A program made the position numbers and the translations under genes. Shown piece by piece: positions 1 to 38,361 of a stretch of 38,361 bases of DNA. Location of the stretch: positions 1-38,361 of IMG/VR virus record IMGVR_UViG_3300032053_009940, one strand, 5' to 3'. Each line of letters begins with the position of its first letter. Position 1 is the stretch's first letter. The stretch comes from a virus. Below the pieces are notes generated by a model that made no database searches, had not been told where the DNA came from, and saw nothing but the letters and a program-made list of their open reading frames with translations.

Positions 1-884
1 TCCATCTTTTCTTTAGATAAATCAAACCTTATGCCCAATAGCCAATTAGGATTATTTACACCCTTTTCTTTTTCTGCAAAGTATATTGATTTGTGTTCTA
101 ATTCTTTTTTATAAAGATTAAATATAGTTTGTTTTTTTTCAAGAATTTCATCTAATATTTCAAGTTGGCCATATAAAAGAGCCGCTTGAACATTAGTCAT
201 TCGATAATTATAACCTATTCCATCAAATATAAATTTTTCAGAAGTTATTCCTTGAGCTCTAATACTATTCATTTTATTATAGATATCTTCATCATCAGTA
301 CAAAATGCACCTCCTTCCCCTGATGTTATTGTTTTATTTCCATAAAATGATAACGAATAAGCTAATGATGATTTTCCGGTTGGTTGAGAATTATATGATC
401 CTAAAAAACCTTCACAATTATCTTCTATTACAATAGCATGAGGAAATTTTTTCTTTAGTTCAGGAACGTTAATAATATTACCAAGATTATGCACAACTAA
501 AATAGCTATTAAATTTGTATTAAACATAGTTTCAAATTCTATAGATTGCCAATTAAAATTCCATGTTTGAATATTTGCATCTATAGGACATAAACTATAT
601 TTAGGATTTATTTGAAACATATTCCATGCTGCAATATAAACATTTGAAGGAACAATTAGTTTGTATATTTTTGGATATTTATAATATAATGCATTAGCAA
701 CCAAATGAGTAGCAGCTGTTCCATTATTTGTTAAAATAAGATATTTAGAATTTGTTATTTCTTTTAATTTTTCTTCAGTCATGGAAAGATATTTTCCATG
801 ACTAGAAACCCACGTAGAATCTAATGCATCATGAGCATAAAATAAACTTTTTTTAGTAAAATACGGTTTATAAATAGGTATCAT
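1..884 (-). CDS. DegT/DnrJ/EryC1-family sugar aminotransferase, C-terminus cut by window edge
   Basis: PLP-dependent aminotransferase of the DegT/DnrJ/EryC1 family, which normally converts a keto-NDP-sugar to an amino-NDP-sugar using glutamate. The 294 visible residues begin MIPIYKPYF and contain the family's glycine-rich stretch after the PLP lysine (GNKTITSGEGG, Lys about 184). It is a clear paralog of the complete gene at 21139-22233, which is 364 aa, so about 70 C-terminal residues lie outside the window. The ATG overlaps the stop of the upstream SGNH gene by 4 nt, indicating translational coupling. Family assignment is secure; the substrate sugar cannot be read from the sequence. Placement next to an acyl carrier protein suggests, as inference, that the amino group made here may later be acylated. 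Confidence 0.9.
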   Translation of the reverse strand, partial: MIPIYKPYFTKKSLFYAHDALDSTWVSSHGKYLSMTEEKLKEITNSKYLILTNNGTAATHLVANALYYKYPKIYKLIVPSNVYIAAWNMFQINPKYSLCPIDANIQTWNFNWQSIEFETMFNTNLIAILVVHNLGNIINVPELKKKFPHAIVIEDNCEGFLGSYNSQPTGKSSLAYSLSFYGNKTITSGEGGAFCTDDEDIYNKMNSIRAQGITSEKFIFDGIGYNYRMTNVQAALLYGQLEILDEILEKKQTIFNLYKKELEHKSIYFAEKEKGVNNPNWLLGIRFDLSKEKM

Positions 885-1480
885 AATTTTAATAATTGTA
901 CTAATTCTTCATACATATATTTTGGATTAGTTATATGTGTATATCCATCGCTTAATGATAATTCTAATAAACCTTGATTATCACAATATTTATCATATAC
1001 ATCTAAAAAGAGATAACTATATTCTTTACATTTTTCTTTTATTTTTAAATTCATATATTGCGTATACATTATTCTTTCGTTATCTTCTCCCAATACAGGA
1101 AAATCTGGATTAATTCCATATTTAATCTTTGTTATTGGAGGAACTACACTTAAAATAATTGTAATTAAATTATTAAATTGTTCTACATTACATTTAATAA
1201 CACAAAAATAATTTTCTATAATTTTATCAATTATTTCTTTATATTGTTCTTTATATTTATATATATGACATCTACAATCTATTTCTCCAAGAACAAAACA
1301 AACAATATCACCATCTATAACTTTAAACTTTTTAATATTAAATAAATCTAATTTCTGAAATCCAAAAAATGAACAAGTTATAGAACCTAAATGGTGATTA
1401 AAATTAGGTATGTTTAATATGTGTTTCATTTCTTCCCAAGGGTGGCAACTATGACTATCTCCAAAAGTATGTAGTGTCAT
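881..1480 (-). CDS. SGNH/GDSL-like hydrolase or acyltransferase
   Basis: A 199-aa protein with features of the SGNH fold: an N-terminal GDSH block (nucleophile Ser9), a GEIDCR block near residues 65-70 in the place of the oxyanion-hole Gly/Asn blocks, and a C-terminal DGYTH (Asp178, His182) that could supply the acid and base. There is no signal peptide, so it should act in the cytoplasm. Such enzymes remove or transfer acyl groups, and in polysaccharide loci they are often O-acetyl or O-acyl esterases/transferases. It sits between an acyl carrier protein and an aminotransferase with 4-nt overlaps on both sides, which supports a role in acylating or deacylating the glycan (inference). The DxxxH spacing is slightly unusual for the family. 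Confidence 0.6.
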   Translation of the reverse strand: MTLHTFGDSHSCHPWEEMKHILNIPNFNHHLGSITCSFFGFQKLDLFNIKKFKVIDGDIVCFVLGEIDCRCHIYKYKEQYKEIIDKIIENYFCVIKCNVEQFNNLITIILSVVPPITKIKYGINPDFPVLGEDNERIMYTQYMNLKIKEKCKEYSYLFLDVYDKYCDNQGLLELSLSDGYTHITNPKYMYEELVQLLKL

Positions 1481-1779
1481 TTTTTAATTTTATTTATTAA
1501 TTCTACCATTTTATTTACACTATCAAAATTACTTGGTATTGCTTCTTTATCAGGGATTTTAATATTAAATGTTTTTTCAAGAAAGATTAATACTATAAGC
1601 ATCGAAAAAGAATCAATATAACTTCCACTTATTAAAGATGTGTTATAAGAAATTTTTGTTAGATCTTTACATGAACATGTTTCTTCAGGAAACAAACAAT
1701 AAGAATAATGTTTAGCTCTATATTCTTTTGGTGTATCTCCAAATTGATTAATAATATATTTTAAAATTATATCTTTCAC
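1477..1779 (-). CDS. Acyl carrier protein-like (phosphopantetheine-binding) protein
   Basis: 100 aa. The C-terminal half reads like an acyl carrier protein: GSYIDSFSML with Ser57 as the probable phosphopantetheine site, followed by the helix FLEKTFNIKIPD and a final FDSV..M..LI helix. The N-terminal half carries an insertion with three cysteines (residues about 28-37, CLFPEETCSC) not expected in a typical ACP of about 80 aa. No ketosynthase or acyl-ACP synthetase is nearby, so the acyl group must come from the host or from genes outside the window. The start appears to be GTG at 1779: an in-frame stop lies just upstream and the next in-frame ATG is within the ACP motif. It overlaps the SGNH gene by 4 nt, so the two probably work together. 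Confidence 0.65.
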   Translation of the reverse strand: MKDIILKYIINQFGDTPKEYRAKHYSYCLFPEETCSCKDLTKISYNTSLISGSYIDSFSMLIVLIFLEKTFNIKIPDKEAIPSNFDSVNKMVELINKIKK

Positions 1780-1807
1780 CTTTTATATTATCTTAATATT
1801 TTAATTT

Positions 1808-2431
1808 TTATCTATTTAATTGAAATACTAAATCTCCTTCTATTTTGTTCATAAGTGAATATGAAAATGATTTTAAATATTCTGTCATATTATCTTCAAT
1901 TCCCATACTATTTTCAATTGTAATATATTTAATATAAAATTTATTCCAGTTTATAGATTTAATTACATTTAATTCATGCCCTTCAACGTCAATTGAACAA
2001 TAATCAACTATTCGTATATTATATTTATATAATATTGTTTCTAATCTATAAGCTGGAATTTTTATTATTTCATAAGTTCCACCATGAACTTTAACCATCT
2101 CTTTTATAGTATCTAATATTTTTGTATTTGTATCATTAAATGCGCTTCCTGATGCTCCCCATCCAGTAACATTAATAAAATCTATTTCTTTTTCTATATC
2201 GCTTATCGCGCAATTTTCAATAATACATGATCTATTTTGTTTTAATAATTCAAAACTTTGTGGAGATGGTTCTATACATATGCCTGTCCAATTTAAATCT
2301 TTTTCAAAATGATAAGTATTACTTATATCAATACCATCATACGCGCCCACATCTACAAATACCCCATTTTGTTTACCCCTGAAGACATTCATATCTAATA
2401 TGAAATCTTGTTGATATTGAGATTTATACAT
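1808..2431 (-). CDS. FkbM-family methyltransferase
   Basis: 207-aa class I SAM-dependent methyltransferase of the FkbM type. It opens with the usual YKSQYQQDF lead-in, then the SAM-binding loop FVDVGAYDG (residues 25-33), the acidic ICIEPSP after strand 2, and SIDVEGHEL around residue 147. FkbM enzymes commonly O-methylate sugars in surface glycans or secondary metabolites. Length is close to the minimal family domain, so it looks complete. It follows another methyltransferase gene after 35 nt and precedes the ACP gene by 28 nt, larger gaps than elsewhere in the operon. It is more similar to the FkbM copies at 23027 and 23647 than to its neighbour at 2467. Acceptor unknown. Confidence 0.88.
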   Translation of the reverse strand: MYKSQYQQDFILDMNVFRGKQNGVFVDVGAYDGIDISNTYHFEKDLNWTGICIEPSPQSFELLKQNRSCIIENCAISDIEKEIDFINVTGWGASGSAFNDTNTKILDTIKEMVKVHGGTYEIIKIPAYRLETILYKYNIRIVDYCSIDVEGHELNVIKSINWNKFYIKYITIENSMGIEDNMTEYLKSFSYSLMNKIEGDLVFQLNR

Positions 2432-2466
2432 ATTATCAATTTTTAAAAATTTGATATGCTATATTA

Positions 2467-3120
2467 TTATTTATAAAAAATTATATCTTCTTGAAATATA
2501 TCACCCATATTAATATTTCCAACTGGTTCTATTTGTTCCCACATATGTTGATCAATAACTTCATATTTATTATATTCTATATCTTTCATAAAGTTTACAA
2601 TTTCGTTTTTTAAAGGTATTCCTTCATTATAATATTTTGTAGATACTTCTAATAAAAGATATTTACAAGTAGTTAAAGTTTTTAAACCACCTTTAATAAT
2701 ATCTAATTCAGAACCCTGAGTATCTAATTTTGCAAAATCAAATTTTACGTTTTTATCTTTAAATAAAGTATCTAATGTAATCATTTTTTTATTTACCATG
2801 ATAACTTTATCATCTGCATAATGTTTTGTTTTTTCACGATAATATGAATTTCCTGTACACGCATATGCATCTTTAGTTTTATAAAATGTTACAATTTTAT
2901 CATCTTCACTTCCTAATAAATTGTAAAATATATTTGGAAATCCAGTCATAGATAATCTAAATTTACATTCTTCGTTAGCTTCAATAAGATAATAATTACT
3001 AAAAAGCCACAAAGTTTGTTTACAACGCATAGAAAAATTACCAAAATTTGCTCCAATATCTAAGATATTTCGTGGAGTAAATCCTTTATTCATTAAGTTT
3101 ATTAAATAATCAAATATCAT
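2467..3120 (-). CDS. FkbM-family methyltransferase (divergent subgroup)
   Basis: 217-aa SAM-dependent methyltransferase. SAM loop NILDIGANFGNFS (residues 18-30), acidic YYLIEAN after the second strand, and KLDTQGSELDIIKGG, the FkbM-type replacement of the D.EG.E motif. It differs from the neighbouring FkbM protein in lacking the YSQ..QD lead-in and has a longer C-terminal extension ending DIIFYK, so the two probably methylate different positions or acceptors. The ATG overlaps by 4 nt the stop of the upstream GT4-like glycosyltransferase, which suggests that the methylation follows that glycosylation step (inference). Confidence 0.85.
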   Translation of the reverse strand: MIFDYLINLMNKGFTPRNILDIGANFGNFSMRCKQTLWLFSNYYLIEANEECKFRLSMTGFPNIFYNLLGSEDDKIVTFYKTKDAYACTGNSYYREKTKHYADDKVIMVNKKMITLDTLFKDKNVKFDFAKLDTQGSELDIIKGGLKTLTTCKYLLLEVSTKYYNEGIPLKNEIVNFMKDIEYNKYEVIDQHMWEQIEPVGNINMGDIFQEDIIFYK

Positions 3121-4055
3121 AAAAATATGGTTTTAAATTTCTGCATTACAACAGAAGGATTAAATTTTTTAGAATAAGCATCCCAATTTTTTTCAGGAGC
3201 AGGAATAAAATTATTTAATTTCTTAAATAATTCATATTCGTTATAATATATAATTGCTTTTTCTTTAAGCACTTCAAGATGATTTTTTTCAGGTGATAAT
3301 CCATATGTAATTATTGGTTTATTTTTTACTGAAAATTCTCCACAAGCAATTCCAAATGTTTCTCCTCTGTATCGAGCATGAAGCATTGCATCGCATGTAT
3401 TTATAAATTTAACTTTTTCGTTCATATTTGCTATACTATCCAAATAAATGATATTTTTATTTTCATAAAATTTCTCAGTGTTTGCAAACAAAAAATAAAT
3501 ATCTGAACGAGTATTCAATATATTTTTGATTACATTTTTTGCAAATGGTATATCAAATGTTTTATAACTTCCATATCTTCCTATTACTATAGCAGTATTA
3601 GATATATTTAATTTTTCACGATAATTTGCTGTTTCTTCGGGTAAATCAATCATATGGGGCACCCAAGGATTAAGACCATAATTTATTTGCTTTGATAACC
3701 ATTCTGATACATATGCATAAACTTTTCCATGTGGTTCAAATACTTTAAATACAACATGTATAACAGTTTTTCGTCCTTTAGAAATTACTCTATCATATTC
3801 TCCTGATTTTATAGCATAAAATACATCTACGTCATTCTCATCTAATAATTTTTCTACATCTGAAAAATTATCATAACGAATAACCTTAAAATGTTGTTTA
3901 AACTTTTCTATTACTTCAATATCATCTATAGCGCTATTTTTAGCAACTATAATAGATTCATTACCTAGTAATTTTTTATTATAATATGCATAGTCAAACA
4001 TTGCTACTTCACTTCCACATATACTTATTTGATTTGCATGAAATGCTATTTTCAT
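3117..4055 (-). CDS. GT-B fold glycosyltransferase (GT4-like)
   Basis: 312-aa protein with the layout of a family 4-type glycosyltransferase: N-terminal Rossmann start MKIAFHANQISICGSE, a middle strand VIGRYGSYKTFDIPFA, and a C-terminal donor-binding half with DAMLHARYRGETFGIACGEF, resembling the E-x7-E region of GT4 enzymes. It is shorter than the usual 350-400 aa. It likely transfers a sugar from an activated nucleotide donor, retaining anomeric configuration if it is truly GT4. It sits between a 'GQPR'-family protein (7 nt gap) and the FkbM methyltransferase (4 nt overlap). Donor and acceptor cannot be predicted. Confidence 0.75.
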   Translation of the reverse strand: MKIAFHANQISICGSEVAMFDYAYYNKKLLGNESIIVAKNSAIDDIEVIEKFKQHFKVIRYDNFSDVEKLLDENDVDVFYAIKSGEYDRVISKGRKTVIHVVFKVFEPHGKVYAYVSEWLSKQINYGLNPWVPHMIDLPEETANYREKLNISNTAIVIGRYGSYKTFDIPFAKNVIKNILNTRSDIYFLFANTEKFYENKNIIYLDSIANMNEKVKFINTCDAMLHARYRGETFGIACGEFSVKNKPIITYGLSPEKNHLEVLKEKAIIYYNEYELFKKLNNFIPAPEKNWDAYSKKFNPSVVMQKFKTIFL

Positions 4056-4062
4056 AATTTAT

Positions 4063-4824
4063 TTATTTTAAACGAGGTGGTATGCCAGAATCACGAAAAA
4101 TATTTCCATCCATTCCAAGATTAAAAGGTATTTTCCATTCTATATTATTTTTTGATAGTATGTATGCTAATATTCCATTTGGCCCAAGAAAATTTGGAAA
4201 ATTTTGGTCATGTTCTTTTATATAATTAACAGCAGAACAATAAATATCCATATTTTTTTTATTTCCTATAGCAAATATATCATCTACCCAAGCTTTATTA
4301 TCTTCTAAATTCCAAGAAATATTAAATAAATTAATGTAATTTAAATCCAATTTACGTATAATTATTTTATTAAATAAGTAAAAATCAAATCTTAGTTTAA
4401 TAACTGCATCATATTCAAAGTTTTTTTGTTTTTCATATTCGCCTTTTAATTCATTAGCTTTATACATTGATAATAAACAATTATATATTCTATCATATGG
4501 CATTCTTCTATAATCAAATACAGGATCATTAAAAAATGTTTCTTCTATATAAACATCATTTATTCTATCATCTTCTGTTTCAATATATATAGGTTTATAT
4601 AAATTTATTATATCAGATATTGCATTTTTGTCAAAAACAGTCGGTTCACGATTATGACCACTATCTTTTCCTTTATATGGTTGATTTTCTTCCCACTCAT
4701 TTCTCCACCATGTATGTATAAAAACATCTGTTATTTTATTGGGTAACATTAATTTATCTCTTATACTAGTATAACATTCTAACACATTTCTTGGTTGACC
4801 AGAAAAACATAAAGCGATTTTCAT
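4063..4824 (-). CDS. 'GQPR'-family putative glycosyltransferase, copy 1
   Basis: 253 aa. First (lowest-coordinate) of four paralogs in this window sharing an N-terminal block of the form M-K-(I/M)-A-L-C-x-x-G-Q-P-R, then D-V-F-x-H-T-W-W, and a central Y-D-x-x-I-x-x-R-x-D motif. Here these are CFSGQPRNVLECY, DVFIHTWW and YDAVIKLRFD. The R-x-D block resembles the short acidic motif of GT-A enzymes, so I infer a glycosyltransferase, but I do not recognise a named family with certainty. It overlaps the radical SAM gene upstream by 4 nt. The pairing of a GQPR gene with a radical SAM gene repeats in the next module, so the two may act on the same substrate. Confidence 0.6.
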   Translation of the reverse strand: MKIALCFSGQPRNVLECYTSIRDKLMLPNKITDVFIHTWWRNEWEENQPYKGKDSGHNREPTVFDKNAISDIINLYKPIYIETEDDRINDVYIEETFFNDPVFDYRRMPYDRIYNCLLSMYKANELKGEYEKQKNFEYDAVIKLRFDFYLFNKIIIRKLDLNYINLFNISWNLEDNKAWVDDIFAIGNKKNMDIYCSAVNYIKEHDQNFPNFLGPNGILAYILSKNNIEWKIPFNLGMDGNIFRDSGIPPRLK

Positions 4825-6335
4825 ATTTTTAGATATTGTTTATTTTTAATTTTCATTAATTTATCAAACATCTTTTTTCCTTCTTCATTTTCTTGTTCGG
4901 CTATTTTAATATCTGGCCAATAAGATTCAGGTAATAATGTATATAAAACAAATGTTTTTTCTAAACCGTAAATTTCTTCTTTACTTAAAGATGGCATGTT
5001 TAATAAGCTATGTTTAAAATAAGAGAGTGGTATATCTTCATTTCCTTCTATGTATTTTTTTTCTATACACATTTTTCGTAATTTAGTACCAGCAAATGGA
5101 ATAAACGTAAATATATTTAAACTGTGTTTTCCTTTTAAAATTTCTGAAACAGTTTTATTTAATTTAATAGTTTCGAATATATTTTCTCTTGTTTCTCCAG
5201 GTAAACCTATCATATTATTAATATTGGAGACAATATTGTAATTAGCTATTATCGTAAATGCCTCTATTATTTGTTTATTAGATAAATGTTTATTCAATAA
5301 ATTTTGTCTAATATATTCAGATCCATGTTCAATAGATACAGCTATAGATTTACATCCCATTTTTACTAATAATTGCGTTTTTTCATTTGTAATAGTGTCT
5401 AATCTCGTTTGACAATGAAAAGGAAGATTTATTTCTTCTTTATATCTTTCTACAAAGGTTTTAAATTTCTTTAATGGCCAAGCCAAAAAGGTTTCAGAAC
5501 TCATAAATATAAAATTAATATCATATGTTTTAATTGTATGATTCATTTCTTCAAAGATCTTATCTAAATTTTTTATTCGATAATATTTTTCGCAATTATC
5601 TATTTTATATAGATTTTTTATTGAAGGTGATGCACAATATGTACAGTCAAATGGACAACCTCTATCTGTATCAATTGCGCATGATCTAATTATTTTTCCA
5701 TAATATGGTCTATAGAAACGATAATATTCATAGATAGAAAAATCAGGTATTGGTAATGTATTTAAATCTATTAATTGTCGTTTAGGATTTTTTATTATTA
5801 TATTGTTATTTTTATAATAAAGATTTTTAATGTGATAACAATCTTTATTATTCATAAGTTTATTACATAATTCAACTATAGTTTCTTCACCTTCACCAAT
5901 ACAGACAAAATTTACTAAGTTACTATTTAATATTTTTTCATAATTAAAAGTAGCGCCTATACCTCCCATTATTATAGGAATATTTTTTTCTTTAATTTTT
6001 TCAATAAATGAAAAAGAAAAAGTTATTGTGCCATCTAATACAGAAAATCCTATTAAATTAGGTTTATAATCTTCAACGGTTTTAATAAAATCTTCATACA
6101 TATCTTCTTTTTTCGTAATAAAATATTCATCTATTGGAGATTTTTTTGTATGACCTAATTTTTCACGAATATCATCGATAGATTCTGTAAATTTATAAAG
6201 AGTAGTATCAAACAATTTAACATCAAATCCATCTTGTTTTAAACATGCAGATAATATTGCTAAATGTGTTGGTGCAACACCATTTAATGGTTCATTAGGA
6301 TAAAATAATAATATTTTAAAATTCTTTTTCATCAA
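4821..6335 (-). CDS. B12-binding-domain radical SAM enzyme, copy 1
   Basis: 504 aa. The N-terminal half (residues about 5-165) has the cobalamin-binding Rossmann fold pattern: ILLFYPNEP, ILSACLKQDGFDVKLFDTT, IGFSVLDGT, IPIIMGGIGATF and VCIGEGEET. The usual B12-ligating D-x-H-x-x-G is not visible, as is common in subgroups of this class. The radical SAM core starts at DRGCPFDCTYC (Cys227, 231, 234), the CxxxCxxC ligands of a [4Fe-4S] cluster, followed by NNMIGLPGETRENIFETI and EKTFVLY near the end. Enzymes of this class include C-methylases and ring-forming or rearranging enzymes. It is one of three paralogs in a row. Both ends overlap GQPR-family genes by 4 nt. Confidence 0.9.
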   Translation of the reverse strand: MMKKNFKILLFYPNEPLNGVAPTHLAILSACLKQDGFDVKLFDTTLYKFTESIDDIREKLGHTKKSPIDEYFITKKEDMYEDFIKTVEDYKPNLIGFSVLDGTITFSFSFIEKIKEKNIPIIMGGIGATFNYEKILNSNLVNFVCIGEGEETIVELCNKLMNNKDCYHIKNLYYKNNNIIIKNPKRQLIDLNTLPIPDFSIYEYYRFYRPYYGKIIRSCAIDTDRGCPFDCTYCASPSIKNLYKIDNCEKYYRIKNLDKIFEEMNHTIKTYDINFIFMSSETFLAWPLKKFKTFVERYKEEINLPFHCQTRLDTITNEKTQLLVKMGCKSIAVSIEHGSEYIRQNLLNKHLSNKQIIEAFTIIANYNIVSNINNMIGLPGETRENIFETIKLNKTVSEILKGKHSLNIFTFIPFAGTKLRKMCIEKKYIEGNEDIPLSYFKHSLLNMPSLSKEEIYGLEKTFVLYTLLPESYWPDIKIAEQENEEGKKMFDKLMKIKNKQYLKI

Positions 6336-7093
6336 CGTATTAAATTATAACTAATGCCAGCATGTTTAATTACTTTATCTAATAAACCATTAAACAATAA
6401 ATAAAAAGCTATAAATTGTTCGCCATTTATAATATTACAATTAGATAATTCATCGATATTTTGTATTAAATGATAAAATGGAGATTCTTGTTTTTTTAAC
6501 ATCATTTCATAATTTTTATCAAAATCATCATAAAGATTCTTAAAAAAATATTTATAATTACCAAATAACCATAAATTATCATTAAATATGTAAGGTCTTC
6601 CAGAATGAAAATTATCTACATAGATATTATCTTTATTTAATGTTGAAAGAAGCGGCATTGTATAAATTGCAATTTCAAATCTAGTTAAAATAATCCAATC
6701 ATATTCTATATGATTATCTTTTTCATAGTTTTCACATAACTGTAAAGAATTTTTAAATGAATAAAATCGCGATTTATGTGAATCTATAGTATTATCATGT
6801 TTATCGGGCCATGGAACATTATATTGTTTTTCTGAATTAAAGTTTTTTGATGCTTCATATATCACATCTTTAAAATGATATAAATTATTAATTTTTTCTG
6901 GAAAATTTGCTTCAATTTTATAATCTTTTTTAACAAGTGGCCCTGTATAATAATATTGGCCCACTTGTTCTAGTGACCACCATGTGTGTGCAAAAACATC
7001 AGTATCATATTTAGATATAAATTCTCTTTGGAGATGAGAAAAGCCAATTTCGTAATTTCTAGGTTGGCCATGTAAACATATAGCTATTTTCAT
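6332..7093 (-). CDS. 'GQPR'-family putative glycosyltransferase, copy 2
   Basis: 253 aa, with CLHGQPRNYEIGF at the N-terminus, DVFAHTWW near residue 33, and YDWIILTRFE near residue 133; the last motif has Glu in place of the Asp of the other copies. A C-terminal segment GEQFIAFYLLFNGLLDKV closely matches the copy at 15080, so copies 2 and 3 form a subgroup distinct from copies 1 and 4. No signal peptide or membrane segment is visible. Placed between two B12-radical SAM genes. A glycosyltransferase role is inferred from the R-x-D/E motif and from the neighbourhood only. Confidence 0.6.
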   Translation of the reverse strand: MKIAICLHGQPRNYEIGFSHLQREFISKYDTDVFAHTWWSLEQVGQYYYTGPLVKKDYKIEANFPEKINNLYHFKDVIYEASKNFNSEKQYNVPWPDKHDNTIDSHKSRFYSFKNSLQLCENYEKDNHIEYDWIILTRFEIAIYTMPLLSTLNKDNIYVDNFHSGRPYIFNDNLWLFGNYKYFFKNLYDDFDKNYEMMLKKQESPFYHLIQNIDELSNCNIINGEQFIAFYLLFNGLLDKVIKHAGISYNLIR

Positions 7094-7102
7094 TTTAAAC
7101 GT

Positions 7103-8611
7103 TTAAATATTGTTTTTTAATATTGTTAATTTATTTAACATTTCTTCTCCTTTTTTATTATCTTGTTCTGCTATTTTAATATCTGGCCAATAAGATTCAG
7201 GTAATGCAACATATAGAACAAAAGTTTTTTCTAAACCATAAATTTCTTCTTTAGTCATAGTTGGCATATTTAACAAACTATGTTTGAACCATGACATTGG
7301 AATTATTTCATTACCCGTAATGTATCCTTTCTTTAAGCAAATTTCCTTTAATTTTGTACCACCAAATGGAATAAAGGTTAATATGCTTAACCAATATTTA
7401 CCCCTTAAGATCTGACCTACTTGTTTATTAAGTCTAATAGTCTCAAATGCATCTTCTCTTGTTTCATCTGGTAGGCCTATCATGTTGTTTATTGTAGGCT
7501 CCATATCATATTTTGCAATTATTTCAAAAGCATCTATAATTTGCTTATTAGTTAAACGTTTATTGAGTAACTCTTGTCTAATTCTTTCTGATCCATGCTC
7601 AATTGCTACAATTAAAGATTCACATCCCATTTCTACTAATAATCGAGCTTTTTCATCTGTAACAGTATCTAATCGAGTTTGACATAAAAATGGAAGATTA
7701 ACTTCTTTTTTATATCTTTCTGCAAATTCTCTAAATTTTTTCATTGGCATTCCTAAGAATGTTTCTGATCCAAAGAAAACGAAATTTGCATCGATTGATT
7801 TAATGAGAATTTTCATTTCATCAAAAATCTTATCTAAACTTTTCATTCTAAAATATGTACCACATATATTATGATCAAAAACATCTTTTAATGCAGGTGA
7901 TGCACAATAAGTACACTTAAATGGACAACCTCTATCAAAATCCACACATATCATTTTAACAATACGCCCATGAAATGGTCTATAAAAACGATAAGATTCA
8001 TAAATAGAAAAATCAGGAGTAAGTATATCATCTAATTTTAAAAGAGGTCTTAATGAATTTTTTATAATATTTCCATCTTTATCTTTAGTATAAATATTTT
8101 TTATTTTAGTACAATCTTCATTATTCATAAGTTTATTACACAATTCAACTAAAGCTTCTTCTCCTTCACCTATACATGCAAAATCTATTTGTGGGTGATT
8201 TAATATTTTTCTATAATTAAAAGTAGTTCCCACGCCACCTGTAACTATTTTAATTTTTTTATCTTTGATTTTTTCTAAAAATTCAAATACAAATTCTATA
8301 GAACTTTCAATTAATGTAAAACCAATAAGATTTGGTTTGTAATCTTCAATTATTTTAATAAAATCTTCATAAATATTAATAGTTTTAGCAGTAAAATATT
8401 TTTCTATATTACTAGCTTTAACTAATCCCAATTTTACACGTTTTTCATCATTTGTTTCTGTGTTTTGTGGTTTATATATTGTACAATCAAATAACTTTAC
8501 ATCAAACCCATCTTTTTTTAGATAAGCTGCTAATATTGCAAGATTACTTGGTGCTATTCCTAATAATGGCATATTGGGATAAAACAACAATACTCTAAAA
8601 TCTTTTTTCAT
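7103..8611 (-). CDS. B12-binding-domain radical SAM enzyme, copy 2
   Basis: 502 aa, collinear with copy 1 over its whole length. N-terminal cobalamin-binding domain (VLLFYPNMP, KIVTGGVGTTF, ACIGEGEEA) and a radical SAM core with DRGCPFKCTYC (Cys229, 233, 236), NNMIGLPDETREDAFETI and a C-terminal MPTMTKEEIYGLEKTF shared with the other copies. The differences are spread along the protein rather than confined to one domain, so the copies are old duplicates, not a recent repeat. Gap of 9 nt to the GQPR gene downstream and 6 nt to copy 3 upstream. Substrate unknown. Confidence 0.9.
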   Translation of the reverse strand: MKKDFRVLLFYPNMPLLGIAPSNLAILAAYLKKDGFDVKLFDCTIYKPQNTETNDEKRVKLGLVKASNIEKYFTAKTINIYEDFIKIIEDYKPNLIGFTLIESSIEFVFEFLEKIKDKKIKIVTGGVGTTFNYRKILNHPQIDFACIGEGEEALVELCNKLMNNEDCTKIKNIYTKDKDGNIIKNSLRPLLKLDDILTPDFSIYESYRFYRPFHGRIVKMICVDFDRGCPFKCTYCASPALKDVFDHNICGTYFRMKSLDKIFDEMKILIKSIDANFVFFGSETFLGMPMKKFREFAERYKKEVNLPFLCQTRLDTVTDEKARLLVEMGCESLIVAIEHGSERIRQELLNKRLTNKQIIDAFEIIAKYDMEPTINNMIGLPDETREDAFETIRLNKQVGQILRGKYWLSILTFIPFGGTKLKEICLKKGYITGNEIIPMSWFKHSLLNMPTMTKEEIYGLEKTFVLYVALPESYWPDIKIAEQDNKKGEEMLNKLTILKNNI

Positions 8612-8617
8612 ATTTTA

Positions 8618-11167
8618 TTAAGTTTCTACACATTTTTTACAAACCGGATTTTTCCAATATTCTCCATTTTTATGAAGTTTTCTTAAAACATTTATTTCTT
8701 TACTATTCCATGATTCTTCTATATTTTTTAAGATTAGTTTAGTTCTGGTTTCATTTTTTAATCCAACATTTGGTATATTAGATAAAGGTATTGAAGTTTT
8801 TAACATTGCTATAGGAATTTCTGCACCAAAAAATGTGCAACATGGTAAAATTGTACCATCATATCTAATTGTTAAATGAAGAAATGGTTGATTACATTTA
8901 AATTTTTTTCTAACATATTCTGCTTTTTCATATCCTAAAATGTTTATATAACTTTGAATTCCTATACTTTCTACTTTAGTTTCCCAATATTTTACAAAAT
9001 CTTCTAATTCGTGTTCATTATCATCGGTTTTGACAAAATTAACTCTTATAGTTGGTAAAGTAACATCCATTCCCCTTTTTATTTCAATAAATTTTTCTAT
9101 ATTTTTTTTAATTTGATTAAAGTTACCACCTTTTCTAATTTTATCATAAGTATCTTTTGTATAAGCATCTATTGATATTTGAATACGACTTAGTCCCGCT
9201 TCAATTAATTCTCTTGATATTTTTTCTGTAAGTAATGAGCCATTAGTACTAAAATATATGTCTAAAATTCCTGCATCTTTTGCATATTTGATAAATTTAT
9301 TTATATCTTTTCTCATAAGAGGTTCATTAAGATAATTAAGTCTTATAGCCTTTAAACCTTTTGGGATAGAATAATCGATTATTTCTTTATAAACACTAAA
9401 AGGAAACCATGTATCTTTATCTTTTATTTTAGATTCAATATTCCAGGTACATGTTATGCAAGAAAAATTACATGAGTAATTTAATTCAAAATCAAGTTGT
9501 GGAGGAAATTCTGGTATAATTTCTAAATTTGATGCTTTATCCCATATTTTTCTATATTCATCAAAATCTTTTTTATTTATATCATTTCTAAGATTATTAA
9601 TAAATTTTTCTTTATTATAAACTTCAGTAAATTCTTCAGCCGGAGTTTTTTCTTCATCATTTATATGATCTAATATTTCTGACAAATCATTAAACATTTG
9701 TATTCCTTCTTTATTATCTTGCTCAGCTATTTTTATTTTAGGCCAATATAATTCAGGTAACAATACATACATAGCAAAAGTTTTTTCTAATCCATAAATT
9801 TCTTCTTTACTTAATGACGGCATATTTAAAATACTTTCTTTTTGATAAGAAAAAGGTATATCAAAATCTTTAGAAATATAATTTTTTTCAATACATATTT
9901 CTCTTAATTTAGTACCAGCAAAAGGAATAAATGTAAAAACGTTTAAAGTATGATTTCCTTTTAAAATTTTTGATATTTTTCTATTTAGATCTATTGTTTC
10001 AAAAATATTTTCTCTGGTTTCATCTGGCAAACCTACCATATTATTAAGAGTAACAGTAATATTATATTTAGCTAAAATTTTAGAAGATTCTAATATTTTT
10101 TTATTAGAGATATGTTTATCTAATAATTGTTTTCTTATTTTTTCTGAACCATGTTCTAAACCCACAGAAACAGCTTGACATCCCATTTCAGCTAATAATC
10201 TAGTTTTTTCTTCAGAAAACATATCTAATCTGTTTTGACTCCAAAATGGTAAATTAATTTCTTTTTTATATCTTTCGGCAAATTCTTTAAATTTTGCTAG
10301 AGGTAGTGCTAATAATGTTTCTGAACTTATCCATAAAAAATTAATATCATATTTATTAATAAGATCTTTTATTTCTTCAAATATTTTATCGAGATTTTTA
10401 ATTCTATAATAAGTGCCACAATTATCTTTTTTAAATTCTTCTTTAAGAGCGGGTGCTGCACAATAGGTACAAGAAAATGGACATCCTCTATCTAGATCAA
10501 TTTGAGCCATTCTAACAACAGTACCCATAAATGGTCTATAAAATCTATCATATTCATAGATAGAAAAATCAGGTATTGGTAATTCATTTAAATTAGCTCT
10601 TTTACGTTTCGGATTTTTTATTATATTTCCGTCTTTATCTTTAAAACAAAGATTTTGAATTTTTGTACAATCTTCATTATTCATAAGTTTATTACATAAT
10701 TCAACTAAAGCACCTTCTCCCTCACCTATACAAACATAATCAACTAAATTTGAATTTAATATTTTTTCATAATTAAATGTTGAACCAACTCCACCAGTTA
10801 TAATTGGAATTTTTTTATGTTTAATTTTTTCAATAAAAGAAAATGCATATTTAATTGTACTATCTATAACATTAAATCCAATAAGATTTGGTTTATATTC
10901 TTCAACTATGTGAATAAAATCTTCATATATATCTACATTTTTAGCTTTTACATAATTATTTATATCTGCTTTCATTACTTGTCCAAATTTTGATCTTACA
11001 TCATCTTGTGTTTCATCTGTCGTATTTTTATACATTGTACAATCAAATAACTTAACATCAAAATTATCTTGTTTTAGGCAGGCAGATAATATAGCCATAT
11101 TACTTGGTGCCACACCTACTAAATATTCATTCGGATAAAATAATAATATTTTGAAATTTTTTCCCAT
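8618..11167 (-). CDS. Fusion of B12-radical SAM enzyme and radical SAM/SPASM protein, copy 3
   Basis: 849 aa, uninterrupted. Residues 1 to about 485 are a third copy of the B12-radical SAM enzyme (CIGEGEGALVELC; DRGCPFSCTYC with Cys229, 233, 236). After a charged linker, residues about 550-849 form a second radical SAM domain: YSCNFSCITC (Cys566, 570, 573), then STNGSLLTEKI and ISIDAYTKDTYDKIR. It ends in a SPASM-like cysteine-rich tail with PFLHLTIRYDGTILPCC and a final CKKC (Cys843, 846) for auxiliary Fe-S binding. Two different radical SAM modules on one chain imply consecutive or coupled radical steps. The start overlaps the HAD gene stop by 1 nt (TAATG). Confidence 0.9.
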   Translation of the reverse strand: MGKNFKILLFYPNEYLVGVAPSNMAILSACLKQDNFDVKLFDCTMYKNTTDETQDDVRSKFGQVMKADINNYVKAKNVDIYEDFIHIVEEYKPNLIGFNVIDSTIKYAFSFIEKIKHKKIPIITGGVGSTFNYEKILNSNLVDYVCIGEGEGALVELCNKLMNNEDCTKIQNLCFKDKDGNIIKNPKRKRANLNELPIPDFSIYEYDRFYRPFMGTVVRMAQIDLDRGCPFSCTYCAAPALKEEFKKDNCGTYYRIKNLDKIFEEIKDLINKYDINFLWISSETLLALPLAKFKEFAERYKKEINLPFWSQNRLDMFSEEKTRLLAEMGCQAVSVGLEHGSEKIRKQLLDKHISNKKILESSKILAKYNITVTLNNMVGLPDETRENIFETIDLNRKISKILKGNHTLNVFTFIPFAGTKLREICIEKNYISKDFDIPFSYQKESILNMPSLSKEEIYGLEKTFAMYVLLPELYWPKIKIAEQDNKEGIQMFNDLSEILDHINDEEKTPAEEFTEVYNKEKFINNLRNDINKKDFDEYRKIWDKASNLEIIPEFPPQLDFELNYSCNFSCITCTWNIESKIKDKDTWFPFSVYKEIIDYSIPKGLKAIRLNYLNEPLMRKDINKFIKYAKDAGILDIYFSTNGSLLTEKISRELIEAGLSRIQISIDAYTKDTYDKIRKGGNFNQIKKNIEKFIEIKRGMDVTLPTIRVNFVKTDDNEHELEDFVKYWETKVESIGIQSYINILGYEKAEYVRKKFKCNQPFLHLTIRYDGTILPCCTFFGAEIPIAMLKTSIPLSNIPNVGLKNETRTKLILKNIEESWNSKEINVLRKLHKNGEYWKNPVCKKCVET

Positions 11168-11526
11168 TATAATATTATATCTTTAATTCCTATATTTCTT
11201 TCTATTTCTATTGCTGTAGCAACTTTTATATCATCATTTGGTTTTTTATCATTAATTATAATACGTTCTCCTCTAGTAAGACCCATTATCAGCTGATCAT
11301 AGAATATTCCTAATTTAGTTAATTGTTTTTCAGTGTATTTTCTCATAGATTCTTTTCTTCCTGTAGTCAAAATAATTTTATATCCAAGAGCTTCCCATTC
11401 ATTTAATTTTTCTATTGCGCCAGGTAAAAGAATTGGTAATTGAAGAAGTTGTGTTGTTAAATTACCTTGATGTTTTAATAAACAACCATCTATATCTAAA
11501 AAAATAGTTTTTTTATATTCATTCAT
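11167..11526 (-). CDS. HAD-superfamily sugar phosphatase-like protein
   Basis: 119 aa. HAD motif I FLDIDGCLL (Asp11, Asp13), motif II as LTTGRK around residue 54, and a distal NDKKPND acidic motif near the C-terminus. The small size without a cap matches the C0-type HAD phosphatases found in capsule and LPS loci, which dephosphorylate sugar phosphates before or after activation. Both ends overlap neighbours (1 and 4 nt). With the kinase and nucleotidyltransferase upstream it would complete a phosphate-shuffling set such as that in heptose or NDP-sugar pathways (inference). Confidence 0.78.
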   Translation of the reverse strand: MNEYKKTIFLDIDGCLLKHQGNLTTQLLQLPILLPGAIEKLNEWEALGYKIILTTGRKESMRKYTEKQLTKLGIFYDQLIMGLTRGERIIINDKKPNDDIKVATAIEIERNIGIKDIIL

Positions 11527-12200
11527 ATTTCAAAGGGATATTTTTGTCCAGAATACATTTCAAATTGTTTTGATGCTTGCCACATTGATAATTTTTTACC
11601 CCAATTAGTAGTTGTCACACAATCAATAAAATAATTAGTAAATAAAAGATCTTTTTCTATATTTTCAACAGGCGTACAATTATAAACAATACTATTATCT
11701 ATAATTAATCTATCATTCCAATTACTTCTTGATATAATTATTACATCAAGATTTATTTTTTTAGCTGCATATTGAATTGCTTTAGAATAACCACCATTTC
11801 CTAAAACATATAATTTATTAAAACCACTTTTAATTGCAGTTTTTAAAGCTAAATCAGCAGCATAAATGTCTGTATTATAAGCTTTATATATTGGATAATT
11901 TTCATCAATTTTTATAATTGTATTTGCTGCACCAATAATAAGACATTCTTCACTTACATAATCAACGTAATTTAATACATCTATTTTATATGGCATACTT
12001 ACTGCAAAAGCAGCAAAATTTAAAGTTCTTGCAGCTTCAACAGCTTCTTTAATAGAAGAAACTGAAAATGATTTATAAATTGCATTTATTTTACAATATT
12101 GAAATGCTTCATTAAATAATTTACATCCTAAATTCCCAGCTTTAACTGAAAAAGACCCGTATAATTTTGTATCACTATTTATTTCCATTAAAAATATCAT
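11523..12200 (-). CDS. Shikimate/quinate dehydrogenase-like oxidoreductase
   Basis: 225 aa with the order of motifs seen in AroE-type enzymes: an N-terminal substrate-site region (KLYGSFSVKAG), AFAVSMPYKIDVL with the catalytic-type Lys72, IIGAANTI, AYNTDIYAA with Asp111 as partner of the lysine, and a NAD(P)-binding loop VLGNGGYSKAIQYAAKK near residue 132. AroE proteins are about 270 aa, so this is a short version. Nothing else of the shikimate pathway is nearby, so it more likely oxidises or reduces a cyclic polyol or sugar acid used for the glycan (inference). Start may be Met1 (12200) or Met5 (12188), overlapping the upstream stop by 26 or 14 nt. Confidence 0.75.
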   Translation of the reverse strand: MIFLMEINSDTKLYGSFSVKAGNLGCKLFNEAFQYCKINAIYKSFSVSSIKEAVEAARTLNFAAFAVSMPYKIDVLNYVDYVSEECLIIGAANTIIKIDENYPIYKAYNTDIYAADLALKTAIKSGFNKLYVLGNGGYSKAIQYAAKKINLDVIIISRSNWNDRLIIDNSIVYNCTPVENIEKDLLFTNYFIDCVTTTNWGKKLSMWQASKQFEMYSGQKYPFEI

Positions 12201-14112
12201 TAAACATTAGTTTCGATTTAAAAAACAAAATTTCATCCATTGGTTCTTCATGTAACGCGCACATATTTAAATAAATAAGTGATGTTATAATTTTTATAAT
12301 TTTCATATCATAGTTATTATCATTTATCCATTTTTCAAACATGTGTTCTATTTCTTCTGATTCTCTGTAATGTCTATAGTGTATATCATATTCATTTGTA
12401 TAAAGAATTTCATAAGATTCTCGATATTTCATTTTATCATAAGACATCAAAATACCACCATACATTTTAGCCAAATCGTAATAAAGATCTCCACCATTTA
12501 TCGATCTTCCGAAAGTATCTCTCCAATCTATAAATTTATATTGATTATTAGGTGTTAAAATAATATTATCAAATTGAAGATCCCCATGAAAGTTCTTAAT
12601 AGTGTTTTTTGCATACTCATTCCAATTTTTTAAAGTTTTAAGTGCAATATCAAGATAACTATTTATTGATTGAGTTTTTATTTCATTTATAATATGATCT
12701 TGTTCAAATGCTGCTCCTTTTTTTGATAAAAATTCATTAAGCCTTTTAATGGTTTTATCTTTATAAAAATAATCATAGTCTAATTCATCACACACTGTTT
12801 GTTCTATCCAAACTTTTTCATTTAGCCAATTTAATAAAGGAATAATATGTTCTTTTAAATTAGTATTATATAACGTTTTTCCTTCTATTTTTTGATATGA
12901 ATATGTATGATCATTATATACATCAATAGTTGGTACTAAATCTCCTAAAATTTTAGATCTTTCTATTTTATTTAAACAAACTAATTTATCTGGAAATGTT
13001 TTAATTATTTTATTATTAATACAATATGTATTACTTCCATCAATTTTTACTAATCCAACATTTTTACTTTTTTTATTATACTGTTCTTTATTTCCAACAT
13101 CATAATATGTAAATTGTTCTCCTTTAATTTTTTTATATGCAAAAGGATTATAAAATGCAGAAACAATTTCTCCTTCTACAGATATATTAGCTTCAAGTTG
13201 TTCCCAAAATGTTCTATAATCTAATATTCCAAATGTACCAATACACGCCCATTTATAACTATTATTAGATTTATTCTTAAAAACTTTAATGTTAGCATTT
13301 TCATCTATATCTAAAGATGAATAAATTTCTGGAGTATGTGCACATTCCATAGTTTCCATGGGTTGCATACCTATCCAATTATAATCTAATGCTGGAATTT
13401 TTTCATGTACAAATCCATCAGATACTGTAAAATAAAATGGACGTTGTAAATATTCTTTACATTTCATCATAGAATATCCAGGACCTGATCCAACACCTAT
13501 AAATTTATCTATTTCAACATATGTTATTTTTCTATCAATATGAACAATATCACAATATGATTTTACTAAATTAGATTTATAACCAACAGCTATAACTATA
13601 TCATATTCTTTTGGGACGCTATTGATAATAATCGATATCATTGCAATTCCGTCTATTGGTAATAGACATTTATTTGTGTGTGTAGTTAAATCTTTCATTC
13701 TTGAACCAATACCTGCAGCAAGAATACAGAATGCTGGATTTAATTGTTCATCTTTAATTATTCCACTTGGACGATGTACATCATCTTCTACTCTAATAAC
13801 ATCATCTACTTGAGGTGTTGATACTTCTTGAAGTATTATATCAGTTAGTGCTTCTAATCTATGAAGTCTTCCTGGCAAAACAGTAAAAAAATCATTGGTT
13901 TTTATTATCTTTGATTGAAGTACCTTATTTTCATCTTCAAGATACATAATAGCCTCTCCGACTATTAAATAATTTGTTTCAAGTTTTTTTTCATGGTATT
14001 GAAGACTCGTTCTATAACCTTTATTAATATAAATTCTTTTATAACAATAGAAATCATTTAATTCAAGCCATACTTCTTTACCCCATGGTTTATATTTTAT
14101 TTTACTATCCAT
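12175..14112 (-). CDS. Cupin / sugar nucleotidyltransferase / sugar kinase triple fusion
   Basis: 645 aa in three parts. Residues 1-115 are a cupin resembling the phosphomannose isomerase type II domain (PWGKEVW, QYHEKK with His40, LPGRLHRLEA with His84). Residues about 127-350 are a nucleotidyltransferase (LAAGIGSRM at 131-139, NKCLLPIDG, VSDG). Residues about 370-645 are an aminoglycoside-phosphotransferase-type kinase (FHGDLQFDNIIL with His509 and Asp511; FIDWRDTFG). One chain could therefore phosphorylate a sugar, transfer NMP to it, and hold or isomerise it. ManC-type proteins join the first two domains in the opposite order, so this layout is unusual. The 3' end overlaps the AroE-like gene. 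Confidence 0.85.
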   Translation of the reverse strand: MDSKIKYKPWGKEVWLELNDFYCYKRIYINKGYRTSLQYHEKKLETNYLIVGEAIMYLEDENKVLQSKIIKTNDFFTVLPGRLHRLEALTDIILQEVSTPQVDDVIRVEDDVHRPSGIIKDEQLNPAFCILAAGIGSRMKDLTTHTNKCLLPIDGIAMISIIINSVPKEYDIVIAVGYKSNLVKSYCDIVHIDRKITYVEIDKFIGVGSGPGYSMMKCKEYLQRPFYFTVSDGFVHEKIPALDYNWIGMQPMETMECAHTPEIYSSLDIDENANIKVFKNKSNNSYKWACIGTFGILDYRTFWEQLEANISVEGEIVSAFYNPFAYKKIKGEQFTYYDVGNKEQYNKKSKNVGLVKIDGSNTYCINNKIIKTFPDKLVCLNKIERSKILGDLVPTIDVYNDHTYSYQKIEGKTLYNTNLKEHIIPLLNWLNEKVWIEQTVCDELDYDYFYKDKTIKRLNEFLSKKGAAFEQDHIINEIKTQSINSYLDIALKTLKNWNEYAKNTIKNFHGDLQFDNIILTPNNQYKFIDWRDTFGRSINGGDLYYDLAKMYGGILMSYDKMKYRESYEILYTNEYDIHYRHYRESEEIEHMFEKWINDNNYDMKIIKIITSLIYLNMCALHEEPMDEILFFKSKLMFNDIFNGNK

Positions 14113-15083
14113 TTATTATATAATTTTATTTTTTCTTTAATTTGGTTTTTTATAATATTATCATCCATATTTATTATTTCTCTTATTGCAGTATTATGGT
14201 AGTGACCACAAATTTCTATAAGTTTAGTTTTTTCTTGAGACGGTTTAAAATAAGTTAAATCAACCCATTTTTTCCATTTTTCTCCATTTAAACAAATTTT
14301 ATAAATTTTCTCAAAAACTGTATTATTATTTATATGATCTAATAATACCATTGTTTCAATAACCCCAAATTCTGGAGCAATATTGATTGCGTTTAATCCA
14401 TTATCAAATCTTATTTTAATTTCTTCATTTGTAAGATAATCTCCATTATGTTCTTTACTTAAAACTCCAAAATCGTTACACACGTTAATCATATTTTTTA
14501 ATCTATTAAGATTAAATATACCTGTATTTTTAGTTTCTTCTAGATTTGTTCCTGATTGAATTACTGCATATTTTATTCTATTAAAAAGAGGACCTAAATC
14601 TTTTTGTAAATCATTTAAAAATGTATATAAATAAAGAGCATCATATGGTTTTATCGCTTGTTCAGTTCCTATTTCAAAAAAACTATTAGGACTTAACGTA
14701 TTCACATAAAAAATATGGTTAAGAGTTTCTCTTAAACAATGAGTATAATCATTAATTTCATTTTTAAATGGATCAATATGAATAATATCCATATCTTCTA
14801 TAGCATCCCAATATAACGATGTCATTGTATCATACATGGACGCTTTACTATTTTTCCCCTGTCCTTGACCTGAATGATCTCTACAAATTAATACTTTATT
14901 TGTTTTACTTTTGATATATCTAGTAAAATTATGCGTATTATAGCCAACATATCCTCCATCATAATCTATTTGTCGTCTCGTTGCAACAAAACCAAATCGT
15001 TGATTATTTTCTTCTGCAAATTCTATTACAGCATCAATAATGTTTTGTGTCATTGGTCCAATATAAAATTTAATATCTTTCAT
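14097..15083 (-). CDS. TIM-barrel sugar aldolase-like protein (GatZ/KbaZ-like)
   Basis: 328 aa. The pattern IGPMTQNIIDA, GFVATRRQIDYDGGYVGY, ICRDHSGQGQG, DIIHIDPFK and FFEIGTEQAIKPYD matches what I know of the GatZ/KbaZ proteins (non-catalytic subunit or paralog of tagatose-bisphosphate aldolase), which are TIM barrels. Here the protein stands without a GatY/KbaY partner, so it may be an enzyme in its own right, for example making a carbon-carbon bond in an unusual ketose. No signal peptide. It overlaps the triple-fusion gene by 16 nt and the GQPR gene by 4 nt, so it is in the same translational unit. Family call is moderate; function is inferred. Confidence 0.55.
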   Translation of the reverse strand: MKDIKFYIGPMTQNIIDAVIEFAEENNQRFGFVATRRQIDYDGGYVGYNTHNFTRYIKSKTNKVLICRDHSGQGQGKNSKASMYDTMTSLYWDAIEDMDIIHIDPFKNEINDYTHCLRETLNHIFYVNTLSPNSFFEIGTEQAIKPYDALYLYTFLNDLQKDLGPLFNRIKYAVIQSGTNLEETKNTGIFNLNRLKNMINVCNDFGVLSKEHNGDYLTNEEIKIRFDNGLNAINIAPEFGVIETMVLLDHINNNTVFEKIYKICLNGEKWKKWVDLTYFKPSQEKTKLIEICGHYHNTAIREIINMDDNIIKNQIKEKIKLYNKWIVK

Positions 15084-15841
15084 CTTTCTACATTATAATT
15101 TAACTCATTTAATTTAAAAACTTTATGTAAAACTCCATTAAACAATAAATGAAAAACCATTGCTGTTTCAGCTGTAATATAATAATATTCAAATAATTCT
15201 GTATCAATTAATTGTTGTACATATAATGTATTTTTTACATTTTGCTGCATATCATAATTTTTATCAAAATCATTAAACATATTGATAAAATCATATTTAC
15301 GATCCATTCCAAATACCCACAAATTATCATTATAGATATATTTTCTTCTATAATGATAATTACTTACATATATATGTTCTTTACTATATTTAGACAAACT
15401 AAAATCCGGCCAATTATAAATTCCAATATCTGGTCGTGTAATTATAGTCCAATCATAATTAATATTAGTTTCTTGTTCATATTCTTTTAGTAAAGTCAAT
15501 ACTTGATTTAAAGAATAAAATCTAGAACAAAGAGAATCATATATTAAATCGTGATTTCCATCTATTTTATATTTTCTTATTGGTATAAATTTTTTAGATT
15601 TTTCATATTTAAATTTTTTAAAATTATATGCAGCAGATATTTCAGGTATTAAGTTTGGTTCAACATTATAAATTGGTGGAGACCAGGGTGATGAATCATA
15701 AGCTTGTCCTATCATATCTTCTGACCACCATGTATGACAAAAAACATCTACATCATATTTAGATATAATTTCTTTATTAAGAAATTCATATCCTTTTTTC
15801 CATACGCGCGGTTGTCCCTGAAGACATAACGCCATTTTCAT
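15080..15841 (-). CDS. 'GQPR'-family putative glycosyltransferase, copy 3
   Basis: 253 aa: CLQGQPRVWKKGY, DVFCHTWWSEDM, NYDWTIITRPDIGIY, and a C-terminal ETAMVFHLLFNGVLHKVFK that parallels copy 2 at 6332. Order and spacing of blocks are the same as in copies 1, 2 and 4. Cytoplasmic by absence of a signal peptide. Flanked with 4-nt overlaps by a SAM methyltransferase and the GatZ/KbaZ-like protein. Glycosyltransferase function is inferred from the R-x-D block and context. Confidence 0.6.
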   Translation of the reverse strand: MKMALCLQGQPRVWKKGYEFLNKEIISKYDVDVFCHTWWSEDMIGQAYDSSPWSPPIYNVEPNLIPEISAAYNFKKFKYEKSKKFIPIRKYKIDGNHDLIYDSLCSRFYSLNQVLTLLKEYEQETNINYDWTIITRPDIGIYNWPDFSLSKYSKEHIYVSNYHYRRKYIYNDNLWVFGMDRKYDFINMFNDFDKNYDMQQNVKNTLYVQQLIDTELFEYYYITAETAMVFHLLFNGVLHKVFKLNELNYNVER

Positions 15842-16635
15842 TTTTTTAATATTTTATAAACACATTCTCTACCATCATATTCACTATCCATAACTGATAT
15901 TTTATTATATATTGTTTTTTTAAATTGCTTTTTAAGTATATCATCTATATATTTATAAGTCAGTTCAAGAGGATGTCCGGCATCATAATGATCATTAATT
16001 TCATTAATTCTATTTTCTGGAAGAAATTTTTCATGAAAAATAAATACTCCGTCATCATCTAACATTTCATCTATTTTTTGAAATATTAGATCAATATCAT
16101 AACAATGAGGAATAACGTTTAGCATAACAACCAAATGATATTTATATTGAATTATAAATTGTTCAATTGGAATAGGATATAAATTTACTTTTAAATTATT
16201 TAAATATCCATTTTTATATTTACATTTAGCGCTATGATTTAAATAATCATTAATTAATGGATCTAATAAATCTATTCTTTCAATATGTTTAAATAATTTA
16301 GGTATTATTAATCGTAAATTTGTAAAAGGACCACACCCTAATTCAATCATGTTTATTGGTTTATTTGGTAATGAAAAATTTAATTGTTCATAACCACCAA
16401 ATATTTGTTCATATTCGCGATTATGATCATCTTCCATTATTTTAACCATTGTAGCTCCCGGTTTATCACACCATGTGGTTTTTTCAAAATGTTGGGCTTC
16501 TTTCCATCGTTCTATATCAACAACAGGTCTACCGACATTTTTAATCATGAATTTTTCATCATTATGTTCTTGTAATAGTTTTTCAGCTTCTTCTCCTTCA
16601 TAACAATTTATGTTCTTATCAACGTATGATTTCAT
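15838..16635 (-). CDS. Class I SAM-dependent methyltransferase
   Basis: 265 aa. Clear SAM-binding motif I NMIELGCGPFTNLR, acidic end of strand 2 in IDLLDPL, and motif IV LVVMLNVIPHC followed by DDDGVFIFHEKF. This is the Methyltransf_11/23 type, different from the FkbM enzymes in the island. An N-terminal extension of about 85 residues precedes the fold and may bind the acceptor. It is the last gene before a 201-nt break, after which the next cistron begins at 17694. Acceptor unknown; sugar or lipid-linked sugar is most likely from context. Confidence 0.82.
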   Translation of the reverse strand: MKSYVDKNINCYEGEEAEKLLQEHNDEKFMIKNVGRPVVDIERWKEAQHFEKTTWCDKPGATMVKIMEDDHNREYEQIFGGYEQLNFSLPNKPINMIELGCGPFTNLRLIIPKLFKHIERIDLLDPLINDYLNHSAKCKYKNGYLNNLKVNLYPIPIEQFIIQYKYHLVVMLNVIPHCYDIDLIFQKIDEMLDDDGVFIFHEKFLPENRINEINDHYDAGHPLELTYKYIDDILKKQFKKTIYNKISVMDSEYDGRECVYKILKK

Positions 16636-16689
16636 TTTTTAATTGTATTAAATTAGATTTTAAATTAGATTTTGTATTATATCTAAATA

Positions 16690-16806
16690 TTATATTATTT
16701 TTAACTTACATTTTTTACCATGCCATTGATTATAATTACTACTATTTTTTCTTTTTGTTTCTGGTAGATTATGTTTTTTAATATTATTTTTATGTTCTTC
16801 AGATAT
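16690..16806 (-). pseudogene. Possible NUMOD3-type homing-endonuclease remnant
   Basis: The largest gap in the glycan island (16636-16836) holds a 38-codon open stretch without a start codon, reading ISEEHKNNIKKHNLPETKRK then a short basic tail with WHGKKCKLK. The SEEHK-x-x-I block matches the NUMOD3 DNA-binding repeat found in phage GIY-YIG and HNH homing endonucleases. Upstream, KFS and a TGA stop precede it in frame, so it cannot be translated as part of a longer protein. I read it as a decayed scrap of a mobile endonuclease; the match is short and could be chance in A-rich sequence. Confidence 0.35.
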
Positions 16807-16836
16807 TCATGAAAATTTAATTAGTTTTTACTTTTT

Positions 16837-17694
16837 TTACTCTTTTATTTTTTGTATAAACCACGATTCAAAATTTTCTATATTTTGTAAATGTTTTTTT
16901 CTTTGCTCTGGTATAAATATAGGTTCATTATACATTTTAAAAAATTCATTATCATCATTATCAATGAATTTTATATACTCCATTAAATCTTTATTATAAA
17001 ATTTCATTACATTTATGAAAGCTTTTTCATTCCAATCTTCTTTTATTTTTGGATCTCCCCAGTATAGGGGAATACTTGCGCCCAAGAATGCATCCATTAT
17101 TTTTTCAGTTGTATATCCTGGATATGAATTATTTTCAAAAGCTATAGAAAATTTATGTTTAATGTTACAAAAAAATGTAAATTTTGCATCTCTCCAATAT
17201 CCTCCATGCGATATTTTTTGTAATCCTTGATCATTAGTTCTAAATCGCCCATATGAATTAACATACTTATACGCATTTAATTGATCAAAAAATCCATTTC
17301 TAAAAAAATTATTACCATTAGAAACTGTAAATGAACAAAATTTATCAAAAGATTCATGATTAATTCTATTGAACAATTTATCTTTTAATTCAGGTCTTAA
17401 TATTAAATAAACCTGCCATAAAGGCAAATGATAGTTATTATCAGTATGTGGATCAAACGATATTGAATAATTACTTCCAAACTGAGAAGGTCTATAATTT
17501 TCTCCAAGAAACAATATTTTTTTACATTTATATTTTGGTGTTTCTTTAAATCCATTATATATTGAATGTATTATTACATCAGGATTATTTGCAGTTACTT
17601 CTACATCAAAATGTTTTTGTAGAATAGGTAGAAATATGTTTTCATAATTAAATTCTGGCCATACATCACAAAAATATACTTTTATTTTATTCAT
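16837..17694 (-). CDS. GT10 fucosyltransferase-like glycosyltransferase
   Basis: 285 aa with the C-terminal signature of the alpha-1,3/4-fucosyltransferase family (GT10): KFSIAFENNSYPGYTTEKI followed by MDAFLGASIPLYWGDP (about residues 188-222). The conserved Glu, the Y.TEKI block and the YWG are all present. Family members use GDP-fucose or related GDP-sugars. The N-terminal half is shorter than in bacterial LPS enzymes, and no membrane anchor is visible. The activated sugar could be supplied by the nucleotidyltransferase at 12175 or by the host. It starts 11 nt after the SDR gene. Confidence 0.9.
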   Translation of the reverse strand: MNKIKVYFCDVWPEFNYENIFLPILQKHFDVEVTANNPDVIIHSIYNGFKETPKYKCKKILFLGENYRPSQFGSNYSISFDPHTDNNYHLPLWQVYLILRPELKDKLFNRINHESFDKFCSFTVSNGNNFFRNGFFDQLNAYKYVNSYGRFRTNDQGLQKISHGGYWRDAKFTFFCNIKHKFSIAFENNSYPGYTTEKIMDAFLGASIPLYWGDPKIKEDWNEKAFINVMKFYNKDLMEYIKFIDNDDNEFFKMYNEPIFIPEQRKKHLQNIENFESWFIQKIKE

Positions 17695-17705
17695 TATTTT
17701 ATTTT

Positions 17706-18509
17706 TTAAGTTTTTTTATTTTTCCACATTTCCATATCTTCTAATGTGTCTCTTAATAAATTACTATATTTGTGTTCTTTAGATTTAAAATAAAAAATTT
17801 TTTTCTTTGTATTTAAATCTTGAGATATATTTTCTGTAACATAATCTTCATAAATTAATCCATTATTTATATATAAATTTCTAATAAAATCATTAACATA
17901 AGTTAATCTTCCTGAACCTATAATTTCATTTTCTTTTGCTAATATTGATCGTTCAACTACATATTTAGGATGTACTAAATCTCTATAAAAATAAGTATTT
18001 CCTATTTCAATTCTTTTTTTATTAATTATTGAATCAAAAATTTTAGAAAAAAGAAATTCTTTTTTTCGATATACTGAATTAAAATTAAATGGATGTAAAA
18101 CAATAACTTCTCTATATAGTTGATGTACTTCATATATTTGCTGAATCATCATTTCTTTTGATATACAATATCCCGTATATAGAGAATTGTGATCATAATC
18201 GAATTTATCATTTAAATCTATTTCTCCTGTATAATTATTCCATAATTCACTTGATCCATATACAATAATATAATTACAACGGTCTTTAAAAAAATTAATT
18301 AAATCAAGAGTAAATTTAACATTCACTTTAAAATATAAAGTAAAATCTTTTATTTCATGAAGTCGTTGTTCTGCAAATGTTATAAATACTCTATCATAAA
18401 ATTTATTTCTAAATTGATATAAATTAATATTTCTTGAAGATATTCTTTCATATTCTTCCGGAAAATAATATGAAAGTTGACTCGATGAACCTATAATAAG
18501 TGAATTCAT
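17706..18509 (-). CDS. Extended SDR-type sugar epimerase/reductase
   Basis: 267 aa, NAD(P)-dependent short-chain dehydrogenase of the sugar nucleotide type. The N-terminal cofactor loop is LIIGSSSQLSYYF, less glycine-rich than the usual GxxGxxG. VYGSSELW supplies the catalytic serine strand and YTGYCISKEMM the Y-x-x-x-K pair. An HPFNFNS block follows, corresponding to the R.xN substrate loop. It is shorter than the typical 300-330 aa. Translationally coupled (4 nt) to the C-methyltransferase gene upstream, a pairing typical of deoxysugar routes where C-methylation is followed by ketoreduction. Confidence 0.8.
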   Translation of the reverse strand: MNSLIIGSSSQLSYYFPEEYERISSRNINLYQFRNKFYDRVFITFAEQRLHEIKDFTLYFKVNVKFTLDLINFFKDRCNYIIVYGSSELWNNYTGEIDLNDKFDYDHNSLYTGYCISKEMMIQQIYEVHQLYREVIVLHPFNFNSVYRKKEFLFSKIFDSIINKKRIEIGNTYFYRDLVHPKYVVERSILAKENEIIGSGRLTYVNDFIRNLYINNGLIYEDYVTENISQDLNTKKKIFYFKSKEHKYSNLLRDTLEDMEMWKNKKT

Positions 18510-19753
18510 ATTATATCAAATTTAGGACATGGTATGATAAAATGACCACCATTTTTTAAATATTCTTTTTCTCTTTCTATAAATTCATTTATAAAATGCC
18601 ATGGCAATATAAGTAAATAATCTGGATGAACATTTCTCATAGTTTCTTCAGAGTGGATAGAAATATTTGTTCCAATTGTTTTTAATCCATATTTATATGG
18701 GCTTCTTTCTGCCGCACCATCAATTAAATTATCATCTAAATTAAACCATTGTAATAAAGTATTTCCTTTAGTTGATGCGCCATAAACCCAAATACTTTTT
18801 CCTTCGCTATGAATTTTATTAATAAAATTATATGTTTCATTTCGTAAACTTAAAATATTTTCCCAAAATTGTATATAATTTTCTTTATTGTTTAATTTTA
18901 AGGTTTTTTCATATTCTCTAAGTGATTCAATACGCATTTTTGCTACATCTCTATATGGTGATGATCCAAATGAACTAAGATTGGCAATTTCTTTTTGAAT
19001 ATAAGTTCTAAAACTTCCACCATTAACGTCATTCAATAATACATCAACTATTTTAAATCCTACTTTTTTTAACATATATTCCATTGAATATAAAGAATGA
19101 TAGAATACATGTTCATGACAAATATTATCGAATGCAAGTTGTTTAATCATTAATGGCATATAACTTTGTTGAATTACAAATAATCCATCATCTTCCATTA
19201 TATTATAAATTTCTCTAAGAAAAGAAATTGGATCACTTAGATTGTAAAACATTGCAATACATGTTATTATAGAAGCCTTTGTTTTTATAAAATTTTCATA
19301 AATTTCTTTTGAAAAGAAATTTTGAATAGATTTATCACATTTAGATATGATTTCTTTTTGAAAACTTTCTCCAACGGGATCAATGCCTACTGTAAAATAA
19401 TTATTTGTTTGATGTACAAATGATAATAAAGTACCATCATTAGACGCAATATCTAAAAAAACAGGAGAAGTAGTTTTTAATTTAGATAATCGCATACAAG
19501 ATTTTGCAATATCTTCTAATTCGTTAGTCATGGTTGTATTAGTATTCGAACGATACCAATATTTTTCATATATAGAATGTTTATCCGCATTTTTTTTCAA
19601 TTGTAAACATTGAGTTTCGGGAGATAACATCATAGTTAAATCCCATTTTTTTAATTCTTTATAATCTCCTTCAGTTTTAATGAAATCTGATATATATAAT
19701 TCGCCTAATGAAAACAATTCAATAAGTGGTTTATTTGATATTCTACAATTCAT
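18506..19753 (-). CDS. TylC3/NovU-type sugar C-methyltransferase
   Basis: 415 aa, full length for this family, which methylates a carbon of NDP-keto-deoxysugars. The SAM-binding domain has FLDIASNDGTLLS and GIDPVGES; CHEHVFYHSL supplies the catalytic-type His pair region; the C-terminal domain has SIWVYGASTKGNTLLQWF and ends LKNGGHFIIPCPKF, all characteristic. The N-terminal zinc-binding part looks degenerate: only Cys3 of the expected C-x-x-C remains (NCRISNKP) and the second pair is reduced to QCLQLK. Activity may not need the zinc site, or the protein may be divergent. Next to the SDR gene (4 nt overlap). Confidence 0.9.
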   Translation of the reverse strand: MNCRISNKPLIELFSLGELYISDFIKTEGDYKELKKWDLTMMLSPETQCLQLKKNADKHSIYEKYWYRSNTNTTMTNELEDIAKSCMRLSKLKTTSPVFLDIASNDGTLLSFVHQTNNYFTVGIDPVGESFQKEIISKCDKSIQNFFSKEIYENFIKTKASIITCIAMFYNLSDPISFLREIYNIMEDDGLFVIQQSYMPLMIKQLAFDNICHEHVFYHSLYSMEYMLKKVGFKIVDVLLNDVNGGSFRTYIQKEIANLSSFGSSPYRDVAKMRIESLREYEKTLKLNNKENYIQFWENILSLRNETYNFINKIHSEGKSIWVYGASTKGNTLLQWFNLDDNLIDGAAERSPYKYGLKTIGTNISIHSEETMRNVHPDYLLILPWHFINEFIEREKEYLKNGGHFIIPCPKFDII

Positions 19754-19763
19754 ATTTTTAATT

Positions 19764-20513
19764 TTATCTATATTTCAAAAATTGTTGTTGGCTTAACATA
19801 TGATGTTCTTCAGGATATTTAAAAAATGAAGTAATTTTAATACCTAATTTTTTTAAATACTCCCCTATTAAACACTCAACACTAAATGGTAATCCATTTT
19901 TAACTAATATTTTATAAAAAAGAAATATTGATGCATATTTTTTCATAGTTTTTACGTTACCGGCTGAAAGTACATCTGAAATACATGAAAATTTATTACA
20001 CATATTTGGATTATTATAATCTACATATTCTATATTCATAAGATTTGTTGTTAATAATTCGTTATCTTCAATAACAATATTAGTAATAGGTTTAACAAAT
20101 ATATTATCTGTTCTACTTAATATAATATAATCATATGTATTTTCATCTATGATATTAATTACATTATACATAGAATAAAATATATTATGAATAGAAAAAG
20201 ACCAATAACGAAATATTGGAGTATTAAGTTCTCTAGATGACATCCATGATTTAGTAGTTTCAAGAATATCATAATCATCTTGCATGATAATTTTAGGTTT
20301 ATATAAAATATTAAATTCATTTAAAACCGATGGACCTACTTTAAATGAGAAAGTTTTTTGATTATTAAATTTAATTCCTTCTGTTTCTTCTCTGTAAGTA
20401 TGAACAAAAATATCTTTTATATTTAATGGTTCAATTATATTTTTTTTCCAATATGGATAACATTCATCAATATTTCTTAGTTGACCATAAAAAACTAGAG
20501 CAATTTTTTTCAT
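19764..20513 (-). CDS. 'GQPR'-family putative glycosyltransferase, copy 4 (GQLR variant)
   Basis: 249 aa: KIALVFYGQLRNIDECY, DIFVHTYR in place of DVF.HTWW, and YDYIILSRTDNIFV. The most divergent of the four copies; ECY after the first block and the PIFRYW segment link it to copy 1 (4063) rather than to copies 2 and 3. No signal peptide. 4-nt overlap with the upstream SAM-fold gene. Function as for the other copies: probable glycosyltransferase, not proven by any motif I can name. Confidence 0.58.
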   Translation of the reverse strand: MKKIALVFYGQLRNIDECYPYWKKNIIEPLNIKDIFVHTYREETEGIKFNNQKTFSFKVGPSVLNEFNILYKPKIIMQDDYDILETTKSWMSSRELNTPIFRYWSFSIHNIFYSMYNVINIIDENTYDYIILSRTDNIFVKPITNIVIEDNELLTTNLMNIEYVDYNNPNMCNKFSCISDVLSAGNVKTMKKYASIFLFYKILVKNGLPFSVECLIGEYLKKLGIKITSFFKYPEEHHMLSQQQFLKYR

Positions 20514-21142
20514 ATACTATCTTTTTTTATAATATCTTCAAATTCTTTATATGAAATTATTTGTAATAATTCGTTTTTATTTTTATCGAAATCATCCCAT
20601 GAAAGATTTTCAATTTCTACGTTAGTGCGAATATTTGTAAGAATTTTTCTCTTAGTTAAAATACCACAGCCCATATTTTCATTAATAACGAAACAACTCC
20701 AATTTATTAATTCATTTTTTAAACGAATAAATGCTTTGTAAACCGTTCCATTCCAAATATAATCTTGTGCATCAACTAGATATGCATAATAATCTCTTGT
20801 ATGAAATTCATCAAGAGGTATACAATCATGTATAATAATATATCCATTATTATTAAGCTGCGTAATAGAATTACATATATCTTTATAACATTGATCAGTT
20901 GTTCGTAGACCTTTTACAAAAATAACATCATATTTATCATTTATAAAATCTTTGTCATTAAAAAAAGCATCACTTAATATACATGGAGACGGAATCATAT
21001 AGTATTCATTCTGTATTCCTTGTTTAATTGAAACATCTATATTATTAAAATTATCTTGTAAATAATCTACTCCAATTTCTAAATAAGATTGAAATTTATA
21101 TCTATCAATAATAAAATTTATTATATCTGTATGAGTTTTCAT
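20510..21142 (-). CDS. Methyltransferase_24-like protein with degenerate active site
   Basis: 210 aa. Homologous to the N-terminal half of the 413-aa protein at 23647: both start T-D-I-I-N-F-I, have SYLEIGV, then a QCY-D block, GYIIIHDC / GFIVIHDC, and WNGTVYKA / WNGTVYRA. In the 23647 protein the strand before QCY is VIFIDALHEE; here it is VIFVKGLRTT, losing the Asp and His that normally bind metal or SAM. The protein may be catalytically altered or structural. It overlaps the DegT gene by 4 nt and the GQPR gene by 4 nt. Complete length for the single domain. Confidence 0.7.
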   Translation of the reverse strand: MKTHTDIINFIIDRYKFQSYLEIGVDYLQDNFNNIDVSIKQGIQNEYYMIPSPCILSDAFFNDKDFINDKYDVIFVKGLRTTDQCYKDICNSITQLNNNGYIIIHDCIPLDEFHTRDYYAYLVDAQDYIWNGTVYKAFIRLKNELINWSCFVINENMGCGILTKRKILTNIRTNVEIENLSWDDFDKNKNELLQIISYKEFEDIIKKDSI

Positions 21143-22233
21143 TTAAGATATTCTTTTATTGTTTTGCATATGTATCTTATTTCTTTTTTTGTTAATTCTG
21201 GAAAAGAAGGAAGAATAAATGCTGTTTCAAATAATTTTTTAGAAATTTTAAATTCTTTAAAATAAGAAAAATGAGAATGATAATTTATAGGTGGAAACAT
21301 TGGTCTTGTTTCTATATTACTAGTGTAAAGAAAATATTTTAAAGCATCTGTTTTTTCTTTATTAAAATTTTTCATTCTTATTCCGAACATCCAATTTGAA
21401 TGTTTACAATATTCTGATACGTGTTGAAATTCAATTTCTTCAACATTTTGTAGTTCTTCTTTATATAGATTAAAAACATTATTTTTTAATTCAAGGATTT
21501 CATCTAATATTTCAAGTTGCCCATATAAAAGAGCAGCCTCAATATTAGTCATTCTATAATTATATCCTAAACCAGAAAAAATAAAATTTCTTGAAGTAAC
21601 TCCTTGCGATTTTATTCTTTTAATTTCATTAGCAATTTCTTCATCATTTGTGCAAAATGCGCCACCTTCTCCTGTAGTAACTGTTTTACCTCCAAAAAAA
21701 GATATTGATGAAGCTAAACACTGTGATCCGGCTTTATAAGATCCATAACTACCAAAAAAACCTTCGCAATTATCTTCAACAATAACCATATTAGGACAGT
21801 GAAATTTTACATAGGGTATATTTATAATGTTTCCCATATTATGCACTGCTAAAAATGCTGCATCCGGATTTGCTTCGTGCGTTTTCTTTAAACAATCATA
21901 ATCAATATTCCAAGTATGAATATCTGCTTCTACAGGAATCAACTCATAAATAGGATTTGTAATAAACATGTTCCATGCTGCTATAAAAACGTTTGATGGA
22001 ACAATAAGTTTTTTAATTTCAGGATATTTAAATTCAAGTGCTTTTGCAACTAAATGTACGGCAGATGTTCCATGATCTGATGTTAATACATATTTACATT
22101 GAGAAATTTCACTTAATTTCTCTTCAACCATTTGTACATATTTTCCATAACAGGAAATCCATGTTGAATCTAAAGCTTCATGAGCATATTTAAGAACTCT
22201 TTTTGGTAAATATGGTTTATATGATGGTATCAT
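21139..22233 (-). CDS. DegT/DnrJ/EryC1-family sugar aminotransferase
   Basis: 364 aa, complete. Family motifs in order: MIPSYKPYLPKR, STWISCYGKYV, TSDHGTSAVHL (PLP phosphate site), EDNCEGFFGSYG (Asp that binds the pyridine nitrogen), FFGGKTVTTGEGG (PLP lysine about 183), and GLGYNYRMTNIEAALLYGQLE. The His after GT (GTSAVHL) matches perosamine-synthase-like members. Transfers an amino group from glutamate to a keto-NDP-sugar. Paralog of the truncated gene at 1-884; the two lie about 20 kb apart and probably serve different amino sugars. A GNAT gene nearby could acylate the product. Confidence 0.92.
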   Translation of the reverse strand: MIPSYKPYLPKRVLKYAHEALDSTWISCYGKYVQMVEEKLSEISQCKYVLTSDHGTSAVHLVAKALEFKYPEIKKLIVPSNVFIAAWNMFITNPIYELIPVEADIHTWNIDYDCLKKTHEANPDAAFLAVHNMGNIINIPYVKFHCPNMVIVEDNCEGFFGSYGSYKAGSQCLASSISFFGGKTVTTGEGGAFCTNDEEIANEIKRIKSQGVTSRNFIFSGLGYNYRMTNIEAALLYGQLEILDEILELKNNVFNLYKEELQNVEEIEFQHVSEYCKHSNWMFGIRMKNFNKEKTDALKYFLYTSNIETRPMFPPINYHSHFSYFKEFKISKKLFETAFILPSFPELTKKEIRYICKTIKEYLK

Positions 22234-22279
22234 AAATTTTTACATTTTTTATCATGAAAATTTTCTAATATATGTTTAT

Positions 22280-22582
22280 TTAATAAGTTTTATGTGGTTT
22301 TTGTAAATATTTTTCTAAATCTTCTCCATATAATCCGGATTTAATCATTTCTATTAATTTTTGATCTATTTCATGAACTAATTGACTTCTTTGATAATTA
22401 AGATCTGTAGTTTTTTTGAGCATTTCCCACATTTCTTTTGCGCCTTTTTCTGTTTCAAAATATTTTTTCTTATATTCATCAAAAGACATTCTTCTTATTT
22501 TATATAAAATTTCTTGACTATTCCATAATTTTAAATCAACCGTTGTTAATTTATCTATAAGGGATCCTATTGTGTCTGCCAT
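22280..22582 (-). CDS. DUF4254-like protein
   Basis: 100 aa, all-helical and charged. The opening DTIGSLIDKLTTVDLKLW, followed by IRRMSFDEYK and DLNYQRSQLVHEID, matches what I recall of the DUF4254 family, small proteins found in Bacteroidota and proteobacterial LPS or capsule loci; biochemical role unknown. It follows the GNAT gene by 1 nt and precedes the DegT gene by 46 nt. Its presence supports a link with surface-glycan clusters and, weakly, a Bacteroidota host. Confidence 0.65.
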   Translation of the reverse strand: MADTIGSLIDKLTTVDLKLWNSQEILYKIRRMSFDEYKKKYFETEKGAKEMWEMLKKTTDLNYQRSQLVHEIDQKLIEMIKSGLYGEDLEKYLQKPHKTY

Positions 22583-22583
22583 A

Positions 22584-23030
22584 TCATAGTGTTTTAAATC
22601 CTACTAATGTATCATTATCAAATTCTGATAATTCATATCCTAATTTATTATAAAGAGAAATAGCCTTATAGTTTTTCTTATAAACTCTTAATCTTATTTT
22701 TTTAGTTCCTTTATTTATAGAAATTTGATGTAAATGTTCCATTATTATATTTGACAAATTTTGTCCTCGATAATTAATATCAACCATAATTCCTAAACTT
22801 GGAATATCATATCCTTCACTCCATCCTCTGAGTAATCCATATCCAACAATATTATTTTCGTCCATTAAAAACATAAAATAATCATTTGGTTTAGATGTTA
22901 TTTCTTTTAATAATGCTTCATAAGTATACTGATGTGGACTAAAAAAATCATATGATTCTTTATTATCCATAAAAAATTTTTCAATAGAAAGTTTTAAATA
23001 CTCTATATTAGATAACTGAATAAATTTCAT
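22584..23030 (-). CDS. GNAT-family N-acetyltransferase
   Basis: 148 aa with the GNAT fold: acceptor region YGLLRGWSEGYDIPSLGIMVD on the central strands, motif A GIMVDINYRGQNLSNIIMEHL for acetyl-CoA pyrophosphate binding (RGQNLS replaces the usual Q/R-x-x-G-x-G/A), IRLRVYKKN and the final AISLYNKLGYE. Probably acetylates an amino group. Adjacent to DUF4254 and one gene from an aminotransferase, so N-acylation of an amino sugar is the natural reading (inference). 4-nt overlap with the FkbM gene. Confidence 0.87.
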   Translation of the reverse strand: MKFIQLSNIEYLKLSIEKFFMDNKESYDFFSPHQYTYEALLKEITSKPNDYFMFLMDENNIVGYGLLRGWSEGYDIPSLGIMVDINYRGQNLSNIIMEHLHQISINKGTKKIRLRVYKKNYKAISLYNKLGYELSEFDNDTLVGFKTL

Positions 23031-23650
23031 TTTTTAATATAAAAATCGTTTACTTTTAGTCTTCTTTCTTTTTTATATCCATACAAACTTAAATATATTT
23101 CTATATCTGGATCATTATAATTATCTTCAATTATAAATAATTTAGGATTCCATTTTTCAATAGAAAATCCCTTAAGAACATCTAATTCTGTTCCTTCTGT
23201 ATCAATACTTATAAAATCAATTGTGTCATATTTATAAAAATGTTCTATACAATAATCCAGTGTTATAACCTTAACAGTTATTGGTATTACTGTCATATTA
23301 TATCCTAAATTTTTATGTTGATTAAATAATCTATCATCTATTTTTAAAGAACTAATAGCATCTTGATGAATATAAGAATCTTGAATATCTACAATATTAA
23401 AGATTAGATTATCATTAACATTTGATATAGCATAATTAATACTATGTAATCTATTATTACTTAATTGTTGAAAATAATATGGATTTGGTTCAATACATAA
23501 ACTATACCATCCATTTTTCTCAAAATATTTAGTATTACTATTACCTATACCATCCATTGCGCCAATTTCTATACAACCACCAATATAGTCTTTTTCAAAA
23601 TATTCTTCAATTATTTTATCTTCTCCAGATTGACTATAATAATTCATCAT
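23027..23650 (-). CDS. FkbM-family methyltransferase (tandem copy A)
   Basis: 207 aa: YYSQSGEDKIIEEYFEKDY, SAM loop CIEIGAMDGIGNSNT, LCIEPNPYY, and the FkbM core ISIDTEGTELDVLKGF, ending VNDFYIKK. Tandem duplicate of the C-terminal domain of the next gene: 23136-23257 is identical base for base to 23756-23877, and 23568-23623 to 24182-24237. It begins with ATGATG, giving a 4-nt overlap with the upstream stop. Substrate unknown; likely a sugar hydroxyl. Confidence 0.88.
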   Translation of the reverse strand: MMNYYSQSGEDKIIEEYFEKDYIGGCIEIGAMDGIGNSNTKYFEKNGWYSLCIEPNPYYFQQLSNNRLHSINYAISNVNDNLIFNIVDIQDSYIHQDAISSLKIDDRLFNQHKNLGYNMTVIPITVKVITLDYCIEHFYKYDTIDFISIDTEGTELDVLKGFSIEKWNPKLFIIEDNYNDPDIEIYLSLYGYKKERRLKVNDFYIKK

Positions 23651-24888
23651 TTTTTAATATAAAAATCGTTTACTTCTAATCTTTTATCTTTTTTATAACC
23701 AAATGAATTTAAATATATTTCTATATCTGAATCATTAAAATTATTTTCTACTATTAATAATTTAGGATTCCATTTTTCAATAGAAAATCCCTTAAGAACA
23801 TCTAATTCTGTTCCTTCTGTATCAATACTTATAAAATCAATTGTGTCATATTTATAAAAATGTTCTATACAATAATCTAAAGTTATAGAATGCACCAATA
23901 TTGGTTTTATCGTAATGTGCCAATCATATTTTATAAATAATTTTAATAATCTATGATCTATTTTTAATGAACTTCCAGCATCTTCATAATTATTTCCAAG
24001 ACTTACAACACTAAATTTTAAATCACCTATAATATCGGATATTGCATAATTTATAGTGTGTAATCTATTTTTTTCTAATTCGTTATAATATCTAGGATTA
24101 GGTTCAACACATAAACAATACCAACCTTTTTCTTCAAAACGTTTAGTATTATTTATTGTTATACCGTTACTTGCTCCAATATCTATACAACCACCAATAT
24201 AGTCTTTTTCAAAATATTCTTCAATTATTTTATCTTCACCAAATTGACCATAATAATTATTATTTAGTATATGAATATATTCATCATAAGAAACTAATTG
24301 AAGTGTTTTTTTTCTATTTTCATTAAAATCTTTCCAACAAAAATTATCAATATTAAATGGTATTGGGTTATTTGGTAATAATTTTCGTTGTGTTAAAATT
24401 CCACAACCACCACATTCTTCATCAACTGTAAAACATGTCCAATCTTTTAATTCATTTTTTAAACGTACATATGCACGATAAACAGTTCCATTCCATCGAC
24501 CTTTAAAGTTTCCATTAAAAAAATCCTGATAAGACATTGTATCTTTTTCCTCCAATGGATTGCAATCGTGTATCACAATAAATCCATTCTTGTTGAGATG
24601 TTCTATTGAATTTTTAATATCTCTATAGCACTGATTTTCTTCATGTAGTGCATCAATAAAAATAACATCATATTTTTGATTACCAGCATAATTTTCGAAA
24701 AAATAATCGCTACTCATGTGGTGTGTGTACCAGTCATCAGCTCCTACAAGATTATCAACCGAATGTTTTATTTTTGCATTAATTTTATCAAAATTATCTT
24801 CTGGATAATATACACCTATTTCAAGATAAGATTCAAATTTGAATTTATTAAAAATAAAATTTATTATATCTGTTCTACTGCCTTCCAT
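23647..24888 (-). CDS. Methyltransferase_24-like / FkbM two-domain methyltransferase (tandem copy B)
   Basis: 413 aa. N-terminal domain (about 1-205): TDIINFIFNKFKFESYLEIGVYY, IFIDALHEENQCYRDI, FIVIHDC, CGGCGILTQ, a cephalosporin-hydroxylase/Methyltransf_24-like SAM fold with the Asp and His retained. C-terminal domain (about 210-413): a complete FkbM enzyme (YGQFGEDKIIEEYFEKDY, CIDIGASNG, SIDTEGTELDVLKGF). The fusion probably arose when the small gene type at 20510 was joined to an FkbM copy. Two active sites could methylate two positions of one sugar. The stop overlaps copy A's start by 4 nt. Confidence 0.85.
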   Translation of the reverse strand: MEGSRTDIINFIFNKFKFESYLEIGVYYPEDNFDKINAKIKHSVDNLVGADDWYTHHMSSDYFFENYAGNQKYDVIFIDALHEENQCYRDIKNSIEHLNKNGFIVIHDCNPLEEKDTMSYQDFFNGNFKGRWNGTVYRAYVRLKNELKDWTCFTVDEECGGCGILTQRKLLPNNPIPFNIDNFCWKDFNENRKKTLQLVSYDEYIHILNNNYYGQFGEDKIIEEYFEKDYIGGCIDIGASNGITINNTKRFEEKGWYCLCVEPNPRYYNELEKNRLHTINYAISDIIGDLKFSVVSLGNNYEDAGSSLKIDHRLLKLFIKYDWHITIKPILVHSITLDYCIEHFYKYDTIDFISIDTEGTELDVLKGFSIEKWNPKLLIVENNFNDSDIEIYLNSFGYKKDKRLEVNDFYIKK

Positions 24889-24891
24889 AAT

Positions 24892-25629
24892 TTAAATATC
24901 ATCTATTATTTTCCAATTTAGTCTCATTGCTGCTTGTTCTACTGGATTGGGTCTAGTATATTTATGATAAACCAGGTTATCATGTTTTATATTCATTAAA
25001 TCTATAAAGGATCTTAATCCAGTATTAATAATATGCACTTCTTTAGCTTTTTCTATTGTATATAATATATCTAATATACTTATTTCTGGATATTTTGGTA
25101 ATTCAATTATTCTATAATTATTACTAATATATTTTCTATTTATACAAATACCATTATTTCTTGCTGGATCTTCGTGTAAAAAAATAAACTGTTGATTTTC
25201 TTTTAGTTGAAAAATATCATAATAAATTTCTTTTTCTTTCATTAAATTTCTTTCAAAATAAAAATTATCCCATTTTAAATAAAATGGGATATTGGCGAGT
25301 TGATACCAAAATCTGTCTCCTATCATATTTTCTCCTAAAGTGTATGGTAATCGTGGATTTTCAAACCAAGGTCTAACTTGTTCATACCATACATTACTAC
25401 TAATAATTTTATCATATTCGCCATCAAGAAAACGTTCTGTTGTTAAAGTTATATTTGGAATACTTGAAAATAATCGTCTAATATTATTATTATGAGAAGA
25501 GCTTACTAAAATACCTTGGCTATTATCATCAACTGTTAATATTATGTTATCATATTGTTTTGAAAATTCTTTAATAATTCCAAAAGTTACAATATGATCT
25601 CCAAATTGAGTGTGTGTATATATTTTCAT
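24892..25629 (-). CDS. Uncharacterised GT-B-like protein, paralog pair member 1
   Basis: 245 aa, starting IYTHTQFGDHIVTFGIIKEF, where the GD-x-x-x-x-G loop resembles the N-terminus of heptosyltransferase-like (GT9-type) enzymes. Shared blocks with the next gene: KWDNFYFERNLMKEKEIYYD, FIFLHEDPAR, EISILDILYTIEKAKEVH, SFIDLMNI and YHKYTRP. FIFLHEDPAR and the later EVH...FIDLM region fit a nucleotide-sugar-binding C-terminal half. I do not recognise a named family. Lies 3 nt from the methyltransferase gene. Probable glycosyltransferase. Confidence 0.5.
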   Translation of the reverse strand: MKIYTHTQFGDHIVTFGIIKEFSKQYDNIILTVDDNSQGILVSSSHNNNIRRLFSSIPNITLTTERFLDGEYDKIISSNVWYEQVRPWFENPRLPYTLGENMIGDRFWYQLANIPFYLKWDNFYFERNLMKEKEIYYDIFQLKENQQFIFLHEDPARNNGICINRKYISNNYRIIELPKYPEISILDILYTIEKAKEVHIINTGLRSFIDLMNIKHDNLVYHKYTRPNPVEQAAMRLNWKIIDDI

Positions 25630-25639
25630 CTTATAAAGT

Positions 25640-26389
25640 CTATTTATCTATAATTTTCCAATTTAAGTGTAAACCCGGTTGTTCAAATATCCAAGGTCTT
25701 ACATATTTATGATAATTTATATTATTATGATTTATATTCATTAAATCTATAAAAGTTAATGTACTAGTATTATATGTGTGCACTTCTTTTGCTTTTTCAA
25801 CAGTATATAAAATATCTAATATATTTATATCTAATAATTTATCAAATTCTATTAATTTGATATTTGGATTAATATATTCTCTTTTAATATAATATTTTCT
25901 CGCTGGATCTTCATGTAAAAAAATAAATTCTTCATTATCTTTTAATCCTAATACATCATAAAAAACTTCTTTTTCTTTTATTAAATTTCTTTCAAAATAA
26001 AAATTGTCCCATTTAAAATTAAAGGGTAAACATGCGTTAAAATACCATTGTCTATCAAATATCCAAGATTCATCAAACCAATCTGGTGGAGGTAATGATG
26101 TATCTTTGATCCAACCACCTACCTTTTCAAACCAATATGGCGTACCTGCAATAGAATGATGCGCGCAATGTGTTTCTTCAACATATGGTTCCGGCATTAA
26201 TTCTACATTTTTAAGAGTAGAATATAATCTTTTAGCACTATTGAATGTACGTATATCATAAACACCCGAAAATGTTCTATCTGAATAACATTCAATTTTC
26301 TCATAAATTTTAGCAAACTCTTTGATAATACCATAACAAATACAATGATCGCCGAATCCATGATATGTGAATATTCTAAATGCTTCCAT
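25640..26389 (-). CDS. Uncharacterised GT-B-like protein, paralog pair member 2
   Basis: 249 aa, adjacent paralog of the gene at 24892 with matching blocks: IFTYHGFGDHCICYGIIKEF, KWDNFYFERNLIKEKEVFYD, FIFLHEDPARKYY, LDINILDILYTVEKAKEVH, TFIDLMNI and YHKYVRP. The middle part (residues about 75-115) diverges and carries an extra ETHCAHH stretch, suggesting a different acceptor or donor. The copies differ at most silent positions, so the duplication is older than the FkbM one. 1 nt separates it from the small gene upstream. Confidence 0.5.
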   Translation of the reverse strand: MEAFRIFTYHGFGDHCICYGIIKEFAKIYEKIECYSDRTFSGVYDIRTFNSAKRLYSTLKNVELMPEPYVEETHCAHHSIAGTPYWFEKVGGWIKDTSLPPPDWFDESWIFDRQWYFNACLPFNFKWDNFYFERNLIKEKEVFYDVLGLKDNEEFIFLHEDPARKYYIKREYINPNIKLIEFDKLLDINILDILYTVEKAKEVHTYNTSTLTFIDLMNINHNNINYHKYVRPWIFEQPGLHLNWKIIDK

Positions 26390-26390
26390 G

Positions 26391-26579
26391 TTATTCTATT
26401 AAACAATTTGTATATCCTTCTCCATATACTTCTTCCATTATTTTAATTAGTTGATTTTGTTGTTTTTTTGTTAAATTTGTATTACATAAATAAAGATCTA
26501 TTTTACATAACAGATTTTCTGATAAATCTAAATATAACTGTGAAGGTTCTATGATCTGAGTATTATTTATTTTTTCCAT
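26391..26579 (-). CDS. Small hypothetical protein
   Basis: 62 aa, no recognised family. Composition is helical and mildly acidic: MEKINNTQIIEPSQ, then LYLDLSENLLCKIDLYL and a C-terminal KKQQNQLIKIMEEVYGEGY. No signal peptide or membrane span. Kept because it fills the space between two strongly supported genes with only 1 nt and 12 nt gaps, the spacing of real genes here. Role unknown; it could be a partner of the transferases on either side. Confidence 0.5.
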   Translation of the reverse strand: MEKINNTQIIEPSQLYLDLSENLLCKIDLYLCNTNLTKKQQNQLIKIMEEVYGEGYTNCLIE

Positions 26580-26591
26580 AATTAATTTATT

Positions 26592-27368
26592 TTAGTTTAC
26601 AAAATCAAAATCTTCAATAACTTCTGGAAGCGCTCCATCAAATATTTCACAACGATTCCATTTCCACGGCCATATAGGATGTAAATTTTTAGATTCTATT
26701 GTCCATGGTAACCAAATATTTTTATACCATGTATCAACATCAAAATCATTATTATGACTCCATGTTTTTATTTTTTTAAATACTTCTTCATCTGTTAACA
26801 CATAAGATCCATGATAACAAATTATTCCTGGAAGAGTCATTCTATTAACAGTTGTAGTATTTCTAATATAATCATATTTGTTTACTCTATTTAAATTAAC
26901 AATTGTTTGATTAGTGCCGCCAATTATACCAGTATCTGGATCTATTAAAATATATTTAAATGATTTCCAGAATGCATAAAGATTTATATCAAAAACATCA
27001 ATATTTGTGTTATTTTCAACTATGTTTCTTAATTTATTAAAATCATTATGAAAATAAAATTCATCTGCATCATGAACCATTAGAAAATCAAATTTATCTT
27101 TTTTAGCACGTTGAAGACATGCATTTCTTTGTTCTGTATCATTCAACCAATCTCCTTCAATAATGGTTATTTTATCCATATATAAAGATTGTTTGATAAT
27201 ATTTAAATCAAATGAATTTGTATAAATTTCTCTTGCTTGAGGGTTATATCCCCACGGTAGTTGACTATGCATTATGTATATCTGATCAACGTGAGAATAA
27301 GCATTTTCAAGGTTACGCATGATCCATTTTTCTTGATCAAACGTCATCACATATGTTGCAAATGTCAT
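26592..27368 (-). CDS. Glycosyltransferase family 2-like protein
   Basis: 258 aa, GT-A fold pattern: FATYVMTFDQEKWIMRNLEN at the N-terminus (the 'nutrient' strand of GT2 proteins), then ITIIEGDWLNDTEQRNACLQRA, and FLMVHDADEFYF with the metal-binding DAD (Asp100, Asp102). The C-terminal part is rich in Trp (IWLPWTIESKNLHPIWPWKW) and contains CYHGSYVL. It resembles the proteins annotated as GT2-like in phage and LPS loci. Donor unknown. It is flanked by a 62-aa unknown and a PspC-like protein. Confidence 0.78.
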   Translation of the reverse strand: MTFATYVMTFDQEKWIMRNLENAYSHVDQIYIMHSQLPWGYNPQAREIYTNSFDLNIIKQSLYMDKITIIEGDWLNDTEQRNACLQRAKKDKFDFLMVHDADEFYFHNDFNKLRNIVENNTNIDVFDINLYAFWKSFKYILIDPDTGIIGGTNQTIVNLNRVNKYDYIRNTTTVNRMTLPGIICYHGSYVLTDEEVFKKIKTWSHNNDFDVDTWYKNIWLPWTIESKNLHPIWPWKWNRCEIFDGALPEVIEDFDFVN

Positions 27369-27379
27369 TAAGTTTATTT

Positions 27380-27574
27380 TTAAAGAGTATTTTCTTTAGG
27401 AATTACAATCCACATAATTATATAAGCAAAAATAAAAGGAAATATAGTAAATAATGTCCCAAATATAAAAATAAGTCTCCAAGCTATTGGATCAACTCCA
27501 AAAAATTTACCGAGGCCACTGCAAACTCCTCCGATCCATTTGTCGGTTAAGTTTCTTTTGAGTAATGTAATCAT
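27380..27574 (-). CDS. PspC-domain membrane protein
   Basis: 64 aa. A nearly minimal PspC domain: LKRNLTDKWIGGVCSGLGKF, FGVDPIAWRLIFIF and a hydrophobic C-terminal helix FPFIFAYIIMWIVIPKE. GGVC.GLG.FF.VDP..WRL is the diagnostic core. One or two transmembrane segments are likely. In bacteria PspC senses inner-membrane stress and activates the phage-shock response; in a phage it might guard the membrane during infection or interfere with host envelope sensing (inference). Unusual cargo within a glycan operon. Confidence 0.88.
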   Translation of the reverse strand: MITLLKRNLTDKWIGGVCSGLGKFFGVDPIAWRLIFIFGTLFTIFPFIFAYIIMWIVIPKENTL

Positions 27575-27581
27575 TTTTATT

Positions 27582-27896
27582 TTATTTATTTATAATTTTA
27601 TTTATGTTTTTTATAGTTTCTGTATCATCAATTTTTTCATATGTTAATTTAAATATATTCGGTTTACATGGATAAATTTCGCCCATTATTCCACAAATAA
27701 TATAATCATTATAATCTGCATTCATAGGTCCTTCATCTGTTTTAATTGCTATCCAATTATTAGCAAACACAATATGACCTTTATTATAATGATTTATTAT
27801 CCAATCTGGCAAGTTATCCCAAGATTTTTCAGCCCAATTTAAGATATCTGATACTTTTTCAACTTCAACTACTATTGGGTTTTTCCTAAATTTCAT
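27582..27896 (-). CDS. PGDYG-type small phage protein
   Basis: 104 aa. Begins MKFRKNPIVVEVEKV, typical of a common phage/prophage small protein whose domain continues as ..DYIICGIMGEIYPCKPNIF..TYEKI. The PGDYG-like element is seen as ADYNDYIICG. Function of the family is not known. It argues for phage rather than bacterial chromosomal DNA. Spacing is 7 nt to the PspC gene and 24 nt to the GT25 gene; no Shine-Dalgarno, leader A/T-rich. Confidence 0.75.
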   Translation of the reverse strand: MKFRKNPIVVEVEKVSDILNWAEKSWDNLPDWIINHYNKGHIVFANNWIAIKTDEGPMNADYNDYIICGIMGEIYPCKPNIFKLTYEKIDDTETIKNINKIINK

Positions 27897-27920
27897 AATT
27901 CTAAATTTTAAATTAAAAAA

Positions 27921-28640
27921 TTATAAATAATCGTCTTCAGAAATTCCTAAAAGAAACACACTCTTGTTTTTTTGATAATTTTTATTTTCTCCTCTAATAT
28001 TCGATGTAAGTGTTTTTGAAGGAACTACTAAAGGCGGAGAAGCTATATAAAAATTGTAATTCAATTGAGTCATCATAGTCCAAGACCCTCTATCCGCGAT
28101 CATTGGTGTTTCATCTTGAAGTTTAATATATCCTTCCATAGCTCTTCTGTTTAAACCATATGCTAAAAATGACCAACTCATGAAGCCTTTCGTCCATCTC
28201 GGTTTTACTCTAATATTTTGTGCTTCAAGAGCATACATAAAAGAATATAATAAAATTCCATCAGTTCCTTCTGGAATTGTATCAAGATATTTGGGTAATA
28301 ATTCAGTAAAATCTTTATGAAATGCACAATCATCTTCAAATACAAAAATACTTTCAGCTCCATTAAGCAAAGCAGATTTAATAACATGATAATGACTTAA
28401 AAAACACCCAAACTCATTTGGATATTCTGGATTAAATCTTACATAATTTTGATTTCTTTTATTGTGTATTTCTGCATAAGGTTTTATAAAATGGTGTGAG
28501 TAATTTTGAATAACTGGTCTATAAAAATCAACATCTAAGTCATTTCTTATAAATTGAGCTAACATATATTTATACTTATCTTCTCTTTCTTGAAGACAAA
28601 TGCAAATTCTTTTATCGTATCTTTCGTTAATTAAACTCAT
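27921..28640 (-). CDS. GT25 family (LPS-type) glycosyltransferase
   Basis: 239 aa with the GT25 signature: ICICLQEREDKYKYMLAQF at the start, NEFGCFLSHYHVIKSAL, SIFVFEDDCAFHKDF (Glu102, Asp103, Asp104 as the metal/donor motif), and later GFMSWSFLAYGLNRRA. GT25 enzymes, such as LPS galactosyltransferases, usually act on bacterial outer-core sugars; phage members may alter host LPS or glycosylate virion proteins. It overlaps the small Trp/Tyr-rich gene by 4 nt. Last glycan gene before the capsid-like gene, with one small gene between. Confidence 0.88.
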   Translation of the reverse strand: MSLINERYDKRICICLQEREDKYKYMLAQFIRNDLDVDFYRPVIQNYSHHFIKPYAEIHNKRNQNYVRFNPEYPNEFGCFLSHYHVIKSALLNGAESIFVFEDDCAFHKDFTELLPKYLDTIPEGTDGILLYSFMYALEAQNIRVKPRWTKGFMSWSFLAYGLNRRAMEGYIKLQDETPMIADRGSWTMMTQLNYNFYIASPPLVVPSKTLTSNIRGENKNYQKNKSVFLLGISEDDYL

Positions 28641-28930
28641 AATCTTACTCTATCATTAGTATAACCTTCACAAACTATTTCTTCTAACCATTCTTTATAT
28701 CCTCTATTATAATTGATAGCTTTTAATTTATAATCATAGAATGTAGCATCACATCCTGTATTTCTTTTATAATACCAACGAGCTTTATTTCCTAAAAACC
28801 AAGCTTTTGCTTCTAACCATATACCATAATCTCTATTTGGCCATCCTTTATACCCTTCTACATCCCAACCCGTTGTTGGAGGTAATCCTGTAGAGAATTT
28901 ATATTTAATTCTTAAATCTAGCGGTGTCAT
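28637..28930 (-). CDS. Small hypothetical phage protein
   Basis: 97 aa, not recognised. Rich in Trp and Tyr, with WPNRDYGIWLEAKAWFLGN and RWYYKRNTGCDATFYDYK, and a C-terminal acidic turn EWLEEIVCEGYTND. The many aromatics suggest a compact carbohydrate- or protein-binding fold but nothing more can be said. It is coupled by 4-nt overlaps to the capsid-like gene upstream and the GT25 gene downstream, so it is expressed with both. Confidence 0.55.
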   Translation of the reverse strand: MTPLDLRIKYKFSTGLPPTTGWDVEGYKGWPNRDYGIWLEAKAWFLGNKARWYYKRNTGCDATFYDYKLKAINYNRGYKEWLEEIVCEGYTNDRVRL

Positions 28931-29820
28931 AAGTCTTTTTTTGTTTTATAAACAAATTTAGAATAATTGTGTTCAGGATTGAATCCTATATCAGTTAATG
29001 CATACTGTAAATTTAAAATTGAAGCACCTGTATTATTAATCACAAAGCTAGAAGTTCCTTTTTCAGAAAAAATAAAATGTAACCCTGGTTCATTAGTATT
29101 ATTTTTTCTACCGACTATTATAGTATTATCATTCCACTTCATCATAGGATCAATGTATACAACCATATTAACAATTTTTCCTATACTATAAATTCTAAAA
29201 CTTTCTTTTATTTCGCTTTTTGCTAAATAAACAAAATTCCAATTTTTTTGTAAAATATTTGCTGTTCTAAGATTACAAATAATAAAATCTGCGGGTCCTC
29301 TTCTTGTTCTATGAGCTATTTTATTAGATTCTTGTATTATTTTATAATGTAATGCCTGAGAATTTTTTATTTTAAATGTTTTAATGTATGGTTTATTAAA
29401 TAACCTATAGAAAAATATAAAAACTTTATCAATAAATGTATTATTTTTATTTTTACTTGCCAAACCAACTATTGCTTTTAAAAATTGTTCTTGTATGCCT
29501 TTACTCATTTCTTTAATACTTTGATTAACAATTGCCGCTTTTACATCAATATTATAATCTTTAAGTTTACTAATTTGGTCTTGTGTAACATATGCAGAAA
29601 CTTGTGAATTTCCTAATTCTATTTTCTTTGAATATGGAACGAATTCAATGTATTGGAAACCATCAGATTTTTGTTTCAATATCATTTCATGATATTTTAA
29701 TTCTGTTTTTTCTGTATTAATTATTACTACGGGAACAAACTTATCTATTTCAGATTTTTCAATAATTAAGTCATTCATTATTGAAGATTCGATAATTTCT
29801 TCTAAATTTTGCTTTGGCAT
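28927..29820 (-). CDS. T4 gp23-like major-capsid-fold protein, shortened
   Basis: 297 aa. Three blocks recall T4-type major capsid or vertex proteins (gp23/gp24): AYVTQDQISKLKDYNIDVKA (about 76-95), parallel to the capsid 'E.tqdL..ihGlda' helix; RRGPADFIICN (173-183), parallel to the 'GrgnFii.s' strand; and MVVYIDPMMKWNDNTIIVGR (219-238), parallel to 'vYvDpya..dy..vGyKG'. T4 gp23 is 521 aa, so this is much smaller and could be a vertex protein, a decoration or a diverged paralog. No capsid assembly genes are next to it. The assignment rests on motif memory, not on a search. Confidence 0.5.
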   Translation of the reverse strand: MPKQNLEEIIESSIMNDLIIEKSEIDKFVPVVIINTEKTELKYHEMILKQKSDGFQYIEFVPYSKKIELGNSQVSAYVTQDQISKLKDYNIDVKAAIVNQSIKEMSKGIQEQFLKAIVGLASKNKNNTFIDKVFIFFYRLFNKPYIKTFKIKNSQALHYKIIQESNKIAHRTRRGPADFIICNLRTANILQKNWNFVYLAKSEIKESFRIYSIGKIVNMVVYIDPMMKWNDNTIIVGRKNNTNEPGLHFIFSEKGTSSFVINNTGASILNLQYALTDIGFNPEHNYSKFVYKTKKDL

Positions 29821-31235
29821 TAAAATAATTTTTTAGTATTTATACCACGTTTATTAGTATCTAATGTTTCAACAAGTTCTTTTTTCTTATCTTTTAAATA
29901 AGAGATTTCCATATTTTTAAATGCAGTAACGCCTAAATAAGGAATTTTATTTTCTTCTTCAAGTTTTTTAATTTTATCAGCAAAACTTATATTACCAAAC
30001 TTTTTACATATTTCATATACAGAAAGAAGATTAAAATTTTTTCCTACGCTTTTAATTGTTTCTATAGCTGCAGGAATAACTTTATCTGCATTAAATGCTT
30101 GTATCATATTGTAAGATGATTCAAGATATTTATTCATTTCTTCTTTATTATCACTTAATTTTATGAGAAAATCTACAACATCATCATAATTATCTTGTTC
30201 ACCGACATATATTGCAGAGTACGGAACATCTATAAATTTTCTTCCATCTAGTAAATGATTATTTTCTCCAAAATGCTTATCTAATATAGGAATAGTGCCT
30301 ACACCTATTATTTCTAATTGTGTATATTCCATTCTATCTCCATAATTTTGAGGAGTCTTTGGTAAACTCCAAAATGCTGGTGAGAAGGTCACAGAAGCTA
30401 TAGCGTCCATTCCCTCGTTTCTGATATATGGTCCATATATCTTTACTGGGCCTGTCCCTGAACCTTCACCCTTATCATTATAATAAGTGATATCTTCAGC
30501 CATAGGCTTTAAGAAACCAAAAAATGCAGCAGAACTTTTTTCGATACCGAGTATTTTGCATTCCCAGGTTGGATCTACTTCTAAAAGTCGTTTTATTATT
30601 TGAATTGTTCTTGGAGTATTTTTTGAAGGAGCAGCTCTACTAATTGCAATCATTCCTTTTTTCTTATTATTAAGATACTTTTGTCTATACGTATCTAATT
30701 CTTCAAAATTCATCCAAATGTCGTACTTTTGAATTCTTTCTTTTTTCTTTTGAATTCCTAATTCATTTAAGAATGAAGAAAAATCACTATTAACAGAAAA
30801 ATGAAATACGGTGTCAGCATTATAAACCATCGGAACAAGATACAAATAATCTATTTCTGCAATTCTAATATCATGAATGTATACAGCTTTTAATGGTTTG
30901 TTTATTTTCTCATAAAATTCATAATAAAAATCTTTAACATATTTTGGATCATCAAGTCCAGGATAATTAAACCACATTGTAATATCATAGTTTTCATCAA
31001 TTTTTTTAGCTACTTCATTAAGATCATTTCCTTTTTTAGAATATGTAAAGTATTCAATGTTTTTTAATCCATGAACCCCACCTCTTGCATAAGTTCTATT
31101 TTTAAAAATAAAAGGAGTCACGATAGCTCCTGTTTTTTCTGCCCAAAGTTGAAGCTCTGCTACTGTTCTAGTAACTCCACAACCTTCTTCTCCTTGTCCG
31201 TAAATGACAGCAATTTTTAAATTTTTATAATTCAT
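29820..31235 (-). CDS. T4 alpha-glucosyltransferase (Agt)-like DNA glycosyltransferase
   Basis: 471 aa. T4 Agt transfers glucose from UDP-glucose to 5-hydroxymethylcytosine in DNA. Shared features: EEGCGVTRT near residues 16-24 (Agt has LEGCGVTKF), FKNRTYARGGVHGLKNIEY (Agt KDKSFTRTSSHDHKSF), and RMEYTQLEIIGVGTIPILD (about 301-319; Agt SLEYTHLELGACGTIPVF) followed by HFGEN. It exceeds Agt (400 aa) by a C-terminal extension ending NKRGINTKKLF. The donor-binding region is intact by eye. No hydroxymethylase gene is in the window. Overlaps the capsid-like gene by 1 nt. It could also modify a different base or a protein. Confidence 0.75.
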   Translation of the reverse strand: MNYKNLKIAVIYGQGEEGCGVTRTVAELQLWAEKTGAIVTPFIFKNRTYARGGVHGLKNIEYFTYSKKGNDLNEVAKKIDENYDITMWFNYPGLDDPKYVKDFYYEFYEKINKPLKAVYIHDIRIAEIDYLYLVPMVYNADTVFHFSVNSDFSSFLNELGIQKKKERIQKYDIWMNFEELDTYRQKYLNNKKKGMIAISRAAPSKNTPRTIQIIKRLLEVDPTWECKILGIEKSSAAFFGFLKPMAEDITYYNDKGEGSGTGPVKIYGPYIRNEGMDAIASVTFSPAFWSLPKTPQNYGDRMEYTQLEIIGVGTIPILDKHFGENNHLLDGRKFIDVPYSAIYVGEQDNYDDVVDFLIKLSDNKEEMNKYLESSYNMIQAFNADKVIPAAIETIKSVGKNFNLLSVYEICKKFGNISFADKIKKLEEENKIPYLGVTAFKNMEISYLKDKKKELVETLDTNKRGINTKKLF

Positions 31236-31240
31236 AGTTT

Positions 31241-31446
31241 TTATATTAAATCCATTATTTTATTACATTCTATAATAGCACCTTCTAATTGATGTATTTC
31301 TTTTAACATTAATGCACCTTCACTTCCTTGCATGCTTATTTGATCCAAATTATTATATTCTATTTTTTTATTAAATAACAAATGATTAAGATGTCTATCT
31401 TCATCAGCTATTCTTTTTTCATTGTGTATTCAATTAACTTTATCAT
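31241..31446 (-). pseudogene. Frameshifted 68-aa gene (single-base A-run indel)
   Basis: Between the cytidylyltransferase and the Agt-like gene. An ATG at 31446 overlaps the preceding stop (ATGA) and opens MIKLIEYTMKKE, then a stop at 31408-31410. Adding one A to the A6 run (31414-31419) restores a frame that reads RIADEDRHLNHLLF, later MQGSEGALMLKEIHQLEGA, ending NKIMDLI at 31241, 5 nt before the next start. The repaired 68-aa helical protein fills the gap exactly, so this is a real gene with either a sequencing indel or a true mutation. No homolog recognised. Confidence 0.6.
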
Positions 31447-31901
31447 TTTTTTCTATGATCTTTTTTATTTTCTTCATTATATATCTTTTCTCTTAATTGA
31501 GAACTTCCAAAATCATGTTTTCTTTTATTATATATGATCGGACATAAATCCCATCCAGTGTGCTTAGTGCCTTTGTATTCTTCACCAACAAATCTAACAT
31601 CTGGTTCAATCATTTTTACCATGTCTACGATATTTTCTTCTGTATCAAACGGAATTATCATATCTACATATTTAACGGCCTGTAATTGTATATACCTTTC
31701 GTATATACTTTGAATAGGTTTGTTCTTTGTATCGGGTCTTGAAATTGTAGGATCAGAAAGTAAACCTACAACTAAAAAATCACATTGACCTTTTGCTTCT
31801 GATAACATAGCAATATGTCCAGCATGCATTAAGTCGAAGGTACTACAGGTAAATCCTATTTTCTTTCCTTCTTTTTTGAGTTTTTCTATTGTTTCAAACA
31901 T
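31443..31901 (-). CDS. HIGH-type cytidylyltransferase-like protein (TagD/RfaE C-terminal type)
   Basis: 152 aa. Nucleotidyltransferase of the cytidylyltransferase-like superfamily: GFTCSTFDLMHAGHIAMLSEAK contains the nucleotide-binding HAGH, VVGLLSDPTISRPDTKNKP follows, then IYERYIQLQAVKYVDMIIPFD, and the C-terminal HDFGSSQLREKI in the position of the RTxGISTT motif. Activates a phosphorylated alcohol or sugar with CTP or ATP (glycerol-3-phosphate, heptose-1-phosphate or similar). Coupled by 8 nt to the gene upstream and 4 nt to the frameshifted gene downstream. May pair with the HAD-kinase protein at 32464. Confidence 0.85.
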   Translation of the reverse strand: MFETIEKLKKEGKKIGFTCSTFDLMHAGHIAMLSEAKGQCDFLVVGLLSDPTISRPDTKNKPIQSIYERYIQLQAVKYVDMIIPFDTEENIVDMVKMIEPDVRFVGEEYKGTKHTGWDLCPIIYNKRKHDFGSSQLREKIYNEENKKDHRKK

Positions 31902-32229
31902 CGTATCGAATTTTACTTATATCAGTTTTACGATAACTCGCAAAGTTTCTTTCATCATACATTATCATAACAGCGTTAAGCCATTTTGTAATATTTTCAT
32001 TAAAAAATAATATTTCAGAAGTTTTATTTACATAATTTATTTTTAATCTTTCTTTTGCAACATTATATCTTATTGATTTAATTTTATGATAATTTAAAAA
32101 ATCCGTATGATTTATAGTTTTAACAGCTTTTTTAACCGCGAAAGACCAAGCTTTTCTATTTCTAAGATATTCTTTATCTTTTACGGCTTTAATTTCTTCT
32201 TCAGATCTTGGTGATAAATGCTTGATCAT
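31894..32229 (-). CDS. Hypothetical protein with N-terminal IKHLxPRSE motif
   Basis: 111 aa, basic, not recognised by family. It opens MIKHLSPRSEEEIKAVKDKEYL; the block IKHL-x-PRSE also starts, after ten residues, the frameshifted gene at 34058-34517. The rest is a basic helical protein (AWSFAVKKAVKTIN, IKSIRYNVAKERLKINYV) with SEILFFNENITKWL. The repeated N-terminal block could be a targeting, binding or processing signal used by several proteins. Overlaps by 1 nt with the upstream gene and 8 nt with the cytidylyltransferase. Confidence 0.6.
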   Translation of the reverse strand: MIKHLSPRSEEEIKAVKDKEYLRNRKAWSFAVKKAVKTINHTDFLNYHKIKSIRYNVAKERLKINYVNKTSEILFFNENITKWLNAVMIMYDERNFASYRKTDISKIRYDV

Positions 32230-32483
32230 TAAAGTATATTTTGGGGTATAAATGTTGTTTGAGCTACTTTATAACCTACAGTAAACATATTTGTTAATGC
32301 TTCTATTAAATCTTTATTATGATTTCTTTCATTAACAGACATACAAGGAATTCCTATTGATTCTAGCACATCTTGCGCAAGTGCTTCACAGACATGTTCA
32401 TTACTCAATCCTGGATATAGATTTTTTAAGTAAATAAATCTTTGTAATATGTCTGTAGAACAATTATTTTTTATTGTTTTCAT
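32229..32483 (-). CDS. Small hypothetical protein
   Basis: 84 aa, unrecognised. Helical, with ILQRFIYLKNLYPGLSNEHVCEALAQ up front, then GIPCMSVNERNHN and a hydrophobic ALTNMFTVGYKVAQTTF tail. Three cysteines, no clear zinc site, no signal peptide. Overlaps the HAD-kinase gene by 20 nt and the next gene by 1 nt, consistent with translational coupling. Role unknown. Confidence 0.55.
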   Translation of the reverse strand: MKTIKNNCSTDILQRFIYLKNLYPGLSNEHVCEALAQDVLESIGIPCMSVNERNHNKDLIEALTNMFTVGYKVAQTTFIPQNIL

Positions 32484-33531
32484 TTAATTCGTTTAATAAT
32501 TGTCTTATTATTTTAATGTATTGTTCTTTTTGATCTGGATTTTTCTGATACTTTATAACTCTAATCCATTGAGTAATTTCAAGTAATTTAAGATGATACT
32601 CACTTACGCTATGACCATTATTTTTTACCCAACTATTTAAAAATACTTCATACTCAAACATTCTATTGTATTTTCTATATGAATGTAATAACTTAGAAAT
32701 ATCAAGTAAATAAGAAGACCAGTTTTTTTCATTCCAAATAGGATCTATTAAATACATACCTTTATCAGTTTGTATAATATTTTCTATTGAAAAATCTCCA
32801 TGACAAAAAGTACTATGCTGATTAAAATATTCTTCATGTTCTTTCAATAAAAGAATTATATCATAAAAATCCATATTAACATCACAATGATCTCTTATTC
32901 TATTAACATAAACGCTAAATGGAACATAGGTTCTATACATTGAAAAAATGTTTAATACATGATTAACATCTTCAAATTTAAATCTTTGACCATTATCTTG
33001 TAAAAATTCCAATGCAATAGTATTTCCAATAACATTATGAACTATTGGCACATTGATTAATGGAGCTGCCATGTTATACCATTTTGCAGCATCTAAAGAA
33101 TCTCCATGAGTTTTGTAAACTCTTTCACCTCTTTTTTCAACAATTGCGCCTGACCAGCCTGTTTGTAAATCTCTAATATCAAGTTCTACAAATTGTTCTG
33201 GAGTTAAAGATTTATCATCTATATAATATGCTGCAAGATATTTTTCAAATGAAAGTTCATGATATTTAACTTCATGTTTGGCTAGCCAAGCTTCCATTTT
33301 AGTACGATATTTTATAGCCGCTGCTTCAAAATCACCATTACACGATACTTGACCACGAGCAGTAGATAAAATAACTGTCCAGCCTTCATGATATAATTTA
33401 TTGATTTTATTTATTACAGGTATGTTGGGAGTTGCATTTTCCCAGTCATGAGTTGTAGATACTGAAATAGTATCATCAACATCACAAATGATTGTCTTCC
33501 AATAGTTTTGTAAGTATTTGTTCTTCTTCAT
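32464..33531 (-). CDS. HAD phosphatase / APH-type kinase fusion protein
   Basis: 355 aa. Residues about 12-120 are a HAD domain: ICDVDDTISVST (Asp17, Asp19), VILSTARGQ for motif II, and YYIDDKSLT for the acidic motif. Residues about 130-355 resemble an aminoglycoside/choline kinase: GWSGAIVEKRGERVYKTHGD, FCHGDFSIENII (His244, Asp246) and MYLIDPIWN. Phosphatase and kinase on one chain is odd chemistry unless they act on different positions of one sugar, as in heptose routes. The only Met before the HAD motif is Met1, which sets the start. Relates by domain type to the 12175 and 11167 proteins in the glycan island. Confidence 0.82.
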   Translation of the reverse strand: MKKNKYLQNYWKTIICDVDDTISVSTTHDWENATPNIPVINKINKLYHEGWTVILSTARGQVSCNGDFEAAAIKYRTKMEAWLAKHEVKYHELSFEKYLAAYYIDDKSLTPEQFVELDIRDLQTGWSGAIVEKRGERVYKTHGDSLDAAKWYNMAAPLINVPIVHNVIGNTIALEFLQDNGQRFKFEDVNHVLNIFSMYRTYVPFSVYVNRIRDHCDVNMDFYDIILLLKEHEEYFNQHSTFCHGDFSIENIIQTDKGMYLIDPIWNEKNWSSYLLDISKLLHSYRKYNRMFEYEVFLNSWVKNNGHSVSEYHLKLLEITQWIRVIKYQKNPDQKEQYIKIIRQLLNELNENNKK

Positions 33532-33586
33532 GTGTACGTTTTTCTATTATATCTATGAACTCCTGAAAAGTTTTAATCCTCTTCAT
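33482..33586 (-). CDS. Possible 34-aa protein with T4 capsid-targeting-like start
   Basis: Short frame starting at an ATG inside the end of the preceding gene (14 nt overlap) and running 50 nt into the HAD-kinase gene. It reads MKRIKTFQEFIDIIEKRTHE then a short acidic helix. KTFQEFI resembles the MKTYQEFI opening of T4 internal head proteins, whose N-terminus is a capsid-targeting sequence; the resemblance is seven residues and may be chance. It could also be only a coupling ORF that lets ribosomes reach the next start. Low confidence that it is a functional gene. Confidence 0.3.
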   Translation of the reverse strand: MKRIKTFQEFIDIIEKRTHEEEQILTKLLEDNHL

Positions 33587-33959
33587 TATTTTGTGATAAA
33601 TATGCTTCAAGAGCTTCTCTTGGGCTGTTCTTCCATAATTCTTTAGAAATAGTAAAAGCACCTTCCCAATCTGCAGGGCCATCAACTATAACATTTTGAT
33701 AACCATCGGAAGTAACGCACCAATGACCATCATCGTCATAAAGTAAACTTGGTGCATCTCCAAGTCTTGATAATTGTTCCATAATGAATTCAAATGGAAG
33801 AAATAATTGATATTTCTGTAACCAATTAGCTATTTCTATAGCTAAGTTGTCTATTTGTTCTATTTCTTCTGGAGTTGCTGTTTTGTTATTTTCTTTTTCT
33901 ATAAGACTATAACGAAATTTATCCATAACGGATATCTCTTCTTGAAAAGTATTTTCCAT
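33573..33959 (-). CDS. Hypothetical acidic protein
   Basis: 128 aa, strongly acidic, unrecognised. N-terminal helical part (MENTFQEEISVMDKFRYSL, EEIEQIDNLAIEIANWLQKY), then a stretch LGDAPSLLYDDDGHWCVTSDG and VDGPADWEGAFTI, ending EEALEAYLS-like with NNEED. It is the first gene after the terminator at 34004-34031, so a promoter should lie in 33960-34003; TATAATAC is present there but I see no paired -35/-33 element. Function unknown; a small regulatory or anti-host protein is possible (guess). Confidence 0.6.
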   Translation of the reverse strand: MENTFQEEISVMDKFRYSLIEKENNKTATPEEIEQIDNLAIEIANWLQKYQLFLPFEFIMEQLSRLGDAPSLLYDDDGHWCVTSDGYQNVIVDGPADWEGAFTISKELWKNSPREALEAYLSQNNEED

Positions 33960-34003
33960 ATGTTTTTGAGTATTATATGAAAACAGAGTATTAAGGTTTT
34001 GTT

Positions 34004-34031
34004 AAAAAGAAAAGGGCCTTTTGAGCCCTTT
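34004..34031 (-). terminator. Rho-independent terminator after the frameshifted gene
   Basis: On the minus strand a perfect 7-bp stem AAAGGGC / GCCCTTT with loop TCAAAAG is followed by TCTTTTT. It lies 27 nt after the stop at 34058 and ends the transcript that includes that gene. Strong by shape. Confidence 0.85.
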
Positions 34032-34057
34032 ATAAATCATAAAATTGATCGATTACA

Positions 34058-34517
34058 TTAGCGTATATTTTGTAAATGTTTTTCTAACATTATGAACACT
34101 TTTTCAGGATTTGTTACTTTATATTTATTTATCCAATCAATAGTAGAATTAAATATAGATATAGCATCTTTTTCTTTTTCGTTTATTCTAAGAACTTGAT
34201 CACGAATTTTTGGATTTTTTCCTATTACTATTTGCGGTAAATAAATACAATAATTTTCATAACTCTTATCATAATATACTATTACGCGAATTCCCCTAAC
34301 AGTTTTTTCTTCTTTATATGTGGGTTTATCCTCCTGTGGTGCGTCTTTCCCAGATAAAGCTTTTTTTTCTTTATAAACTTGTTGAAGTTGCTTTGCTTTT
34401 TCCCAATCTTCTTTATCAATAGCAGTATGTATAAGTTCACGAAGTTGATCTACATTTTTCTTTTTCAGATCTAGGTTGAAGATGTTTTATAGCTTCATTG
34501 ACTAATTTGGCTCTCAT
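34058..34517 (-). pseudogene. Frameshifted 152-aa gene with IKHLxPRSE N-terminus
   Basis: Frame 0 from ATG 34517 gives MRAKLVNEAIKHLQPRSEKE and stops at 34437. Removing one A from the run opposite 34455-34459 joins this to a long open frame: VDQLRELIHTAIDKEDWEKA, later VRGIRVIVYYDKSY and a C-terminal EKVFIMLEKHLQNIR ending at 34058. The second frame has no usable start of its own (a TAG precedes it), so the two parts belong to one gene. Product unknown: helical, then a beta segment. The indel may be a sequencing error, a mutation, or a programmed +1 shift; I see no classic +1 signal. A terminator follows. Confidence 0.65.
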
Positions 34518-34525
34518 GTTTTATT

Positions 34526-34849
34526 TTATATATCTGTCTTTTTATCTCTTAAGATATAATTTCCTTTATCATTTTTGATAAGATATTTTGTTAAGTGTCC
34601 CCACCTGGTAAATGCTCCTGACCAATAACCTCTATTAGGATTTCCTCCAACTCTATATTTCCAATTTCCTGTTCCATACGTTATAGTTTTTGTTGGTACA
34701 GTATTTGCATCATAACTTCCTTTACCATATGAATATTCATAAGCAAATCTTATAATGTCAGTATAACGCCTGCCCTTTGAACCAGCTTCGAAAATAAATT
34801 GAAGAATATCATCTGTCTTTTTTCCTCTTGATGTTAGTCTGTTTTTCAT
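34526..34849 (-). CDS. Hypothetical winged-helix-like small protein
   Basis: 107 aa, basic, unrecognised by name. KTDDILQFIFEAGSKGRRYTDIIRFAYE reads like the first helices of a winged-helix domain, then a Gly/Tyr-rich segment (GTGNWKYRVGGNPNRGYWSG) and FTRWGHLTKYLIKNDKGNYIL as a recognition helix with beta wing. A DNA-binding or packaging-related role is possible. It is the first gene after the nrdJ terminator, behind the TATATTTG element. Leader lacks a Shine-Dalgarno. Confidence 0.6.
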   Translation of the reverse strand: MKNRLTSRGKKTDDILQFIFEAGSKGRRYTDIIRFAYEYSYGKGSYDANTVPTKTITYGTGNWKYRVGGNPNRGYWSGAFTRWGHLTKYLIKNDKGNYILRDKKTDI

Positions 34850-34878
34850 GTTTTTCGTAGTTTAAGTTTATAATTACA

Positions 34879-34886
34879 GTACAAAT
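34879..34886 (-). promoter_or_regulatory. Possible Bacteroidota-type promoter (TATATTTG)
   Basis: On the minus strand TATATTTG matches the TAnnTTTG -7 element of Bacteroidota sigma-A promoters. It lies about 30 nt before the ATG at 34849 and right after the terminator of the upstream gene, where a promoter would be expected. The -33 TTTG is not clear (only TTT-rich DNA), so the call is weak. Confidence 0.4.
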
Positions 34887-34889
34887 ATA

Positions 34890-34922
34890 ATAAAAAACCC
34901 GAAACTAAAAAATTTCGGGTTA
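34890..34922 (-). terminator. Rho-independent terminator of the ribonucleotide reductase gene
   Basis: Minus strand: stem AACCCGAAA / TTTCGGGTT (9 bp, perfect; arms 34896-34904 and 34913-34921), loop TTTTTTAG, then TTTTTTA. It sits 9 nt after the nrdJ stop at 34931. Textbook intrinsic terminator. Confidence 0.92.
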
Positions 34923-34930
34923 CTTATTTT

Positions 34931-37336
34931 CTAACATTTTGAATATTCACATAAGTCACAATGAACACATCCTTCTTCTCTAATTAAATGACCATTTTCA
35001 CATTGTGGACACTTTTCATTTAAATTTTCAACTTCTATATATTTTGATAATATACGTCTACACACAGAACTAAATGATGTAATATTATCATCTACTTTTT
35101 TAGCTACATTACAAATATGATCTATAGGAGCGCCATGTCTTAGTAACATACTTAAAAATATTGTATGCGCTCTTTGTTCTACTGCTTCTGCTGCTAATTG
35201 AATATTATCAATTTCAAATTCACCATTGATAAATTTATAATGTCCACTTTTAACTTTTATAGTTTTTCCATGCGTATTTTTATCCATAGGGGGATTTTCA
35301 AAAGCAAATATCTCATAGGGCTTTGTAGTATCTTTCCAAAGCCCTACAATTACTGCATATTTTACTCCATTTGCTGTAGCAACATAATAATCGGCTTTAA
35401 GTTCTTTTGCTCTTTTTGGCGCATGATGTGGAGTAAATTCTTCTTCTTTTTTAGTATTACTTACTAATACACCCGATCTTGAACCTTCTCTATAAACAGT
35501 AAAGCCTTTACAACCAAGTTCCCATGCTTTCATATATAAATTTGCTACAGTATCTTTAGAAACATTTTCTTGTAAATTACAAGTTTTACTTATACTATGA
35601 CAAATAAATTTTTGTGCGATTGCTTGGATTTCAACAGTTTTCATATAATCTATATCATTTGCTGTTGCTTGAAAATATGGTGATAATGTTATATCTGTTT
35701 CTCCAGTTATATCCATCCATTTTTTTATTCCATGATGATAAACAATATATTCTTGCCATTTATCTCCATTTTGATCTATAAAATCTGGTTTTAATTGATC
35801 ATTTAGAATTTTTCTTCTTCTTTTATATTCTAACATTATAGCAGGTTCTATCCCAGATGTAGTTTGAGTCATCATACTTATAGATCCTACTGGAGCTGTA
35901 GTAGTATTAGCTATATTTCTTCTTCCGGTTAATTTATATTGCGTATATACTTCTTTATCTAATTTTAAAATACTATTTAAAAATGGGTGATCTTTTTCTA
36001 ATTCAAAATTAAAAATCGGAAATGCACCCCGTTCTTTAGCCATAAGAACAGATGATTTATATGAATTTTGCGCAAGAGATTTATATATTTTTTCTATAAT
36101 ATTAACAGATTCATCTGAACCGTATTTTAATAATAATGCTGCTACTGTATCGCCAATAGCAGTAACGCCTAATCCTGTTCGTCTTCCGTTAGTAGTAGAT
36201 GTTTTAATTTTATTCCATAGATTAATTTCTATTCTTTTTGTTTCAATATTTTCTGGATCTTTATTAATTTTTATTAATATTTTATTTATTTGTTCTAATT
36301 CTAAATCTACCAAATCATCCATTAATTGTTGTGCTATTATAGTATGTTTTGCGAATAATTTAAAATCAAAATACGCATTTTCTGTAAATGGATAAATAAC
36401 ATAACTCAAAGTATTAATTGTCAATAATCTACACGCGTCATACGCACTAAGCACGATTTCACCGCAAGGATTTGTACTTATAGATTCAAAACCAAAATCT
36501 TTATAAATATCAGATGGAGTATTTTTCAATGCAGTATCCCAAAATAACACACCAGGTTCTGCGTTTTCCCATGCATTAGAAATAATTAAATTCCATAGTT
36601 TTTTTGCATTAATTTCTTTAAACACTGTTGGATTTTTTTCTGGCCATTTTTGTATATATGGTGTGTTATTTTTAACGCAATTCATGAATTCATCTGTCAA
36701 TTTAATTGATAAATTTGCGCCAGTTACTTTATTTCTATCATTTTTTATTGTAATAAATGTTTCAATTTCTGGATGAGATATACTTATTGTTTGCATAAGT
36801 GCTCCCCTTCTTCCATTTTGGGCTACTTCTCTTGTTGTATTAGAAAATCTTTCCATAAAAATACCAATTCCTTCAGTAGTTTTAGCTGCATTACTAGTAT
36901 GCATACCTTTTGGTCTAATATTAGTTATATCAAATCCAACTCCGCCTCGTCTTTTCATTAATTGCGCCTGTTCTTGATCAGTTTTAAGAATACCACCATA
37001 TGAATCAGATGGCGATTCTATAACAAAACAATTAGATAAACTTTGTAACCTATATGGATTTCCAATACCTTCTATTGGAGAACCCTGTGGAATAATATAT
37101 TTAAAATTTTTAAACAAAATATAAATTTCATCTTCAGATAAAGAATTTGGATATTTTGTTTCTATTCTTGCAAATTCTTTTGCTAACCTTTTATGAGTAT
37201 CATTAGGAGTAAGTTCTTTATAATTTCCTGTATTATCTTGTAATGCATATTTAGACATCCAAACATCTGTTGCCATTACATCTCCATTAAAATATTCCAA
37301 TGTTGCATTTTTTACTTCTTCTAAGTTATATTCCAT
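34931..37336 (-). CDS. nrdJ: Class II (adenosylcobalamin-dependent) ribonucleotide reductase
   Basis: 801 aa, single-subunit reductase making deoxyribonucleotides. Residues match the Thermotoga NrdJ layout: Cys103 (LSNCFV) and Cys302 (SAYDAC) as the reducing pair, NPCGEI at 289-294 with Cys291 as the thiyl-radical site and Asn289/Glu293 beside it, the phosphate-site loop NTTTAPVGSISM near 477-488, GIEP, and KTCNLQ. The C-terminus has a four-Cys zinc-ribbon-like set (Cys776, 779, 790, 793) and the redox pair in CEYSKC (796, 801). No NrdB-like partner is next to it, as expected for class II. Own terminator downstream and structured leader upstream suggest its own transcription unit. Confidence 0.95.
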   Translation of the reverse strand: MEYNLEEVKNATLEYFNGDVMATDVWMSKYALQDNTGNYKELTPNDTHKRLAKEFARIETKYPNSLSEDEIYILFKNFKYIIPQGSPIEGIGNPYRLQSLSNCFVIESPSDSYGGILKTDQEQAQLMKRRGGVGFDITNIRPKGMHTSNAAKTTEGIGIFMERFSNTTREVAQNGRRGALMQTISISHPEIETFITIKNDRNKVTGANLSIKLTDEFMNCVKNNTPYIQKWPEKNPTVFKEINAKKLWNLIISNAWENAEPGVLFWDTALKNTPSDIYKDFGFESISTNPCGEIVLSAYDACRLLTINTLSYVIYPFTENAYFDFKLFAKHTIIAQQLMDDLVDLELEQINKILIKINKDPENIETKRIEINLWNKIKTSTTNGRRTGLGVTAIGDTVAALLLKYGSDESVNIIEKIYKSLAQNSYKSSVLMAKERGAFPIFNFELEKDHPFLNSILKLDKEVYTQYKLTGRRNIANTTTAPVGSISMMTQTTSGIEPAIMLEYKRRRKILNDQLKPDFIDQNGDKWQEYIVYHHGIKKWMDITGETDITLSPYFQATANDIDYMKTVEIQAIAQKFICHSISKTCNLQENVSKDTVANLYMKAWELGCKGFTVYREGSRSGVLVSNTKKEEEFTPHHAPKRAKELKADYYVATANGVKYAVIVGLWKDTTKPYEIFAFENPPMDKNTHGKTIKVKSGHYKFINGEFEIDNIQLAAEAVEQRAHTIFLSMLLRHGAPIDHICNVAKKVDDNITSFSSVCRRILSKYIEVENLNEKCPQCENGHLIREEGCVHCDLCEYSKC

Positions 37337-37371
37337 TAGAAATTATTATTTTAGTTTGCGTACATAAATAA

Positions 37372-37411
37372 CTTTAGGCCATCATATACGTTAAAATATA
37401 ATGGCCTAAAG
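37372..37411 (-). promoter_or_regulatory. Hairpin in the leader of nrdJ (attenuator or terminator)
   Basis: Perfect 11-bp inverted repeat CTTTAGGCCAT / ATGGCCTAAAG with an 18-nt AT-rich loop that can add four more pairs. It ends 35 nt before the nrdJ ATG. On the minus strand the T-run after it is short (TTATTT), so it may be a weak terminator for the endonuclease gene or a leader structure for nrdJ. No B12-box was seen, so it is not a recognisable cobalamin riboswitch. Confidence 0.6.
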
Positions 37412-37496
37412 GTCAAATTTTGAAGTTAATATTACTCATTTTAAATTAAATCTAAAGATCAATCGCGTTTATTTATATATTTATTTTAACAAATCA
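37412..37496 (-). other. Non-coding spacer upstream of nrdJ
   Basis: AT-rich spacer between the endonuclease tail and the leader hairpin. It contains TATAAATA (minus strand, 37470-37477), identical to the T4 late promoter core, but such 8-mers of A and T are expected often by chance in this DNA. Nothing else recognised. Confidence 0.3.
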
Positions 37497-37595
37497 TTAA
37501 CGATCAATATTTTTAATAAATTTGAGATTTCCTGAATCAAAACATCTTATATATCCCTTTTGGTGCATTATTTTTATGGCCGTTAAATTTTTATT
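37497..37595 (-). pseudogene. Cut-off C-terminal tail of the homing endonuclease gene
   Basis: After the TAA at 37596 the same reading frame stays open for 32 codons and ends at 37497. It reads NKNLTAIKIMHQKGYIRCF then DSGNLKFIKNIDR. The pattern G-Y/F-x-R/K-x-x-D-x-G-x-L-K-F is, to my knowledge, the usual C-terminal end of this phage endonuclease family, so the tail belongs to the gene at 37596 and has been separated by a nonsense codon. Readthrough is possible but not indicated. Confidence 0.6.
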
Positions 37596-38361
37596 TTATT
37601 CATTTGATATTTTATTTTTTCTAAAATTAAATCTATGTTTTCTTTTACCATCAACAATCCAATAATATCCAGGATCACATACTTTATCTAATGTAAAACC
37701 TAATTTTAAATATAAGCTTCCAATTGAGTAATCTCGTTTTGCATATGAAATAATCTGTAAGCATTTATTATTTTTTATAAAATAAGAAAAAAGCTTAGAT
37801 GCCCCACCTATAACATTTGTGTTTAATTTGGTACAAAATCGTTGTAATTCAAATATTTTTTCTTTATCTACAGATCCAAGTGATGTTCTTAGTTTTCCAA
37901 ATCCCATTACACTTTTTAAATCATTATTGAAAAATAAGCCATATTTAATAGATGAATTAATACTTCCTTGTAAATGATTATGATATAAAAAATCTCTGTA
38001 TTCATGCGATGTAATTTTTTTTATATTACATTTTCTAGCATATATTATTTCATTATTTTTTTTAAATTTATAAGAAATTATAGATTTAATTAATTCTAAT
38101 TTATTATAAAAATCATCTTCCCATATATGTATTAATTGAATTCCAATATCTTTACACAAATCAGTTTTTATTTTATGATAATTTTTATTTTTATAAATTT
38201 CTGAATGCCAATATATTCCATTTAGTTCAATAGCTATTTTTTCATTTGGAAAATAAAAATCTAATTCATATGGATAAATTATTTTTTTAGTGTTTTTTAT
38301 ATAATTTTTTATATCTAAATCGTTTAGAAGTTTTTCAAAATCAGTTTCTAATGATGTAAAA
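37596..38361 (-). CDS. Vsr-like homing endonuclease, N-terminus cut by window edge, C-terminus shortened
   Basis: The 254 visible residues start inside the gene. Near the visible N-terminus the nuclease core reads YPYELDFYFPNEKIAIELNG, then IYWHSE, and DIGIQLIHIWEDDF, the E..LD.Y.P...AIE.NG.YWHSE pattern of phage homing endonucleases related to Vsr/PD-(D/E)XK nucleases. The second half (KITSHEYRDFLYHNHLQG, VMGFGKLR, YIG-free, SIGSLYLKLGF) is the associated C-terminal domain and ends HRFNFRKNK. The stop TAA at 37596 comes before the family's usual tail, which follows in frame. Free-standing endonucleases beside nrd genes are common in T4-like phages. Confidence 0.78.
   Translation of the reverse strand, partial: FTSLETDFEKLLNDLDIKNYIKNTKKIIYPYELDFYFPNEKIAIELNGIYWHSEIYKNKNYHKIKTDLCKDIGIQLIHIWEDDFYNKLELIKSIISYKFKKNNEIIYARKCNIKKITSHEYRDFLYHNHLQGSINSSIKYGLFFNNDLKSVMGFGKLRTSLGSVDKEKIFELQRFCTKLNTNVIGGASKLFSYFIKNNKCLQIISYAKRDYSIGSLYLKLGFTLDKVCDPGYYWIVDGKRKHRFNFRKNKISNE

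Follow-up and report, generated by a model that had tools for sequence, protein, structure and literature searches.

Three cobalamin-type radical SAM paralogues, one apparently fused to a SPASM-like partner, in the sugar-gene cluster of a gp23-type phage fragment

Introduction

What would a phage do with three cobalamin-type radical SAM (B12-rSAM) enzymes? Genes of this class are almost absent from isolated phages, in which any such match was found in two or three of 50,697 records. Yet the DNA analyzed here, an IMG/VR record of 38,361 bases (the window; GC about 24%, nearly all genes on the minus strand), carries them as a duplicated and maintained family that includes what is best read as a natural fusion. 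Here, we examine the domains, relatives, and neighbors of these genes and weigh what they may do.

Results

The window is a fragment of a T4-like (gp23) large phage and contains a gp23-like capsid fragment matching PF07068. It also encodes NrdJ, an adenosylcobalamin-dependent ribonucleotide reductase (34931-37336, minus strand; TIGR02504, 456 bits versus a cut-off of 399.95), which places the genes below in a context of B12 use. When isolated or assembled phages were compared, both proteins had their best relatives in LR756500, an uncultured phage of 462 kb; these were followed by Bacteroides and crAss-like phages in the case of the reductase and by Prevotella Lak phages in that of the capsid. 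We infer that the source is likely a large phage of Bacteroidota. Only the central part of the profile is matched by the gp23-like open reading frame itself (28927-29820), a short one of 297 aa, which may therefore represent either a paralogue or a capsid gene that has been truncated.

By coordinate, the minus-strand locus runs GQPR1 (4063-4824), RSAM1 (4821-6335), GQPR2 (6332-7093), RSAM2 (7103-8611), and RSAM3 (8618-11167). This is the order given in an earlier note on this DNA, whose spacing of 1 to 9 nt gives way to mostly overlapping junctions (-4, -4, +9, and +6 nt, with -1 nt between RSAM3 and the phosphatase gene upstream). From a methyltransferase gene (16635) down to an FkbM gene (2467), every junction overlaps or spans at most 9 nt. 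RSAM1 (504 aa; TTG start, next codon ATG) and RSAM2 (502 aa) are B12-binding radical SAM proteins, and in RSAM3 the same architecture (amino acids 1 to 505; this part is RSAM3N below) is joined to a radical SAM and SPASM-like half (about 556 to 849).

All three proteins score above the curated Pfam cut-offs for Radical_SAM (E of 2.3e-23 in RSAM2) and for B12-binding (PF02310; E of 2.1e-14, 2.1e-17, and 4.2e-12 for RSAM1 to RSAM3). The CX3CX2C motif of the radical SAM domain is intact at residue 227 in RSAM1, 229 in RSAM2, and 229 and 566 in RSAM3. With an N-terminal B12-binding Rossmann domain, this is the makeup of class-1 cobalamin-dependent radical SAM (Cbl-rSAM) enzymes. A motif search of all three proteins found no DxHxxG, as the earlier note had reported, and its absence is normal for class-1 enzymes (PMC13331322). 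The three are paralogues (RSAM1/RSAM2, 63.1% identity; RSAM1/RSAM3N, 66.3%; the remaining pair, 60.8%) under purifying selection, and because their dN/dS is about 0.28 to 0.34 (NG86), all of them look maintained. Chance is excluded as an explanation for this family. None of the named equivalogs (HpnJ, BchE, TIGR04013, PhpK, AprD4, and others) was reached, the best score being 112 bits versus cut-offs of 251 to 750; therefore, no function can be read from family scores.

We then considered the cobalamin pocket. In the AlphaFold model of RSAM3, residues 1 to 505 have pLDDT values mostly above 80; the model is poor after about residue 545, and the SPASM half is mostly below 60. The best 13 Foldseek matches in the PDB were TsrM, OxsB, AprD4, MgmA, and CysS, all with a B12-type domain. 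R69 in TsrM and N186 in OxsB sit over the cobalt's lower face (PMC13331322), and in a profile alignment their shared column holds L100 in RSAM1, I101 in RSAM2, and I101 in RSAM3. Given the TsrM/OxsB-like model and the hydrophobic residue at the lower-face position, cobalamin binding by the three proteins is plausible. The N-terminal domain could instead be a relic, the proteins being AprD4-like radical SAM sugar dehydratases or epimerases that do not use cobalamin. AprD4, which acts on a sugar (PMC5461906) and is a dehydratase, not a methylase, is indeed the best PDB sequence match for both RSAM profiles. However, the profile hardly matches its N-terminal half, while the alignments with TsrM and OxsB extend across the B12 domain. 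Furthermore, all three paralogues retain the GG-x-G-x-T-F and GEGE/GEGG segments, and the phage uses B12 in its own NrdJ. We therefore regard loss of cobalamin use as unlikely.

Next, we asked where the copies came from. No viral relatives emerged from pattern scans based solely on the window proteins; motif-pattern scans of IMG/VR recovered close ones. A viral contig of 44.9 kb (G001) has one copy, 65% identical to RSAM3N, and one of 253.7 kb (G089) has copies 63% identical to RSAM1 and 59% identical to RSAM3N. Both encode gp23, and G089 also encodes an NrdJ homologue (G089:C1:72732-76223), whose match is split into two parts of a single 1168-aa frame and which may thus hold an in-frame insertion such as an intein. 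RSAM1 to RSAM3 and the G001 and G089 copies form one clade with support of 100/99, which places the expansion in viruses. Separate acquisitions from unrelated bacteria, the outcome that the earlier note had set against its idea of copies arising inside phages, are ruled out by this clade. A sister relationship between the two G089 copies is rejected (AU p 0.0095, in a test named after the tree was seen), which suggests that duplication preceded the parting of these phages. We claim only the outer viral clade, as the branching inside it was unstable across trees (RSAM3N with G001; unresolved; the window trio together; the G089 copies apart), with a p of 0.056 for the window trio as one clade. 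Further viral copies (30 to 45% identity) and cellular copies (up to 42%) fall outside the viral clade; the cellular ones come from MAGs selected by the phylum of a Nanoarchaeota genome and may include mis-binned contigs.

The earlier note had also remarked that no known phage pathway needs three such enzymes. Its force is lessened by further viral contigs that have at least two B12-rSAM copies and by DPANN-type MAG contigs (G083:C67, G086:C1, G085:C29, and others) with clusters of up to five or more homologues, often with glycosyltransferase-like genes.

The interleaved GQPR genes had been taken for transferases. A model of GQPR1 (phrog_13607; pLDDT 81, pTM 0.85) is GT-A-like: GT6 enzymes were the best Foldseek matches (E of 4e-6, at a TM of only about 0.45), and almost all of the best 50 matches listed were GT6, glycogenin, or other glycosyltransferases. 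Where a DXD nucleotide-sugar motif or its equivalent was sought, only R-x-(D/E) is conserved. By the model, the GQPR proteins look like GT-A-fold glycosyltransferases, this fold being predicted for GQPR2 (likewise phrog_13607) by family membership. The idea that each GQPR-RSAM pair is a duplicated two-gene module did not survive. GQPR1 and GQPR2 are 28% identical versus 63% for the adjacent RSAM1 and RSAM2, and GQPR2 is closest to GQPR3 (46%; 15080-15841, minus strand), 8 kb away; a fourth copy, GQPR4, lies at 19764-20513 (minus strand). A GQPR profile that, as a positive control, recovered the four window copies along with the ones in G003 and G004 had no match in G001, G002, or G089 to G093, all of which have related RSAM genes. 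Between its two RSAM copies, G089 has a different, unclassified gene of 223 aa. Tandem duplication of the module is ruled out by this unequal divergence and by the missing GQPR genes.

We also examined the C-terminal half of RSAM3. In addition to CX3CX2C, it has CX12GX4C at 758 to 776 and CX2C at 843 to 846, and it matches PF13186 at 27.7 bits versus a cut-off of 21.5; the last SPASM cysteines are absent, in a region where the model is poor. Two viral contigs, L055 (in G002) and L081 (in G093), carry a B12-rSAM, a separate SPASM radical SAM, a cytidylyltransferase (PF02348), a 2-hydroxyacid dehydrogenase, and an NAD-dependent epimerase (SDR), in a common order except for one additional gene in L081. 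A cellular contig (L074) has the same kinds of genes, with KdsB over its cut-off. The C-terminal half of RSAM3 matches the unfused SPASM partners in these three contigs at E of 2e-33 to 6e-48; therefore, by sequence, RSAM3 is best read as a natural fusion of a recurrent pair of enzymes that usually stand side by side. A more distant form of the pair is found in L023, L029, L033, and L036. Most simply, then, the two RSAM3 enzymes act on one pathway. The B12-rSAM gene of L081 (L081:5323-7734, IMGVR_UViG_3300020171_001620) contains an intein (PF14890 and NUMOD3) inside its CX3CX2C, just before the second cysteine; its row, with the intein in place, was omitted from the tree.

The genes around the RSAM cluster build and attach sugars. 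Upstream of RSAM3, all on the minus strand, are a HAD-type phosphatase (11167-11526; next to RSAM3, with a 66% homologue that likewise overlaps the RSAM3 homologue in G001), a shikimate-dehydrogenase-like oxidoreductase (11523-12200; below equivalog cut-offs), a cupin, sugar nucleotidyltransferase, and kinase-like fusion (12175-14112; the kinase part assigned by eye, with no Pfam match), and a GatZ/KbaZ-like TIM-barrel protein (14097-15083). In G089, the cupin and the NTP-transferase are separate genes next to the RSAM pair. Farther along the same strand are a SAM-dependent methyltransferase (15838-16635), an NAD-dependent epimerase-like SDR (17706-18509; 58% homologue in G001), a methyltransferase with a C-methyltransferase C-terminal domain (18506-19753; Methyltransf_14, E of 6e-41), and a DegT-type sugar aminotransferase (21139-22233; LegC/PseC-like). 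Fucosyltransferase-like, GT25, and FkbM genes are also present. Further recent duplications lie in the same gene run: at 23027-24888, two FkbM-like genes with near-identical C termini, one fused to another methyltransferase-like half, and at 24892-26389, two related genes in tandem.

Marine virus AG-345-E15 (L066:8246-12170) has GQPR, HAD, cupin, NTP-transferase, and GatZ-like genes side by side, as at 11167-15841 of the window; this sugar cassette is therefore common to distant phages. The clusters of this virus and of cyanophage S-SM2 are similar to that of the window but lack the B12-rSAM. Among bacterial relatives of the RSAM genes, one in Azospirillum adjoins a NeuA-family gene, one in Roseibium lies inside an rfaD/rfaE2 cluster, and one in Mesorhizobium is found with DegT and a split transketolase. 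No NeuA or KdsB was found among the window proteins examined, so the CMP-activation linkage of the relatives is only analogous for the window. A RiPP role was also considered, and an unsystematic look at small open reading frames noticed no short precursor gene beside the RSAM genes.

Two other substrates have to be weighed against this neighborhood. The first is phage DNA or its precursors, which the enzymes might hypermodify in place of a surface glycan. The window has a T4 AGT-like gene of the DNA alpha-glucosyltransferase family (29820-31235; PF11440 and phrog_2888), which could mean that the phage DNA is glucosylated. However, this gene is 18 kb from the RSAM genes, no base hydroxymethylase or thymidylate synthase homologue was seen among the proteins examined, and RSAM relatives sit in surface-sugar clusters, making DNA a very improbable target. 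The second is a cytidylylated phosphonate such as CMP-2-hydroxyethylphosphonate, methylated as by Fom3, with the product decorating a phosphonoglycan. On two archaeal-MAG contigs (L075:4035-9208 and L076:8839-14097), a B12-rSAM stands beside a fosfomycin-like early phosphonate set. The immediate neighbors of these proteins (36% and 34% identical, respectively) are a cytidylyltransferase-PEP mutase fusion and a phosphonopyruvate decarboxylase, each scoring above its cut-off, together with an Fe-ADH of the phosphonate type; Fom1, Fom2, and FomC make up the same enzyme set (PMC8158854). Because of these two relatives, a Fom3-like substrate stays a live alternative, and the stand-alone rfaE-II/cytidylyltransferase-like gene at 31443-31901 of the window would fit it. 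Nevertheless, we consider it improbable, as the L075 and L076 proteins fall outside the clade of the window copies, the window neighbors are sugar genes, and no PEP mutase was found in the window, G001, or G002, all of which are fragments.

Discussion

The RSAM genes lie amid genes for the synthesis and transfer of sugars, so the virus probably produces sugars of unusual chemistry for surface remodeling. The window neighbors and the settings of the Azospirillum, Roseibium, and Mesorhizobium relatives point to activated sugars destined for a surface glycan. The explanation that we favor, and to which we give an even chance, is that RSAM1 to RSAM3 are class-1 Cbl-rSAM enzymes, duplicated in gp23-type phages, that tailor nucleotide-activated sugars or ulosonates before these are transferred to such a glycan. 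A single ancestral gene would have been acquired by a line of large gp23-type phages, in which it then duplicated. Each protein would bind a [4Fe-4S] cluster, SAM, and base-off cobalamin, with the hydrophobic L100, I101, or I101 over the lower face. The substrate may be a nucleotide-activated sugar or ulosonate supplied by the neighboring kinase/nucleotidyltransferase, TIM-barrel, SDR, HAD, and aminotransferase genes. The reaction could be a radical C-methylation, the commonest reaction of the class and one known on sugars from the Cbl-rSAM methylases GenK and GenD1 (PMC5461906), or a related step (deoxygenation, ring contraction, or oxidation); AprD4-type deoxygenation is the main alternative. 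In RSAM3, the B12-rSAM joined to its usual SPASM-type partner would allow two successive radical steps on one polypeptide, and the GQPR proteins and other transferases would attach the product to a glycan of the host surface or the virion.

A more specific form of this proposal is tentative: RSAM3 would be bifunctional, carrying out a B12-dependent and then a SPASM radical step on a nucleotide-activated sugar, and the huge-phage lineage would have expanded the family to make branched or deoxygenated, host-foreign sugars that remodel surface glycans. Because a pathway partner can be named from the fusion and the recurrent operon (the SPASM radical SAM, and in relatives the cytidylyltransferase), the question of the substrate is testable. 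If the proposal is true, phages are a source of unusual sugar radical chemistry, and their dependence on host vitamin B12 extends beyond DNA precursors.

In outline, both the enzyme class and its occurrence in the sugar clusters of phages are already known. The host-recognition clusters of pelagimyophages are reported to gain radical SAM cassettes among glycosyltransferases (PMC7029224), and the host-recognition or LPS clusters of pelagimyophages and of cyanomyophages such as S-SM2 resemble the window in combining, in T4-like phages, glycosyltransferases with sugar-nucleotide genes; GQPR-family genes also occur in cyanophages such as S-SM2. Unlike in the window, neither tandem expansion nor a B12-rSAM/SPASM fusion is among the features described for these clusters in the portions of the sources used here (PMC7029224; S-SM2). 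Within the collections searched, the tandem expansion, the viral clade, and the fusion appear new. Compared with radical SAM/SPASM proteins, the C-terminal half of RSAM3 is missing the additional C-terminal cysteines that would complete a seven-Cys SPASM domain and is fused to a B12-rSAM. By function, the closest class-1 systems are GenK/GenD1 and Fom3. The Fom3 pathway with Fom1, Fom2, and FomC has its counterpart in exactly the set that the two cellular homologues adjoin, whereas the phage fragment is without PEP mutase. AprD4, the best sequence match, brings a sugar substrate that is its own and differs in an N-terminal domain that falls off the profile, the RSAM proteins scoring 56 to 60 bits versus an NCBIfam cut-off of 500. 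TsrM, OxsB, TokK, and CysS share with RSAM1 to RSAM3 a Rossmann B12 domain that precedes a radical SAM barrel with CX3CX2C, the lack of DxHxxG, and a lower-face position in the loop after strand 3, which in TokK (Trp) is likewise hydrophobic and noncoordinating. The window proteins differ from the class-1 enzymes in identity (at most 18% in structural alignment), in their leucine or isoleucine at the lower face, and in being phage-borne and present in three copies.
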